A DNA stretch of 64,000 bases from Roseicyclus sp. (lineage in GTDB: Bacteria; Pseudomonadota; Alphaproteobacteria; Rhodobacterales; Rhodobacteraceae): contig NZ_JAGYJN010000005.1 in assembly GCF_018402035.1 (NCBI RefSeq), positions 1 through 64,000 on the forward strand, written 5' to 3'. Positions 1 to 64,000 of the stretch are shown one piece after another. The translations under genes were made by a program, and so were the position numbers. The notes under the pieces are model-generated. The model was given only the letters and a program-made list of their open reading frames with translations. It searched no databases and was not told the DNA's origin. Within the stretch, counting starts at the first letter, position 1. Each line of letters opens with the position of its first letter.

Positions 1-2
1 AT

Positions 3-34
3 CCCCTTCTTCGTTTCAAAAATATCCCGGGGGG
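3..34 (-). repeat. Dispersed intergenic element, copy 1
   Basis: Read on the minus strand this is a GG-run, then GGATATTTTTGAAACGAAG and AAGGGG. It matches the copy at 37231 at all but a few positions, and two weaker copies lie at 1590 and 63012. Its AAGGGG end resembles a ribosome-binding site, so it may sit just upstream of a minus-strand gene beyond the left edge; that gene is not visible here. Confidence 0.5.
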
Positions 35-35
35 A

Positions 36-69
36 ACACCCGGCACGGGTGTGGGGGGCAGCGCCCCCC
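36..69 (-). terminator. Two adjacent GC hairpins after the MoeB-like gene
   Basis: Stem ACACCC/GGGTGT (36-41 with 47-52) is followed by GGGGGGC/GCCCCCC (53-59 with 63-69). They lie directly downstream of the stop codon at 70-72 of the minus-strand gene and are the obvious transcript end. No clear U-run follows, so the mechanism is uncertain. Confidence 0.5.
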
Positions 70-1116
70 CTAAGCCCCGCCGCAAACCGGGCAATCGCCC
101 CGCCGCGTCAGCTTGATCTCGCGGCTTTCACCCATCAGCGCATCATGGATCAGCATCCGCCCCGCTAACGCTTGGCCCGCACCCGTGAGCCGCTTGACCG
201 CCTCCATCGCCATCATCGCCCCGATCACACCGGGCAGCGCGCCCACCACGCCTGTCTCGGCACAGGTGGCCGATAGCCCCGGCGCAGGGGCTTTGGGAAA
301 GATGCACGCCATGCAAGGCGCGCCGCCGGCGGGGTCATAGATCGTCACCTGCCCCTCCCATGCCGAGATGGCCCCCGCAACGACGGGCTTCCGCGCGGCC
401 ACGGCGGCACGGTTGATCATGGCACGGACAGCAAAGCTATCGGTGCCATCGATAATCAGATCATACTCGGCAAACAGCGCCTCGGCGATCTCTGCGGTCA
501 GCATCCGGTGATAGGGGCGCACCTCGACATGCGGATTGATCGCCGCGATGGATTTCTGGGCCGAGAACACCTTGGGCATGCCTTGGCGCGCATCGGTATG
601 GATCACTTGGCGCTGTAGGTTCGACAGGCTGACCACATCGGCATCGATCACCCCGATCCGCCCCACACCTGCAGCCGCCAGATACAACAGCACAGGCGCG
701 CCCAAACCACCCGCGCCCACGACCAGAACACGTGCCTCTTTCAACGCCCGCTGACCCGCGCCCCCGATCTCGCGCAGCGTGATATGGCGGGCGTAGCGCT
801 CCAACTCCTCATCCGAAAACGGCCCCTTGGGTGCTGCAACTGGCACGGCCTCAGCCTTGCGCCCCGCCCGCGCACGCAAAGCGCCAAGCCCGCCGCGATA
901 GATCAGCACCAAACCCACCAGCAGACCCACAAACACCCACTCGCCCAGCGACCCGCCCGTCGCCTGCCGCAAGGGATGGGCCAAGGGCAGCACGATCTGC
1001 ACCGCCACCACCGCCAGATAGAGCAGCCCAAGCATGACAAAGCGCGCCCGGTAAGGCGTCTTCAACAGATGCCCCAGTCCCCAAAGCATCCCGGCCAAGA
1101 CAAGCACGAACACCAT
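70..1116 (-). CDS. MoeB/ThiF/HesA-family adenylyltransferase with N-terminal membrane segments
   Basis: E1-like enzyme that adenylates the C-terminal glycine of a small sulfur-carrier protein, as MoeB does for MoaD in molybdopterin synthesis or ThiF for ThiS. The nucleotide-binding loop GAGGLGAP is near residue 133, the DADVVSLSNLQRQ stretch typical of the family follows, and two zinc CxxC pairs (CMAC near 270, CPVC at the C-terminus) are present. There is no C-terminal rhodanese domain. About 80 extra N-terminal residues hold roughly three hydrophobic segments, unlike the soluble enterobacterial enzymes, so it is probably membrane-tethered (inference). It is the last gene of coaBC-dut-moeB; its ATG lies directly after the dut stop. 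MoeB is the best guess, but the carrier partner is not in the window. Confidence 0.8.
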   Translation of the reverse strand: MVFVLVLAGMLWGLGHLLKTPYRARFVMLGLLYLAVVAVQIVLPLAHPLRQATGGSLGEWVFVGLLVGLVLIYRGGLGALRARAGRKAEAVPVAAPKGPFSDEELERYARHITLREIGGAGQRALKEARVLVVGAGGLGAPVLLYLAAAGVGRIGVIDADVVSLSNLQRQVIHTDARQGMPKVFSAQKSIAAINPHVEVRPYHRMLTAEIAEALFAEYDLIIDGTDSFAVRAMINRAAVAARKPVVAGAISAWEGQVTIYDPAGGAPCMACIFPKAPAPGLSATCAETGVVGALPGVIGAMMAMEAVKRLTGAGQALAGRMLIHDALMGESREIKLTRRGDCPVCGGA

Positions 1117-1584
1117 TCACGCCACCCCGGTCGAGCCGAAACCACCCGCGCCGCGCGCGGTCTGATCCAAGCTGTCCACAGCCGCAAAGCGCGCTTGGAT
1201 CACCGGCGCGATCACCGCTTGCGCGATGCGCTCGCCATGACCCACCACGAAATCCGCTTGTCCAAAATTCACCAAGATCACCCCCAAAGGCCCGCGATAA
1301 TCGCTGTCAATCGTGCCGGGACTATTGGGAAGGCCCACCCCATGCTTCAGCGCCAACCCCGAGCGTGGCCGGATCTGCATCTCATAGCCCTCGGGGATCG
1401 CCACGCGCAGCCCCGTTGGCACCAAGATCCGCGCGCCGGGGGCCAAGATCAGCCCCGCTGCGCGATCCTCGGGCAAGAGATTGGCGCGCAAATCGGCACC
1501 CGCCGCCCCTGCAGTCGCATAATCGGGCAGCGCCACAGCAAGATCGGCCCATGGCTCGCGCAAGACCTCGATCACCACGCCCAT
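1117..1584 (-). CDS. dut: dUTP diphosphatase
   Basis: Hydrolyses dUTP to dUMP and pyrophosphate, keeping uracil out of DNA and supplying dUMP for thymidylate. At 155 aa it has the usual length of the trimeric dUTPase family. Visible family motifs are AGADL (motif 1), [11 protein letters not shown] (motif 2), GTIDSDYRG (motif 3), GERIAQAVI (motif 4) and the Gly-rich C-terminal tail [10 protein letters not shown] (motif 5), which closes over the active site. It sits between coaBC and the MoeB-like gene; coaBC-dut adjacency is common in proteobacteria. The GAAGGGGG upstream of the ATG is a good ribosome-binding site and lies inside a copy of the dispersed intergenic element. Confidence 0.96.
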
Positions 1585-1589
1585 GCCAC

Positions 1590-1617
1590 CCCCTTCATCT
1601 TTCCAAAAATACGCACC
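1590..1617 (-). repeat. Dispersed intergenic element, copy 2 (dut leader)
   Basis: Minus strand: GGGTGCGTATTTTTGGAAAG followed by ATGAAGGGGG. It lacks the GG-run of the other copies but keeps the TATTTTTGGAAAG core. Its GAAGGGGG serves as the ribosome-binding site of dut. Confidence 0.4.
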
Positions 1618-1629
1618 CGCCGTTGCCGT

Positions 1630-2826
1630 TCAGGCCAGCGCATCCGCGATCCGCAAGGCCAGCCGCCGGGCAACCTCGGCCTTGGGCAGGCGCGGCCAGC
1701 TTTCGGCCCCTTGGTCCGTGATCAACATCACCGCGTTCTCGGCCCCGCCCATGATCCCCGTCTCGGGCGAGACATCATTGGCCACGATCCAGTCACAGCC
1801 TTTGCGCGCGCGCTTGGCCGTCGCATGATCCACGACGGTCTCCGTCTCGGCGGCGAAACCCACCACAAGGCGCGGGCGGCCTTCGCCCATCTGCGCCACG
1901 CGGGCCAGAATGTCGGGGTTTTCCGCAAACTCCAACATCGGCGGCCTGCCCGTGCCATCCTTCTTCATCTTCTGGCCAGCGGCATTGGCCACCCGCCAAT
2001 CAGCCACGGCTGCGGCGAAGACGGCCGCATCGGCCGGAAGAGCAGCCGCCACGGCATCGGCCATCTGTTGCGCCGTCTCGACCGCGATCACATCAACACC
2101 CATCGGCGCAGGCACGCTGGCCGGGCCTGTCACAAAGCTCACCCTTGCCCCCAGATCGCGCAGCGCGCCAGCCAGCGCCGCGCCTTGCGCACCAGATGAG
2201 CGGTTGGCGATGTAGCGCACAGGATCGATCGGCTCATGGGTAGGGCCCGATGTCACCAAAACATGCCGCCCCTTGAGTGGCCCATCACCCAGCGCCGCCC
2301 CAATCGCCGCCACGATCTCGGGCACCTCGGCCATGCGGCCCGGCCCAAACTCGCCGCAAGCCATCGGCCCCACGCCCGGTCCGACGACCATGACGCCATC
2401 GGCCTGCAATTGCGCTAAATTGCGCTGCGTCGCGGGGTGTTCCCACATCCGCACATTCATCGAGGGCGCGATCAGCACGCGCTTATCGGTCGCCAAAAGC
2501 AGCGTGGTGGCCAGATCGCCCGCCAGCCCAGAAGCCATCTTGCCCATCAGATCGGCGGTCGCGGGGGCCACCACCACCAGATCGGCGGCGCGGCTCAACT
2601 CGATATGGCCCATCTCGGCCTCATCGGTCAGATCGAAAAGATCGCGGTACACCTTTTGCGCCGCCAAGGCCGAGACCGACAGCGGCGTCACGAATTCCTC
2701 GCCCGCCCGCGTCAAAACCGGGGTCACGCGCGCGCCGTGCTCGCGCAGCCGCCGGATCAGGTCAAGCGCCTTATAGGCCGCGATCCCGCCGCCGATGATC
2801 AACAAAATTCGCTTATCCGCCAGCAT
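1630..2826 (-). CDS. coaBC: Bifunctional phosphopantothenoylcysteine decarboxylase / phosphopantothenate-cysteine ligase
   Basis: Two consecutive steps of coenzyme A synthesis: coupling of cysteine to 4'-phosphopantothenate (CoaB) and decarboxylation to 4'-phosphopantetheine (CoaC). The N-terminal half is the FMN-binding CoaC flavoprotein (GGGIAAYKAL near residue 12, SRAADLVVVAPATAD, then SMNVRMWEHPA with the family's Asn-Met pair). The C-terminal half is CoaB (VTSGPTHEPIDPVRYIANRS near 190, then KMKKD). The start at MLADKRIL is chosen because family members begin there; the frame stays open 21 codons further upstream without a reason to use them. 398 aa is the normal length. First gene of the coaBC-dut-moeB run. 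Confidence 0.96.
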   Translation of the reverse strand: MLADKRILLIIGGGIAAYKALDLIRRLREHGARVTPVLTRAGEEFVTPLSVSALAAQKVYRDLFDLTDEAEMGHIELSRAADLVVVAPATADLMGKMASGLAGDLATTLLLATDKRVLIAPSMNVRMWEHPATQRNLAQLQADGVMVVGPGVGPMACGEFGPGRMAEVPEIVAAIGAALGDGPLKGRHVLVTSGPTHEPIDPVRYIANRSSGAQGAALAGALRDLGARVSFVTGPASVPAPMGVDVIAVETAQQMADAVAAALPADAAVFAAAVADWRVANAAGQKMKKDGTGRPPMLEFAENPDILARVAQMGEGRPRLVVGFAAETETVVDHATAKRARKGCDWIVANDVSPETGIMGGAENAVMLITDQGAESWPRLPKAEVARRLALRIADALA

Positions 2827-2922
2827 CTCGGGTCGCCCTTTTGCACCACGCCAAAGGTTAGGGGCGCGCCCGGTCAAGGGCAATGCCAATCTCCCAAAGG
2901 CTGTGCGCGCAAACCGCTGGTG

Positions 2923-3054
2923 TCAGCGCAGAAAAGCGATGATTTGGGTGGGAACCAACGCCTCATCCTGCCCGATGCGCGCATCAGGTGCGGCGACAGA
3001 AAGCGACAGGACGAACAGCCCTGCCAAAAGCACCAAAGGCGCATGGAAGATCAC
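2923..3054 (-). CDS. 43-aa hydrophobic ORF coupled to rpoH
   Basis: A GTG codon overlaps the rpoH stop as GTGA, the usual layout for translational coupling. The frame runs 43 codons (MIFHAPLVLLAGLFVLSLSV, then AAPDARIGQDEALVPTQIIAFLR) to TGA. The first 20 residues form one hydrophobic stretch ending in VAA-P, so the product would be either a signal peptide with a 20-residue tail or a single-pass membrane peptide. I recognise no family. The ORF is too short to be sure it is translated; the overlap geometry and the signal-like composition are the only arguments. Stop-to-coaBC distance is about 100 bp. Confidence 0.4.
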   Translation of the reverse strand: MIFHAPLVLLAGLFVLSLSVAAPDARIGQDEALVPTQIIAFLR

Positions 3055-3932
3055 GCGGCGAAGAATGACCGCACCTCTTTGGATTGTGCCTCAAGGGTTT
3101 TGCGCATCTTGGCAAATGCTGCCGCTTCAAGCTGGCGCACCCGCTCCTTGGATAGGCCAAGCTCATCGCCCAAGCTTTCCAAGGTGCGCGGCTCATCACG
3201 CAGCTTGCGCTCGCGCACGATGAAGCGTTCACGCTCGTTGAGCGCCTGCATCGCCATGATCAACCAATCGCGCAGCTGCGCAGTGTCATGGTTGGCCTCA
3301 ACGATCTCGGAGGCTTGCGCGCTGTCATCTTCCAGCGCGTCGATCCATTCGCGCCCATCCTCATCGACCGATTGGGTCGCATTCAGCGAGTAATCAGACC
3401 CCGCCAAACGCCCTTCCATCATCTCGACGTCATGCAGCGGCACGCCCACTTCGGTGGCGATCATCTGGCGCAGCTGATGCTTATCAAGGCTTTGGCCAGC
3501 CGCCTGCGCCTCGCGCTCGAGCCTTGCTTGCACACGGCGCATGTTGAAAAACAGCGATTTCTGCGACGAGGTCGAGCCGGTGCGCACCATTGACCAGTTG
3601 CGCATCACGTAATCTTGGATCGACGCTTTGATCCACCACACCGCATATGTCGAAAAACGCACACCACGGTCGGGGTCGAATTTATCAGCAGCCTTCATCA
3701 GGCCAAGACCCGCCTCTTGGATCAGGTCATTCATCGGCGCGCCATAGCGTTTAAACTTGGCCGCCATCGAGATCGCAAGCCGCATATAGGCTGTGACCAG
3801 ACGGTGCAGCGCCTCTTCATCGCGCTGGTCGCGCCACGCATAGGCAAGGCGCAATTCCGTTTCAGCATCCAAAAGCTCGGCCCGCATCGCGCGGCGGCTG
3901 AGGTTCTGATCGCTACCCATGTCTAGTGCCAT
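3051..3932 (-). CDS. rpoH: RNA polymerase sigma-32 family factor, RpoH-II type
   Basis: Alternative sigma factor of the heat-shock/oxidative-stress class. Region 2 carries LIQEAGLGLMKAADKFDPDR and FSTYAVWWIKASIQDYVMRN; the RpoH box region follows (RTGSTSSQKSLFFNMRR); region 4 has ERERFIVRERKLRDEPRTLE and a helix-turn-helix ending SKERVRQLEAAAFAKMR. From memory the start (MALD...DQNLSRRAMRAELLDAETE) resembles RpoHII of Rhodobacter sphaeroides more than RpoHI. In that species RpoHII is induced by RpoE under singlet oxygen stress, and a promoter of that type lies upstream here at 3986-4015. It is divergent from a glutathione transferase gene, a plausible target. Confidence 0.92.
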   Translation of the reverse strand: MALDMGSDQNLSRRAMRAELLDAETELRLAYAWRDQRDEEALHRLVTAYMRLAISMAAKFKRYGAPMNDLIQEAGLGLMKAADKFDPDRGVRFSTYAVWWIKASIQDYVMRNWSMVRTGSTSSQKSLFFNMRRVQARLEREAQAAGQSLDKHQLRQMIATEVGVPLHDVEMMEGRLAGSDYSLNATQSVDEDGREWIDALEDDSAQASEIVEANHDTAQLRDWLIMAMQALNERERFIVRERKLRDEPRTLESLGDELGLSKERVRQLEAAAFAKMRKTLEAQSKEVRSFFAA

Positions 3933-3985
3933 CTTGGACCCCCCGGTTCCTCTTGATCACGCATCGGCAAGTCACGTTCTGTTAG

Positions 3986-4015
3986 TATTTACGCAGCGGG
4001 TCGCGTTCCGGTTCA
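3986..4015 (-). promoter_or_regulatory. Candidate RpoE (ECF sigma) promoter of rpoH
   Basis: On the minus strand TGAACC, an 18-bp spacer and TAAATA. The Rhodobacter RpoE consensus, as I recall it, is close to TGATCC-N18-TAAGA. It ends about 53 bp before the rpoH ATG. One mismatch in the -35 and two in the -10 element. Confidence 0.4.
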
Positions 4016-4108
4016 CTTTTGGGATGGAAAAAAATCTGACTTCGGTGAAATCGTGCCGAAACGGCAAAGCGCATTCTGGCTTTGGCCCAAGCACACAGGG
4101 ATTTTGCG

Positions 4109-4801
4109 ATGGAATACACGCTTTTGATCGGGGATCGTTCTTACTCAAGCTGGTCCTTGCGCGGCTGGCTGCCCTTTGCGGCCTTCGACATCCCGGTCAA
4201 GGTGCAATCGAATATCCTTTACCGCGCGGCATTCGCCGATGATCTGGCGGCCTTTGCCCCCGGTCTGCGCAGCGTGCCAGCCCTCAAAACACCGCAAGGT
4301 GGGCTTTTGACCGATTCCATCGCCATCGCGTGGCATCTGGCCGAGGCTTTTCCCGAGCGCGGGCTTTTGCCCTCAGACCCTGCCCAGCGCGCGATGGCAC
4401 AAAGCCTGATCGCCGAGATGCATTCAGGCTTTGGCGCGCTGCGCAGTGCTTGCCCGATGAACCTGCGCAATGCATGGGCGGGCTTTACCCCGTCCGCGGC
4501 GGTTTTGGCCGATCTTGCCCGGATCGAGGCGATTTGGAGTGCCGCCCGCGACCGTGCCGATGGTCCGTTCCTCTTTGGCACCTATACGCTGGCCGATGTG
4601 TTCTATGCCCCCGTCGCCATGCGCATCGCGGGCTATGGCCTGCCTGTGTCGGACCGCGCGCAAGACTATGTCGCGGCGCATCTGAACCATCCGCCGCTGC
4701 GCCAATGGCGCGCCTTGGGGCTGACGGATGGGCCGGAGCAGGCGACCTATGAGATGGGTCTGCCGCGCCTGCCCTTTCCGATCACGCCACCGGAAATCTA
4801 A
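4109..4801 (+). CDS. Glutathione S-transferase family protein
   Basis: 230 aa. Cytosolic GST fold: an N-terminal thioredoxin-like half starting YTLLIGDRSYSSWSLRGWL, with the Ser-rich turn that binds the glutathione thiol in this subgroup and the SVPALKT ... LLTDSIAIAWHLAE segment (cis-Pro and glutathione-binding Asp-Ser), followed by an all-helical C-terminal half ending in GTYTLADVFYAPVAMRI. The start at 4109 is set by the CAGGG ribosome-binding site ending at 4100; the ATG 27 bp upstream has none. Substrate cannot be read from sequence. Divergent from rpoH; a stress role is inference. Confidence 0.88.
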   Translation: MEYTLLIGDRSYSSWSLRGWLPFAAFDIPVKVQSNILYRAAFADDLAAFAPGLRSVPALKTPQGGLLTDSIAIAWHLAEAFPERGLLPSDPAQRAMAQSLIAEMHSGFGALRSACPMNLRNAWAGFTPSAAVLADLARIEAIWSAARDRADGPFLFGTYTLADVFYAPVAMRIAGYGLPVSDRAQDYVAAHLNHPPLRQWRALGLTDGPEQATYEMGLPRLPFPITPPEI

Positions 4802-4820
4802 CCCGTGGCATTTACCCTTG

Positions 4821-4847
4821 GTTAACGCTTGGCCGCTAAGTGTTAAC
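4821..4847 (+). promoter_or_regulatory. Pair of GTTAAC boxes at the yifB start
   Basis: GTTAAC occurs at 4821-4826 and again at 4842-4847, 21 bp apart, the second running into the ATG as TTAACCATG. TTAACCAT resembles the half site of the cell-cycle regulator CtrA. No Shine-Dalgarno sequence is visible between the boxes and the start. Confidence 0.3.
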
Positions 4848-4848
4848 C

Positions 4849-6387
4849 ATGTTCGACACAGCCCGCGCCGAAAGCCTCGCCCGTATCAATACCGTCGCTT
4901 TCGAGGGGCTCGAGGCGCGCAGGGTCGAGGTGCAATGCGCCATCACCCCAGGTATTCCCGCTTTCGCCGTCGTGGGCCTGCCTGACAAGGCGGTGTCCGA
5001 GGCGCGCGAGCGGGTGCGCACCGCGCTCTCGGCGATGGCGATCGCGCTGCCCTCCAAGCGCATCACCGTGAACCTCTCGCCCGCCGACCTGCCCAAGGAA
5101 GGGTCGCATTTCGACCTGCCCATCGCGCTGGCGCTTTTGGCAGCGCTCGACATCATCCCGCGTGAAAAGGTCGAAGAGGCGATGGCGCTGGGGGAACTGT
5201 CGCTCGATGGCAGCTTGGTTGCGGTCATCGGCGCGCTGCCCACGGCCCTTGCAGCAGGCGAGGATGGGCGCGTGCTTTACTGCCCCCAAGGCTGCGGGGC
5301 CGAGGCCGCTTGGGTCGGGGCCACGACCGTTTACGCCGCCCCCGATCTGGCGCGGCTCATCGCCCATCTGACCGAACGCGCCCCGATGGAGCCTGCCCGC
5401 CCCGGCGAGGTTGTCGCGACCGCCCATCTCAAATGCCTCTCTGAGGTGCGCGGCCAAGAACGCGCCAAGCGCGCGCTTGAGATTGCCGCCGCAGGTCGCC
5501 ATCATTTGCTGATGGTCGGCGCGCCGGGGTCGGGAAAATCCATGCTCGCTGCGCGCCTGCCCGGTATCTTGCCCGCGCTTTCCGCACCCGAGGCGCTGGA
5601 AACCTCGATGATCCATTCGCTGGCAGGGCTTTTGGATGATGGCGGTATCTCACGCACGCGCCCCTTTCGCGCGCCGCATCATACGGCCTCCATGGCCGCG
5701 ATCGTCGGCGGTGGGCGGGGTGCCAAGCCGGGTGAGATCAGCTTGGCCCATAATGGCGTGCTTTTTTTGGATGAATTCCCCGAGTATCCGCGCGCGGTGC
5801 TCGAAACCCTGCGCCAGCCGATCGAGACGGGCGATGTGGTGGTGGCGCGCGCCAATGCGCATGTCACCTATCCTTGCCGCTTTCTGTTGATCGCGGCCGC
5901 CAACCCCTGCCGCTGCGGCCAGCTTTACGATGCGGCGCAGGCCTGCGGGCGCGCGCCCTTGTGCGGGGCGGATTATATGGGCCGAATTTCCGGCCCCTTG
6001 ATGGACCGCTTCGATCTGCGCCTCGAGGTGCCGCCTGTGGCATATGCCGATCTCGACCTGCCCGCGACGGGCGAGCGGAGCGCGGTTGTCGCCAAGCGCA
6101 TCGCTGCCGCGCGCGCCGTGCAGGCGGCCCGCTTTTCAGCGCTCGGCGCGTCAGCGCGGGTGAACGCCGATGCCGAAGGCACGCTTTTGGACCAGATCGC
6201 CACCCCCGATACGGCGGGCAAGGCCATGTTGCTACAGGCGGCCGAGCGCTTCAAACTGACCGCGCGCGGCTATCACCGGATCTTGCGGCTCGCGCGCACC
6301 ATCGCCGATCTGGAGGGCGATGAAACCATCGGCCAACCCCATATCGCCGAGGCTGTGGGCTATCGGCTGATGGGCGGGGCAGGCTAA
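4849..6387 (+). CDS. YifB/ComM-family Mg-chelatase-like AAA+ ATPase
   Basis: 512 aa from the ATG at 4849 (a GTG three codons upstream is possible). The N-terminal Lon-protease-like fold domain (VQCAITPGIPAFAVVGLPDKAV, residues 25-130) is followed by an AAA+ module: Walker A GAPGSGKSM near 225, Walker B GVLFLDEFPEY near 305, a Cys-rich loop (NPCRCGQ ... CGRAPLCGADY) and the C-terminal Mg-chelatase-type lid. ComM of this family is a hexameric helicase that drives branch migration in natural transformation, and its homologue in Rhodobacter capsulatus is needed to receive gene-transfer-agent DNA. Convergent with gshB; a dead IS element lies between the two stops. Confidence 0.93.
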   Translation: MFDTARAESLARINTVAFEGLEARRVEVQCAITPGIPAFAVVGLPDKAVSEARERVRTALSAMAIALPSKRITVNLSPADLPKEGSHFDLPIALALLAALDIIPREKVEEAMALGELSLDGSLVAVIGALPTALAAGEDGRVLYCPQGCGAEAAWVGATTVYAAPDLARLIAHLTERAPMEPARPGEVVATAHLKCLSEVRGQERAKRALEIAAAGRHHLLMVGAPGSGKSMLAARLPGILPALSAPEALETSMIHSLAGLLDDGGISRTRPFRAPHHTASMAAIVGGGRGAKPGEISLAHNGVLFLDEFPEYPRAVLETLRQPIETGDVVVARANAHVTYPCRFLLIAAANPCRCGQLYDAAQACGRAPLCGADYMGRISGPLMDRFDLRLEVPPVAYADLDLPATGERSAVVAKRIAAARAVQAARFSALGASARVNADAEGTLLDQIATPDTAGKAMLLQAAERFKLTARGYHRILRLARTIADLEGDETIGQPHIAEAVGYRLMGGAG

Positions 6388-7266
6388 GGCGGCGTCTGCA
6401 TTTAACTGATCCAAGCCATTGCGCGGACGAGATTTACGAAGGCGGCAAATGAGCTGACTGCCTTTTCACAACGCAAGGCGATGCGGCGGAAGCGTTTGAT
6501 CCGATTAAAGAAACGCTCGAAAAGGTTGCGTTCTTGTAGAGAGCCCAGTCGATGGGATGGCGGATTGCGCGGCTCAGGTTCTGCTTGATCTGCGCCTCCG
6601 CTCCAAGACCGTCGGCAATGAAGCTACGCAGGTGGTCCGCGTCCTAGGCCGCGTCGGCGATCACATGGCTGACGCCCCTGAGATCTTCGATCAGACCCCG
6701 CGCCTGAGGGCAATCACCCCATTGGCCCGGCGTGATCGTGAACCGGATCAGTAGGCCGAGCGCATCGACCGCGGCATGGATCTTGGTCGTCAGCCCCCCC
6801 TAAAGCGGCCAAAACCGGCAGCTTCAAGCCCCCCCTTTTGAGAGGTTGCGTCCGCATGTGTCTTGCAGCTGTTCGGCGTGGCGCTCGAACCGGTGGCGCG
6901 CTCACGCCTCACCATCGAAAATGACGTATTCGAAGTCCGGGTCAGTGCTTAACGCTTTGAAAAGGCTTTCCCAAACGCCAGCAATCGTCCAGCGCCGGAA
7001 ACGAGAATGCACCGTGCGCCAATTGCCGAGTTCAGGGGGAAGATCGCGCCACGGTGAAGCACCCCGCGCCAGCCATAGGATCGCGTCGAGAAACAGCCGA
7101 TTGTCAGCCCCGGTGCGCCCACGATCACCCTCCTTGCCCGGAACCAAGGGCGCGATGATCGCCCACTGCCTGTCTGTCAAAGTCCGTCTGCTCACAACCG
7201 CCTCCCGTTTTTGATCTTGAATCAAACGCGAAACGTTTAGGGAATCCCCTAAATGCAGACGCCGCC
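6387..7266 (-). mobile_element. IS5-family (IS427-like) insertion sequence, decayed
   Basis: About 880 bp bounded by inverted repeats: AGGCGGCGTCTGCATTTA at 6387-6404 is the exact reverse complement of 7250-7267. A TA dinucleotide flanks both ends (6385-6386 and 7267-7268), as expected for the 2-bp target duplication of this group. It sits exactly between the stop codons of yifB and the convergent gshB; restoring the target gives GGCTAGCGCC, which would still end yifB with TAG, so neither gene was damaged. Confidence 0.85.
6402..7195 (-). pseudogene. IS5-family transposase, multiply broken
   Basis: The N-terminal part starts at GTG 7195 and is intact for 97 codons (RTLTDRQWAIIAPLVPG, SPWRDLPPELGNW, FEYVIFDGEA), then stops near 6902. 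After that the C-terminal half continues in other frames: GGLTTKIHAAVDALG, FTITPGQWGDCPQARGLIED, then AA-stop-DADHLRSF with a TAG at 6644-6646 where Tyr is usual, a missing base near 6535 (IDWALYKN instead of ALYKERN), and finally NLFERFFNRIKRFRRIAL with the catalytic Glu. One frame change between two ORFs can be normal for IS427-type elements, but the in-frame TAG and the second frameshift are not. It cannot make an active enzyme. Confidence 0.85.
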
Positions 7267-7272
7267 TAGCGC

Positions 7273-8208
7273 CTAGCCAAGCCGCGCCTCGATCGCTTCC
7301 CAAATGCGGGCGGCGACATTGACCCCATCGAAGCGTTCCAATTCCTGAATGCCGGTGGGTGAGGTCACGTTGATCTCGGTCAGGTAGCCACCGATCACAT
7401 CGATGCCGACAAACACCTGCCCCATCTCTTTCAAACGTGGCCCGATAACGGCACAAATCTCATGCTCGCGCGCGGTCAAACCGATCTTCTCGGCGCGGCC
7501 GCCAACATGCAGGTTCGAGCGCGTCTCACCCGCCGCAGGCACACGGTTGATCGCGCCCACGGGCTGCCCATCGACCAAGATAACGCGCTTATCGCCCTTG
7601 GCCACATCGGGCAGATATTTCTGCGCGATGAGCGGCTCGCGGTTCATGCCGGTGAACAGCTCATGCAGCGAATTGAGGTTGCGGTCGCTTTCGGGCAAGC
7701 GGAACACACCCGCGCCCCCATTGCCGTAAAGCGGCTTAAGGATGATATCGCCATGGCGGTCCTTGAAATCGCGCAAGACCGCCAGATCGCGCGCGATGGT
7801 GGTGGGCGGCGTCAGATCGGGAAAGTCGAGCACCAAGAGCTTTTCGGGATTGTTGCGCACCCAAAACGGATCATTGACCACCAAGGTCTGGCCCTTGAGC
7901 CGGTCAAGCAAATGGGTGGTCGTGATATAGCCCATGTCGAAGGGCGGATCTTGGCGCAGCCATACGACATCGACATCGGCCAGATCCAGATCGATCATCG
8001 GCCCCAAATGCGCATGATCGCCCTTCACACGCTGTACGCGCAGCGCATGCGCACGCGCCATGATGCGCCCCTCGCGGTAGCTCAGGTGATCGGGGGTATA
8101 GAAAAACAATTCATGCCCGCGCGCCTGCGCCTCTTCGGCGAGGCGAAAGCTGCTATCGGCATCGATATTGACCGACCCGATCGGGTCCATCTGAAAGGCG
8201 ACTTGCAT
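7273..8208 (-). CDS. gshB: Glutathione synthase
   Basis: ATP-grasp ligase joining gamma-glutamylcysteine and glycine, the last step of glutathione synthesis. 311 aa, normal length. It opens with [19 protein letters not shown], the family's N-terminal signature. The ATP-grasp core shows [17 protein letters not shown] near residue 155 and [20 protein letters not shown] near 205; the metal-binding region ends [14 protein letters not shown] near 285. Downstream partner of rsmI and yraN on the minus strand, with an 83-bp gap to yraN. The last codon is 6 bp from the IS element edge, but the protein is complete. Confidence 0.97.
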
Positions 8209-8291
8209 GCTCTAGCTCCCGGGCTTTGCGCGATGGCCTTGTTTGGCCCGTCACGCGCCAAGGCGCAAGACCGGGTCGCGCAACCGATCCC

Positions 8292-8648
8292 TCAACTTGC
8301 CTGAAGCGCGTTGGGGATCACCTCGATCCGCCCGATCTGATCAACCAAGGCCACATCAAAGCGCATCGGTGTCAGCGAGCCCTTGCCGAAAAAGCCAAGT
8401 GCAACCTCGGCACTGGTCAAAAGCCGCGCAATCTGGCGGCGCGACAGATGCGCCACGGCCTGCGCAAAACTGCGCGAGGATTTCACCTCGACAAAGATGA
8501 TCTCACCGGCCTTTTCCAACACAAGATCAATCTCGCCCGCCGCGCCGCGCCACCGGCGGCACAACAGGCGATGGCCCCTTGCAGTATAAGCCGCCAAAAC
8601 CGCATCTTCGGCCGCCTTGCCCGCAAGATAGGACTTCAATCCGCTCAT
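8292..8648 (-). CDS. YraN family (UPF0102) nuclease-like protein
   Basis: 118 aa, the usual size. Restriction-endonuclease-like fold: GKAAEDAVLAAYTARGH, RRWRGAAGEIDLVL, then IIFVEVKSSRSFAQA, giving the E...D...ExK arrangement of PD-(D/E)xK nucleases. Its biological role is unknown; in E. coli yraN also neighbours the gene for RsmI and an LpoA-type lipoprotein, the same association as here. Its ATG overlaps the rsmI stop as ATGA, so the two are translationally coupled. Confidence 0.92.
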   Translation of the reverse strand: MSGLKSYLAGKAAEDAVLAAYTARGHRLLCRRWRGAAGEIDLVLEKAGEIIFVEVKSSRSFAQAVAHLSRRQIARLLTSAEVALGFFGKGSLTPMRFDVALVDQIGRIEVIPNALQAS

Positions 8649-9574
8649 GTCGCATCCTCATCCTTGAGCGCCAAGGCGCGCTGATACACATCCCGCTTGG
8701 GCAAGCCCAAGGCATTGGCCACTTCTTCGGCCGCGTCTTTCACCCGCAAGCGGCCAAGCGCATCACGCAAGGCCGTATCGATATCGGCGGCATCGACCAC
8801 CACCGCCAAGGGCCGCCCCACGACCAAGGCAATCTCCCCTTTCACAGCGCCATCTGCCAAGCTGTCACGCAAGCTTCCCAGCGTGCCGCGCCGCACCTCT
8901 TCGAATCGTTTGGTCAGTTCCCGGCACAGGGCCGCCTCACGCATTTCGCCCCATGCCTCGCATAACTCACCTAACAATCGGTAAATGCGTTTTGGGCTTT
9001 CATAGATCACCAAGCTTGCCGGAACCGTGCCGATCTCGTCCAGCCAGCGCGCGCGGGCACCGGCCTGTGCCGGGGGAAAGCCCGCAAACATGAACCGATC
9101 TGATGGCAAGCCCGAGATGCTCAATGCCATGATCGCGGCCGATGGTCCGGGTGCGGCTGTCACCGGCAGGCCAGCGTCGATCACCGCGCGCGCCAACTGG
9201 TAGCCGGGATCAGCGACAACCGGCGTACCCGCCTCCGAGGCATAGGCGACGCTTTTGCCTTCGGCGAGCGCGCGCAAGATGCGCGGGCGCACTTCCGCCC
9301 CGTTATGGTCGTGATAGGCCAAAAGCGGCCGACCGGCCAGTTTGACGCCGTGGATCTCCATCAGATGGCGCAGCGTGCGGGTATCCTCGGCGGCCAAAAC
9401 ATCGGCGCTGGCCAAAATATCAAGCGCGCGCAGCGTGATGTCGCGCGCCGCCCCAATTGGGGTTGCCACCAGATAAAGCCCTGCCGCTAAAGGTTTTTGG
9501 CGCGCGATCCCCGCATCTGCAGCCTCGAATTCATCGTGCATCGGTGATGTCTCGCCCGTCGCGCCGTGCATCAT
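8645..9574 (-). CDS. rsmI: 16S rRNA (cytidine-1402-2'-O)-methyltransferase
   Basis: Tetrapyrrole-methylase-fold enzyme that 2'-O-methylates C1402 of 16S rRNA in the ribosomal P site, using SAM. Family signatures: GLYLVATPIGAARDITLRAL near residue 33, VLAAEDTRTLRHLM near 55, VAYASEAGTPVVADPGYQL near 110, and AAPGPSAAIMALSISGLPSDRF near 140. 309 aa from the first ATG; a second ATG at 9541 is equally possible because neither has a strong ribosome-binding site. Divergent from the lipoprotein gene at 9656. Confidence 0.95.
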   Translation of the reverse strand: MMHGATGETSPMHDEFEAADAGIARQKPLAAGLYLVATPIGAARDITLRALDILASADVLAAEDTRTLRHLMEIHGVKLAGRPLLAYHDHNGAEVRPRILRALAEGKSVAYASEAGTPVVADPGYQLARAVIDAGLPVTAAPGPSAAIMALSISGLPSDRFMFAGFPPAQAGARARWLDEIGTVPASLVIYESPKRIYRLLGELCEAWGEMREAALCRELTKRFEEVRRGTLGSLRDSLADGAVKGEIALVVGRPLAVVVDAADIDTALRDALGRLRVKDAAEEVANALGLPKRDVYQRALALKDEDAT

Positions 9575-9655
9575 GCCGGCATCGTTTACTTGTCACCGCG
9601 AACGCCTTAGCCTAGGTCCATGGCAATGGCCGCGTCCACCGGAGGTGCGTGTACG

Positions 9656-10819
9656 ATGATTTCCGCTTTGCGTCTTTTCCGCAAGCCCTTGCGGCTCATG
9701 GGGCTTTTCGTGGCAACAGCAGCCCTTGCCGCCTGCCAAGGCACGGGAACCGCGACCGGCCCGACCATGGGCGGCCAGACCGTGCAAGTCGCCATGCTTT
9801 TGCCGATGAGTTCGCAGCAAGGTGGCGACGCGGTCATCGCGCGCAATCTTGAGAATGCAGCGCGCATGGCGGTGGCCGATCTGTCGGGCATGTCGATCGA
9901 GATCACCGTCTATGACACAGCAGGCGATGCCGCGCGCGCCGCCAATGTCGCGCGCGAGGCGGTGGCCGCCGGTGCCGATGTCATCTTGGGCCCCTTGCGC
10001 TCTGATGCGGCTGCGGCTGTCGGGGTTGCTGTCGCCGGGTCCAACATCGCGGTCTTGAGCTTTTCCAACAACACCGAGATCGCGGGCGGCAATGTCTTTG
10101 TTTTGGGCCATACCTTCGCAAATACCGCCGCGCGGGTCGTCAGCTACGCCGCAGCGCAGGGGCGCAATCGCATCGTCGTGGCCCATGGCCAGAACCTCGC
10201 AGGCGATGTGGCACGCGACGCGGTCTTGCGCGCAGCACAGGCGGCCAGTGCGGATATCGTGTCCGTCGTGCCTTATGAATTCTCGCAAACCGGCGTGATC
10301 GACGCTGTTCCGCGCATCGTGACCGCGGTCAATGAGACGGGCGCAAACGCGCTGATGATGACCGCCGATAGCGCGGGCGCGCTGCCCTTCTTGGCGCAGC
10401 TTTTGCCGGAGAACGGCCTTGATATCGCGGCTGTGAAAATGATGGGGCTGACGCGTTGGGATACGCCACCACAAACGCTCGAGCTTTCGGGGCTGCAAGG
10501 TGGCTGGTTCGCCGTGCCTGATCCGCAAGCCACGGCCGATTTCAACGCGCGCTACACTGCGGCCTATAGCGGCCCGCCGCATATCCTTGGCGCCTTGGGC
10601 TACGACGCGATACGCGCCGTGGGCGAGACCGCCGCCGCCACCGGGCGTTTGGGCACAGCGGATCTTACGGCAAGCACTGGTTTTCAGGGTGCGAACGGGG
10701 TATTCCGCCTGCTAAGCGATGGCACGAACGAACGCGCCATGGCGATTGCACAAGTGACCCAAAATCAGGTGGCCATGATTGACCCCGCCCCAAGACGCCT
10801 TGGCGGTCTCGGTTTCTGA
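9656..10819 (+). CDS. Penicillin-binding protein activator lipoprotein (LpoA/LppC type)
   Basis: Outer-membrane lipoprotein of the LppC family, whose E. coli member LpoA activates the peptidoglycan synthase PBP1A. The start at MISALRLF is fixed by a perfect GGAGGTG ending 9 bp before the ATG. A lipoprotein signal ends at LAAC near residue 24. The rest (about 360 aa) is a periplasmic-binding-protein-like domain resembling branched-chain amino-acid receptors (VAMLLPMSSQQGGDAV, ADVILGPLRSDAAAAV, ILGALGYDAIRAV). It lacks the large N-terminal TPR-like domain of E. coli LpoA. The glnD frame overlaps its 3' end. Confidence 0.85.
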   Translation: MISALRLFRKPLRLMGLFVATAALAACQGTGTATGPTMGGQTVQVAMLLPMSSQQGGDAVIARNLENAARMAVADLSGMSIEITVYDTAGDAARAANVAREAVAAGADVILGPLRSDAAAAVGVAVAGSNIAVLSFSNNTEIAGGNVFVLGHTFANTAARVVSYAAAQGRNRIVVAHGQNLAGDVARDAVLRAAQAASADIVSVVPYEFSQTGVIDAVPRIVTAVNETGANALMMTADSAGALPFLAQLLPENGLDIAAVKMMGLTRWDTPPQTLELSGLQGGWFAVPDPQATADFNARYTAAYSGPPHILGALGYDAIRAVGETAAATGRLGTADLTASTGFQGANGVFRLLSDGTNERAMAIAQVTQNQVAMIDPAPRRLGGLGF

Positions 10820-13604
10820 CCGAAACCCGACCCTTCCCCCGACCCCATCCGAACCGGGCGAGCTGATCGCACCGGCCAGTGATATCTTGGACGAAGCCGC
10901 ACTGTGCGCCGCCCTCGATGCCGCGACGGCCGGGCTGTCAGATGGTGCTGCGCTGCGCGCGGCGGCCACACACTGCCTACAGGCGGCGCAAGACAAGGGC
11001 CGCGCCGTCATCGCCGCAGGGATCACCGCCCAGCCGATGACCGCGCGGCGCATCACGCGCGCCTATGCCCATCTCACCGATGGCCTTGTGCGCGCGGTGC
11101 TGCATGTCGCCCATGCCCATATCGCGCCGGGCGGCGCGCCGATGACCCAACAGATGGCGGTGATGGCCGTGGGCGGCTATGGGCGCGGCGAAATGGCCCC
11201 CCATTCTGATGTCGATCTGCTGTTCGTGACCACCCGCGAGATCACGCCGCAGATGGAAAAGCTGATCGAGTTCGCGCTCTACATCCTGTGGGATCTGCAT
11301 CTCAAGGTCGGCCATGCCAGCCGCACGCTCAAGGAATGTCTCAAGCTCGGCAAGCAAGATGTCACCATCCGCACCAGCCTGTTGGAAATGCGCCAGATCA
11401 GCGGCGATGCTGCCATCGCGCAAGAGCTCCAAAAAACCCTGCGCGAGAAATTGTTCCGCGGCACGGTCGGTGAGTTCATCGAGGCCAAGCTCGAAGAGCG
11501 CGCGACCCGTCACCGCAAGCAAGGCGGCCAGCGCTACGTGGTCGAGCCGAATGTCAAAGAGGGCAAGGGCGGCCTGCGCGATCTGCAGACGCTTTATTGG
11601 ATCGCGAAATACGAACATGGCGTGGCAAATGCGGGCGATCTGGTCGCGCTTGGCGTCTTCTTGCCCGAGGAATTCGCCGCCTTCGACGCGGCCGAACGCT
11701 TCTTATGGGCGGTGCGCTGCCATTTGCACCTGATCGCGGGCCGCGCCCAAGATCAGCTGACCTTTGACAATCAGGTCGCCGTGGCCGAGCGGCTTGGCTA
11801 CCGCGACCATTCCGGCCGCCGCGCGGTCGAGCACTTCATGCAAGACTACTTCCGCCACGCCACCCGCGTGGGCGAGTTGACGCGCATCTTCCTGACCGAG
11901 CTTGAAGCCCGCCATGTCAAACAGGAACCGGGGCTTTTCGGGTTTTTCCGTGGCCGCCCGCAACGCAAGAAACTCAAGCCCGGCTATGTGGTGAAACAAA
12001 ACCGCATCAGCGTCGCCAATGAGGCGGCCTTTTTCGCCGATAAGCTCAACATGCTGCGCCTGTTCCAAGAGGCGCTGCGCACCGGCTATTTGCTCCATCC
12101 CGATGTGATGCGCGCAGTCTCGGCCAATCTCAAACTGATCGACGAAGAGATGCGCCGCGACCCCGAGGCGGTGGGTATCTTCCTCGATCTGCTTTTGAAA
12201 CATGGCAACCCTGAACGCGCGCTGCGCCGGATGAACGAATTGGGCCTGCTCGCGGCATTCTTGCCCGAATTTGCGCCCATCGTCGCGATGATGCAGTTCA
12301 ACATGTATCACAGCTACACGGTCGATGAGCACACGATCCAAGTCATTTCGACCTTGGCCCAGATCGAGCGCGGCGAGTTGAAAGAGGAATTGCCCGTCGC
12401 CTCGGGCATTTTGAAAAGCACCATCAACCGCAAGGTGCTGTATCTGGCCTGCCTCCTGCACGACATTGGCAAGGGCCGGAAAGAGGATCATTCGATCCTT
12501 GGCGCGCGCATTGCACGCAATGTCGGCCCGCGTCTTGGGCTAAAGCAAGCCGAGACCGAGACCGTGGAATGGCTGGTACGCTATCACCTGCTGATGTCGG
12601 ACATGGCGCAAAAGCGCGATATCGCCGACCCGCGCACGGTGCGCGATTTCGCCAAGGCGGTCAAAACCCGCGAGCGGCTTGACCTGCTGACCGTGCTGAC
12701 GGTGTGCGACATTCGCGGCGTCGGCCCGCATACATGGAACAACTGGAAAGCGACGCTATTGCGCGGGCTGCACCGCGCCACCGCCATGGCGCTTGATACC
12801 GGGCTGGAAGATCTCAACCGCGACAAGCTGGAAGGCGAAGCAAAGCGTAGCTTGCGCGACGCCTTGGCAGGCTGGCCCAAGCCCGATCTCAAGGCCGAGA
12901 TGGATCGCCATTATGGCCCCTATTGGCAGGGGCTTGATCTGGCCACGCAAGTGACATTCGCCGAAATGCTGCGCGATCTGGGCGATGACGAAATCCGCAT
13001 CGATACCCGCGAAGACCTCGACCGCGATGCCACGCGCGTCTGTTTCGCGCTCAATGACCACCCCGGTATCTTCAGCCGCTTGGCGGGTGCCTTGTCGCTT
13101 GTGGGTGCCAATGTGGTGGACGCGCGGACCTATACCTCCAAGGATGGCTACGCCACGGCCGTGTTCTGGGTGCAAGACGCCGAAGCCAACCCCTACGAGG
13201 CGCGCCGCCTGCCGCGCCTGCGCGACATGATCGACAAAACCCTCAAGGGCGAGGTTGTGGCCTCGCGCGCCTTGGAAGGCCGCGAAAAGATCAAGAAACG
13301 CGAACGCCCCTTTGCGGTCGCGACCAATATCACCTTCGATAATGACGGCTCGGAAATCTACACCATCATCGAGGTTGATACCCGCGACCGCCCCGGCCTG
13401 CTTTATGATCTGACCAAGACCTTGGCCGCCTCCAATATCTATATCTCATCGGCCGTGATCGCGACCTATGGCGCGCAGGTGGTCGATACCTTCTACGTCA
13501 AGGATATGTTCGGTCTGAAACTGCACGCCAAATCCCGCCAAGAGGCGCTTGAGCGCAAGCTGCGCGACGCGATTGCGCGCGTGGCCGAACGGGCGGGCGC
13601 CTGA
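10779..13604 (+). CDS. glnD: [Protein-PII] uridylyltransferase / uridylyl-removing enzyme
   Basis: Nitrogen sensor that uridylylates PII proteins when glutamine is low and removes UMP when it is high. Order of domains: nucleotidyltransferase (AVGGYGRGEMAPHSDVDLLF, near residue 128), central GlnE-like region, HD domain (YLACLLHDIGKGRKEDHS, near 555) for deuridylylation, and two ACT domains at the C-terminus (HPGIFSRLAGALSLVGANVV and RPGLLYDLTKTLAASNIYIS) that bind glutamine. The start is poorly defined: the first codon of the open frame is TTG at 10779, inside the preceding gene, and no in-frame ATG occurs before the catalytic domain. The stop overlaps by one step with murJ (1 bp apart). Confidence 0.95.
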   Translation: MTPPQDALAVSVSDRNPTLPPTPSEPGELIAPASDILDEAALCAALDAATAGLSDGAALRAAATHCLQAAQDKGRAVIAAGITAQPMTARRITRAYAHLTDGLVRAVLHVAHAHIAPGGAPMTQQMAVMAVGGYGRGEMAPHSDVDLLFVTTREITPQMEKLIEFALYILWDLHLKVGHASRTLKECLKLGKQDVTIRTSLLEMRQISGDAAIAQELQKTLREKLFRGTVGEFIEAKLEERATRHRKQGGQRYVVEPNVKEGKGGLRDLQTLYWIAKYEHGVANAGDLVALGVFLPEEFAAFDAAERFLWAVRCHLHLIAGRAQDQLTFDNQVAVAERLGYRDHSGRRAVEHFMQDYFRHATRVGELTRIFLTELEARHVKQEPGLFGFFRGRPQRKKLKPGYVVKQNRISVANEAAFFADKLNMLRLFQEALRTGYLLHPDVMRAVSANLKLIDEEMRRDPEAVGIFLDLLLKHGNPERALRRMNELGLLAAFLPEFAPIVAMMQFNMYHSYTVDEHTIQVISTLAQIERGELKEELPVASGILKSTINRKVLYLACLLHDIGKGRKEDHSILGARIARNVGPRLGLKQAETETVEWLVRYHLLMSDMAQKRDIADPRTVRDFAKAVKTRERLDLLTVLTVCDIRGVGPHTWNNWKATLLRGLHRATAMALDTGLEDLNRDKLEGEAKRSLRDALAGWPKPDLKAEMDRHYGPYWQGLDLATQVTFAEMLRDLGDDEIRIDTREDLDRDATRVCFALNDHPGIFSRLAGALSLVGANVVDARTYTSKDGYATAVFWVQDAEANPYEARRLPRLRDMIDKTLKGEVVASRALEGREKIKKRERPFAVATNITFDNDGSEIYTIIEVDTRDRPGLLYDLTKTLAASNIYISSAVIATYGAQVVDTFYVKDMFGLKLHAKSRQEALERKLRDAIARVAERAGA

Positions 13605-13605
13605 T

Positions 13606-15213
13606 ATGGCCACGGCCCTGCGCCCCATCCGCCTGATCGCGGGCTTTATCACCGTGGGCTTTTGGACACTGGCCAGCCGCATCTTGGGCTTTGCACGCGA
13701 CATCATGATCGCGGCCTATATGGGCACGGGGCCCGTGGCCGAGGCGTTTTTCATCGCCTTTTCCCTGCCCAATATGTTCCGCCGCTTTTTCGCCGAAGGC
13801 GCCTTTAACACCGCCTTCGTGCCGATGTTCTCGAAAAAGCTGGAGGCAGGCGAGAACCCGCTGGGCTTTGCGCGCGATGCGTTTTCCGGGCTTGCGACGG
13901 TCTTGATCGTGCTGACGCTGGCCGCCCAGCTTGCCATGCCATGGTTCGTTCTGGCGATGGCGGGCGGTTTTGCGGGCGATGTCCGGCTGGAGTTGGCCGT
14001 TGATATGGGGCGCGTGGCCTTTGGTTATATCTTGTTCATCTCGCTCGCGGCCCTGCTCTCGGGGTTGTTGAACGCGACAGGGCGCTTTGCCGCCGCCGCC
14101 GCTGCACCGATCTTGCTCAACCTGATCTTGATCGCCGCGCTGATCTTGGCCGAAAGCGGCGCGGTCGCGGGTGCCACCTTTGACGTCGCCACACCCACCA
14201 CCGCATCGCTGACGGGGCTGCATCACGGCACGCTGCTGGTTTGGGGAACGGTGCTGGCAGGCATCGCACAGCTTGCCCTTGTCTGGGTCGTGGCCGCGCG
14301 CCTTGGCTTTCGGCTGGTGCCACACTGGCCGCGCCTGACCCCCGATATGCGCAAGCTTGCCATGATCATGCTGCCCGCGATGCTGGCCGCAGGCGTTGTG
14401 CAGGTGAACCTTCTCGTGGGCCGCCAAGTCGGCAGCTTCTTTGACGGTGCCATTGCATGGATGTCGCTCGCCGACAGGCTTTACCAACTGCCGCTTGGCG
14501 TGGTGGCCATCGCCATCGGCGTGGTGCTGTTGCCCGACCTCTCGCGGCGCTTGCAGGCGGGCGATACCATCGGCGGGCGTGACGCGCTCAGCCGCGCAGG
14601 CGAGATTAGCCTTGCGCTGACCGTGCCCGCCGCCGTGGCACTTTGCGTCATCCCCACGCCGCTGGTCTCGGTCCTGTTCGAACGCGGGGCTTTCACGGCT
14701 GATGACACCGCGCAAACCGCGCTGGCACTCGCGGCCTACGGTTTGGGCCTTCCGGCCTTTGTGCTGCAAAAGGTGCTGCAACCGCTCTATTTCGCGCGCG
14801 AAGATACGCGCAGCCCCTTTCGCTTCGCGCTGGTGGCGATGGTGGTCAATGCGGTGGTGGCCATCGGGCTGGCCATGACCATCGGCTTTGTCGGTGCCGC
14901 GATTGCCACCAGCGTTGCGGGCTGGACGATGGTATGGCTGCTTCTCCGCGGCAAGCGCGACATGGGCGAGGTGGCGCGCTTTGACGACCGCTATCGCCAA
15001 CGGCTTGGGCGGATCGTGCTGGCCGCCTTCATCATGGGGCTTGGCCTTGTGATGGGTGCAACCGCGCTCTCGCCGCTTTTGGGCACGGCTGGCTGGCGCT
15101 ATCTCGCGCTGTTGATCTTGGTGCTCTGGGGGCTCGTGCTTTACGGCATTGCGGGCCAGCTTTTGGGCGCTTTCCGCCTGTCAGAGTTTGGCCGCGCCCT
15201 CAGGCGGCGCTAA
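13606..15213 (+). CDS. murJ: Lipid II flippase MurJ
   Basis: Polytopic inner-membrane protein of the MOP superfamily that flips lipid II to the periplasm for peptidoglycan synthesis. 535 aa with about 14 hydrophobic segments. Signature stretches: TLASRILGFARDIMIAAYMG at the N-terminus, then EAFFIAFSLPNMFRRFFAEGAFNTAFVP, with the Arg residues lining the cavity. Start at MATALRPIRL, one base after the glnD stop, so glnD-murJ is an operon; the pairing is common in alphaproteobacteria. Confidence 0.96.
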   Translation: MATALRPIRLIAGFITVGFWTLASRILGFARDIMIAAYMGTGPVAEAFFIAFSLPNMFRRFFAEGAFNTAFVPMFSKKLEAGENPLGFARDAFSGLATVLIVLTLAAQLAMPWFVLAMAGGFAGDVRLELAVDMGRVAFGYILFISLAALLSGLLNATGRFAAAAAAPILLNLILIAALILAESGAVAGATFDVATPTTASLTGLHHGTLLVWGTVLAGIAQLALVWVVAARLGFRLVPHWPRLTPDMRKLAMIMLPAMLAAGVVQVNLLVGRQVGSFFDGAIAWMSLADRLYQLPLGVVAIAIGVVLLPDLSRRLQAGDTIGGRDALSRAGEISLALTVPAAVALCVIPTPLVSVLFERGAFTADDTAQTALALAAYGLGLPAFVLQKVLQPLYFAREDTRSPFRFALVAMVVNAVVAIGLAMTIGFVGAAIATSVAGWTMVWLLLRGKRDMGEVARFDDRYRQRLGRIVLAAFIMGLGLVMGATALSPLLGTAGWRYLALLILVLWGLVLYGIAGQLLGAFRLSEFGRALRRR

Positions 15214-15893
15214 CGCTGGCGCAGCTTGTCCAAGAGCCGCGCCCATCCGCCGGGCCGCAGCAGAAACGACAGCGCAAACCCCGCGACAAAACCCGACAGA
15301 TCGGCCACCACATTGGCAAACTGCCCCTCGAGCAACCCAAAAAAGATCTGGATCGCCAATAGCATGCCGATCAGCCCAAAGGCGCGGTAACGATTGCCGC
15401 CGCGCAGCCGTGCCTCGGTCCACATGATATAGGTAAACGCCCCGATCAGCCCGTAAACACCGGGATAGCCCCCGATCAACGAATAAGGGCTGTCGATCAG
15501 CACCACAAACCCCAAGCCCCCCACAATCGCCGAGGCCCAAAACAGCACGACAAAGGCAAGTGGCGAAAACACCTCCGCCACCATCTTGCCGATGGCAAGG
15601 ATGAACACCACAACAAAGGCGGCATGCACAAAGCCGCTATGGATCAGCGGATAACTCAACAGCCGCACCAATTCCCCCGGCAAAATCTCGCCGCGCGCTT
15701 GCATATACGCCAAGATTTCGTCGAAGACGCCATAGTCGCGGATCGCATCGAGCCGCCAACCGACACCGGCCGCACCCCCCAAGAACCCCATGCTCGCCGC
15801 TTGGAACATCACCTCCAACCCCGCGATCACGACCGACAGCGCCACCACCACGGGCGGCAATGCGTTGAACGGCGATGCGTTATGGTCTTGCAT
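15210..15893 (-). CDS. Rhomboid-fold membrane protein lacking catalytic residues
   Basis: 227 aa from MQDHNASP with six or seven transmembrane helices in the rhomboid arrangement. The segment that aligns with the serine motif GxSG reads GGYPGVYGLIGAF, so the catalytic Ser is Pro. The helix that should carry the catalytic His reads VVADLSGFVAGFALS, with Asp in its place. The oxyanion-hole Asn of HxxxN is also missing (HSGFVHAAFVVVF). It should therefore be a pseudoprotease, possibly binding or escorting membrane proteins as iRhoms do (inference). I recall the same GGYPG form in other Rhodobacteraceae proteins, so this looks like a subfamily, not a random mutation. Convergent with murJ, stops overlapping by 4 bp; divergent from trpS. 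Confidence 0.85.
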   Translation of the reverse strand: MQDHNASPFNALPPVVVALSVVIAGLEVMFQAASMGFLGGAAGVGWRLDAIRDYGVFDEILAYMQARGEILPGELVRLLSYPLIHSGFVHAAFVVVFILAIGKMVAEVFSPLAFVVLFWASAIVGGLGFVVLIDSPYSLIGGYPGVYGLIGAFTYIMWTEARLRGGNRYRAFGLIGMLLAIQIFFGLLEGQFANVVADLSGFVAGFALSFLLRPGGWARLLDKLRQR

Positions 15894-15993
15894 GGCTGGC
15901 CTGCCTTTGGTTGACGCGCTCTGCCCCCGTGGGTAAGCGATGGCGCGGCGCTTGGCCAGTGGGGCGGCGTCATCGACCAGCCAAGGAATGATC

Positions 15994-17019
15994 ATGGCAC
16001 AGACCGCTTTCACCCCGCGCGTGTTCTCGGGCATCCAGCCGTCCGGCGGGCTGACGCTGGGCAATTACCTCGGCGCGATGAAACGTTTCGTCGAGATGCA
16101 GGATGCCGGCACCCATGAGACGATCTTTTGCATGGTCGATCTGCATGCGATCACGGCCACCCTGCCCCCGCCCGACCAACTGCGCCACAACACGCGCGAG
16201 CTATGCGCGGGATTTCTCGCCATCGGAATCGACCCGGAAAAATCGATCCTCTTCAACCAATCCCAAGTGCCCGAGCACGCGCAAATGGCGTGGATCTTCA
16301 ACTGCATCGCGCGCATGGGTTGGATGGGCCGCATGACCCAGTGGAAGGACAAGGCAGGCAAAAACGCCGAAGCGGCCTCCCTTGGCCTATTTGCCTATCC
16401 TACCCTGATGGCCGCCGATATCTTGGTCTATCATGCCACCCATGTGCCGGTGGGCGAGGATCAGAAACAGCATATTGAGCTGACCCGCGACATTGCGGCC
16501 AAGTTCAACCATGATTACGGCGTCGATTTCTTCCCCATCGCGGAACCCGTGATCGAAGGGGCCGCCACGCGGGTGATGAACCTGCAAGACGGGACCAAGA
16601 AAATGTCGAAATCCGACCCCTCGGACAAGACGCGGATCAACCTGACCGACAGCGCCGATGAGATCGCGAAAAAGATCCGCAAGGCCAAGACCGACCCCGA
16701 CCCGCTGCCCGAAACGCTCGATGGCCTTGATGGCCGCCCCGAGGCGCGCAATCTGGTCAATATCTACGCAGCCTTGGCCGATATCGCGCCGCAAGCGGTG
16801 CTCGATCAACATGCCGGCGCACTCTTTGGGCATTTCAAGATGGCGTTGGCTGATCTGGCCGTGGCGAAAATGGCCCCCATCTCGACCGAGATGACACGGC
16901 TGATGGCCGACCCGGCCGAGATTGACCGCATCTTGGGCCGTGGGGCCGCGCGCGCGCGCGCGATCACCGCACCTATCCTTGCGCGTACCTATGACATTGT
17001 GGGCATGCTGCGCAGTTAA
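15994..17019 (+). CDS. trpS: Tryptophanyl-tRNA synthetase
   Basis: Class I aminoacyl-tRNA synthetase charging tRNA-Trp. The HIGH-equivalent is in [19 protein letters not shown] near residue 9, the KMSKS loop is [11 protein letters not shown] near 200, and QWKDKAG and [19 protein letters not shown] are typical of bacterial TrpRS. 341 aa, normal length. Start at 15994 is chosen after AAGGA; an ATG two codons earlier is also usable. A strong hairpin follows the stop. Confidence 0.97.
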
Positions 17020-17025
17020 AGCAAA

Positions 17026-17048
17026 ACCCCGCCCTTTTGGGGCGGGGT
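17026..17048. terminator. Terminator between convergent trpS and sdhB
   Basis: Nine-pair stem ACCCCGCCC/GGGCGGGGT with a TTTTG loop, followed by GTTTCG. It is placed 7 bp after the trpS stop. Reads as a hairpin on both strands, so it may also serve the sdh operon, whose last gene ends at 17082. Confidence 0.75.
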
Positions 17049-17081
17049 GTTTCGATTATTCGTACGAAAATTCGGTTCACA

Positions 17082-17861
17082 TCACAGCTGACGCTCAACC
17101 ATCATCTTCTTGATCGAGGCAATCGCCTTGGCCGGGTTCAACCCCTTGGGGCAGGTCTTGGCGCAATTCATGATGGTATGGCAGCGATACAGCTTGAAGG
17201 GATCTTCCAGATCGTCCAAGCGCTCGCCTGTCGCCTCGTCGCGGCTATCGATGATCCAGCGATAGGCATGCAATAGCGCCGCTGGTCCAAGATAGCGATC
17301 CCCGTTCCACCAATAGCTGGGGCAAGAGGTCGAACAGCAAGCGCACATCACGCATTCGTAAAGGCCATCAAGCTTGTCGCGATCCTCGATCGACTGGCGC
17401 CATTCTTTTTCGGGGCGCTGGGTCTTGGTCTCGAGCCACGGCATGATCGAGGCATGCTGCGCATAGAAATGCGTCAGATCCGGGATCAGATCCTTGATCA
17501 CCGGCATATGCGGCAAGGGGTAGATTTTCACATCGCCCTTGATCTCGTCCATGCCATAGATACAGGCCAGCGTGTTGATCCCGTCGATATTCATCGCGCA
17601 AGATCCGCAAATCCCCTCGCGGCAGGACCGGCGGAAGGTCAGCGTGGGGTCGATCTCGTTCTTGATCTTGATCAGCGCGTCCAAAACCATCGGCCCGCAG
17701 CTATCCATATCGACCCAATAGGTATCGACGCGCGGGTTTTCCCCATCGTCAGGGTTCCAACGATAGATCTGGAATTTGCGCAGATTATTTGCCCCTGCGG
17801 GCTTGGGCCAAGTCTTGCCCGTGCGCATACGGGAATTCTTGGGAAGGGCCAGTTCAACCAT
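17082..17861 (-). CDS. sdhB: Succinate dehydrogenase iron-sulfur subunit
   Basis: Electron-transfer subunit of complex II, passing electrons from SdhA flavin to quinone. 259 aa. The [2Fe-2S] ligands are in [16 protein letters not shown] near residue 70 and the CGPM/ACIYG stretches around it; the [4Fe-4S] cluster in [16 protein letters not shown] near 160; and the [3Fe-4S] cluster in [17 protein letters not shown] near 225. Last gene of the order sdhC-sdhD-sdhA-lipoprotein-sdhB. Confidence 0.98.
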
Positions 17862-17890
17862 GGATCATATCCTCCGGGTCCGGTCGGCGG

Positions 17891-18172
17891 TCACAAGATC
17901 AAGGGCCGCGTTGGCCCCGCACCTGTGAGTTGTCGAAAACAATTGTCATAGACAAGCTGCGGGTCGCGCCCTGCGATGAAATCGCTGGTGATCGTCACAC
18001 TGCCCCGCGCGGCGGCACCGCCTGTGCCATAGCCAACCCCGATCTCACCACGGGGTTGAACGGCCAGACGCGCGCGCTCTGTGCATTGCGCAAAGGCGTT
18101 TTCTTCGCTCACCTGCCCACAGGCCGCAAGCAAAGGCAGCGCCAGCGCCACAAGGGGCAGTGCGCGGATCAA
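17891..18172 (-). CDS. Small lipoprotein encoded inside the sdh operon
   Basis: 93 aa, lipoprotein signal with lipobox LLAAC at residue 18, then about 75 polar residues with two further cysteines (AQCTERAR and YDNCFRQL) that could form a disulfide in the periplasm. No known domain recognised. The start is TTG and overlaps the sdhA stop as TTGA, so it is coupled to sdhA. It separates sdhA from sdhB by 307 bp. A role in complex II assembly is only a guess from position. Confidence 0.75.
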
Positions 18173-19989
18173 TAGACCCGCGCCTTGGGCTTGATCTTCT
18201 CCAGATCGATACCGCCCTCGTTATGGCCCATCAGCGGGTTCAGGTGCACAGGGCGATAATCCAGATCGACCTTTTCGCCATCGACCACGGCCAGCGAATG
18301 CTTGCGCCATGTGCTGTCGTCGCGATCAGGATAATCCTCATGCGCATGCGCGCCGCGGCTTTCCTTGCGCGCCTCGGCCGACACGATGGTGGCCATCGCA
18401 TTGGGCATCAGGTTCGTCAGCTCAAGCGTTTCCATCAGGTCCGAGTTCCAGATCATCGAGCGATCCGTGACCTTGATATCATCCATCTTGGAGGCGACGC
18501 CCTTCATCTTCGCCACACCCTCGGCCAGCGTCTTGTCGGTGCGGAACACCGCCGCATCGGCCTGCATCGTCTTTTGCATCTCAAGGCGCAATTCGGCGGT
18601 CGCGATATTGCCCGAGGCGTGGCGGATATCGTCAAAACGCGACAAGGCAAAATCGAGCGAGGCTTTCGGCACATCGGGCACCGCGCTGGCGCGGTCCACG
18701 ACCTCGCCGGCCTTGATCGCGGCGGCCCGGCCAAAGACGACCAGATCGATCAAGCTGTTCGATCCCAGACGGTTCGCACCATGCACGGATGCACAACCCG
18801 CCTCGCCCACGGCCATCAGGCCGGGCACGATCGCATCGGGGTTTTTCGCCGTGGGGCGCAGCACTTCGCCCCAATAATTCGTGGGGATGCCGCCCATGTT
18901 GTAATGGACCGTCGGCAGAACCGGGATCGGCTCTTTGTTCACATCGACGCCTGCGAAAATGCGCGCCGATTCCGAGATACCGGGCAGCCGTAGCGCCAGC
19001 GTTTCAGGCGGCAAATGGTTCAGGTGCAGATGGATATGATCACCATCCTTGCCCACACCGCGCCCCTCGCGGATTTCCATGGTCATGCAGCGCGACACCA
19101 CATCGCGCGACGCCAGATCCTTATAGGTCGGCGCATAACGCTCCATGAACCGCTCGCCTTCGGAGTTGGTCAGATACCCACCCTCGCCGCGCGCGCCCTC
19201 AGTAATCAGGCAACCCGCGCCATAGATGCCGGTGGGGTGGAACTGCACGAATTCCATATCCTGCAAAGGCAAGCCCTGACGCGCGACCATGCCACCGCCA
19301 TCGCCGGTGCAAGTATGCGCCGAGGTGGCCGAGAAATAGGCCCGCCCATAGCCGCCCGTGGCCAAGACGACCATCTTGGCGCGGAACACATGCATGGTGC
19401 CATCGTCAAGCTTCCAAGCCACGACGCCCACGCATTTGCCCTCATCGTCCATCAACAGATCGGTGGCGAAATACTCGATGTAGAATTCGGCATTGTTCTT
19501 GAGCGATTGGCCGTAAAGCGTGTGCAAGATCGCGTGACCCGTCCGGTCTGCGGCGGCACAGGTGCGCTGCACTGGCGGGCCTTCGCCAAACTCGGTGGTG
19601 TGGCCGCCAAAGGGGCGCTGATAGATCTTGCCATCCTCGGTGCGCGAAAACGGCACACCGTAATGCTCAAGCTCATAGACCGCCTTGGGCGCTTCGCGGG
19701 CAAGGTATTCCATCGCATCCGTATCGCCCAGCCAGTCCGACCCTTTGACAGTGTCATACATGTGCCAATGCCAGTGATCCGGGCCCATATTGCTCAGGCT
19801 GGCGGCGATGCCACCTTGGGCTGCAACAGTGTGCGAGCGTGTCGGGAACACCTTGGTCACACAGGCGGTTTTCAACCCCTGTTCGGCCATGCCCAGCGTC
19901 GCACGCAGGCCTGCACCACCCGCGCCCACGACGACAACGTCATAGGTGTGGGTATTGAGTTCGTAAGCGGGAGAGAGCGTATCTTTCAT
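18169..19989 (-). CDS. sdhA: Succinate dehydrogenase flavoprotein subunit
   Basis: Catalytic subunit of complex II, oxidising succinate to fumarate with covalently bound FAD. 606 aa from [13 protein letters not shown]-binding [20 protein letters not shown] near residue 17; the flavinylation site is the His of [10 protein letters not shown] near 50; active-site segments [21 protein letters not shown] and the Arg/His in MGGIPTN and [13 protein letters not shown] are present. Eight bases separate it from sdhD. Confidence 0.98.
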
Positions 19990-19997
19990 CTGCGTCC

Positions 19998-20369
19998 TCA
20001 CAGTGCAATCTGCGCCAATGCCACAAGCCCGCCTGCGGCAAGCCCGTAGCAAAGGATCGTCGTGACAATCAGGCCGATCTTGCGGCTCAACCCACGGAAA
20101 TAATCTTCGATCAACACCTGCATGCCCAAACGCATGTGGTGCATCCCCACGACCAGATAGGCCGAAACCACCAGCGCGGGCATCGGCCGCGACAGGCTCG
20201 CCACCACATCGGCATGGGGCTGGCCCAAAAGGCCGCCAATGATCAAAAGAAAGAACGGCGTCAGTAGCAATAGCGCCACCGAAGTGACCGTCATCGTCCA
20301 GTGATGCGCGGTCCCCGACTTGGCGGAACCAAGACCCGTCACGCGCTTGCGGTCGGTTACATAGGCCAT
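19998..20369 (-). CDS. sdhD: Succinate dehydrogenase membrane anchor subunit
   Basis: 123 aa, three transmembrane helices. The haem/quinone helix carries [18 protein letters not shown] near residue 78, with the haem-ligand His and the conserved Asp-Tyr of the quinone site. The N-terminal [13 protein letters not shown] is typical of alphaproteobacterial SdhD. Lies 11 bp after sdhC. Confidence 0.93.
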
Positions 20370-20380
20370 CTTGTCCCCCC

Positions 20381-20764
20381 TCAGATCGCGATCAAGGTCA
20401 GCGCGGTCAGCACGACCGAACCGATGATCATCGCCCAGCCAAGCTTATCGGACATCGCAACATCAAGCCCACGCCCGGTATCCCAGATCAGGTGCCGCAC
20501 ACCGCCCAGCGCATGATACCACAGCGCCAAAACCGACAGCCCCATCACGATATCGCCCAAGACCGAGGTGATCAGCCCGTCAATCACGCCAAAATAGGCA
20601 CCACCGCTTGCGGCGGCCATCAACCACCAGACCACCGCGATCGCGCCAACCATCAACCCGTTACCGGTGATGCGCACGAAGATCGACGTGATCGAGTTCA
20701 ACTGGGGGCGGTAAATCGTCAAATGAGGGGAAAGCGGTCTGTTTCCCCGGTTCACATCGGCCAT
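20381..20764 (-). CDS. sdhC: Succinate dehydrogenase cytochrome b556 subunit
   Basis: 127 aa with three transmembrane helices. Family signatures are [14 protein letters not shown] near residue 8 (quinone-site Ser and Arg region) and [18 protein letters not shown] near 82, which holds the haem-ligand His. First gene of the sdh operon; the paired TGTGATCACA boxes lie 137 to 167 bp upstream of its ATG. Confidence 0.95.
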
Positions 20765-20900
20765 AGCGTGGACCCTTCCGGCTATTCTAAGGTCTGGCGG
20801 TTGTCGGATAGTATCAATAGCGCCTTTTGCGTCACTGTCACCTGCAACGATCTTGCATTCTTGGGTGCGGCTTGGGGCGTAACGCCGCAGATGCAGGTTT

Positions 20901-20931
20901 TGTGATCACAGTTTTCAATCATGTGATCACA
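20901..20931. promoter_or_regulatory. Paired TGTGATCACA operator upstream of sdhC
   Basis: The 10-bp palindrome TGTGATCACA is at 20901-20910 and 20922-20931, centres 21 bp apart (two helical turns). The same pair at the same spacing lies upstream of sucC (27752-27782). It ends 137 bp before the sdhC ATG. The regulator is not identified. Confidence 0.7.
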
Positions 20932-20950
20932 AAGCAGCACCAGCCGCCTA

Positions 20951-21991
20951 TCACAATGGAATCAACACCCAATAATCCAGATCAAGCAAGATATGCGACA
21001 GGTATTTGCCCGCATCATCGCGCAGCGCCCCGGCTTTTCCGGCTTCATTCACCGCCACCAACCGCAGGCGCATGGCACCCACACCCGGCGCTGTGGTCGG
21101 TGCCATATCCAACACCTCTGACCACGCCCTAACCGTATCGCCTGCAAAACACGGGTTGGCATGGGCACCGCCATTGATCGCCACGATCATCTGCGCATTG
21201 GCCAACCCGTTGAAGCTCAGCGCGCGCGCCATCGAGATGACATGACCGCCATAGATCAACCGCCGCCCATCCTCGCGCAGCGTGCCGTCGTAATGGGTCT
21301 TGGCGGTGTTCTGCCAAAGCCGCGTGGCGAGCATATGCTCGGCATCCTCGATGGTCACGCCATCAACATGGTCGATCACCTCACCCACCGCATAATCGCC
21401 CATCCGGTGGGGCTCACCGGCCAGCGCGAAATCATAGTGGGTAAAATCCAACCCCGTCGGAATCACCAGCGCCGCCGGATCGACCACCGCCGCCAGATCG
21501 GGCACCACCGCATTGGGTGCGGGCGCGTCCAGATCGTTTTTGCGCACCATCACCCAGCGCACATAGTCCAGCACCAGATCACCGCGCTGATTATGGCCTT
21601 GGGTGCGGACATAAACGACCCCGGTCTTGCCGTTGGAATTCTCCTTCAGCCCGATCACCTCGGAGCGGGCGACCAGCGTATCGCCGGGCCAAACAGGCGT
21701 ATGAAACCGCGCTTCCGCATAGCCAAGATTGGCCACGGCGTTGAGCGAGATATCAGGCACCGTTTTGCCAAAGACCGTGTGGAAGGCGATCAGATCATCC
21801 ATCGGACTGGCCGCCAGCCCACAAGCGCGCGCAAACTCATCCGAGGAATGGATCGCACCGCGCGCAGGGTAAAGCGCATGATAAAGCGCGCGCTCCCCCC
21901 CCGACACCGTGCGCGGCACGGCATGGGCAATCACCTCGCCCAGCCGATAATCCTCGAAAAAGCGGCCCTTGTTGGTCTTGGCCCCCGCCAT
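20951..21991 (-). CDS. mch: Mesaconyl-CoA hydratase (MaoC family)
   Basis: Hydrates mesaconyl-C1-CoA to beta-methylmalyl-CoA in the ethylmalonyl-CoA pathway for acetyl-CoA assimilation. 346 aa made of two MaoC-like hot-dog domains. KTNKGRFFEDYRLGEVIAHA at the start, FGKTVPDISLNAVANLGYAEARF near 75 and IDHVDGVTIEDAEHMLATRLWQNTA near 215 match the Rhodobacter enzyme as I recall it. One base from the DUF1737 gene; in an apparent operon with the malyl-CoA thioesterase, the next two pathway functions. Confidence 0.9.
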   Translation of the reverse strand: MAGAKTNKGRFFEDYRLGEVIAHAVPRTVSGGERALYHALYPARGAIHSSDEFARACGLAASPMDDLIAFHTVFGKTVPDISLNAVANLGYAEARFHTPVWPGDTLVARSEVIGLKENSNGKTGVVYVRTQGHNQRGDLVLDYVRWVMVRKNDLDAPAPNAVVPDLAAVVDPAALVIPTGLDFTHYDFALAGEPHRMGDYAVGEVIDHVDGVTIEDAEHMLATRLWQNTAKTHYDGTLREDGRRLIYGGHVISMARALSFNGLANAQMIVAINGGAHANPCFAGDTVRAWSEVLDMAPTTAPGVGAMRLRLVAVNEAGKAGALRDDAGKYLSHILLDLDYWVLIPL

Positions 21992-21992
21992 G

Positions 21993-22196
21993 CTACTGCG
22001 CCCCTAGCTTCATCTCGGGGCTATAGGGGGTGTCGATCTCCTTGGTCACGGCCTGACCACAGCGCATCACACCGCGCGCTGCATCAAACGACATCACCGG
22101 GTCGCCATGCAGCACCCAGCCCTTTGACAGCGCCTCCGACACCTTGTGGCAAAAGGCCGAGGTGTCATCTTCGGTCAGCAAACGATAGATTTTCAT
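21993..22196 (-). CDS. DUF1737 domain protein
   Basis: 67 aa from MKIYRLLTEDD, which is where DUF1737 proteins begin; the open frame extends 25 codons further but without homology. Pattern: short beta strand, then FCHKVSEALSKGWVLHGDP, a motif shared across the family. Function unknown. It sits between nnrU and mch with tight spacing (7 bp and 1 bp) and so is co-transcribed with them. Confidence 0.8.
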   Translation of the reverse strand: MKIYRLLTEDDTSAFCHKVSEALSKGWVLHGDPVMSFDAARGVMRCGQAVTKEIDTPYSPEMKLGAQ

Positions 22197-22203
22197 GCCA
22201 GCC

Positions 22204-22758
22204 TCACATCGGGAAAGGGTAATAGCCAAGCCATGTGTGCACATAGGCCACGACGCCATAAAGCACCGCACCCACGCCGAACGCGATCACATCTTTCAAC
22301 AGGCTGGTATTGCTCGGCCGCTCCCAGTTGCGATTGGCGCGGTTGATCAAGATCACCGACACGACCGCCCAAGCCAGCATGCCACCGAACAAGATGATCG
22401 AAGCCAGATCGCCATTCACCAGCAAATGCGCAACCGCCCAAGCCTTGACGCCCGTCAACTGCTTATGACGCACCCGCGCGGCCATGGTGCCGTTGATATT
22501 GCTAAGCGCAAAGAACCAAAAGCCGATCAGGATCAACAGGTTGGCGATATGCGTCATAAAGGCCGGCGGCACCCAGACACTCACGAAACCCGCATTGCGG
22601 TAGCCCACCACCATCGCCACCAGACCGGCCAGCATCACCAGCGACAAGATGCCTTTGCCCGCATTGCCCCATGCCGCGCGCGCCTCGGGGGCAAGGCGCT
22701 TGACCCAATGCCCGCCTGCGAACAACGCGATCCCAAGGATCAGAAGAAAATAACCCAT
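22204..22758 (-). CDS. NnrU family membrane protein
   Basis: 184 aa, five or six transmembrane helices. Begins FLLILGIALFAGGHWVKRLAPEAR, the NnrU N-terminus, and carries THIANLLILIGFWFFALSNI and the His-containing AHLLVNGDLASIILFG segment. NnrU was named from denitrification loci in Rhodobacter, but many relatives, as here, have no nitrogen-oxide genes nearby and their function is unknown. Its ATG overlaps the stop of the malyl-CoA thioesterase gene as TAATG. Confidence 0.85.
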   Translation of the reverse strand: MGYFLLILGIALFAGGHWVKRLAPEARAAWGNAGKGILSLVMLAGLVAMVVGYRNAGFVSVWVPPAFMTHIANLLILIGFWFFALSNINGTMAARVRHKQLTGVKAWAVAHLLVNGDLASIILFGGMLAWAVVSVILINRANRNWERPSNTSLLKDVIAFGVGAVLYGVVAYVHTWLGYYPFPM

Positions 22759-23627
22759 TACGCAGCATCCCCTTTTGCGATTGCTTCTGCTTTGGCCAAT
22801 GTAGCACGCGCCGTCTCGACATGGAGATTTTCTACGATCTTGCCATCCACGACGGCGACGCCTTGGCCATTTGCCCGCGCCTCCTCATAGGCGGCGATCT
22901 GGCGCCGCGCGAGGGCGATCTCAGCCTCCGATGGGGCAAAGGCCGCATTGGCAATCGCCACCTGCGCAGGATGGATCAGCGTCTTGCCGTCAAAGCCGAA
23001 ATCCCGCCCCTCGGCACATTCGGCGGCCAACCCTTCCTCGTCCTTAAAGGCGTTATAGACCCCATCGACACAGATGATGCCAGCCGCGCGTGCCGCCAAT
23101 AGGCAATGCTGCAAGGCCATGACCATCGCACCGCGTGTGCGCGCGCCCAAATCCTTGGCCAGATCATTGGTCCCCATCACGAAGCCCGCCATGCGGGGCG
23201 CGCGCGCAATCTCGGCGGCGTTCAAGATGCCCTGCGGCGTCTCCATCATCGCCCAAATGCGCGTGTGCGCCGCCGCTGGGATCGCATCAAGCTTGGCCGC
23301 CACAGCCGCAACATCGGCCGCACTGCCCACTTTGGGCAGCAAGATCGCCTCAGGCCCAATAGCCGCCATCGCGGTCAGATCATCTGCGCCCCAAGGCGTG
23401 TCCATGCCGTTGATCCGCACGATCTGCGCCCGCGCGCCATAGCCGCCCTGCGCCAAGACCTGCGCCAAGAGTGCGCGCGCATTGGGCTTTTCCTCGGCGG
23501 TCACCGCATCCTCCAAATCGAAGATGATCGCATCGACGGCCAAATCGCGCGCCTTTTCCAACGCGCGGTCACGCGATCCGGGAATATAAAGCACAGAGCG
23601 GTAGGGGCGGGCGCGCAGGTCCATCAA
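22758..23627 (-). CDS. mcl2: CoA ester lyase family, probable (3S)-malyl-CoA thioesterase
   Basis: 289 aa, HpcH/HpaI-CitE TIM-barrel family. RSVLYIPGSRDRALEKARDL at the start, AIIFDLEDAVTAEEK near 35 (metal-site Glu-Asp), VRINGMDTPWG near 72, and TRIWAMMETPQGILNA near 125. The C-terminal FGFDGKTLIHPAQV closes the active site. Shorter than malyl-CoA lyase Mcl1 and closer to the thioesterase Mcl2, which hydrolyses malyl-CoA to malate in the ethylmalonyl-CoA pathway. Citramalyl-CoA or another CoA ester remains possible, but its operon with mesaconyl-CoA hydratase supports the pathway. Confidence 0.82.
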   Translation of the reverse strand: MMDLRARPYRSVLYIPGSRDRALEKARDLAVDAIIFDLEDAVTAEEKPNARALLAQVLAQGGYGARAQIVRINGMDTPWGADDLTAMAAIGPEAILLPKVGSAADVAAVAAKLDAIPAAAHTRIWAMMETPQGILNAAEIARAPRMAGFVMGTNDLAKDLGARTRGAMVMALQHCLLAARAAGIICVDGVYNAFKDEEGLAAECAEGRDFGFDGKTLIHPAQVAIANAAFAPSEAEIALARRQIAAYEEARANGQGVAVVDGKIVENLHVETARATLAKAEAIAKGDAA

Positions 23628-23767
23628 CCTTCTCCTTCAGTCAGGCAGGGGGCGGTTCTGAGCGCGGCACCGACCACAGCTTGGCCCCGAACGCAAGGGT
23701 GCGCATGCCGCAGCGCAGCAAAAATATTGCGCGTGGCGCATGCAAGACGCAAGAAAACACCCCGCCC

Positions 23768-25640
<1,873 letters not shown>

Positions 25641-25648
25641 TGATCTTC

Positions 25649-25678
25649 GCGGCGGCCCCCGATTTGCGGGGCCGCCGC
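25649..25678 (+). terminator. mdh terminator hairpin
   Basis: Eleven-pair stem GCGGCGGCCCC/GGGGCCGCCGC with an 8-base loop, starting 9 bp after the mdh stop. No T-run follows, because the next gene's ATG is 5 bp downstream; it may instead limit read-through. Confidence 0.6.
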
Positions 25679-25683
25679 ATCCC

Positions 25684-26343
25684 ATGACGCGGCCCCCATC
25701 CCCCTATCTTGTGCCCGGCTTCTACGACCGCGCGCTCAGCGATGGCCGCCACCGCGATATCGTGGGCGGACGCTGGGATGAAACGGGGCGGCTGCAAATG
25801 GCGCTACTCACCGCGCGCGGGCTGCAACCCCATCACCATCTTCTCGATATCGGTGCCGGATCGCTGCGCCTTGGCTGCAAGGCGGTGCCTTATCTTGACC
25901 CCGGCCATTATTGGGGCACCGATGCAAGCGGCGCCCTGATGCAGCGCGGCCGCGAAGTAGAATTGCCCGATCCCGAACGCCTGCCCGCCGATCATCTGGT
26001 GGAAGATGCCGATTTCGCCTTCCCAAACCTGCCCGCGCAGGTCGATTACCTGATCGCCTTTGGCGTCTTCACCCATCTGCCGCCCAGCCAGACCGCCACG
26101 GCGCTGGCCCGCATCGCGCAGCGCTGGCCCACACCATGCATCTTTCTTTTCACCGTCTTTCTGGCCCCCGAGGGGCAGGGGGACGAAAGCCTCCGCCAAC
26201 CCGATGGTGTCGTCACCCATCCCGACCGCCCGCCCTATCACATGCGCGAGACCGCCCTTTTGGCGATGGCGCAGGACGCGGGGCTACGCCTCACCCGCCA
26301 GCCCGACCGCCTGCCGCGCGGCCAAGTGCTTTGGCAGGGGTAA
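25684..26343 (+). CDS. Class I SAM-dependent methyltransferase
   Basis: 219 aa. Rossmann methyltransferase: motif I HHLLDIGAGSLRLG near residue 52, acidic loop YWGTDASGALMQRG near 76, motif IV VDYLIAFGVFTHLPPSQT near 118. The FTHLP stretch resembles methyltransferases acting on small molecules or sugars. Substrate unknown. It starts 5 bp after the mdh terminator stem and is followed by three stem-loops, so it is a single gene. No close function is recognised. Confidence 0.75.
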   Translation: MTRPPSPYLVPGFYDRALSDGRHRDIVGGRWDETGRLQMALLTARGLQPHHHLLDIGAGSLRLGCKAVPYLDPGHYWGTDASGALMQRGREVELPDPERLPADHLVEDADFAFPNLPAQVDYLIAFGVFTHLPPSQTATALARIAQRWPTPCIFLFTVFLAPEGQGDESLRQPDGVVTHPDRPPYHMRETALLAMAQDAGLRLTRQPDRLPRGQVLWQG

Positions 26344-26348
26344 GGGGC

Positions 26349-26416
26349 GCGTTTTCCTCAAGGAAAACGCACAGGAAATCTCGAGATTTCCCACGCGGAA
26401 AACTTGAGTTTTCCGC
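26349..26416. repeat. Three tandem stem-loops sharing arms
   Basis: GCGTTTTCC-TCAA-GGAAAACGC (26349-26370), the perfect palindrome GGAAATCTCGAGATTTCC (26374-26391), and GCGGAAAAC-TTGA-GTTTTCCGC (26395-26416). The GGAAAAC/GTTTTCC arms of the outer hairpins are interchangeable, so alternative pairings exist. Lies between the methyltransferase stop and pepT; may act as a terminator. Confidence 0.7.
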
Positions 26417-26476
26417 CCCCCGTTGACAAGCCGCCGCGCGCGCGTCCTCATCGCCCTGTCCGACAGGAGAAAGCCC

Positions 26477-27709
26477 ATGCGCGATTTCGACCAAGAACTG
26501 GAACAGCGGCTTGTCCGCTACGCCGCCATCGACAGCCAATCCGACATGGACAGCCCCGCCCAACCCTCGACCGGCATCCAACACGCGATGCTCGACCTGA
26601 TGGTGGCGGAACTCGCCGAGATCGGCGCGGCCGATGTGACCAAGACCCCCTATGGCACGGTTCTCGCCACCATCCCCGGCAACCGCCCCGGCCCCACCAT
26701 CGGCTTTCTCGCCCATGTCGACACCGCGCCGCAGTTCAACGCCACGGGCGTCAAACCCCGCGTGATCTGCGGCTACAACGGTGGCGCGATCAGCTTTCCC
26801 GATGCCCCCGACCTTACGCTCAGCCCCGATGATTTCCCCTATCTCGCCACCAAGATCGGCGAGGATATCGTCACCGCATCGGGCACCACGCTTTTGGGTG
26901 CCGATGACAAGGCGGGCATTGCCATCATCATGACCGCCGCGCGCCATCTGCTTGCCAACCCCGACCTGCCGCGCCCCAATATCCGCATCGCCTTCACCCC
27001 GGATGAAGAGATCGGGCGCGGTGTCGATCCCAAGCTTCCCGCCGATCTTGGCGTCGATTTCGCCTATACCTTCGATGGCGGTGACGCAGGCGAGATTGTC
27101 TATGAGACCTTCTCCGCCGATTTCGCGACCGTCACTGTCACCGGCGTCTCGATCCACCCCGGTGAGGCGACGGGCAAGCTGGTCAACGCCATCCATCTGG
27201 CGTCGCGCATCGTGCAAACCCTGCCGCAAGCGACCATGACGCCCGAGACCACATCACTGCGCGAAGGGTTCATTCATACCGTCGATATGAAGGGCAGCGC
27301 CGATCAGATGGTCGTCCGTTTTATCTTGCGCGATTTCGAACGCGATGGGCTGGCCGCCAAGGGCGATCTGATGCGCCAAGTCTGTGCCGCCATCGCCGCC
27401 ACCGAACCGCGCGCGCGGATCGATGTGCAGATCACACCCCAATACCGCAACATGCGCTACTGGCTCGAGAACGATATGACCCCCGTCGATCTGGCGCGCG
27501 AGGCGCTGCGCGACTTGGGCCAAACCCCGATCGAGGCGGTGATCCGTGGCGGCACCGATGGCTCGCGCCTGACCGAAATGGGTGTGCCTTGCCCCAATCT
27601 CTTCACCGGCATGCAGAATGTGCACGGCCCGCTCGAGTTCGTCTCGGTGCAGGATATGGCACTTGCGACCCGGCTCATGGTGCAGATCGCAGCCCGCGCC
27701 GTGGCGTGA
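26477..27709 (+). CDS. pepT: Peptidase T (tripeptide aminopeptidase)
   Basis: Zinc aminopeptidase of family M20 that removes the N-terminal residue of tripeptides. 410 aa from MRDFDQELEQRLV, after AGGAG at 26465. Metal and catalytic residues visible: GFLAHVDTAPQ near residue 77, LLGADDKAGIA near 140, FTPDEEIGRG near 175, FDGGDAGEIVYETFSAD near 200, and the C-terminal RGGTDGSRLTEMGVPCPNLFTG. Monocistronic. Confidence 0.95.
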   Translation: MRDFDQELEQRLVRYAAIDSQSDMDSPAQPSTGIQHAMLDLMVAELAEIGAADVTKTPYGTVLATIPGNRPGPTIGFLAHVDTAPQFNATGVKPRVICGYNGGAISFPDAPDLTLSPDDFPYLATKIGEDIVTASGTTLLGADDKAGIAIIMTAARHLLANPDLPRPNIRIAFTPDEEIGRGVDPKLPADLGVDFAYTFDGGDAGEIVYETFSADFATVTVTGVSIHPGEATGKLVNAIHLASRIVQTLPQATMTPETTSLREGFIHTVDMKGSADQMVVRFILRDFERDGLAAKGDLMRQVCAAIAATEPRARIDVQITPQYRNMRYWLENDMTPVDLAREALRDLGQTPIEAVIRGGTDGSRLTEMGVPCPNLFTGMQNVHGPLEFVSVQDMALATRLMVQIAARAVA

Positions 27710-27751
27710 GTCGGCATCGCATACCATTGCATACGATCAACATGGTTAACT

Positions 27752-27782
27752 TGTGATCACAGTTTTTCTGGCTGTGATCACA
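27752..27782. promoter_or_regulatory. Paired TGTGATCACA operator upstream of sucC
   Basis: TGTGATCACA at 27752-27761 and 27773-27782, again exactly 21 bp apart, 110 bp before the sucC ATG. Same architecture as the sdhC site at 20901. Both pairs also share a short T-rich linker start (CAGTTTT). Confidence 0.7.
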
Positions 27783-27891
27783 AATGTCGGTTTTTTCCCG
27801 AAATGACCGCGCTTGGACGAAAAATGCGTTTCATTGCGCCCCATGGTTGTGCTTATGCCCTGTCGAACACCACCAAACACGGGACAGTTTC

Positions 27892-29085
27892 ATGAACATT
27901 CATGAATACCAGGCGAAAGCGCTCCTTCGGCAATATGGCGCACCGGTCAGCGATGGCCGCGTGGTTCTCAAGGCGGAAGATGCCAAAACCGCCGCAGGCG
28001 AGATGGACGGCCCTCTCTGGGTCGTCAAGGCACAGATCCATGCCGGCGGCCGTGGCAAAGGTCACTTCAAAGAAGCCGACGCCGGTGAAAAAGGCGGCGT
28101 GCGCCTTGCCAAATCCGTAGAAGAAGCCGCTGAAGAGACCAAGAAGATGCTGGGCCGCACGCTCGTGACCCACCAGACCGGCCCCGCAGGCAAGCAGGTC
28201 AACCGCGTCTATATCGAGGATGGCTCGGGCATCGCGCGCGAGTTGTACCTTGCGCTTCTCGTTGACCGCCAGACCAGCCGCATTTCCTTCGTCTGCTCGA
28301 CCGAAGGCGGCATGGACATCGAAGAGGTCGCAGCCCACACACCTGAGAAAATCCTGTCCTTCTCGGTCGATCCCGCCACGGGCTACCAACCCTACCATGG
28401 CCGCCGCATCGCCTATTCCCTTGGCCTCGAGGGCAAGCAGGTCAAGGAATGCGTCAGCCTGATGGCCCTGCTTTACAAGGCCTTCGTCGAGCGTGACATG
28501 GAAATGCTCGAGATCAATCCGCTGATCGTCACCGATGAGGGCAGCCTCAAGGTGCTCGACGCCAAGCTCGGCTTTGACGGCAACGCCATGTATCGCCAGC
28601 CCGATATCCTCGCGCTGCGTGACGAGACCGAGGAAGACCCCAAGGAACTTCAGGCCTCGAAATACGACCTCAACTACATCGCGCTCGATGGTGAGATTGG
28701 TTGCATGGTCAACGGCGCGGGCCTTGCGATGGCCACGATGGACATCATCAAGCTTTACGGCTCGGAACCGGCCAACTTCCTCGATGTGGGCGGCTCGGCC
28801 ACCCGCGAGAAAGTGACCGAAGCCTTCAAGATCATCACTTCCGACCCGAACGTCAAAGGCATCTTGGTCAATATCTTCGGCGGCATCATGCGCTGCGATA
28901 TCATCGCCGAGGGCGTGGTGGCCGCCGTCAAGGAAGTGGGCCTTCAGGTGCCGCTGGTCGTCCGCCTCGAAGGCACGAATGTCGATAAAGGCAAAGAGAT
29001 CATCAACACCTCTGGCCTGAACGTCATCGCTGCCGACAACCTGTCGGATGCGGCTGAAAAGATCGTGAAAGCGGTCAAGGGCTGA
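27892..29085 (+). CDS. sucC: Succinyl-CoA synthetase (ADP-forming) beta subunit
   Basis: ATP-grasp subunit that couples succinyl-CoA cleavage to nucleoside triphosphate formation. 397 aa, starting [22 protein letters not shown]-grasp stretches [14 protein letters not shown] near residue 44 and [12 protein letters not shown] near 203, then the flavodoxin-like C-terminal domain with [13 protein letters not shown] and [13 protein letters not shown]. First gene of sucC-orf-sucD-sucA-sucB. Confidence 0.98.
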
Positions 29086-29102
29086 ACAAAGGCACCACGC
29101 AG

Positions 29103-29369
29103 ATGCGCATGATCCAGATCCATGCCGACACCCCACCGGGCGGCAAGGCGGCAACCCAGCACAAGCTGGCCCGCCTTTCCCATGGCATCGGAACGCGGCG
29201 CGCGATCTGGTCGGCGCTGCATCTGCTGGGTGCTGCAATTTTCGTTCTGGCGATGCTGACGCGGCTGACACAGGCCGACACCGCCATAGCCCTTGGCCAG
29301 ACCGCCTTGGGCGCAACCACATTCCCGCATTTGGAGCGGCCATTGCCCTCCGACCCGCATATGAATTGA
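29103..29369 (+). CDS. Small single-pass membrane protein between sucC and sucD
   Basis: 88 aa. A polar N-terminus with many His/Lys/Arg (residues 1-33), one transmembrane helix ([20 protein letters not shown], 36-55) and a short tail. Starts 17 bp after sucC and stops 11 bp before sucD, whose ribosome-binding site lies in the gap, so it must be co-transcribed with both. No domain recognised. Presence inside the two-subunit succinyl-CoA synthetase operon is its only functional clue. Confidence 0.65.
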
Positions 29370-29380
29370 GGAGAAAGACG

Positions 29381-30262
29381 ATGGCCGTACTCGTCAACGA
29401 ACACACCTTGGTGATCTGCCAAGGCTTCACCGGCAGCCAAGGCACCTTCCATTCCGAACAGGCCATCGCCTATGGCACCAAGATGGTCGGCGGCGTGACC
29501 CCCGGCAAAGGTGGCACCACCCACCTGAACCTGCCCGTGTTCAACTCGGTCCACGAGGCCAAGCATGCCACGCAGGCCAATGCCACCGCGATCTACGTCC
29601 CCCCGCCCTTCGCGGCAGACTCGATCCTCGAGGCGATCGACGCCGAGATGGAGCTGATCGTCTGCATCACCGAAGGTATCCCGGTGCTCGACATGATGAA
29701 GGTCAAGCGCGCGTTGGAAGGGTCCAAATCCCGGCTGATCGGCCCGAACTGCCCCGGTGTGATGACACCTGACGCTTGCAAGATCGGCATCATGCCCGGC
29801 TCGATCTTCCGCCGTGGTTCGGTCGGTGTGGTCTCGCGCTCCGGCACGCTGACCTATGAAGCGGTCAAGCAGACCTCGGATGTGGGCCTTGGCCAATCCT
29901 CGGCCGTGGGCATCGGTGGCGACCCGATCAAAGGCACCGAACATATCGATGTGCTGGAAATGTTCCTCGCCGACCCCGAGACGCATTCGATCATCATGAT
30001 CGGCGAAATCGGCGGCTCCGCCGAAGAAGAAGCCGCCCAGTTCCTCGCCGATGAGAAAAAGCGCGGCCGCTGGAAGCCCACCGCCGGTTTCATCGCGGGC
30101 CGCACCGCCCCTCCGGGCCGCCGCATGGGCCATGCCGGCGCCATCGTCGCGGGCGGCAAAGGTGACGCGGAAAGCAAGATCGAAGCGATGAAATCCGCAG
30201 GCATCATCGTGGCCGACAGCCCCGCGGGCCTCGGCGAAGCCGTGCTCAAGGCGATCGGCTAA
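29381..30262 (+). CDS. sucD: Succinyl-CoA synthetase (ADP-forming) alpha subunit
   Basis: 293 aa from [20 protein letters not shown] after GAGGAGA. Binds CoA and carries the phosphorylated His. CoA-binding [17 protein letters not shown] near residue 15, ESSR-type [12 protein letters not shown] near 95, [11 protein letters not shown] near 118, and the active-site His in [13 protein letters not shown] near 245. Partner of sucC. Confidence 0.98.
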
Positions 30263-30321
30263 AGACAACGCGCCGGGCGGGGCCAGACCCGCCCGGGGTT
30301 CAACCCAAGTCAGGTGCAGCC

Positions 30322-33282
30322 ATGACCGACCAAAGCCCCAACGACCAGTTCCACGCCTCATCCTTCATGCAAGGGCATAACGCGGCGTATCTTGAACAGC
30401 TCTACGCGCAATACGCCCAAGATCCGGGCGCGGTTGACGAGGCATGGCGCGCCTTTTTCGCTTCGCTTGGCGACACTCCCGCCGATGCCAAGGCCGAGGC
30501 ACAAGGCCCAAGCTGGGCGCGCCGCGACTGGCCGCCCACCCCCAATGATGATCTGACCGCCGCACTGACCGGCGAATGGCCGCAAGCCGCCGCCGAGATC
30601 AAAGGCGCGGGCGACAAGATCAAGGCCAAGGCACAGGAAAAAAGCGTCGAAGTGACCGACGCGCAGATCCAGCGCGCCGTTCTCGATAGTATCCGCGCGC
30701 TGATGATCATCCGCGCCTACCGCATCCGTGGCCATCTGGTCGCCGACCTCGACCCGCTGGGCATGCGCGAGACGACACCCCACCCCGAGCTTGATCCGAA
30801 ATCCTACGGCTTCACCGATGCCGACATGGATCGCCCGATCTTTATCGACAATGTGCTTGGCCTACAGATGGCCTCGATGCGCCAGATCCTCGAGATCGTA
30901 AAGCGCACCTATTGCGGCACCTTCGCGCTGCAATACATGCATATTTCCGACCCCGAACAATCCGCATGGCTGAAAGAGCGGATCGAAGGTTACGGCAAGG
31001 AAATCGCCTTCACCCGCGAAGGGCGCAAGGCGATCCTCAACAAGCTGGTCGAGGCCGAAGGCTTCGAGAAATTCCTCCATGTCAAATACATGGGCACCAA
31101 GCGTTTCGGCCTAGATGGCGGCGAGGCGCTGATCCCCGCGATGGAACAGATCATCAAGCGCGGCGGCGCGCTTGGCCTCAAGGACATCGTCATCGGCATG
31201 CCGCACCGTGGCCGCCTGTCGGTTTTGGCCAATGTGATGGGCAAGCCCTACCGCGCGATCTTCAACGAATTCCAAGGCGGCAGCTTCAAGCCCGAAGATG
31301 TCGATGGCTCGGGCGATGTGAAATATCACCTCGGCGCGTCGTCAGACCGTGAATTCGACGGCAACACCGTGCACCTCAGCCTGACCGCCAACCCCAGCCA
31401 CCTCGAGGCGGTGAACCCCGTCGTTCTGGGCAAGGTCCGCGCCAAGCAAGATCAGCTTCGCGACACCGAACGCCGCTCGGTCATGGCGATTTTGCTTCAT
31501 GGCGACGCGGCCTTTGCGGGCCAAGGCATCGTGGCCGAGGGTTTCCAGCTTTCGGGCATCCGTGGCCACCGCACCGGCGGCACCATGCATATCGTGGTCA
31601 ACAACCAGATCGGTTTCACCACCGCGCCGCATTTCAGCCGCTCCTCGCCCTATCCGACCGATATCGCCCTGATGGTCGAAGCGCCGATCTTCCACGTGAA
31701 TGGCGACGACCCCGAGGCCGTGGTCCATGCCGCCCGCGTCGCGACCGAGTTCCGCCAGAAGTTCGGCAAAGACGTCGTGCTCGACATCTTCTGCTACCGC
31801 CGCTTTGGTCATAACGAAGGCGATGAGCCGATGTTCACCAACCCGGTGATGTATCAGCGCATCAAGACCCATAAAACCACGCTCCAGCTTTATACCGAGC
31901 GTCTGGTCAAGGACGGCCTGATCCCCGAAGGCGAGATCGAAGATGCCAAGGCCGCCTTTCAGGCCCGCCTGAACACCGAGTTCGAGGCCGGCAAAGACTA
32001 CAAACCCAACAAGGCCGATTGGCTCGATGGGCGCTGGTCGCATATCAACCGCGAAGGGGCCGACTACCAGCGCGGCGAAACCGCGATCAAACCCGAAACG
32101 CTGGCCGATGTGGGCCGCGCGCTGAGCACCGCACCCGAAAGCGTGAGCCTGCACAAAACCGTCTCCCGCCTGCTGGAAGCCAAGCAAGAGATGCTGACCA
32201 CGGGCACGGGCTTTGATTGGGCCACCGCCGAAGCGCTGGCCTTCGGCTCGCTTCTGACCGAGGGCTTCCCCGTCCGCCTTGCTGGCCAAGACAGCACGCG
32301 CGGCACCTTCTCCCAGCGCCACTCCGCCTTGATCGATCAAGCCAGCGAAGATCGCTACTACCCGCTCAACAACATCCGCGAGGGGCAAGCGAAGTTCGAG
32401 GTGATCGACAGCGCCCTGTCCGAATACGCGGTCTTGGGTTTCGAATATGGCTATAGCCTTGCCGAACCCAATGCGCTCACCATGTGGGAGGCGCAGTTTG
32501 GCGATTTCGCCAATGGCGCACAGATCATGTTCGACCAGTTCATCAGTTCCGGCGAACGCAAATGGCTGCGCATGTCGGGCCTCGTCATGCTGCTGCCGCA
32601 TGGTTTCGAAGGCCAAGGCCCCGAGCATTCCTCGGCCCGGCTCGAACGCTTCTTGCAAATGTGCGCCGAGGATAACTGGATCGTCGCCAACTGCACCACG
32701 CCCGCCAACTACTTCCACATCCTGCGCCGCCAGATCCACCGCAGCTTCCGCAAGCCGCTTGTGCTGATGACGCCCAAATCGCTTTTGCGTCACAAGCTTG
32801 CGATTTCGGACGCGGCCGATTTCACCACCGGCTCCTCTTTCCACCGCGTGCTGTGGGATGACGCCGAAAAGGGCCATTCTGACACCGTGCTCGCCAAGGA
32901 TAGCAAGATCCGCCGCGTCGTGATCTGCTCGGGCAAGGTCTATTACGATCTTCTCGAAGAACGCGATGCGCGCGGGCTGACGGATGTCTACCTGCTGCGT
33001 CTGGAACAGTTCTATCCCTTCCCCGCACATTCGCTGATGAAAGAGCTTGAGCGCTTCAAAGGCGCCGAGATCATCTGGTGCCAAGAAGAGCCCAAGAACC
33101 AAGGCGGCTGGTCCTTTGTCGAACCCAATATCGAATGGGTGCTGACCCGGATCGGCGCCAAGCACACCCGCCCGCGCTATGTGGGCCGCGCGGCCTCGGC
33201 CTCGCCCGCGACGGGCTTGGCCAGCCAGCATAAATCCCAACAGACCGCGCTCGTGAACGACGCGCTGACCATCGAAGGGTAA
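30322..33282 (+). CDS. sucA: 2-oxoglutarate dehydrogenase E1 component
   Basis: Thiamine-diphosphate-dependent decarboxylase of the 2-oxoglutarate dehydrogenase complex. 986 aa. N-terminal [26 protein letters not shown] segment that binds the E2 core; active-site stretches [18 protein letters not shown] near 295, [18 protein letters not shown] near 395 and [16 protein letters not shown] near 450 (metal-binding Asp/Asn); C-terminal [25 protein letters not shown]. The stop overlaps the sucB ATG as TAATG. Confidence 0.98.
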
Positions 33283-34754
33283 TGACCATGACGATCGAAG
33301 TTCGCGTGCCCACCTTGGGCGAAAGCGTCACCGAAGCCACCGTGGCCACGTGGTTCAAAAAACCCGGCGAGGCCGTCGCGGTTGACGAAATGCTGTGCGA
33401 GTTGGAAACTGACAAGGTCACGGTCGAAGTGCCAAGCCCCGCCGCGGGCATCCTTGGCACCATCGTCGCGGCCGAGGGTGAAACCGTCGGCGTCAACGCG
33501 CTTTTGGCCACGCTCAGCGAAGGCGCAGCCGCAGCCCCCGCTGCTGCCGCCGCCAAACCCGCCACCAGCGCCGCCGTCGATGTCATGGTCCCCACGCTCG
33601 GCGAAAGCGTGACCGAGGCGACGGTTGCCACATGGTTCAAGAAAATCGGCGACACCGTGGCGCAAGATGAAATGCTCTGCGAGCTTGAAACCGACAAAGT
33701 CTCGGTCGAGGTGCCAAGCCCCGCTGCCGGTGTCTTGAGCGAAATCATCGCCGCCGAAGGCACAACCGTGCAAGCCAATGGCAAGCTCGCCGTAATCGGC
33801 GGCGCTGTCGCCGCTGTGGCCGCCGCACCCGCCCCTGCGCCCGCCGCGACCAGCGCGGGCAAAGATATCGCCCATGCCCCCTCGGCGCAAAAGATGATGG
33901 CCGAAAAAGGCATCGACGCCGCTCAGATCACAGGCACCGGCCGCGACGGTCGGATCATGAAGGAAGATGTGATGAAGGCCGCCTCTGCCCCGCAAGCCGC
34001 AGCACCCGCACCCATGGCCAGCGCCCCCCGCGCCCCCTCCCCGGCCGAGGATGCCGCGCGCGAAGAACGGGTGAAAATGACCCGCCTGCGCCAGACCATC
34101 GCGCGCCGCCTGAAAGATGCGCAAAACACGGCGGCAATGCTCACCACCTATAACGAGGTCGACATGACCGAGGTGATGGCCCTGCGCAACGCCTACAAGG
34201 ATGACTTCGAGAAAAAGCACGGCGTGCGGCTTGGCTTCATGTCCTTCTTCACCAAGGCCTGCGTCCATGCGCTGCGCGAAGTGCCCGAGGTCAATGCCGA
34301 GATCGACGGCAATGATATCGTCTATAAGAACTTCGTGCATATGGGCGTGGCCGCCGGCACCCCCACCGGGCTTGTCGTGCCGGTGATCCGCGACGCCCAC
34401 ACCATGTCCTTTGCCGAGATCGAGAAAGCCATCGCTGAAAAGGGCCGCCGCGCGCGTGACGGCAAGCTCTCGATGGCCGAGATGCAGGGCGGCACCTTCA
34501 CCATCTCCAACGGTGGCGTCTATGGCTCGCTCATGTCCTCGCCCATCCTGAACCCGCCGCAATCGGGCATCTTGGGCATGCACAAGATCCAAGACCGCCC
34601 CATGGCGATCAATGGCCAAGTGGTGATCCGCCCGATGATGTATCTCGCACTCAGCTATGACCACCGCATCGTGGACGGCAAAGGCGCCGTGACCTTCCTT
34701 GTGCGGGTGAAAGAAGCCCTCGAAGATCCGCGCCGCTTGCTGATGGATCTGTGA
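33282..34754 (+). CDS. sucB: 2-oxoglutarate dehydrogenase E2, with two lipoyl domains
   Basis: Dihydrolipoyl succinyltransferase. 490 aa, longer than the roughly 400 aa of E. coli SucB because it carries two near-identical lipoyl domains: residues 3-80 (lipoyl Lys in [13 protein letters not shown]) and residues 103-180 ([13 protein letters not shown]), joined by Ala/Pro linkers. Then the E1/E3-binding domain ([32 protein letters not shown]) and the catalytic acyltransferase domain ending in the active-site stretch [16 protein letters not shown]. The start may be the overlapping ATG at 33282 or the one at 33288. Confidence 0.96.
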
Positions 34755-34761
34755 TCTATTC

Positions 34762-34890
34762 CCGTCACCCTCGGGCTTGACCCGAGGGTCCCCAAGCCAC
34801 CAACCACCGTCACCCTCGGGCTTGACCCGAGGGTCTCCAAGCCACCAACCACCGTCACCCTCGGGCTTGACCCGAGGGTCTCTAAGCCAC
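34762..34890 (+). repeat. 45-bp tandem repeat built on a palindrome, three copies
   Basis: Units start at 34762, 34807 and 34852 with a 45-bp period and differ at very few positions. Each contains the palindrome ACCCTCGGG-CTTGA-CCCGAGGGT. Lies directly between sucB and the GIY-YIG gene, ending 13 bp before its ATG. Similar TCGGG-CTTGACCCGA palindromes are widespread in alphaproteobacterial intergenic regions. Confidence 0.85.
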
Positions 34891-34902
34891 AAGACTGATA
34901 GG

Positions 34903-35217
34903 ATGTTCGTATACATGCTGACCAATAAACCAGATGGAACGCTTTATATCGGCGTTACCAACGATCTGGTCCGGCGCGTGTATGAGCACCGCACCCATGC
35001 GGTAAAGGGCTTCACGGATCGCTACAATCTCGAACGCCTCGTCTGGTTCGAACCGCACGCAGACCCCACGCAAGCCATCCGGCGCGAAAAGGCGCTGAAA
35101 CGCTGGAACCGCGCTTGGAAAATCGCACTGATCACACAGACCAACCCGAGTTGGCGCGATCTGTGGGACGAGATCGTCGGGTCAAGCCCGACGATGACGG
35201 GAAAGCTGGCCCAATGA
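34903..35217 (+). CDS. GIY-YIG endonuclease family protein
   Basis: 104 aa, single-domain GIY-YIG nuclease of the UPF0213 type. The two strands read FVYMLTNKPDGTLYIGVTND (YML replacing GIY, YIG intact); the catalytic Arg is in LVRRVYEHR, with HAVKGFTDRYN and the Glu in RREKALKRW. The start at 34903 follows AGG; the frame continues upstream only through the tandem repeat. The last ten codons (IVGSSPTMTG) are encoded by an inverted copy of the same palindrome that flanks the gene on both sides. It splits sucB from lpdA. Role unknown. Confidence 0.8.
   Translation: MFVYMLTNKPDGTLYIGVTNDLVRRVYEHRTHAVKGFTDRYNLERLVWFEPHADPTQAIRREKALKRWNRAWKIALITQTNPSWRDLWDEIVGSSPTMTGKLAQ
35173..35200 (-). repeat. 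Inverted copy of the palindrome inside the GIY-YIG 3' end
   Basis: ATCGTCGGG-TCAAG-CCCGACGAT followed by GACGGG. It is the reverse complement form of the repeats at 34762 and 35232, with CGTC instead of CCTC in the arms. It codes for the last residues of the nuclease. Confidence 0.7.
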
Positions 35218-35231
35218 TCGCTCCCCCTAAG

Positions 35232-35334
35232 ACCGTCACCCCCGGGTTCGACCCGAGGGACTCCCTCCGCCACCACACCCCCGTCACCCTCGGGCACACC
35301 CCCACCGTCACCCTCGGGCTTGACCCGAGGGTCT
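35232..35334 (+). repeat. Right-hand palindromic repeats after the GIY-YIG gene
   Basis: Three CCGTCACC units: a diverged palindrome at 35232-35261 (CCCGGGTTCGACCCGAGGG), a half unit at 35281-35296 that stops after CTCGGG, and a full copy at 35304-35333 identical in core to the left array. Together with 34762-34890 they bracket the nuclease gene. Confidence 0.8.
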
Positions 35335-35359
35335 CCCCCGCTCCTCACGGAAGCCGAAC

Positions 35360-35761
35360 ATGACCACCGAGCTTTACATCCTCGCCCTCGCGGCCCTCCT
35401 GCAATATGTCCAGATTGCCCTCTACTCCGTCGCCGGGAACGCACAGGCAGGGGCCAAGGCCGCCATGGGCCCGCGCGACCAAAAGATCGAGTTGACCGGC
35501 GTCGCCGGTCGCCTGCAACGCGCGATGAACAACCATTTCGAGGGGCTGATCCTGTTCGGCATCGCGGTCGTGGTCGTCACCCTCTCGGACCGCTCCAGCG
35601 CGCTGACGGAAGGTTGCGCCCATGCCTATCTGATCTCGCGCGTCCTGTTCATCCCGGCCTATGCCCAAGGGCTTGTGCCTTGGCGCAGCCTCATCTGGGC
35701 CGTGGGATTTCTCGCCACCCTCATCATGCTGCTTGCCGCGCTCTTTGGCGGGGCAGCGTAA
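35360..35761 (+). CDS. MAPEG family membrane protein
   Basis: 133 aa with four transmembrane helices, the membrane-associated eicosanoid/glutathione metabolism fold. Typical parts: LLQYVQIALYSVAGNAQAG near residue 13, GRLQRAMNNHFEGLILFGIAV near 47 (conserved Arg-Asn-x-x-Glu), and RVLFIPAYAQGL near 90. Bacterial members are of unknown substrate; some conjugate glutathione. Stands between the repeats and lpdA. Confidence 0.85.
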   Translation: MTTELYILALAALLQYVQIALYSVAGNAQAGAKAAMGPRDQKIELTGVAGRLQRAMNNHFEGLILFGIAVVVVTLSDRSSALTEGCAHAYLISRVLFIPAYAQGLVPWRSLIWAVGFLATLIMLLAALFGGAA

Positions 35762-35769
35762 CCGCGATA

Positions 35770-35802
35770 TGTACAGCCTGTGTACAGGGTGTGTACGCCC
35801 TG
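35770..35802 (+). promoter_or_regulatory. Three 11-bp direct repeats upstream of lpdA
   Basis: TGTACAGCCTG, TGTACAGGGTG and TGTACGCCCTG follow each other without gaps (35770, 35781, 35792), followed by TGACGG. The 11-bp period puts each box on the same face of the helix. They end 28 bp before the lpdA ATG. Confidence 0.5.
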
Positions 35803-35830
35803 TGACGGCAGAACTCGACAGGAGGACACC

Positions 35831-37219
35831 ATGTCCAGCTATGACGTCATCATCATCGGTTCCGGCCCCGGCGGCTATGTTTGCGCCATCCGCTGCGCGC
35901 AGCTTGGCCTGAAAACCGCCGTGGTCGAAGGGCGCGACACGCTCGGCGGCACCTGCCTCAATATCGGCTGCATCCCCTCCAAGGCGCTCTTGCATGCCTC
36001 CCACCAACTCCATGAAGCGGAACATAATTTTGCGAAAATGGGGCTGATCGGCAAAGCGCCCAGCGTCGATTGGAAACAGATGCTCGCCTACAAGGACGAT
36101 GTCATCGGCCAGAACACAAAGGGCATCGAATTTCTGTTCAAAAAGAACAAGATCGACTGGCTCAAGGGCTGGGGTTCGATCCCCGAGGCAGGCAAAGTGC
36201 GCGTGGGCGACGCGACCCATGACGCGAAAAACATCATCATCGCAACGGGTTCCACCCCATCCGTGCTGCCCGGCATCACCATCGACGAAAAGATCGTGGT
36301 GACATCTGAGGGCGCGCTGTCACTGCCCAAGATCCCCAAGAAACTGGTCGTGATCGGCGCAGGTGTGATCGGCCTTGAGCTTGGCTCGGTCTATGCCCGC
36401 TTAGGGGTTGAGGTGCAGGTGATCGAGTATCTCGACCACATCACCCCCGGCATGGATGCTGAGGTCGCAAAGAACTTCCAACGAATCCTTTCCAAACAAG
36501 GCCTTGGCTTCACCCTCGGCGCTGCCGTTCAGTCGGTCGAGACAGCCAAAGGCAAAGCCACCGTCACCTACAAACTGCGCAAAGATGACAGCACCCACAG
36601 CATCGACGCCGATGTGGTTTTGGTGGCCACGGGCCGCAAACCTTACGTCGATGGCCTAGGCCTCGACGCTTTGGGCATCACCATGACCGAGCGCGGCCAA
36701 ATCGCCACCGACGCCCATTATGCCACCAATATCAAGGGCATCTACGCCATCGGCGACGCCATCACCGGGCCGATGCTCGCCCATAAGGCCGAAGATGAAG
36801 GCATGGCCGTGGCCGAGGTGCTGGCGGGCCGTCATGGCCATATGAACTATGGCGTCATCCCCGGCGTGATCTACACCCACCCGGAAGTGTCCTCTGTCGG
36901 CGCAACCGAAGAAACCCTGAAAGCCGAGGGCCGCGCCTACAAGGTCGGCAAGTTCTCCTTCATGGGCAATGGCCGCGCCAAGGCCAATTTCGCTGGCGAC
37001 GGTTTCGTCAAGATCCTCGCCGATCAGCAAACCGACCGCATCTTGGGCGCTCATATCATCGGCCCGATGGCGGGCGATTTGATCCACGAGATCTGCGTCG
37101 CGATGGAATTCGGCGCATCGGCCCAAGACCTCGCCATGACCTGCCATGCCCACCCCACCTACTCGGAGGCGGTGCGCGAGGCGGCACTCGCCTGCGGCGA
37201 CGGCCCGATCCATTCCTGA
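35831..37219 (+). CDS. lpdA: Dihydrolipoyl dehydrogenase (E3)
   Basis: FAD-dependent enzyme that re-oxidises the lipoyl groups of 2-oxo-acid dehydrogenase complexes with NAD. 462 aa from [20 protein letters not shown] after GGAGGA. Redox-active disulfide in [17 protein letters not shown] near residue 40, NAD site [20 protein letters not shown] near 178, and the C-terminal His-Glu couple [15 protein letters not shown] near 441. Being linked to sucAB, it is probably the E3 of the 2-oxoglutarate complex. Spaced from sucB by the nuclease and MAPEG genes, so may have its own promoter at 35770. Confidence 0.97.
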
Positions 37220-37230
37220 ACGGGGCTAAC

Positions 37231-37263
37231 CCCCTTCTCTGTTTCAAAAATATCCTCCGGGGG
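37231..37263 (-). repeat. Dispersed intergenic element, copy 3
   Basis: Minus strand: CCCCCGGAGGATATTTTTGA then AACAGAGAAGGGG. Nearly identical to copy 1 at position 3. Lies between the convergent lpdA and GntR genes, just before two hairpins. Confidence 0.6.
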
Positions 37264-37264
37264 T

Positions 37265-37308
37265 CCGGGGGTGGAAAACCCCCGGTAAGGCCCTTTGCAA
37301 AGGGCCTT
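37265..37308. terminator. Double hairpin between convergent lpdA and GntR genes
   Basis: CCGGGGG/CCCCCGG (37265-37271 with 37279-37285) followed by a perfect 22-bp palindrome AAGGCCCTTTG/CAAAGGGCCTT (37287-37308), which overlaps the stop codon of the minus-strand regulator. Likely ends transcription from both sides. Confidence 0.65.
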
Positions 37309-37963
37309 ACCCCGCCAAAAGCCGCAGTCCTTGCGTCACATCGGCCCGCACGGCCAGCCGCAACCCTGGCTCATCCCCCGCCTTCAGCGCGGCCACGATC
37401 AAGCGGTGATGCTGCGGCAATTCCGTCCGGTTCAAGCGCCCATAAAGCGCGCGCATGGTCGGGCCGAGTTGCAGCCACACGGTCTCGGTCAAGGCCAGCA
37501 TCGCGGGCGCTTGCGCGCGCAAGTAAAGCGTGCGGTGAAACTCCAGATTGCGCCGGATATAGGCGACCGCATCGCGCCGCGCGATGGCCTGCCCGATGGT
37601 GGCGTTGATCGCCTCCATCCGCTCGATCAGCGCCGGATGCGCGCGGGGCAGCGCGCGGGTGGCCAGTTCCGGCTCCAACAGCGCGCGCAGTGCCGCCAAC
37701 TCCTCGATCCGCTCATTGGACAGCTCCGGCGTCGAGACACGGCCGGAACTGGACAAGAACAGCGCCCCTTCGCTGACCAGCCGGCGCACCGCTTCGCGTG
37801 CAGGTGTCATTGAGACGCCGAATTCCGCCCCCAGACCGCGCAGCGTCATCGCTTGGCCCGGACCCACCTCGCCATGCATGATGCGCGAGCGCAGCGCGCG
37901 ATAGACCCTGTCATGGGCCACCGCGGCGCCTGTCTCGGTCGGGCGCGGGTTCATCTGCATCAT
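37307..37963 (-). CDS. GntR family transcriptional regulator (FadR/FCD type)
   Basis: 218 aa. N-terminal winged helix (VYRALRSRIMHGEVGPGQ, then LRGLGAEFGVSMTPAREAVRRLVSEG, residues 15-80) and an all-helical FCD effector domain with RALLEPELATRAL, NLEFHRTLYLRA and HHRLIVAALKAGD, which carry the metal-coordinating Asp/His positions. Effector probably a carboxylic acid. The ATG overlaps the stop of the upstream metallopeptidase as ATGA and has GGAGGA before it. No obvious target gene next to it; whether it reads the TCA-cycle boxes in this window is untested. Confidence 0.88.
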   Translation of the reverse strand: MMQMNPRPTETGAAVAHDRVYRALRSRIMHGEVGPGQAMTLRGLGAEFGVSMTPAREAVRRLVSEGALFLSSSGRVSTPELSNERIEELAALRALLEPELATRALPRAHPALIERMEAINATIGQAIARRDAVAYIRRNLEFHRTLYLRAQAPAMLALTETVWLQLGPTMRALYGRLNRTELPQHHRLIVAALKAGDEPGLRLAVRADVTQGLRLLAG

Positions 37964-38721
37964 CGCTCCTCCTGCGCCGTGTCGAATCGCCACGCCAGCA
38001 ATTCTGCCCCGTGGCGTTTGAGCCAAGCGCGATGGATCTCGTAATCGGGCCTGAGCCGCGCACAAACCCGCCAAAAGGCCGGGGAATGGTTCATCTCGGC
38101 CAGATGGGCCACCTCATGGGCGGCGACGTAATCCAGCACGGCGGGTGGTGCCATGATCAGTCGCCAAGAAAACATCAAATCCCCCTTGGACGAACAACTC
38201 CCCCAGCGGCTACGTGGGTCGCGCAGCGTGATGCGCTGGTGGCTGCGCCCCAAGGCAGCGGCATGGGTCTGTACGGCCTGTGTCAGCCGCTCACGCGCCA
38301 AGGCCGCCAAAAGCGCGCGGATACGCGGGCCCACGCGCGGGCTATCGGGCACTTCGATACGGCCATCGCGAAAACGTGTCGCGCGGGCGGGGGCGGCCAC
38401 CACCTCGCGCGGTGTGCCGCAGATCGGCACCCAAGCCCCGATGGCCGCGCGCTGTGGCCGCGCCGCATTTTCCAGATGTCCGCGCAACCAGCCCTCCCGG
38501 TCGCGCAAAAAAGCCAAGGCTTCGCTCTCGGGCGCCCATACCGGCAAAGACAGGCTGACACGCCCATCGGCGCGCGAAACACGCAAGCTAAACCGCGTCG
38601 CGCGGGGCGAACGCTTGAGCGAAATCTCGACCGGCGGATCGCCGGGCAGAACATGGGTCGAGGGGCGTTTGTTCGTCACCGGATAGACAGTCCTGAGCAA
38701 GCGGCAGCAGCAGCCTAGCAT
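37960..38721 (-). CDS. YgjP-type zinc metallopeptidase (SprT-like, DUF45)
   Basis: 253 aa. N-terminal beta domain, then RITLRDPRSRWGSCSSKGDLMFSWRL near residue 155 and the zinc site HEVAHLAEMNHSPAFWRV near 205 (HExxH-like motif HEVAH with a third His). This matches the YgjP/DUF45 family, thought to be a metal-dependent hydrolase of unknown substrate. The exact start among the first 20 codons is uncertain because no strong ribosome-binding site is seen. Co-transcribed with the GntR regulator. Confidence 0.85.
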   Translation of the reverse strand: MLGCCCRLLRTVYPVTNKRPSTHVLPGDPPVEISLKRSPRATRFSLRVSRADGRVSLSLPVWAPESEALAFLRDREGWLRGHLENAARPQRAAIGAWVPICGTPREVVAAPARATRFRDGRIEVPDSPRVGPRIRALLAALARERLTQAVQTHAAALGRSHQRITLRDPRSRWGSCSSKGDLMFSWRLIMAPPAVLDYVAAHEVAHLAEMNHSPAFWRVCARLRPDYEIHRAWLKRHGAELLAWRFDTAQEER

Positions 38722-38798
38722 ACGGGGTTTACAGCATCACGCTACTATGGCAGAGGACCGCATCCAGCGATACCGAAGACTTCTTTGAAGGGGGTTTC

Positions 38799-39143
38799 AT
38801 GCCCAAAGAGGAATGGGGCGTCAAACGCGTCTGTCCCACGACCGGCAAACGGTTCTACGACTTGAACCGCAAGCCAATCATCAGCCCCTACACCGGTGAG
38901 GTTGTCGATCTCGACGCCGCCAAGCCGGGCCGTGGCCTTGTCGCCAGCAAAGCCGACAAAAAGGTCGCGAAGGAGGTCGTCATCGAAGAGGATGATGATC
39001 TGGTTCTCGATGATGACATCGAACTTGATGATGATGCAGATGTCGAAATCGATGATGATGATGTGCTGGACGATGACGATGATGGCGATACGGTCGCACT
39101 TGACGACCTCGCCGATGTCGCCAGCCCCAGCGACGATGACTAA
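38799..39143 (+). CDS. TIGR02300 family protein with polyacidic tail
   Basis: 114 aa. The N-terminal 45 residues (EEWGVKRVCPTTGKRFYDLN ... ISPYTGEVV) are the TIGR02300 signature, a Cys-containing domain found only in alphaproteobacteria. The rest is almost entirely Asp/Glu in runs such as EEDDDLVLDDDIELDDDAD, giving an extremely low isoelectric point. Function unknown; such tails often contact basic partners such as ribosomal proteins or metals (inference). Followed by a long nested hairpin. Confidence 0.9.
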   Translation: MPKEEWGVKRVCPTTGKRFYDLNRKPIISPYTGEVVDLDAAKPGRGLVASKADKKVAKEVVIEEDDDLVLDDDIELDDDADVEIDDDDVLDDDDDGDTVALDDLADVASPSDDD

Positions 39144-39179
39144 CCACGCCGCACTTGGCGAGCGTGTCTGACAACCACC

Positions 39180-39239
39180 GAGGGCGGTGAATACTGCGGG
39201 GAAAAGCTTGATTTTTCCCTTGCACAGCTTACCGCCCTC
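39180..39239. terminator. Nested stem-loop between TIGR02300 and tRNA-Ala
   Basis: Outer stem GAGGGCGGT/ACCGCCCTC (39180-39188 with 39231-39239) encloses an inner hairpin GGGAAAA/TTTTCCC (39199-39205 with 39213-39219). Could be a terminator of the preceding gene or a short structured RNA. Confidence 0.4.
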
Positions 39240-39284
39240 GCTTACACCGCCGACCACTCGCAAGGGTGCGTATCCCTTGGAAAT

Positions 39285-39360
<76 letters not shown>

Positions 39361-39457
39361 AATCCCCCAAAAGACCATCACCGGGATGATACCGACCAAG
39401 ACGGGCTTGCCCTGTTTGGCGGCACATGCTGCATGTTGACAAAACATGGAGGGACGC

Positions 39458-40318
39458 ATGGAACCCGACCGATTGATCTTGCTTGGTACCAAGGGTGGCC
39501 CTGCGGTGCGCCCCGGCGGGCCGATGCCGACGGCAAGCCTGTTGTGGCTGGATGGTCAGCCGATCATCGTGGATTGCGGCCTTGGGGTGACGCGTTCTGC
39601 AGTCAACGCGGGTCTTGATCTACGGGAGTTGTCGCTGATCTTCATTACCCATCTACATTCCGATCATGTGCTTGAACTGGGCGGGCTGGTGCACACGGCT
39701 TGGACCACCGGGCTGAAAGAGCGTCTGCGCATCTACGGCCCGGCAGGCACGCGCGCGCTTTGGGATGGGTTCTTGGCCTCCTTGGCTTTCGACTGCGATA
39801 TCCGCGTGCGAGACGAGGGGCGGATACCTCTGTCCAACTTGGTCGAGGTCATCGAGTACGGACCGGGCCTTGTTCTCGATATGGGCGGAATATGCGTCAA
39901 CGCGTTGCGCGTCGAACACCCACCCGTGACCGATTGTTTCGCATTGCGATTCGACGCGGCCGCATCCGTCGTGTTCTCCGCCGATACGCGATTCTTTCCG
40001 CCCTTGGCCGATTTCGCCCAAGGTGCCGATGTGCTGGTCCATGAAGCGCTTTTGCCCGCCGGTGTCGATGCGCTGGTCGCACGCAGCAATGGGGGCGAAA
40101 AGCTCCGCCAGCATATCAACGCCAGCCACTCCACCGCCGCCGAGGCAGGCTTGATCGCGCACAAGGCGCGTGTTGGGCGTTTGGTGCTGCATCACTTGGT
40201 TCCGGCGGATGATCCGGCTTTTGGCCCTGCGGATTGGACGGAAGCGGTGCGCGAAACTTGGCAAGGCGCGTTGGATATTGGCCATGACGGGATGATGATC
40301 CCCCTGCGGCAGCGATAA
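39458..40318 (+). CDS. Metallo-beta-lactamase-fold hydrolase
   Basis: 286 aa. Zinc motif THLHSDHVLELGGL near residue 63 (HxHxDH), then the Asp/His ligands in VVFSADTRFFPPL near 165 and in the C-terminal HHLVPADDP. The closest known fold is the ribonuclease Z/arylsulfatase subgroup, but the substrate cannot be assigned. Start at 39458 follows GGAGGGAC; the ATG 12 bp upstream overlaps this ribosome-binding site. Monocistronic and convergent with icd. Confidence 0.82.
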   Translation: MEPDRLILLGTKGGPAVRPGGPMPTASLLWLDGQPIIVDCGLGVTRSAVNAGLDLRELSLIFITHLHSDHVLELGGLVHTAWTTGLKERLRIYGPAGTRALWDGFLASLAFDCDIRVRDEGRIPLSNLVEVIEYGPGLVLDMGGICVNALRVEHPPVTDCFALRFDAAASVVFSADTRFFPPLADFAQGADVLVHEALLPAGVDALVARSNGGEKLRQHINASHSTAAEAGLIAHKARVGRLVLHHLVPADDPAFGPADWTEAVRETWQGALDIGHDGMMIPLRQR

Positions 40319-40333
40319 TTCCCGGCAAATGAA

Positions 40334-40360
40334 AAAGCCCCAGCAACCTGCCGGGGCTTT
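40334..40360. terminator. Bidirectional terminator between the MBL hydrolase and icd
   Basis: AAAGCCCC/GGGGCTTT stem with an 11-base loop. The A/T ends give a T-run on each strand, so it can stop transcription from both convergent genes. Confidence 0.8.
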
Positions 40361-40383
40361 CGTCGTTTCAGCCAATGCGCAGC

Positions 40384-42591
40384 TTAGCCAATGATGGCGT
40401 TCATCGTCGCCGAGGGGCGCATGATCGCCGCCGTCTTGGCCGGGTCATTGTGATAGTAGCCACCCGTATCCACCGCTTGGCCGCGGGCTGCGTGAAGTTC
40501 GGCCAAGATCGCGGCTTCCTTCTCGGCCAAGGCTTTCGCGATGGGTGCGAAATGCGCGGCCAATTCGGCATCGTCGCTTTGGGCGGCCATCGCCTCGGCC
40601 CAGTAGCGGGCAAACCAGTAATGGCTGTCGCGATTATCAGGCTCACCTGCCTTACGGCCCGGCGAGCGGTCGTGATCCAGCACGCCTTGGGTTGCGGCAT
40701 CGATGGCATTGCCCAGCACGCGGGCCTTTTCGTTACCCTTCGTATCGGCCAAGAACTTGAAGCTTTCGCCCAGCGCGCAGAATTCGCCCAAGCTGTCCCA
40801 GCGCAGGTGGTTTTCGGCCTGAAGCTGCTGCACATGCTTAGGGGCCGAGCCGCCAGCGCCCGTCTCGAACAGGCCGCCGCCCTGCATCAGCTTGACGATG
40901 GACAGCATCTTGGCCGAGGTCGCCAACTCAAGGATCGGGAACAAATCGGTCAGGTAATCGCGCAGCACGTTGCCGGTGATGGCGATGCAGGTCTTGCCCT
41001 CGGTGATCGTCTCGAAACTGGCGCGGGTGGCCTCGCGCGGGGCCATGATCTCGAACAGATGCGCCACACCTTTGGCCGCAAGGATCGGCTTCACATAGGC
41101 GATCAATTCGGCGTCATGGGCGCGTGTTTCATCGAGCCAGAAAATCGCCCGGCAGCCCTCACTGCGTTGACGGTCGATGGCGAGATTCACCCAATCCTCG
41201 ATCGGGGCCTTGCGGGTCGAGGCCGAGCGCCAGATATCGCCGGCCTTGACCGCATGCTCGTGCAACACCGTACCGTCATCGAGGATCATCTGCACCACAC
41301 CCGCCTGTGCGATCTCGAAGGTGGTGGGGTGGCTGCCGTATTCCTCGGCCTTTTGCGCCATCAGGCCGATGTTCTGCACTGTGCCTGCGGTGGCGGGGTT
41401 CAGCTTTCCGTTCTCTTTGAAGAACTTGATCGTCTCGTCATAGACGGGCGCGTAGGAATCATCAGGGATGACGCAGACCGCGTCGTGTTCCTTACCATCC
41501 GGCCCCCAGCCCTTGCCGCCTGCGCGGATGAGCGCGGGCAACGAGGCGTCGATGATCACGTCGGACGGCACATGCAGGTTGGTGATGCCCCGGTCGCTGT
41601 CGACCATGTAAAGCGGCGGGCGCGCGGCCATGCAGGCATCAATAGCCGCCATGATCTGCGCGTCGCTCTTGACCCGCTCCAGCAAATCGCCAAGGCCCGA
41701 GTTCGGGTTTACGCCCATGGTGGCCATCTTGTCGCCGAACGCGGCAAAGACGGGGGCAAGGTAAGCACGCACGCCATGGCCGAAAATGATCGGGTCCGAG
41801 ACCTTCATCATCGTGGCCTTGAGATGCAACGAGAACAAGACGCCCTCGGCCTTGGTGCGGTCAATCTCGGCGGTGAGGAAGTCCTGCAATGCAGCGACAT
41901 CCATATAGGTCGCATCGACGACCGTTCCGGCCGGGTAGCTCACGCTGTCTTTTAGCACATGCTCGCTGCCATCGGCGGCCTTGAGCACGATCTTGGCAAC
42001 CGCCGCCTTGGCAAGCGTGACCGATGCCTCGTTCGTGCGGAAATCCCCGCCAGACATGGAGGCGACACGGGTCTTACTGTCAGCCGACCAATCGCCCATG
42101 CGATGCGGGTTGGCTTGCGCATAGGCTTTGACGGCCTTAGCCGCGCGGCGGTCTGAATTGCCTTCGCGCAAGACCGGGTTCACTGCCGAACCCTTGATCG
42201 CGTCGTATTTGGCGCGGGCGGCTTTTTCCGCATCGCTCACGGGCGCCTCGGGGAAATCAGGCACAGCGTAGCCTTGGCTTTGCAACTCTTGGATCGCTGC
42301 CACAAGCTGGGGCACCGAGGCCGAGATATTGGGAAGCTTGACGACATTTGCCTCGGGCGTTTTGACCAGATCGCCAAGGATCGCCAGATCATCCGAGATA
42401 CGCTGCGCTTCGCTCAGATACTCGGGGAAAGCCGCCAAAATGCGACCGGCCAGCGAAATGTCGCGTGTGCTGATGCTGACGCCAGCGGCGGCAGCAAAGC
42501 TGCTGACAATCGGCAAAAGCGAGGCCGAGGCAAGCTCGGGCGCTTCGTCGACCTTGGTGATGATGATATCGGCATTCGACTGATCGGTCAT
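40384..42591 (-). CDS. icd: NADP-dependent isocitrate dehydrogenase, monomeric type
   Basis: Oxidative decarboxylation of isocitrate to 2-oxoglutarate with NADP. 735 aa, the length of the monomeric (type II) enzyme and not the 400-aa dimeric form. Substrate and metal stretches VKLPNISASVPQLVAAI near residue 85, GSAVNPVLREGNSDRRA near 134, DDGTVLHEHAVKAGDIWRSA near 432, and EHHL-like region VQQLQAENHLRWDSLGEF near 610. The start MTDQSNADIII fits the family; the frame is open 25 codons further. No other TCA gene is adjacent. Confidence 0.96.
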   Translation of the reverse strand: MTDQSNADIIITKVDEAPELASASLLPIVSSFAAAAGVSISTRDISLAGRILAAFPEYLSEAQRISDDLAILGDLVKTPEANVVKLPNISASVPQLVAAIQELQSQGYAVPDFPEAPVSDAEKAARAKYDAIKGSAVNPVLREGNSDRRAAKAVKAYAQANPHRMGDWSADSKTRVASMSGGDFRTNEASVTLAKAAVAKIVLKAADGSEHVLKDSVSYPAGTVVDATYMDVAALQDFLTAEIDRTKAEGVLFSLHLKATMMKVSDPIIFGHGVRAYLAPVFAAFGDKMATMGVNPNSGLGDLLERVKSDAQIMAAIDACMAARPPLYMVDSDRGITNLHVPSDVIIDASLPALIRAGGKGWGPDGKEHDAVCVIPDDSYAPVYDETIKFFKENGKLNPATAGTVQNIGLMAQKAEEYGSHPTTFEIAQAGVVQMILDDGTVLHEHAVKAGDIWRSASTRKAPIEDWVNLAIDRQRSEGCRAIFWLDETRAHDAELIAYVKPILAAKGVAHLFEIMAPREATRASFETITEGKTCIAITGNVLRDYLTDLFPILELATSAKMLSIVKLMQGGGLFETGAGGSAPKHVQQLQAENHLRWDSLGEFCALGESFKFLADTKGNEKARVLGNAIDAATQGVLDHDRSPGRKAGEPDNRDSHYWFARYWAEAMAAQSDDAELAAHFAPIAKALAEKEAAILAELHAARGQAVDTGGYYHNDPAKTAAIMRPSATMNAIIG

Positions 42592-42794
42592 GGTAATCCC
42601 CAGGGGCTCAGAGTTTGGTATGCAATAGTACACAAACGACGAAAGGTCCACAGCCACGACACGCAATCAAGCGAGGCAGGTTGCCGCGCACCCGCCCACC
42701 CATAACATCGCAAGGCTGGCCAATACATCCACAACCGCGTAAGCCAAACAAGGGGGCCGCATGTATTGCGGAATGAGGGCGCGACACGGTTCAG

Positions 42795-43466
42795 ATGGTA
42801 CAACACAGCACGCTGCGACAGTTTTGGCGCCGGTATCTGCGCCCAACGCGCCCCGAGGATATCTCGACCCCTGAGGGACGGAAAAACGCGTTACATTTCA
42901 TGCGTTGGCACGATCACGGCATTTTGCGTGGCATCTGGCACAACCAACACCAAATCACGCCCGGCGTGTGGCGCTCTAACTACCCCGATGATGCGCGGAT
43001 CGCAAAGCTGGCCCAGATGGGCATTGCCAATATCATCACGCTGCGCGGCACGACGACGACACCTTGGCTGCTGCTCGAGACTGAGGCCTGCACACGACAC
43101 GGCATCGCGCTGCATGCCATCCCGATGCGCTCGGCGGCCGCACCACGGCGTGAAACGCTGCAAGAGTTGATCGCGCTTTTCCGCAAACTCGACCGCCCTT
43201 TGCTGATGCATTGCAAATCCGGCGCTGACCGCACTGGGCTTGCCAGTGCGATCTACCTGATGGTGATCGAGGGCCAACCCTTGCCGGTGGCACGGCGCAT
43301 GCTGTCGCTACGCTATCTGCATGCGCATTTCCTCAAGGCGGGGGTTTTGGACATGCTGCTTGATGATTTCGCGCGCGCGGGCCATGCCGATTTCGAAAGC
43401 TGGCTGGCCAATGATTACGATGCCGCCGATCTACAGGCGCGTTTTGATGGGCAAAACACGCCCTGA
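42795..43466 (+). CDS. Tyrosine phosphatase family protein
   Basis: 223 aa, dual-specificity-like cysteine phosphatase. The P-loop is HCKSGADRTGLAS near residue 140 (Cys-x5-Arg), preceded by WRSNYPDDARIAKLAQMGI and IITLRG. The substrate could be protein phosphotyrosine, a phosphoinositide or polyphosphate; sequence alone does not tell. Divergent from icd, with 203 bp between the two starts. Confidence 0.82.
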   Translation: MVQHSTLRQFWRRYLRPTRPEDISTPEGRKNALHFMRWHDHGILRGIWHNQHQITPGVWRSNYPDDARIAKLAQMGIANIITLRGTTTTPWLLLETEACTRHGIALHAIPMRSAAAPRRETLQELIALFRKLDRPLLMHCKSGADRTGLASAIYLMVIEGQPLPVARRMLSLRYLHAHFLKAGVLDMLLDDFARAGHADFESWLANDYDAADLQARFDGQNTP

Positions 43467-43845
43467 TCTGTGGCGCGTGGCACAACGCGTGATTCCGCCA
43501 TGACCCGGACAAGCGACCCCAAAGCCGGTGCGCCACATTAGCTGACGCCAGATTTTTGACCAACAGCGCCCAACCTGCCCAATAAAGATGCAGCAAGATC
43601 AATGGTCCGCCGTCATGGCGCGTTTCCAAAGGTCTGGGGCTTGCTGATCGCCCGCAGAGGTCAACAGCTTGGCCTCGCCGGGACATGCCCGGCGCGAACA
43701 CCGCCCGGCTGCGCCAATCGTGCAAGAAAGAAACAGCCGGGCAGTCACAACATGAACTGCTGCCCGATCCAGATGGCGCGAAACACTTGCAAATGCAAGG
43801 CTTCGCACCCGTGACGCGCAGCGCGATCCAAGGAAACTGCGTATC
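43467..43845. other. 379-bp gap upstream of urtA
   Basis: No ORF with a ribosome-binding site on either strand and no tRNA or strong hairpin. It should contain the promoter of urtABCDE. I looked for a sigma-54 promoter and found none with correct spacing (TGGCGC at 43775 is 2 bp off). Confidence 0.5.
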
Positions 43846-45123
43846 ATGGCATTCAAACCTCTCCTCGCATCGGCAACTGCGCTCACGTTGCTCTCGACCC
43901 CTGCCTTGGCTGATTGCCCCATCAAAGTGGGTGTTTTGCATTCGCTTTCGGGCAGCATGGCAATCTCGGAAACCACGCTGCGCGACGTCATGCTGATGCT
44001 CATCGAACAGCAAAATGCCGCCGGCGGGCTTTTGGGCTGTCAGATCGAGCCGATTGTCGTCGATCCGGCCTCGGACTGGCCGCTGTTCGCCGAGCGCGCG
44101 CGTGAATTGCTCACCGTAAGCGAGGTCGATGTGATCTTCGGGGCATGGACATCGGTCAGCCGCAAATCGGTTCTGCCAGTGCTCGAAGAGCTCAACGGGC
44201 TGATGTTCTACCCGGTCCAGTACGAGGGGCAAGAAAGCTCGCGCAATGTGTTCTACACAGGCGCCGCCCCCAACCAACAAGCGATCCCGGCGGTTGATTA
44301 CTACCTTGAAGAACTGGGCGTGACGAGCTTTGCGCTTCTCGGCACCGATTACGTCTATCCCCGCACGACCAACGCAATCCTCGAGGCTTATTTGCTAAGC
44401 AAAGGCATCGCGCCCGAGAACATCTTCGTCAATTATACCCCCTTCGGGCATAGCGACTGGTCGACCATCGTGTCAGATGTGGTGGCACTGGGTGCCGGCG
44501 GCGAGCAGGTCGGCGTGATCTCGACCATCAATGGCGATGCCAATATCGGTTTCTACACCGAACTTGCCGCCCAAGGCGTGAGCGCCGATGACATCCCCGT
44601 GGTCGCCTTCTCAGTCGGTGAGGAAGAGCTTTCGGGCCTCGATACCTCGCGGCTTGTGGGGCATTTGGCGGCGTGGAACTACTTCATGTCGGCCGACACC
44701 CCCGAGAACGAAGCCTTCATCGCGGCATGGCACGCCTTCATCGGTGACACAGCACGGCCCACCAACGACCCGATGGAGGCGCACTATATCGGCTTCAATA
44801 TGTGGGTAAATGCCATGACCGAAGCAGGCACCACCGATGTGGATGCCGTGCGCGCGGCGATGTGGGGCCAAGAGTTCCCGAACCTGACCGGCGGCACCTC
44901 GGTCATGTTGCCGAACCATCACCTCGCCAAGCCCGTGTTGATCGGCGAAATCCGCGCCGATGGTCAGTTCGACATCATCAGCCAGACAACCGAAGTGCCG
45001 GGTGAGGCATGGACGCCCTTCCTGACCGAAAGCGCGACGCTGACCTCGGATTGGGAAACGCTGGGCTGCGGCATGTATGACACCGCGACATCAACCTGTG
45101 TTCAGCTGACTTCGAACTACTGA
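43846..45123 (+). CDS. urtA: Urea ABC transporter, substrate-binding protein
   Basis: Periplasmic receptor of the high-affinity urea importer. 425 aa with a Sec signal ending ALADCP near residue 23. Branched-chain amino-acid-receptor fold (IKVGVLHSLSGSMAISETTL at the mature N-terminus), with the UrtA-specific GLMFYPVQYEGQESSRNVFYTGA and VYPRTTNAILEAYL segments. First of five genes in the order A-B-C-D-E. Confidence 0.94.
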   Translation: MAFKPLLASATALTLLSTPALADCPIKVGVLHSLSGSMAISETTLRDVMLMLIEQQNAAGGLLGCQIEPIVVDPASDWPLFAERARELLTVSEVDVIFGAWTSVSRKSVLPVLEELNGLMFYPVQYEGQESSRNVFYTGAAPNQQAIPAVDYYLEELGVTSFALLGTDYVYPRTTNAILEAYLLSKGIAPENIFVNYTPFGHSDWSTIVSDVVALGAGGEQVGVISTINGDANIGFYTELAAQGVSADDIPVVAFSVGEEELSGLDTSRLVGHLAAWNYFMSADTPENEAFIAAWHAFIGDTARPTNDPMEAHYIGFNMWVNAMTEAGTTDVDAVRAAMWGQEFPNLTGGTSVMLPNHHLAKPVLIGEIRADGQFDIISQTTEVPGEAWTPFLTESATLTSDWETLGCGMYDTATSTCVQLTSNY

Positions 45124-45188
45124 GCTGATCAGGGGATGCGCGGGCTTTGGTGCGCGCATCCCCCCGACCCCTCGCAAGGCTTTCTTCC

Positions 45189-47141
45189 ATGTCGATTTTC
45201 GCGCGCCTCTTGCCCCTGTGTCTGGCCTTTGCGCTAGCTGCACCGCTGGCGGCACAAACCCCGCTGCAAGATGTGCTACAGGCAAACCGGGCCGATATCG
45301 CCAACCCGTCGCGCGGGACGGTCGGCCAAGTCATCGCCGCACTCATGGCCGCAGATGCGCCGGGCACCGATGAATTCCTGCGCCAATGGCAAGATCGCAC
45401 CGTGATCGAAGAGCCGCAGACCGGTCTTTTCTACTACGCAACCGAGGTGGAGGGGCGCCAACTGGCCCTGATCGATGTGGACAGCGGGTTTGAGGCCGCC
45501 CGCGTCGGCAGCCGCGATGTGACCGCGATCCGCCCTAACGCCGGTGTGCGCCGCGAGATCGGGGCCGCACTGGTCCGCTTCGAGCTTTCGGCCCCCGACC
45601 CCGCCCGCCGCTTGGCCGCACTCGAGGCGATTGGGCGCAGCCCGGATGCCGAACAGATCGCGCTTCTCGCAGCATCGATCCCCGATGAACCCGATACCGA
45701 TATCCGCATCCGCAAGGAACGCTTGCTTGATCTGCTCAATGCGCGTTTCGCAACCGAGACCGCAACGCGGATCGCGGCGATCGCGGGCCTTTCCGGCGAT
45801 GTCTCGACCGAGGCACGGCGCGCGCTGAACCAGATCCTTGCCACCGAGCCGGGCATTGCCCCCAGCCTGCCGCAAGATCGCAATATTGCGCGCGTCTTGA
45901 TCCCCGGCCAAGACCTCAGCCGCGAGGACGCCTATGACCGTCTGGTCGCAGCAAGCCTTGCGCCCGCGCGCGCTGACCGTAACAGCATCCGCGACGGGCT
46001 CTTGGCCCATGTGGCCGATGGGATGGTGGGCGGGCTTCCGACACATCGCATGTCCGACCCATCAGCCCGGCTTGCGGCCTATGATGCGCTTGTGGCCCAA
46101 GGTCTGGTGCCGCCACTGGTGAGCGAGGCCGATATTGACCAAAGCCTTGCCGGATACGCTTTCTTCGATGCCTATCTTGAACCCGACGCGACATTGACCG
46201 ACGCTGCGCGTGCCGCGATTGAGCAAACCGACACGCGGCTGCGGCTTTTTCAATGGCTTGCCATCTCGCTTGATGCGCTCTCCTTGGCCTCGATCTTTTT
46301 CCTCGCGGCCATTGGGCTTGCGATCACCTTTGGCGTCATGCGTGTGATCAACATGGCGCATGGCGAGTTCATCATGATGGGCGCCTATACGGGCTATGTC
46401 GTCCAGACCATGATCCCCGACTATACCGTCAGCCTGATCATCGCTTTGCCGCTTGCCTTTGCCGTGGCCTTTGCCGCCGGTGTGGCGATGGAGCGGCTGG
46501 TGATCCGCCACCTTTACACGCGCCCTTTGGAAACGCTGCTTGCGACCTTTGGCATTTCCATCGCGCTGCAGCAAATGGCCAAGAACATCTTCGGCACACA
46601 GGCCCGGCCGCTGACCGCCCCCGATTGGCTGGCGGGTGCCATCAGCCTGAATGATGTGGTCTCGATTAGCACGATCCGGGTGGCGATCTTTGTACTGGCG
46701 CTGATCTTTCTGGTGGCGCTTTTGGTGATGCTGAAACGCACAAGGCTGGGGCTGGAGGTGCGGGCAGTGACACAAAACCCCGGCATGGCGGCAAGCATGG
46801 GCATCAACCCCGACCGCATCAACATGCTGACCTTCGGCCTTGGCTCGGGGATTGCGGGGGTCGCGGGTGTGGCCATCGGGCTTTACGCGCAGGTCACATC
46901 GGAAATGGGGGCCAATTACATCGTGCAAAGCTTCATGACCGTGGTCGTGGGCGGTGTCGGCAATGTCTGGGGCACGCTGGCCGGCGCGGGGCTGATCGGC
47001 TTCCTGCAGAAGGGGATCGAATGGTTCAACCCGTCCAATACGCTGGCGGCCCAAACCTATATGGTGCTGTTCATCATCCTGTTCATCCAGTTCCGGCCAA
47101 GGGGCATCATCGCCCTCAAGGGCCGCGCGGCGGGGGAATGA
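45189..47141 (+). CDS. urtB: Urea ABC transporter, permease UrtB
   Basis: 650 aa, about twice a simple permease. Signal peptide (residues 1-23, LAAPLAAQ), then about 330 residues predicted to lie in the periplasm with short helical repeats (RRLAALEAIGRSPDAEQIALL), and finally a LivH-type permease domain from about 370 (FFLAAIGLAITFGVMRVINMAHGEFIMMGAY) to the end. The N-terminal extension is a recognised feature of UrtB proteins. The ATG at 45189 is used because a signal peptide starts there. Confidence 0.93.
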   Translation: MSIFARLLPLCLAFALAAPLAAQTPLQDVLQANRADIANPSRGTVGQVIAALMAADAPGTDEFLRQWQDRTVIEEPQTGLFYYATEVEGRQLALIDVDSGFEAARVGSRDVTAIRPNAGVRREIGAALVRFELSAPDPARRLAALEAIGRSPDAEQIALLAASIPDEPDTDIRIRKERLLDLLNARFATETATRIAAIAGLSGDVSTEARRALNQILATEPGIAPSLPQDRNIARVLIPGQDLSREDAYDRLVAASLAPARADRNSIRDGLLAHVADGMVGGLPTHRMSDPSARLAAYDALVAQGLVPPLVSEADIDQSLAGYAFFDAYLEPDATLTDAARAAIEQTDTRLRLFQWLAISLDALSLASIFFLAAIGLAITFGVMRVINMAHGEFIMMGAYTGYVVQTMIPDYTVSLIIALPLAFAVAFAAGVAMERLVIRHLYTRPLETLLATFGISIALQQMAKNIFGTQARPLTAPDWLAGAISLNDVVSISTIRVAIFVLALIFLVALLVMLKRTRLGLEVRAVTQNPGMAASMGINPDRINMLTFGLGSGIAGVAGVAIGLYAQVTSEMGANYIVQSFMTVVVGGVGNVWGTLAGAGLIGFLQKGIEWFNPSNTLAAQTYMVLFIILFIQFRPRGIIALKGRAAGE

Positions 47142-47145
47142 TGCC

Positions 47146-48384
47146 ATGACGCTGATCAACCGCCCCCCCGTTGCCGCCACAGCCCCGATCTTGGCCCAAG
47201 GGACGCAAACACCGCCCCCCCGGCGCGGATTCCTGCGCGAGAACCCATCCATCCCGTGGTTTCTGGGGCTTTTGACGATCTTTACCCTGATCGTCAGCGT
47301 GCTGTCCGAAGGGCTGGGGATCGGCGCGCTTTCGACCTCCATGGTCAAGATCCTTGGGATGACGCTGTGCCTGTGCCTGATCGCCATCGCGATGGATGTG
47401 GTCTGGGGCTATTGCGGTATCCTGAGCCTTGGGCATTTCGCGTTTTTCGGGCTGGGCGGTTACGCCATCGGCATGTGGCTGATGTATGCGCGCACCGAGA
47501 TCGTCATCCGCGAGAGCCTGACGGGTGCCGTGCTGCCACCTACCGAAGCGGAATTGTCCGAAGCGGTCGCGGCCCAGATCTTCGGTGTCGTGGGCAGTTC
47601 GGAATTGCCCCTGATCTGGAGCTTTGCCCATTCGCTGCCCGCGCAATTGGCGCTGGTCGTATTGGTGCCGGGGCTACTTGCGCTGGTCTTTGGCTGGCTC
47701 GCGTTCCGCAGCCGGGTAACAGGCGTTTACCTGTCGATCCTGACGCAAGCTATGACGCTCGCCTTGGCGCTGTACCTTTTCCAGAACGACACGGGGCTGC
47801 GCGGCAACAACGGGCTGTCAGGGCTTCAGAACATCCCCGGTCTGTTTGATATACCGCAAGCGGTGTTGGCGGTGTGGTTCCTCTGGGCCTCGGCCTTGGC
47901 GCTCGGCTTGGGGTATCTGCTCTTTGCTTGGATCGTGTCGGGCAAGTTCGGCTCGGTCATCCGCGCCATTCGCGACAACGAGGCGCGGGTGCGCTTTCTT
48001 GGCTACAATGTCGAGGGCTACAAGCTGTTCGTCTTTACGCTTACGGCCATCATCTCAGCCATCGCGGGCGCGCTTTATTACCCGCAAGCGGGCATCATCA
48101 ACCCCGCCGAGCTTGCCCCCATCGCCTCGATCTACCTTGCCGTCTGGGTGGCCATCGGCGGGCGCGGGCGGCTTTACGGTGCGGTGATTGGGGCTGCCAC
48201 CGTCTCGCTCTTGTCAAGCTGGCTGACGGGCGGCGGCGCGCCCAATATCGAGATCGGGGCGTTCCGCCTGATGTGGGCCGATTGGTGGCTGGTGTTTCTG
48301 GGCCTTGGCTTTGTGGCGGTCACGCTGTTCTTTCCCAAGGGCATCGGCGGGCTATTCGACAAGATCGTGAGGAAAGCGCCATGA
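47146..48384 (+). CDS. urtC: Urea ABC transporter, permease UrtC
   Basis: 412 aa LivM-type permease with about ten helices. Typical LCLIAIAMDVVWGYCGILSLGHFAFFGLGGYA near residue 82 and VRFLGYNVEGYKLFVFTLTAIISAIAGALYYPQ near 282. Starts 4 bp after urtB; its stop overlaps the urtD ATG as ATGA. Confidence 0.95.
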   Translation: MTLINRPPVAATAPILAQGTQTPPPRRGFLRENPSIPWFLGLLTIFTLIVSVLSEGLGIGALSTSMVKILGMTLCLCLIAIAMDVVWGYCGILSLGHFAFFGLGGYAIGMWLMYARTEIVIRESLTGAVLPPTEAELSEAVAAQIFGVVGSSELPLIWSFAHSLPAQLALVVLVPGLLALVFGWLAFRSRVTGVYLSILTQAMTLALALYLFQNDTGLRGNNGLSGLQNIPGLFDIPQAVLAVWFLWASALALGLGYLLFAWIVSGKFGSVIRAIRDNEARVRFLGYNVEGYKLFVFTLTAIISAIAGALYYPQAGIINPAELAPIASIYLAVWVAIGGRGRLYGAVIGAATVSLLSSWLTGGGAPNIEIGAFRLMWADWWLVFLGLGFVAVTLFFPKGIGGLFDKIVRKAP

Positions 48385-49121
48385 TGACCCTGCTCGAAGT
48401 GCGCGATGTCTCGGTCAGTTTCGATGGGTTTCGCGCGATCAACAATCTGTCGCTCTCGATCGGTGAGCCGGAATTGCGCGCGGTGATCGGCCCCAATGGT
48501 GCGGGCAAGACCACCTTCATGGATATCGTCACCGGCAAGACCCGGCCCGATAGCGGACAGGTCTTGTGGGGCGAGCGGCAGATCGACCTTTTGCGCCTGT
48601 CCGAAAGCCAGATCGCGCGCGCAGGCATCGGGCGCAAGTTCCAAAAACCCACCGTGTTCGAAGATCAAAGCGTGCGCGCCAACCTGTCGATGGCCGTGCG
48701 CAACAAGCGCGGCCCCTTCGCGGTGCTGATCTGGCGGGCAACCGCGCAGGATCACCAGCGCATCACTGAACTGGCCCATGAGATCGGCCTGACCGAGCGC
48801 CTTGACGACCGGGCGGGAGACCTGAGCCATGGGCAAAAGCAATGGCTGGAAATCGGGATGCTTCTTGCACAAGATCCGCGGCTATTGCTCGTCGATGAAC
48901 CCGCCGCCGGCATGACGCCATCAGAGCGGGAACACACCACCGACTTGCTCAAGCGCGCGGCGCAGACGCGGGCGGTGATGGTGATCGAACATGATATGGA
49001 ATTCATCCGCCGCCTCGATTGCCGGGTGACCGTGCTGCATGAGGGGTCGGTTCTGGCCGAAGGCTCGCTTGATCATGTCACCAAGAACCAACAGGTGATC
49101 GATGTTTATCTGGGGCGTTAA
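48381..49121 (+). CDS. urtD: Urea ABC transporter, ATPase UrtD
   Basis: 246 aa nucleotide-binding subunit. Walker A GPNGAGKTTF near residue 37, Q-loop IGRKFQKPTVFE near 82, signature LSHGQKQWLEIGM near 148 (QKQW form typical of UrtD), Walker B RLLLVDEPAAGM near 168, H-loop VIEHDMEF. Start MMTLLEVRDVSVSF overlaps the urtC stop. Confidence 0.95.
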   Translation: MMTLLEVRDVSVSFDGFRAINNLSLSIGEPELRAVIGPNGAGKTTFMDIVTGKTRPDSGQVLWGERQIDLLRLSESQIARAGIGRKFQKPTVFEDQSVRANLSMAVRNKRGPFAVLIWRATAQDHQRITELAHEIGLTERLDDRAGDLSHGQKQWLEIGMLLAQDPRLLLVDEPAAGMTPSEREHTTDLLKRAAQTRAVMVIEHDMEFIRRLDCRVTVLHEGSVLAEGSLDHVTKNQQVIDVYLGR

Positions 49122-49124
49122 AAC

Positions 49125-49820
49125 ATGCTCGATGTGACGGACCTTTCGCTGCATTACAGCGGCTCGCAAATCCTGCATGGCGTGTCGGTCACGGCCAGCC
49201 CCGGATCGGTGACGGCGGTGATGGGCACCAATGGCGTGGGCAAGACCAGCCTTTTGCGCGCCATCGCTGGCCGCCACCCCCATTCAGGCGGCAGTATCGC
49301 GCTTGACGGCAAGCCCTTGGGTCAGGCCACGGCGGTGCAGGCCGCGCGCGCGGGTATCGCCTATGTCCCGCAAGGGCGCGAGATCTTTCCGCTGTTGACC
49401 GTGACCGAGAATTTGCAGACGGGTTTTGCCTGTCGACCCACGAGCGACCGCCGCATCCCCGACCGCATCTATGATCTTTTCCCCGTCCTCAAACAGATGG
49501 AGAACCGGCGCGGCGGCGATCTGTCAGGTGGCCAGCAACAACAGCTTGCCATCGCGCGTGCGCTGATCGCACGGCCCCGCGTCTTGCTGCTTGATGAGCC
49601 GACGGAAGGCATCCAGCCCAACATCATCAAGCAGATCGGCAAGGTCATCGCCTTGCTGCGTGACGAGGGCGAGATCGCCATCGTGCTGGTCGAGCAGTAT
49701 TTCGACTTTGCCTATGGGCTGGCTGACCGGTTTTGCGTGCTGAACCGGGGGCGCGTGGTGCTGTCTGCGCGCGCGGCTGATGTGACACGGCAAGATATCT
49801 TTGCCCAAGTCGCGATTTGA
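49125..49820 (+). CDS. urtE: Urea ABC transporter, ATPase UrtE
   Basis: 231 aa second nucleotide-binding subunit. Walker [12 protein letters not shown] near residue 34, Q-loop [10 protein letters not shown] near 83, signature [15 protein letters not shown] near 132, Walker [17 protein letters not shown] near 152. Last gene of the operon; no urease genes follow in this window. Confidence 0.95.
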
Positions 49821-49961
49821 ACGGGCCGCATGCATGCGGACATGCAAACGCAGAACGGGTTTTGGTGATCGGCATGGGTGCGATTGCTGAGGGTCGCATC
49901 GAATCGCAGTATCGCGCGATTGCACCCGCACAGGACAGCGCCATTTTCCAGCACTCGCGCC

Positions 49962-50708
49962 TTACCCCGGCGATGGGATGATCGCGGCGCGCAACTCCGC
50001 CGGATCGATCTGCGCCATTGCGGCAAGTGCTGCCAGATCATGGATGATGACCTCAAGCTGGCCGTGATAATCCAATACACCCGCCCGTGCCATCGCGCGG
50101 ATGGTGCGGTTGACATGGACCGAGGACAGCCCGACGTATTCGCCCAAGACCTGTTGGGTCAGCGGCAGGTGAAAGGCGCGATCTGCAACCAGACCGAAGG
50201 GGTCGGCGCGCAAGCACAGCTCGCAAATCGCATAGGCAATACGGGTCTCGGCGCTGCTTTTGCCCAAGCGCAGCATGCGCTCGGCCATGCGCCCATATCC
50301 AGCCGCAGTTTGGCGGACAGACAACGCCCATGCCGCGTGATGCGTCTCCAGATAGCCATGCCACGCTTTGCGCGGGATCATTGCAAGCTGCACATTGTCC
50401 ACTGCCGCCACATCAACGGCGGCGATTGCTGTACTTGCCGTCGCCGGATCGAAAACATCGCCGGGCAGCACGAAATCGACGATCTGGCGCGCGCCATCTG
50501 GATCGACTTTGGCCGCCACTAACCACCCCGCGAAAGGCAAGAACACATGGCGCGCCCTTTCGCTGGCAAGCTGCATCACGCAACGCGCGCGCATATCGCG
50601 GCGCGAGACACGGATTAACTCTGCAAAGGCGGCATTGGCATTCGGGCAGCCCATGTTCCAATAGGCCGCAACCGGATGGCCGTTTTTGGACCATGGCGCA
50701 TGTTCCAT
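49962..50708 (-). CDS. Crp/Fnr family transcriptional regulator
   Basis: 248 aa. N-terminal cyclic-nucleotide-binding-like barrel (HVFLPFAGWLVAAKVDPDGARQIVDFVLPGDVF) and a C-terminal winged helix (HLPLTQQVLGEYVGLSSVHVNRTIRAMARAGVL). The cysteine pattern of oxygen-sensing FNR is missing, so it is not an iron-sulfur sensor. Convergent with urtE. Signal and targets unknown. Confidence 0.85.
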   Translation of the reverse strand: MEHAPWSKNGHPVAAYWNMGCPNANAAFAELIRVSRRDMRARCVMQLASERARHVFLPFAGWLVAAKVDPDGARQIVDFVLPGDVFDPATASTAIAAVDVAAVDNVQLAMIPRKAWHGYLETHHAAWALSVRQTAAGYGRMAERMLRLGKSSAETRIAYAICELCLRADPFGLVADRAFHLPLTQQVLGEYVGLSSVHVNRTIRAMARAGVLDYHGQLEVIIHDLAALAAMAQIDPAELRAAIIPSPG

Positions 50709-50928
50709 CGCGTAATCACCCCATCAGGTCGCCGCTGACATCTCTCGTCCGACCAAATGCCAGCACGCCTTGCCTTGCATTGACGACACGCAAACGCGCG
50801 ATGCCGCTCGTACCGCCAAAGAGGGGCTGATTTACGCGCATGATCGCCCGCCGATAACCTGGGTTAACGCGCGTCCGTTAAAGCCAGGCCAGAAAGACAG
50901 AACGCATTTCGAAAAGGGAGAAAGCGCC

Positions 50929-51363
50929 GTGCCCAAGAAAGACCTCACACCACGCGTCACCGATATGATGAAGCAGATGCAGGGGATGATGGCGCTCAAC
51001 CCTTCATGGGCGCCGCAACTCGAGAAGTTCTGGCGCGCGCAAGATGGCGTCCTCGACGAGGCGGAGGCCTATAGCAACGCATGGTACGCGCGCCGCCGCG
51101 CAGCCGTGCGCTCGGCCTTGGATATCTTGGGCGAGATGAACGGGAAAACACCAGAACCCGCCGCAGCCATGCAAGCGATCTCAGAATGGCAGCGCCATTC
51201 TTTTGAACGCATGACCGAAGATATGCAGCATTGGATGAGCCTTTGCGCCCATTGCACCGGGCGGATCGTGACCGCCGAAAGCGAAGCCGCCGAAGAGATT
51301 CTGCAAGAGACCGAGAAACGCACCAAGGCCATCACCCAGACACGGCACGCAACACCGGTCTAG
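50929..51363 (+). CDS. Phasin-like protein
   Basis: 144 aa. I chose the GTG at 50929 because AGGGAG lies 9 bp before it; the open frame extends further upstream with no ribosome-binding site. Mostly amphipathic helix (MMKQMQGMMALNPSWAPQLEKFW and ISEWQRHSFERMTEDMQHWM, TAESEAAEEILQETEKRTKA), with the spacing and Met/Gln content of phasins, which coat polyhydroxybutyrate granules. No catalytic motif. The link to PHB agrees with the ethylmalonyl-CoA enzymes but is inference. Confidence 0.65.
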   Translation: MPKKDLTPRVTDMMKQMQGMMALNPSWAPQLEKFWRAQDGVLDEAEAYSNAWYARRRAAVRSALDILGEMNGKTPEPAAAMQAISEWQRHSFERMTEDMQHWMSLCAHCTGRIVTAESEAAEEILQETEKRTKAITQTRHATPV

Positions 51364-51540
51364 ATGCATCCGATGCTCTGACCGCAAATAGATGGCATTC
51401 CCGCCCATGCGATGTCGCCCGATGCCGTGGCGATAGCGCTTGATACGAGCTTGGGCTTGCGGCGGTGGCAGGCCTTGTGGCGCTGGGATTGAGACAAATC
51501 TGGATCGGCTGGACAAAGCGGCGCGCGCTGCGCGACAGGC

Positions 51541-52011
51541 TTACGCCTCGATCCCCGTGATGACGGTTTCGATCCGCGGCACGGGAAGGCCCGTCAGATC
51601 CTTGTCGATCTCGGCGATGATCAACGCGGCAACGCTTTGGTCCCACGCAGCGCGCAAATGCCCAAGCGTTTGCGGTGCGGCGATCACGACCAGCTTATCA
51701 AACCGATTGGCCGCGGCCCATTCGCCCAGTTGTTTCGCTAGCCCTGTCGCAAAATCCATCTCGGCGCGCGCGTGCCAATCGGTTTGCTCCATCGCGCTTT
51801 TGCCCCAAGACGCGACCCCGCCCGGCGTGGCGCGGCTTGCATCATTGCGTCGCCCCGGACGGTCCGAGGCAAGATCACGCGCTGCCGGTTGATCGCTTGT
51901 CTCTTGCGCCACGACCTCAAGCTGCAAAGAAACCGCATCCCCGATATTGCGCATGGCGAGATACTTCGCCCCATCCGCGACAATCACCCAAGTGCCATGT
52001 TCAATCTTCAT
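51541..52011 (-). CDS. Host attachment family protein
   Basis: 156 aa from MKIEHGTWVIVADGAKYLA. The VIVADGAKYL start, the RASATPGG-type linker and the C-terminal HLRAAWDQSVAALIIAEIDKDLTGLPV fit the Host_attach family (PF10116), named after an Agrobacterium protein required for plant attachment but occurring mostly in non-pathogens; some members are proposed to be related to the eRF1 domain that binds ribosomes. Role here unknown. Confidence 0.78.
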   Translation of the reverse strand: MKIEHGTWVIVADGAKYLAMRNIGDAVSLQLEVVAQETSDQPAARDLASDRPGRRNDASRATPGGVASWGKSAMEQTDWHARAEMDFATGLAKQLGEWAAANRFDKLVVIAAPQTLGHLRAAWDQSVAALIIAEIDKDLTGLPVPRIETVITGIEA

Positions 52012-52146
52012 CTTACCCGCGCCCCACGCCAGATAGTGGCACAAGGCCAAGGCCCGCGCCCATTCCCACACAAGCTAACGTGGCAAAGGCCGGGCGCATT
52101 GATACCCGTCAAGCGCGAGGCGTCCGTGAAGCATGATTGGAAAATT

Positions 52147-52223
52147 TGGTCGGAGTGAGAGGATTCGAACCTCCGACCCCTGCCTCCCGAAGACAGTGCT
52201 CTACCAGGCTGAGCTACACTCCG
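52147..52223 (-). tRNA. tRNA-Pro (anticodon CGG)
   Basis: 77 nt on the minus strand including an encoded CCA. Acceptor CGGAGTG/CACTCCG, D arm TAGCTCAGCCTGGTAGAGC, anticodon stem CTGTC/GGCAG with loop TTCGGGA (anticodon at 52187-52189), T arm GGAGGTTCGAATCCT. Decodes CCG. Confidence 0.95.
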
Positions 52224-52277
52224 ACCGTGGGCGCGGCTTACCCAAGGGGCGTGGGCTTTGCAAGGGGTCCAATACGG

Positions 52278-53255
52278 CTAGCGGGGGGTGTTGTCGGGCG
52301 ATGGGGTGTCTTGCGCCCCAAGCGATGCAGGCGGCATCGCCGAGGGGACGACGCGCCCCCGGCTACGCAAGACGGGCGTTGTGGCCGAGACACCGCCGCG
52401 ATCCTCGCGGAAGACGATGTAGATCCCCGAGGCGATAATCACGGCTGTGCCAAATGCGGTGCTCCATTCCAGCGCCTCGTTGAAAAACAGCGCGCCAAAG
52501 ATCGTGGCCCAGATGATCTGGGAATATTGCATCGGGGCGACCTTGGCCGCCGGTGCCATCCGATAGGCCAAGATCAAAAGCCATGTGGCGATCAAGGCAA
52601 AGGCCGCGATGATCGCAGCCGCGAGAAGATCAAGACCCGGCATGGGGCGATAGACAAAGGGCAGCGCCGCCCCCATCACCACGACATTGGCAATCATCGG
52701 GTAAAGCAACAGCACCACCGCCCGCTCGGCCCCGCCGATCTTGCGCATGATCACGGCGTTCATCGCGCTGCACACCGCAGCGACAAGCGCCGCAAGATGC
52801 CCAAGGTTGAAGTCCGTCACACCCGGCTGCAACACGATAATCACACCGCACAGGCCGATACCCACCGCCGCCCCGCGCCGAAGCCCCACCCTTTCACCCA
52901 ACATGGGGATGGCCAAAAGCGTGATCAGCAAGGGGGCGGCAAACAAGATCGCATAGGTTTGCGCCAAAGGCAGGACGGCAAAGGCGTAAAAGGCCGTCGC
53001 TGCGTTCACCACGATGATCGCGGTGCGCAGCGTCATCCAGAAGGGATGCACCGGCCTGAGCGATGAACCCTGCGCATCGCGTATCAAGAACAGCGCCATC
53101 ATCGGAAACCCGAAAAGGACGCTGAAAAACACGATCTGAAAGGGGGAATAGATCCCGCCCAGATATTTGATCAACACATCATGGGTGGCGTAGATCGCAA
53201 AGGATGCAAGGGCGAGGGCAACACCGCGCAATTGGGTCGCTTTATCGACGGCCAT
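52278..53255 (-). CDS. EamA/DMT family transporter
   Basis: 325 aa, ten transmembrane helices in two repeated EamA halves (FAIYATHDVLIKYLGG ... and a second unit from AALVAAVCSAMNAVIMRKIG). The usual C-terminal motif AAKVAPMQYSQIIWATIFGALFFNEAL is present near residue 235. Drug/metabolite superfamily exporters carry amino acids, nucleotides or drugs; specificity unknown. A long polar tail (DRGGVSATTPVLRS) follows the last helix. Confidence 0.87.
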   Translation of the reverse strand: MAVDKATQLRGVALALASFAIYATHDVLIKYLGGIYSPFQIVFFSVLFGFPMMALFLIRDAQGSSLRPVHPFWMTLRTAIIVVNAATAFYAFAVLPLAQTYAILFAAPLLITLLAIPMLGERVGLRRGAAVGIGLCGVIIVLQPGVTDFNLGHLAALVAAVCSAMNAVIMRKIGGAERAVVLLLYPMIANVVVMGAALPFVYRPMPGLDLLAAAIIAAFALIATWLLILAYRMAPAAKVAPMQYSQIIWATIFGALFFNEALEWSTAFGTAVIIASGIYIVFREDRGGVSATTPVLRSRGRVVPSAMPPASLGAQDTPSPDNTPR

Positions 53256-53333
53256 GGCCCATTCCCGATGTCTGTTTCAACTCTAGCGATACCAGCCCCA
53301 TCGCGTCGCGCAAGGGGGATGGATCGCGCAACC

Positions 53334-54077
53334 CTATGGCTGGCGCAGCGCCGGAAGGCCTACGCCGGTGGCCTCGAACCCGCCATCGACGGCCAGCGTT
53401 TGGCCCGTGATGTAGCTGGCCCTGTCTGAACAAAGAAAGGTGATCGCCTCGGCAATCTCGCGCTCTGATCCGTAGCGGTTGAGCGGGATGGCGTCATGAT
53501 AGGCGTCGATGATCTCTTGGCTATGCACCGCCATGGCAAGCTTGGTCCGCACGGGGCCGGGGCAGACGCAATTGGCGCGGATACCATGCTCGCCCATCTC
53601 AACCGCCTGCTGCTTGGTCAACTGGATCACCGCCGCCTTTGAGGTGCCATAGGCCACCCGCAGCGTCGAGGCGCGCAAGCCCGAGATGGAGGCGATATTG
53701 ACGATGGCCCCCCGCCCTGCGCGCAGCGCTGGAGTCAGGGCTTGGGTCATCAGGAACACACCATCAAGGTTCGTTTCCATCACCCGCCGCCACCGCTCAA
53801 AGCCCGTCTCTTCGATCGGACCGAAATCAGCCACACCCGCATTGTTGACCAGCGCGTGTAATCCGCCGTCCAACCCCGCCTCGGTCACGATGCGGGCCAC
53901 ATCCTCGGGGATCGAGACATCGGCGCAGATCGCTTGCGCCTGTGCTTGGCCCGCGGCCTCGGCCAAGGCGTCGGCGTCGCGGTCAACCATGACCACGCGC
54001 CAGCCTTGCTCGAGGAAAAGACGCGTGGTCGCAAGGCCGATGCCCCGCGCCGCCCCTGTGACCAGCGCCGTCTTCAT
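53334..54077 (-). CDS. Short-chain dehydrogenase/reductase
   Basis: 247 aa classical SDR. Cofactor loop VTGAARGIGLATTRLF near residue 7 (TGxxxGIG), DVSIPED and NNAGVADFG, catalytic Ser in IASISGLRAS, then Tyr-Lys in VAYGTSKAAVIQL near 150. The Asp in MVDRDADALAE suggests NAD preference. Substrate unknown. Two bases of spacing to leuB suggest co-transcription with it. Confidence 0.9.
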   Translation of the reverse strand: MKTALVTGAARGIGLATTRLFLEQGWRVVMVDRDADALAEAAGQAQAQAICADVSIPEDVARIVTEAGLDGGLHALVNNAGVADFGPIEETGFERWRRVMETNLDGVFLMTQALTPALRAGRGAIVNIASISGLRASTLRVAYGTSKAAVIQLTKQQAVEMGEHGIRANCVCPGPVRTKLAMAVHSQEIIDAYHDAIPLNRYGSEREIAEAITFLCSDRASYITGQTLAVDGGFEATGVGLPALRQP

Positions 54078-54080
54078 GGC

Positions 54081-55184
54081 TTAGATGCTGGCCGCCAGCT
54101 TGGCGACGATGGCATCGCCCATCTGTGCCGTCGAAACAGGCGATCCGCCCTCCGGCCCCATCAGATCGGCGGTGCGCAGACCATCGGCCAGCACGGCGTT
54201 GACGGCCGTCTCCAGCCGCTCGGCCTCGGCCCCAAGATCAAAGGAATAGCGCAGCGCCATCGCGAAACTCAGGATACAGGCAATCGGGTTTGCCTTGCCC
54301 TGACCCGCGATATCGGGGGCCGAGCCATGGACCGGCTCATAAAGCGCCTTGGGCCGGCCATTTTCCATCGGTGCGCCAAGGCTGGCCGAGGGCAACATGC
54401 CAAGCGAGCCGGTCAGCATCGCGGCCAGATCGGACAACAGATCGCCGAACAGATTGTCGGTCACGATGACGTCAAACTGCTTGGGCCAGCGGGTCAGCTG
54501 CATCGCGCCTGCATCGGCATACATATGCGACAGTTCCACGTCCGCGTATTCGGCGTCGTGGATTTCTTGAACCACATCGCGCCACAGCACGCCCGATTCC
54601 ATCACATTGGCCTTTTCCATCGAGCAGACCTTGTTGCCGCGCTTGCGCGCCAGCTCAAAGGCCGAGCGCGCGACACGGGCAATCTCGGATTCGGTGTAGC
54701 GCTGGGTATTGATGCCCACGCGCTCATTGCCTTCTTTGAAGATGCCGCGCGGCTCGCCGAAATAGACGCCCGAGGTCAACTCGCGGATGATCATGATATC
54801 AAGACCCGCGACCACATCCTTTTTCAAGGACGAGAAATCGGCCAGCGCGTCAAAGCACTGCGCCGGGCGCAGGTTGGCGTAAAGGTCCATCTCTTTGCGC
54901 AGGCGCAACAGCCCACGCTCTGGCTTTACGCTGAAATCGAGCACATCGTATTTCGGCCCACCGACAGCACCCAGCAAAACGGCGTCAACCTCTTGCGCGC
55001 GGGCCATGGTGGCGTCGGTCAAGGGCGTGCCATGTGCGTCATAGGCGCAGCCGCCCACCAGATCCTCGGAGACATCAAAGGTGATGCCACGGGTGCCAAA
55101 CCAATCAATGACCTTGCGCACCTCGGCCATGACTTCGGGGCCGATCCCGTCGCCGGGAAGGATGAGGAGTGAACGATTGGTCAT
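54081..55184 (-). CDS. leuB: 3-isopropylmalate dehydrogenase
   Basis: Third enzyme of leucine synthesis, NAD-dependent oxidative decarboxylation of 3-isopropylmalate. 367 aa. [18 protein letters not shown] near residue 9, substrate Arg region [16 protein letters not shown] near 107, [14 protein letters not shown] near 135, metal-site [20 protein letters not shown] near 240, and [20 protein letters not shown] near 285. Downstream of the EEP-fold gene by 88 bp. Confidence 0.98.
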
Positions 55185-55272
55185 GGGCGCTGTCCCTTGG
55201 TTGAATGCGTCGCTACGGCCTAGCGTTGCGGCAGTGGGGCGTCAAGGAAGGGCAATGCGCAGGCGCGGCAGA

Positions 55273-56433
55273 TCACCGTGGTAAGTTGGCGATATCGACC
55301 CAAACCAACCGATGATCCGAGGCCAGCGCCGCGATCTGGGGCGACAGCGGGCCGGTGTCGTCCAAAGGCCAAAGCACCCCTGCATCCCGCACGACAAGGT
55401 GCGCGGCGGGCAAGATGTAATCCACACGCAAATCGCCCGGTACAGGCTCGGGCCAATCGGCGGTTTCAGAACCACCGCCGGGGCGCAGTGGCACCGGGTC
55501 TTGCAGCATCGGATGATCCAGCAGCGCGCGCAGTGCATCGCGCCGCCCCTCACCCTTGTCCGGGTCAAGGTTGAGGGTGCCGATCACGGCAAAGCGTGTC
55601 GCGGCAAACGCCGCGCCATCGGGGGACCAACCATCGAGATAAAGCTGCCAAAAGCGCAGCTCATCAGCGTTGCGATGGCCATTGCGATCCTCTGGCCCGT
55701 CGAAAACAGGTGGTCCTGCGTGCAGGGCCAGGATGTGAAACGGACCACCGGGCAGATCGATGGCGACATCCCAAGCCGCGACCGTGGCCAAGCGCAACAC
55801 GGCCAAAGCCTCGGGGCTGAGCACCAAGGGCGCGCGGCTCTCGGGCAGATCGGCCCAAAGAAAGGCGCTGAAATCGCGGACCGCGCCAATCGGATAGCGC
55901 GACAACAGCGCCATCCCACCTTGGCCGTTGAAGCGCCCATAGCCATGCGCATCGCGCGCACGGTGCGCGCGCCCATCGCCGTCGATATCGACACCCGTTG
56001 GCCAGCCGGTATTGGGCCTGAGGCTTAACCGATAGGGATAGGGCGCACCGTTTGCCGCCAAGGCATCGGCCAAGGCATCAAGCGCGGCGGCTTCGGCATC
56101 GAAATCGATATCTTGCAACAAGACGATATCGGCACCTGCGGCCACGATGACCGCGATGGTGGCGGCAATCTGCGCATCATCGCCACGCCGCAGATCCCGC
56201 AGCAAAAGCCCCGGTCCAGCCCGGCTAAGCTGGGTGTGAAAGGTGGCAAACCGCACGACATCTGCCCGGGAAGCGGGGGCGGAAATGAGCAGAATGAGGC
56301 TGACAATCAGGCCAGTTGCGCGCCATCCGCCGCGACACGCGTGACCAATCTGGCGCGTTGGTCGCGGATCATGGCCGCGATCCGGGCCATTGCCAGCGCG
56401 CGCATGAACATGCTGAGCGGAAGAAACATCCAA
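55273..56433 (-). CDS. Endonuclease/exonuclease/phosphatase-fold protein with altered active site
   Basis: The fold is clear (HILALHAGPPVFDG, YILPAAHLVV, ASDHRLVWVDI), and the catalytic Asp-His pair near the end is kept. But the usual WN is FH (RFATFHTQLS), the metal-binding Glu of LQE is Asp (LLQDIDFD), and GDxN reads GTLN. A signal-like segment (LIVSLILLISAPASRAD) lies at residues 42-58 of the open frame, so the true start is probably there. The only ATG is at 56433, inside the upstream gene; a CTG at 56310 overlaps that gene's stop as CTGA. Secreted, and possibly not a nuclease. Confidence 0.7.
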   Translation of the reverse strand: MDVSSAQHVHARAGNGPDRGHDPRPTRQIGHACRGGWRATGLIVSLILLISAPASRADVVRFATFHTQLSRAGPGLLLRDLRRGDDAQIAATIAVIVAAGADIVLLQDIDFDAEAAALDALADALAANGAPYPYRLSLRPNTGWPTGVDIDGDGRAHRARDAHGYGRFNGQGGMALLSRYPIGAVRDFSAFLWADLPESRAPLVLSPEALAVLRLATVAAWDVAIDLPGGPFHILALHAGPPVFDGPEDRNGHRNADELRFWQLYLDGWSPDGAAFAATRFAVIGTLNLDPDKGEGRRDALRALLDHPMLQDPVPLRPGGGSETADWPEPVPGDLRVDYILPAAHLVVRDAGVLWPLDDTGPLSPQIAALASDHRLVWVDIANLPR

Positions 56434-57143
56434 AGCACGATCCCCCAGACCAAGCCATGCAACGACGTCAGGATACGAATATCGACATGGTCAAAAACCA
56501 TGAGCCCAGCACTTGGAAGAATAAATGCGATGATAAACCCTAAGATTGCGTTAACGCGCGCGTCACGCATCAAGCGATTGATCACATCTCCGCCCGCTGT
56601 CGGGTCAAAGGTCGGCAGATTGATCCATACATTGAACGCACGCGCCGGATCAGGCCATTTTTGCAAGCGTAACATGACGGCAAAGATGCTCAGCGCCGCA
56701 AGCGCGATGAACAGGGCAAGCCCGGCCATCGCCTTGAATTGCGTCGCAGGCATGACCGCCCCATCCGCAGGCAAGTACCCGATGATTGCTGTCATCGGGC
56801 TGCCCAAGGTGTCGAGCATTTGACCAAACACCGCACCCAGCGCGTTGAGCACGATCACAAGTGGCGCGTCATTTTCACCGCTGGCCACAAGGCTGAGCGC
56901 CAGCAGCATGAACGCCAGCGAGAAAAGGCGCAGCCGGTTAAAGGGCGGCGCATCGCGAAACTCGATCATTGCCGGATAGAGAGCGGAATATTCAATCGCG
57001 GTGAAGATGGCCAGCACAAGGGCCAACAAGATCACAAGCTCGGCCCCCTCCGGGGTGGTTCCCGGAAGCACCAAGGATGGCATCGCCACCACCAAAAAAA
57101 CAATGGCCGCACGCAAAACAGCGCCCAGAAAATTGGACAACAC
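56307..57143 (-). CDS. Conserved membrane protein, unknown function
   Basis: 278 aa with about six transmembrane helices: residues 8-27, 33-52, 70-90, 130-155, 195-220, 230-255. A loop (LQKWPDPARAFNVWINLPTFDPTAGGD) faces the cytoplasm or periplasm. No domain recognised. It lies between leuD and the EEP-fold gene, whose frame begins within its 3' end. I recall similar proteins beside leuBCD in other Rhodobacteraceae, but not their function. Confidence 0.6.
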   Translation of the reverse strand: MLSNFLGAVLRAAIVFLVVAMPSLVLPGTTPEGAELVILLALVLAIFTAIEYSALYPAMIEFRDAPPFNRLRLFSLAFMLLALSLVASGENDAPLVIVLNALGAVFGQMLDTLGSPMTAIIGYLPADGAVMPATQFKAMAGLALFIALAALSIFAVMLRLQKWPDPARAFNVWINLPTFDPTAGGDVINRLMRDARVNAILGFIIAFILPSAGLMVFDHVDIRILTSLHGLVWGIVLWMFLPLSMFMRALAMARIAAMIRDQRARLVTRVAADGAQLA

Positions 57144-57346
57144 GCACTCTACCTCAAAAAGGCGAGATTGGACCCGCCATTATTGCTCTCACATGCTTAA
57201 GATCACGCATTGAAAGCATTCTTTTGACGGCAAAGTGCCCAAAGCTGGACCGGCTGACAAGAATCGTGGTGCCAATTTGCCATAATTCCGCCCCATTCGC
57301 GGGGCGGGTGTCGCTTGTTTGCATCACACAGCGCGGATGGCGCCGA

Positions 57347-57952
57347 TCAGACCCAAGGGCGATCTTGTGCCGCCTTGGTCTCGAAGCTTTCGATTGCGGC
57401 GGATTTTTCCATCGTCAGGCCGATATCGTCGAGACCGTTCAGCAAGCAATGCTTGCGGAAAGCATCGACCTCAAAGGCGACGGTCTGGCCATCGGGGCGT
57501 GTGATGGTCTGGTTCTCAAGATCGACCGTCAGCGTCGCATTCGCGCCGTTTTGCGCATCTTCCATCAATTGATCGACGATCTCTTGCGGCAAGACGATCG
57601 GCAAGATGCCGTTCTTGAAGCAGTTATTGTAGAAAATGTCGGCAAATGCTGGTGCGATCACGCAGCGGATGCCGAAATCCAACAAGGCCCAAGGCGCGTG
57701 TTCGCGCGATGAGCCACAGCCGAAGTTATCGCCGCCCACAAGGATCTGGGCATTGCGATAGGCGGGCTTGTTGAGCACGAAATCCGCGATCTCGGCCCCA
57801 TCGGTTGTATAGCGCATTTCGTCGAACAGGTTCTTACCAAGCCCGGAACGTTGGATCGTCTTGAGAAACTGCTTGGGGATGATCATGTCGGTGTCGACAT
57901 TGATCAGGGGCAGCGGTGCGGCGATGCCGGTCAGGGTGGTGAACTTGTCCAT
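57347..57952 (-). CDS. leuD: 3-isopropylmalate dehydratase small subunit
   Basis: 201 aa; isomerises 2- to 3-isopropylmalate together with LeuC. Signatures: [20 protein letters not shown] near residue 8, [16 protein letters not shown] near 75, [17 protein letters not shown] near 101. Separate from leuC by four genes, unlike the usual leuC-leuD adjacency. Upstream gap to the DUF4198 gene is 66 bp. Confidence 0.97.
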
Positions 57953-58018
57953 CGGTCGTCTCCTCGCAGGGTCGGGGATGCTTTAGCCGCTCACCCCGGC
58001 GACAGCAAGACGCGCGGC

Positions 58019-58828
58019 TTAGTCTGGCACACCAAAGGTCATGTTTGCCCATAGCGTGCGCCATTCGGGATCGCCCGGTTGCATGGGCGCGACCGCTTCG
58101 AGGACCACGGCGTCGATCATATAGCGCATGCCCGCCGCAACCGGCAGGCGCACGATCCCCTCCGCATCCGTGCGATAAAGGCTGACCGTCACCACCCCAT
58201 CGGGGTCTTTGGCGAAAACCTCGACCTGCACATCGGCGCGCGGTGCGTCATCAAGCCAAAGCTGCGCGGCAAAGCCCGTGGTCAGATCATCGCGGTAAGG
58301 GTTTGTCAGCGCCACGAATTCAGTGCGCAGGCCCATCCGCGCATCCGCACCTGCACCATCACCCATTGCGACCAGCGATTTGGCGTAGCGGATATAAACC
58401 TCTGTCACATCTATTTGGTCGAGGGCGCGCGCAGCCTGCATCGCGGTGACATCGCCCAGATCCTTGTGGTCGGCAAAGGCCAAGAACCGATCCCAGCCCG
58501 TCCAAGTCAGCATTTGGCCCGTGGTTTCATGCACGATCACCGCAAGACCCTCGGACAGATCGCCCATTTGAAGTGCCGGAATATTGCCAAGCCGCCCCGT
58601 GACCGGGCGCGTATTGCCATTCTGGACAATCTCGAAACGCGTGAAGCTTTGCGTCAAATAGGGTTGTGGCCCACCGCGATAGGCCTCACCCACCCGCAAA
58701 TCAGCGGCGAGCATCGCATCTGGCGCCACGACAAAGGCCGTGGGATCGATCCAAAACTCATGGGCGAACACACCCTTGCCAGCAAGCGCCAAGAGGGCGA
58801 TTGTGCCAATGATTTTGAGCGTTTTCAT
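58019..58828 (-). CDS. DUF4198 domain periplasmic protein
   Basis: 269 aa with a Sec signal peptide (residues 1-22, ending VFAHEFW). After cleavage the mature protein starts with HEFWIDP, the conserved N-terminus of DUF4198, related to NikM-type proteins that bind nickel or cobalt. A second beta-sandwich part (VQVEVFAKDPDGVVTVSLYRTDAEG) follows. Divergent from a HupE/UreJ membrane protein with only 18 bp between the starts, so the pair probably works together in metal uptake (inference). Confidence 0.78.
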   Translation of the reverse strand: MKTLKIIGTIALLALAGKGVFAHEFWIDPTAFVVAPDAMLAADLRVGEAYRGGPQPYLTQSFTRFEIVQNGNTRPVTGRLGNIPALQMGDLSEGLAVIVHETTGQMLTWTGWDRFLAFADHKDLGDVTAMQAARALDQIDVTEVYIRYAKSLVAMGDGAGADARMGLRTEFVALTNPYRDDLTTGFAAQLWLDDAPRADVQVEVFAKDPDGVVTVSLYRTDAEGIVRLPVAAGMRYMIDAVVLEAVAPMQPGDPEWRTLWANMTFGVPD

Positions 58829-58846
58829 AAGGTGGCACCTTTTCCC

Positions 58847-59977
58847 ATGTCGATCATGAACCTGCTGCGCGCCTGCGCGATGTCAATAGCCATGGCGATG
58901 ACCCTCGCGTCAGCGACGCAAGCCCATGAGATACGCCCCACCATTGCCGATATCGAAATCGGCGCAGAAGACGTCACCATAACGCTGCGCATCACGCTTG
59001 AGACCTTGCTGGCGGGCATCGATCTGGCCAGCGTGCAAGATACCAATGACGCACCCGAGGCCGCGATCTACGACAGTCTACGTGCCATGTCGGCAGACCA
59101 GCTCGAGGCGATGCTGCGCGCCGAATGGCCGCGCATCGCCCAAGGTTTCTTGATCGATGTCGAAGGCGCGGCGCTCACACCCGAGATCGCCGCCGTGATG
59201 ATCCCTGCCCCCGGCGATCTGGAACTGCCGCGCGACAGCACATTGACCATCACCGCCGCCCTGCCGCCGGGTGACGCGGGCGTCAGCCTTGGGCTTGCGC
59301 CGGGTTACGGCAGCTTTGTGCCGCGCCAGATGGGCGGCGGCGACGATGCTTATGAGGGGTTTCTCAACGGTGGTGAGATGACACCCCCCCTGCCGCGCAT
59401 GGGTATTTTGACCGAAAGCGCGGGCGCAGTGTTCTTGCGATACATCGTCGTGGGGTTCGAGCATATCTTGCCCTTGGGGCTTGATCACATCTTGTTCGTG
59501 CTGGGCCTTTATTTCTTTGCCACGCGGATGGGCCCGCTTTTGTGGCAGGTCTCGGCCTTCACGCTGGCCCATACCATCACGCTGGCCCTCGCCGCGACCG
59601 GGGTGGTCAAGATACCCGCCAGTATCGTCGAGCCCTTGATCGCGGCCTCGATCGTCTATGTGGGTGTCGAGAACATCATCGGGCGGCGCAACATTAAGGG
59701 GCGCGCGGCGTTTGTCTTTGGCTTGGGGCTTTTGCATGGCTTGGGCTTTGCCAGCGTGTTGGGCGATTACGGCATCGCCTCGGGCCGCTTCGTGCAAGCG
59801 CTGATCGGTTTCAATATCGGGGTCGAGTTCGGGCAACTGACCGTGATCGCCATGGCATTTGCCGCCACGGGCTGGGCAATCTCGCGTAGCTGGTACAGGC
59901 AGGTCATCGCAATCCCCGCCTCGCTGCTGATCGCCGCCATCGGCGCCTATTGGGTGGTGGAGCGAACGCTATTGTGA
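58847..59977 (+). CDS. HupE/UreJ family membrane protein
   Basis: 376 aa. Signal peptide to about residue 25 (TQAHEIRP; the mature protein again begins with His-Glu), a periplasmic domain to about 195, then six or seven transmembrane helices with the family motif GFEHILPLGLDHILFVLGLYF near 200 and GLGLLHGLGFASVLGDYG near 300. HupE/UreJ proteins are nickel permeases accompanying hydrogenases and ureases; neither enzyme is in this window. The start at 58847 follows AAGGTGG. Confidence 0.82.
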   Translation: MSIMNLLRACAMSIAMAMTLASATQAHEIRPTIADIEIGAEDVTITLRITLETLLAGIDLASVQDTNDAPEAAIYDSLRAMSADQLEAMLRAEWPRIAQGFLIDVEGAALTPEIAAVMIPAPGDLELPRDSTLTITAALPPGDAGVSLGLAPGYGSFVPRQMGGGDDAYEGFLNGGEMTPPLPRMGILTESAGAVFLRYIVVGFEHILPLGLDHILFVLGLYFFATRMGPLLWQVSAFTLAHTITLALAATGVVKIPASIVEPLIAASIVYVGVENIIGRRNIKGRAAFVFGLGLLHGLGFASVLGDYGIASGRFVQALIGFNIGVEFGQLTVIAMAFAATGWAISRSWYRQVIAIPASLLIAAIGAYWVVERTLL

Positions 59978-59987
59978 GCCACCCAAA

Positions 59988-61199
59988 ATGCTGAGCTTTC
60001 TGGCCGAGAACAGGCGTTGGCTTGGCACAGGCCTATTGCTCGCCTTCGGGGCCTGCCTTGGCCATACATGGTTCATCGCACTTTTTGCCGGTGAAATCCG
60101 GGCAGAATTCGGGTTGAGCGACGGGCAATGGGGGTTGATCTATACCGCCGCGACGCTGAGTTCGGCGGCATTGCTTTTCGGGCGGGGCGGATGGGCCGAC
60201 ACCGTGGCATTGTCGCGGCTGGCACCGATGGTGGCCATCGCCTTTGCCGGGGCGGCGGTGCTGATGGCGCTGGGGCAGACGATCTGGACCCTTGGCATCG
60301 CTGTGTTTTTGTTGCGCTTTTGCGGCCAAGGCATGTTCAGCCATATCCAGCAAACAGCCATGGCGCGCTGGTTCGTCACCACGCGCGGCCGCGCGATGGC
60401 CATCGCCAATCTGGGCTACACCACCGGCCAAATCCTTTTGCCGCTTCCGGCGGTTTTGTTGATGGGCTGGATCGGCTGGCGCATGAGTTGGCTAGTGGTC
60501 GCCGCGATCTTGTTGCTGTTCATTCTGCCGCTGCTGGTCTTTTTGCTGAGACAAGACCGCGCCCCGCAAGGCGGCCTTGGCGGCATGATCGGCGCGCCCG
60601 GCCTTGGGGGGCGGCACTGGCACAGGCGCGAGGCGCTGCGCCACTGGCTCTTTTGGGGGTTGGTGCCGCTCATGCTGACGCCGGGCTATGTCGGCACGGT
60701 CGTCTTCTTTCACCAAGTTCATGTGGCCGAGATCAAGGGCTGGACGCTGGTCGCCATGGCACCCGCCTATCCGGCATGGGCGCTGTCCGAGGTGGCGGCG
60801 GCCTTTGTGGCGGGCTGGGTCGCGGACCGTTTCGGCCCGGCCCGGCTTTTGCCGCTTGCGCTGCTGCCCATGGGGGTGGGGATCGCCCTGATCGGGATGA
60901 GCGCGACACCGGCGGGCTGGATCCTTGGCGTCGGCCTGATCGGTGTGACCCAAGGCATGACCAACACCGTCTGGGGTACGCTTTTGCCCGCGACCTATGG
61001 CACGAACCACATCGGATCGGTGCGCGCGGTGGCAAGTGCCGTGCTTGTCGTCTCGACCGCACTTGGGCCGGGCATGGGCGGTGTCATCATCGACGCCGGC
61101 ATAAGCGTGCCACAGCAAGCGGGCGCAATGGCGCTGTGGTGTTTTGGGCTATCGCTGGCGATGCTGCCCGTCATGCGCAGGATCGTGCGGGCATCCTAA
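59988..61199 (+). CDS. MFS transporter
   Basis: 403 aa with twelve transmembrane helices. N-terminal FGACLGHTWFIALFAGEIRAEFGLSDGQWGLIYTAATLSSA and the cytoplasmic loop between helices 2 and 3 are typical of the major facilitator superfamily; ARWFVTTRGRAMAIANLGYTTGQILL near residue 128. Substrate unknown. Starts 10 bp after the HupE gene, so it may belong to the same transcript. Confidence 0.87.
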   Translation: MLSFLAENRRWLGTGLLLAFGACLGHTWFIALFAGEIRAEFGLSDGQWGLIYTAATLSSAALLFGRGGWADTVALSRLAPMVAIAFAGAAVLMALGQTIWTLGIAVFLLRFCGQGMFSHIQQTAMARWFVTTRGRAMAIANLGYTTGQILLPLPAVLLMGWIGWRMSWLVVAAILLLFILPLLVFLLRQDRAPQGGLGGMIGAPGLGGRHWHRREALRHWLFWGLVPLMLTPGYVGTVVFFHQVHVAEIKGWTLVAMAPAYPAWALSEVAAAFVAGWVADRFGPARLLPLALLPMGVGIALIGMSATPAGWILGVGLIGVTQGMTNTVWGTLLPATYGTNHIGSVRAVASAVLVVSTALGPGMGGVIIDAGISVPQQAGAMALWCFGLSLAMLPVMRRIVRAS

Positions 61200-61204
61200 G
61201 GGAA

Positions 61205-61230
61205 GGCGGGCACCCCTAAGGGCACCCGCC
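61205..61230. terminator. Hairpin between convergent MFS and leuC genes
   Basis: GGCGGG/CCCGCC stem with an inner CCC/GGG pair separated by a 2x2 mismatch. Five bases after the MFS stop, ten before the leuC stop on the other strand. No T-run. Confidence 0.4.
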
Positions 61231-61239
61231 TCAAATCCA

Positions 61240-62643
61240 TCACATCAATTCGCGCACATCGGTCAGACGGCCGGTGACTGCGGCGGCTGCGGCCATCGCG
61301 GGGCTCATCAGATGGGTGCGGCCACCGCGACCCTGACGGCCTTCGAAATTGCGGTTGGAGGTCGCAGCACAGCGCTCACCCGGCTGCAATTGGTCGGGGT
61401 TCATGGCCAAGCACATGGAGCAACCCGCAAGCCGCCACTCAAAGCCCGCCGCCTTGAAGATATCGGCCAGACCCTCTTCCTCCGCCTGCAAGCGCACAAG
61501 GCCGGAACCCGGCACGACCATCGCCCGCTTCACGGCGATCTTGCGACCCTTCAGGATCTCGGCCGCAGCCCGCAGATCCTCGATCCGACCGTTGGTGCAA
61601 GAGCCGATGAAGACCGTGTCGATCTCCACATCTTGCAGGCGCGTGCCGGGCTGAAGCCCCATGTAATCAAGCGAGCGCTTGGCGGCATCAACCTTGCCGC
61701 CCTTGAAATCCTCGGGCGCGGGCACGCTGGCCGTGATCGGCAGCACATCCTCGGGCGAGGTGCCCCAAGTGACCACAGGCGCGATATCTTCGCCGCGAAT
61801 GGTCACGACCTTGTCCCAATGCGCGTCATCGTCGGAATAAAGCGTCTTCCACCACGCAAGTGCCGCTTCCCACTGGGCCGCTTTCGGCGCATGGGGGCGG
61901 CCCTTGACGTATTCATAGGTCTTGTCATCCGGCGCGATGAGGCCAGCACGCGCGCCGCCCTCGATTGCCATGTTGCACACGGTCATGCGCCCCTCCATCG
62001 AGAGGTCGCGGATCGCCTGACCGCAATATTCGATCACATATCCCGTGCCGCCCGCTGTGCCGGTCAGACCGATCACCGAAAGCGTGATGTCCTTGGCCGT
62101 CACACCGGGCGCAAGTTTGCCCGTGATCTCGACCTTCATGTTCTTCGATTTCTTTTGGATCAGCGTTTGCGTGGCCAAGACATGCTCGACCTCCGACGTG
62201 CCAATCCCATGGGCCAGCGCGCCAAAGGCACCATGCGTCGCGGTATGGCTGTCGCCACAGACCACCGTCATGCCCGGCAGCGTCCAGCCCTGTTCGGGGC
62301 CAACGATATGCACGATGCCCTGACGGATGTCGCTGACCGGATAGTAGTGAATGCCGAAATCGCGCGCGTTCTTATCGAGCGCTGCGACTTGGATGCGGCT
62401 TTCCTCGGGCATCTGGTCGGGGTTTTCGCGGCCCGGCGTCGTGGGCACGTTATGATCGGGCACAGCGATGGTTTTGTCGGGTGCGCGGACCTTGCGGCCG
62501 GTCATGCGCAGCCCCTCAAAGGCCTGCGGGCTTGTGACCTCATGCACGAGGTGGCGGTCGATATAAAGCAGGCAGGTACCATCCTCAGCCTCATGGGCGA
62601 GATGGGCATCCCAGATCTTGTCGTAGAGTGTCTTGCCGGTCAT
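61240..62643 (-). CDS. leuC: 3-isopropylmalate dehydratase large subunit
   Basis: 467 aa aconitase-family subunit carrying the [4Fe-4S] cluster. Cluster Cys in [15 protein letters not shown] near residue 345 and in [14 protein letters not shown] near 405. N-terminal [20 protein letters not shown] and [33 protein letters not shown] near 125 are hallmark stretches. Faces leuD and leuB at a distance of 3.3 kb on the same strand. Confidence 0.98.
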
Positions 62644-62864
62644 CGTGTCAGCATCCTTGGTAGCGGGAAATATCGGAGGTCAGCGCAAGCTATGGCCGTC
62701 AAAGCCCGCCCAACCGCGACCGGCGCGCACCGTGAAAGCGCCAAGGCAGGCGCGCCCGATCCGATATGTTGAAAAACCCTGTCATCGCATCTTGATCTAC
62801 TGGGCCGCCCGCCCGCTTGCAAGGGCGTGATCCAATGGGGCGCCTCTGGCGCATTCCTTTTGGC

Positions 62865-63011
62865 CCCGCCGCCAAAGGCGGCGATCTTTAAGTGAGGGGG
62901 CGCTGCCCCCGCCGCCAAAGGCGGCGATCTTTAAGGAAGGGGGCGCTGCCCCCGCCGCCAGAGGCGGCGATCTTTAGGTGAGGGGGCGCTGCCCCCGTCG
63001 CCTTTGGCGAC
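62865..63011. repeat. 43-bp GC-hairpin tandem repeat between leuC and the TPP enzyme
   Basis: Three near-perfect 43-bp units start at 62865, 62908 and 62951, then a partial one. Each holds two hairpins, GCCGCC-AAA-GGCGGC and GGGGGC-GCT-GCCCCC, and the spacer GATCTTTAAG. On the right the array runs into a copy of the dispersed intergenic element. The remaining DNA of this 398-bp gap (62644-62864) shows no gene. Confidence 0.85.
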
Positions 63012-63040
63012 TCCCCCGGAGTATTTGGAAAGCAAAGATG
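63012..63040 (+). repeat. Dispersed intergenic element, copy 4
   Basis: Plus strand: CTCCCCCGGAGTATTTGG followed by AAAGCAAAGATG. It is one base shorter in the A/T core than copies 1 and 3 and has the same orientation relative to the GG-run. It ends just before the stop of the TPP enzyme on the other strand. Confidence 0.4.
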
Positions 63041-63041
63041 A

Positions 63042-64000
63042 TCACAGTGATCTGGTGGTCGAGAGCATCATTGGGTCAAGGCGCAGCTCGATCAGGTGCA
63101 GACCGCCCCGGTCGGCGGCGTCAAGCGCCGGGCCGAGGTGATCCATCGCGGTAACCAAATGCCCGGTGCCACCATAGGCGGCGGCCAATTGCACATAGTC
63201 AGGGTTGAACAGCTCTGTCCCCGAGACGCGGCCGGGATAGTGATTTTCTTGATGCATCCGGATCGTGCCGTAGCGGCCGTTATTGGCGATGATCACGGTG
63301 ATATCGACGCCGAATTGCCGCGCAGTCGACAGCTCTTGCAGGGTCATTTGCAAGCAGCCATCGCCCGCGTAGCAAATCACCGGCCGGTCTGGATGGGCCA
63401 GTTTTGCCGCGATGGCAGCAGGTAGCCCATAGCCCATCGACCCCGAAGTCGGTGCGACCTGGGTACGGTAGCCATGATAGCGCGTGTAGCGATGCACGAA
63501 GGCGGCGTAGTTACCCGCGCCATTGGTGAAAAGCGCGCGCCCGGCATACCGGTCGGAAATCTGGCGCACGACCTGTTCCATCTTGACCGCGCCGGGTGTG
63601 TCTTGGGGCACCTGCCATGCCGTGTAATCGGCGCGCGCCGCATGCATCCAATCGGGATTTGTGAATTGCCCGTTTGCGCCTCGCAGGGCGGCAAGAAAAG
63701 CGGGGGCCGATGCCACGAGGCTGTCGCTTGGTTGATAGACGCTGCCGATCTCATCGGGGTCGGGATGGATATGCAAGATCGTCTTGCCCGGTGCGGAAGG
63801 GTCGAGCAGCGTGTAGCCATTGGTCGCTGTCTCGCCCATGCGCGCGCCCAAGACCAACAGCGCATCGGCATCGCGCAGGCGTTGGGCAAGCTTGGGGTTC
63901 ATGCCCACGCCCAGATCACCGATGAAATTGGGATGCGCATTGTCGATATAATCCTGACGCCGGAAGGTCACGGCAACAGGCAGGCCGGTGGCCGTCGCCA
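63042..64000 (-). CDS. Thiamine-diphosphate-dependent enzyme, acetolactate synthase-like, 5' end missing
   Basis: About 320 residues of the middle and C-terminal domains; the N-terminus lies beyond the right edge. Visible: AQRLRDADALLVLGARMGETATNGY (central domain), then SMGYGLPAAIAAKLAHPDRPVICYAGDGCLQMTLQEL with the TPP motif GDGC...N (the motif's Asn is in IIANNGRYGTIRMHQE). Members include acetolactate synthase, benzoylformate decarboxylase and sulfopyruvate decarboxylase; the substrate cannot be told from this half. No small subunit is seen. Confidence 0.85.
   Translation of the reverse strand, partial: ATATGLPVAVTFRRQDYIDNAHPNFIGDLGVGMNPKLAQRLRDADALLVLGARMGETATNGYTLLDPSAPGKTILHIHPDPDEIGSVYQPSDSLVASAPAFLAALRGANGQFTNPDWMHAARADYTAWQVPQDTPGAVKMEQVVRQISDRYAGRALFTNGAGNYAAFVHRYTRYHGYRTQVAPTSGSMGYGLPAAIAAKLAHPDRPVICYAGDGCLQMTLQELSTARQFGVDITVIIANNGRYGTIRMHQENHYPGRVSGTELFNPDYVQLAAAYGGTGHLVTAMDHLGPALDAADRGGLHLIELRLDPMMLSTTRSL

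Follow-up and report, generated by a model that had tools for sequence, protein, structure and literature searches.

The 64-kb stretch of Roseicyclus sp. DNA analyzed here (the window) carries two tricarboxylic acid (TCA)-cycle operons preceded by the same pair of short palindromes, which raises the question of what protein binds these pairs and how it acts from them. An earlier note on this DNA had described two identical 10-bp palindromes 21 bp apart upstream of sdhC, a second pair with the same sequence and spacing upstream of sucC, and no further copy in the 64 kb. This description holds in all its parts: the window contains four exact copies of TGTGATCACA, at 20901, 20922, 27752, and 27773, all of which belong to the two pairs (Table 1), and the palindrome-to-palindrome spacing in each pair is 21 bp. 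The palindromes and their spacing are identical at the two sites, and the 11-bp linkers are different. The sdh pair lies 136 bp upstream of the sdhC ATG and 19 bp downstream of the stop codon of the preceding MaoC-like hydratase gene, and the suc pair lies 109 bp upstream of the sucC ATG. The order sucA, sucB, lpd is also found in Cereibacter johrii. In addition, a ACGGGACAG-like word just 5' of the sucC start (27877 to 27886, forward strand), unlike a standard ribosome-binding site, recurs in several genera, and an 88-residue ORF with a hydrophobic stretch is present between sucC and sucD (29103 to 29369, forward strand).

Table 1. Palindrome pairs, predicted promoter elements, and associated genes in the window
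Feature	Position	Strand	Basis
Promoter-proximal palindrome TGTGATCACA, sdh pair	20901..20910	-	Sequence match
Distal palindrome TGTGATCACA, sdh pair	20922..20931	-	Sequence match, 21 bp from proximal
-35-like GTGACA of predicted sdh promoter, 59 bp past pair	20836..20841	-	Inferred promoter
-10-like TATTGA of predicted sdh promoter	20814..20819	-	Inferred; consensus GTGACA-N16-TATNAA
sdhCDAB operon (succinate dehydrogenase), regulated unit	17082..20764	-	NCBIfam matches
Distal palindrome TGTGATCACA, suc pair	27752..27761	+	Sequence match
Promoter-proximal palindrome TGTGATCACA, suc pair	27773..27782	+	Sequence match
Conserved CGTTT of predicted suc promoter (weak -35 region), 44 bp past pair	27827..27831	+	Inferred promoter
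-10-like TTATGC of predicted suc promoter	27853..27858	+	Inferred
sucC and sucD (succinyl-CoA synthetase), start of suc operon	27892..30262	+	NCBIfam matches
sucA, sucB, and lpd (2-oxoglutarate dehydrogenase complex), downstream in suc cluster	30322..37219	+	NCBIfam matches
GntR/FCD regulator, likely AkgR ortholog, predicted pair binder	37310..37963	-	Pfam, orthologs, alignment, model

The pairs are not chance repeats, an origin that is ruled out by shuffling and by conservation. In 100 dinucleotide shuffles of the window, TGTGATCACA occurred 0.06 times on average, and none of the 100 reached four copies. Matches with up to two mismatches number 28, compared with 19.3 expected, so only the exact palindrome stands out in the window. 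It is also the sole 10-bp perfect palindrome in the window with two copies at most 60 bp apart, overlapping CG repeats excepted. The reversed-pattern control for TGTGATCACA contains CTAG, which is a rare word, and reliance is therefore placed on the shuffles, the spacing, and conservation. The source genome (3.03 Mb, 92% complete) has seven exact copies, comprising the four of the two pairs and three singles, and the 31-bp pair TGTGATCACA-N11-TGTGATCACA, searched with up to three mismatches, is found there just at the sdh and suc sites, so that the genome-wide scan proposed in the earlier note returns pairs only before sdhC and sucC. The singles within a SulP-family ORF and an SCO1-family ORF were rejected as further operators, being intragenic. 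The third single (L002:1501-1510, G000:C34) is intergenic and lies 5 bp past a propionate-CoA-ligase-like ORF and 56 bp ahead of a sensor-kinase/response-regulator ORF.

Conservation was assessed in 198 genera of the family, with one genome for each; we infer from likeness to Cereibacter johrii that this family is that of Rhodobacter and its kin. The 31-bp pair is present with up to two mismatches in 163 of the 198 genera, and the core pair, with any gap from 0 to 30, is present in 175. Among 75 places listed in 36 genomes and counted by hand, the core gap is 13 bases (21 bp center to center) in 62, 12 bases in 6, and another value in 7. At 60 of the 63 loci examined, which were drawn from the top of the lists and include several sites fetched twice, the pair has a spacing of 20 or 21 bp and lies ahead of sdhC, sucC, or, in one genome (G177), sucA; none of the other three, the odd-gap pairs L109, L116, and L117, is near suc or sdh. 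All 77 further loci taken from listed coordinates lie ahead of sdhC (43) or sucC (34), and 68 of them are spaced at 21 bp, the other 9 at 20 bp; a fumC pair in G042, a match of 27 bases in G189, a pair with two mismatches in G115, and the places with odd gaps were excluded from this set. The pair is kept in most genera of the family. Triple arrays of the palindrome at 21-bp steps occur in G135 and G191. The third canonical pair of G042 (L199:1993-2023) is located at the head of the gene for class II fumarase, which is a TCA-cycle enzyme.

In a class-wide sample, the pair was found in five of five family genomes versus 2 of 380 others. A stray pair outside the family, in G400, lies inside a histidinol-phosphatase ORF; it is probably due to chance and was rejected as an operator. 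Another stray pair, of GTGATCAC, was observed with the same spacing in G345, which belongs to another family (L200:992-1020), directly 5' of a different GntR/FCD gene, whose product is about 30% identical to the window regulator.

The shape of the site was examined in 41 oriented pairs, in which the invariance of the core is partly built in because the sites had been located by it. T and A occupy the outermost positions in 38 of the 41 each, and A and T occupy the inner ones in 32 each. Base composition goes from A/T rich in the outer flanks to C/G rich just inside and back to A/T rich at the center of the linker. The 31-bp pair is thus roughly symmetric about its middle, as would be expected for two dimers facing each other. 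Changes in the outer bases (58 versus 61 of 82) do not tell within-site pairing from between-arm pairing.

The position of the pairs relative to the predicted promoters bears on how they act. Scanning for promoters with guessed hexamers gave no information, and a comparison anchored on the pair was used in its place; initially, it placed GTGAC 57 to 59 bp past the pair in 10 of 14 cases. In the larger set, a block GTGACA-N16-TATNAA lies 55 to 61 bp past the pair at 46 of 57 sdh loci (mean of 3.5 and maximum of 8 in shuffled tails), and a block AAAAA-CGTTTA lies at an offset of 42 to 46 at 42 of 63 suc loci (shuffled mean of 2.6 and maximum of 9). The block models were built from the rows within the peak, so the peak is partly circular, and the exceptions, 11 sdh and 21 of the 63 suc loci with no block at the usual place, are outside the models. 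Five sdh exceptions score above 15, four of them shifted by +9.4 to +12.4 bp and one by +19.4 bp, and four suc exceptions score above 10, with a shift of -10.7 bp. Of these nine shifts, seven deviate by at most 1.1 bp from a whole number of helical turns and the other two by up to 1.6 and 1.9 bp, score limits having been chosen after the scores were seen and the rows being related. Among all exceptions at up to 35 bp, 6 of 9 at sdh and 10 of 17 at suc are in phase to within 1.6 bp, about twice the chance share of roughly 3 in 10; the remaining exceptions have low scores and no clear block. The fixed distance and the whole-turn shifts argue for a protein that acts from one face of the helix, like an upstream activator. 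Promoter words at a fixed distance from the pair, with the nine well-scoring exceptions shifted by whole turns to within 2 bp, are new as far as the literature covered extends. The conservation, the 20- or 21-bp spacing, and this promoter phasing support the earlier suggestion that TCA-cycle operons share an operator whose two copies face the same side of the helix, and the geometry of the DNA suggests occupancy by two dimers.

The phasing also bears on whether the pair works as RNA, in a terminator or hairpin whose arms pair with each other. The arms are complementary by construction, but the predicted promoters follow the pair in a fixed phase, the palindrome also forms triple arrays at 21-bp steps, and single copies occur at GntR promoters (see below). 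In addition, no terminator-like site was found around the sdh pair (20650 to 21000 scanned), and no Rfam match was found in 20600 to 28000. An RNA element was rejected for want of support in these two scans, and it is scarcely credible.

A candidate for the binding protein is encoded in the same cluster. The product of the GntR gene at 37310 to 37963 (reverse strand), for which the ATG at 37963 is preferred as the start over an upstream TTG, has only GntR and FCD domains in Pfam, and it is one of 17 FCD proteins in the source genome. Its structure model (mean pLDDT of 89.3) has a winged-helix domain and six C-terminal FCD helices, and six FCD helices are a mark of the VanR-type subfamily. The protein is a member of the GntR family, FCD (VanR-type) subfamily. 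FCD metal ligands are Asp-His-His-His; the polar residues invariant in the 17 aligned proteins are instead N139, H143, H186, and D208 (218-residue numbering), which were matched to those ligands by eye and are candidates for a ligand or metal pocket. The stop codon of an ORF for a YgjP-like metallopeptidase (37960 to 38721, reverse strand) overlaps the start of the regulator gene. A second group of GntR proteins (L170, L171, L172, and L175), about 40% identical to the window protein, comprises members from other alphaproteobacteria and a paralog in the family.

The link to a known regulator runs through Cereibacter johrii, which was reached by a search with an AppA fragment and belongs to the same genus as Rhodobacter sphaeroides. 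C. johrii has one strong ortholog of the window GntR protein, with 76% identity (29% for the next best), and the gene for it is located 0.7 kb beyond the sdhB 3' end. Both the sdh and the suc pair are present in this species, at the exact 21-bp spacing. RSP_0981 of R. sphaeroides is taken here to be AkgR, as reportedly given in the abstract of a 2015 mBio paper. In PMC4344238, RSP_0981, a GntR protein, is predicted to regulate RSP_0967-6 (succinyl-CoA synthetase), RSP_0974-6 (succinate dehydrogenase), and the 2-oxoglutarate dehydrogenase genes, and in PMC6365646, GTGATCAC is found among the binding sites of the activator AkgR. The window sites contain GTGATCAC, and the genes behind the pairs at the 60 of 63 and 77 of 77 loci described above are those expected of AkgR, suc and sdh. 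Read via C. johrii, the window GntR protein is likely the ortholog of R. sphaeroides AkgR, and the protein that binds the pairs is very probably this GntR/FCD regulator. The earlier note had named AkgR and CceR as candidates and a GntR gene at 37307 as another; AkgR fits in targets and in GTGATCAC, and the GntR protein fits too, but it is not a separate candidate, being itself the likely AkgR ortholog.

The regulator gene itself often carries the palindrome. GTGATCAC lies just 5' of the start codon in 23 of 30 orthologs examined, which were the best-scoring ones and that of C. johrii, the window gene excluded. In a spacing comparison to which G187 was added for its tandem site, 20 of the 24 rows having a site show a TTGAC that begins exactly 18 bp before the first base of the site. 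With a -10 element 17 bp downstream of TTGACN, the palindrome would overlap that element, a location at which a bound protein would block the polymerase. GTGATCAC is absent from the regulator's own promoter in the window and in C. johrii, so such autoregulation is not universal.

This distribution has consequences for CceR (RSP_1663), the LacI-family member of the two central-carbon regulators named above. According to PMC4344238, CceR is predicted at succinate dehydrogenase as well, but its predicted motif, GTT-N6-8-AAC, compared by eye, is unlike TGTGATCACA, and CceR leaves the palindrome at the GntR gene's own promoter unexplained. CceR was rejected as the binder of the pairs because its motif differs, and the chance that the sites belong to it is very slight.

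The pair and the window-type GntR protein also tend to be absent together. In the 198 genera, a match to the regulator was found in 186 at an E value of 1e-20 and in 176 at 1e-60; the latter cut, which defines the strong orthologs, was set after the values had been seen, and in many genomes no more than 13 candidates were scored. The core pair (gap of 0 to 30) is absent from 18 of the 22 genomes without a strong ortholog versus 5 of the 176 with one (Fisher's P value of 1.4e-17 for the shared absence, with genera that are not independent), and the stricter 31-mer is absent from 18 of 22 versus 17 of 176. Three of the five genomes with an ortholog and no core pair are less than 77% complete, and G040 has a pair at two mismatches. 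Of the 18 genomes with neither the core pair nor a strong ortholog, 16 were searched for sucC, which 15 of them have; GTGATCAC was absent within 300 bp upstream of sucC in all 15 of these GntR-less genomes. G157 (80% complete) has what was judged by eye to be a decayed pair at sucC with the correct spacing. In a SucC tree built from 41 rows, the presence label changes about 6 times, with 2 changes forced by well-supported branches, compared with a mean of 12.5 after shuffling, and part of the shared absence may be ancestral rather than due to loss.

These counts also weigh on the possibility that the true binder of the pairs is one of the genome's other FCD/GntR proteins (17 in all), or else an unrelated regulator, with the window GntR protein linked to the pairs by genome location alone. 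Four genomes have a pair without a strong ortholog: G033 (74% complete), G096 (77% complete), G019, with one pair and a GntR match at 5e-40, and G114 (100% complete), with two pairs and a best GntR match at 1.4e-33. G019 and G114 favor another binder, as do the pair in front of another GntR/FCD gene and a published proposal that a related GntR protein elsewhere uses GTGATCAC. Against it stand the shared absence of the pair and the window-type GntR protein and the palindrome at this gene's own promoter in most orthologs examined, and we regard another binder as quite improbable.

The window GntR protein, as the AkgR ortholog, would be an activator at sdh and suc, which is supported here by position and phase. 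Repression from the pairs would accord with its solved relatives, which include named repressors such as Atu1419/VanR, and with the repressive look of the single site at the regulator's own promoter. The pairs, however, are far upstream of and in phase with the predicted promoters, a poor place for simple blocking, and AkgR is termed an activator in PMC6365646; repression from the pairs is unlikely.

Taken together, there is good reason to think that the pairs are composite operators of the AkgR ortholog, from which two dimers would activate sdh and suc, and that one dimer would repress the regulator's own gene in most relatives. One AkgR dimer would occupy each GTGATCAC palindrome, and the two dimers would sit two helical turns apart on one face of the DNA, centered about 98 and 119 bp before the predicted start point at sdh and about 88 and 109 bp before that at suc. 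From this class-I-like activator position, the paired dimers would help RNA polymerase at both promoters. Transcription start sites have been published for R. sphaeroides (PMC7471390). In most relatives examined, though not in the window organism, AkgR on a single palindrome that covers the last part of the spacer and the beginning of the -10 element would repress its own gene. The sequence, its conservation and spacing, the phase of the promoter words, and the joint absence are observed; we infer the binding of the window protein to the sites, its cooperativity, the promoters, and the autorepression.

Several known systems resemble this arrangement in part. The best solved match of the window regulator is McbR/YncC (4p9f) of Escherichia coli (3e-22 by sequence, TM of 0.87 by fold, and 28% identity), which has different targets, and the next structure matches are other GntR/FCD proteins, some of them VanR type. 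BusR is a tetrameric GntR assembly with a 22-bp molecular ruler, and the two sites that it recognizes are separated by about two turns; unlike the window protein, which has FCD and no RCK_C domain in Pfam, BusR contains an RCK_C domain and is a repressor. In Agrobacterium fabrum, Atu1419 (VanR), which shares the GntR/FCD fold, is described in the BusR paper as a tetramer on two sites, but its sites are 190 bp apart with looping repression, compared with 21 bp and presumed activation here. Another likeness is to the AkgR regulon of R. sphaeroides as given in the sources above, with a GntR regulator, the TCA-cycle targets suc and sdh, and GTGATCAC among its sites. AkgR was already known, as were its motif and targets; what the sequence adds here is the two-copy 21-bp layout, the promoter phasing, and the autoregulatory site. 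No description of the paired layout or of AkgR autoregulation was found in searches of the open-licence literature, a scope that excludes the 2015 mBio AkgR paper. This addition of a phase-locked pair and a single autoregulatory site comes with the reservation that this paper may already contain the 21-bp two-copy layout.

On balance, we lean slightly toward the view that one palindrome carries opposite signs, with paired dimers giving phase-dependent activation at sdh and suc and a single dimer shutting off the regulator's own gene. If this is true, most genera of the family retain the activation module, and the autoregulatory half, which is missing in the window organism and in C. johrii, a relative of the model organism, may have gone unnoticed. 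The motif becomes a defined regulatory module, with its spacing, helix face, promoter distance, and feedback, and the wiring of the TCA cycle becomes predictable across a large alphaproteobacterial family. With its many aligned promoters, whole-turn shifts, and shared absences, the family offers a natural system for activation by GntR/FCD dimers.
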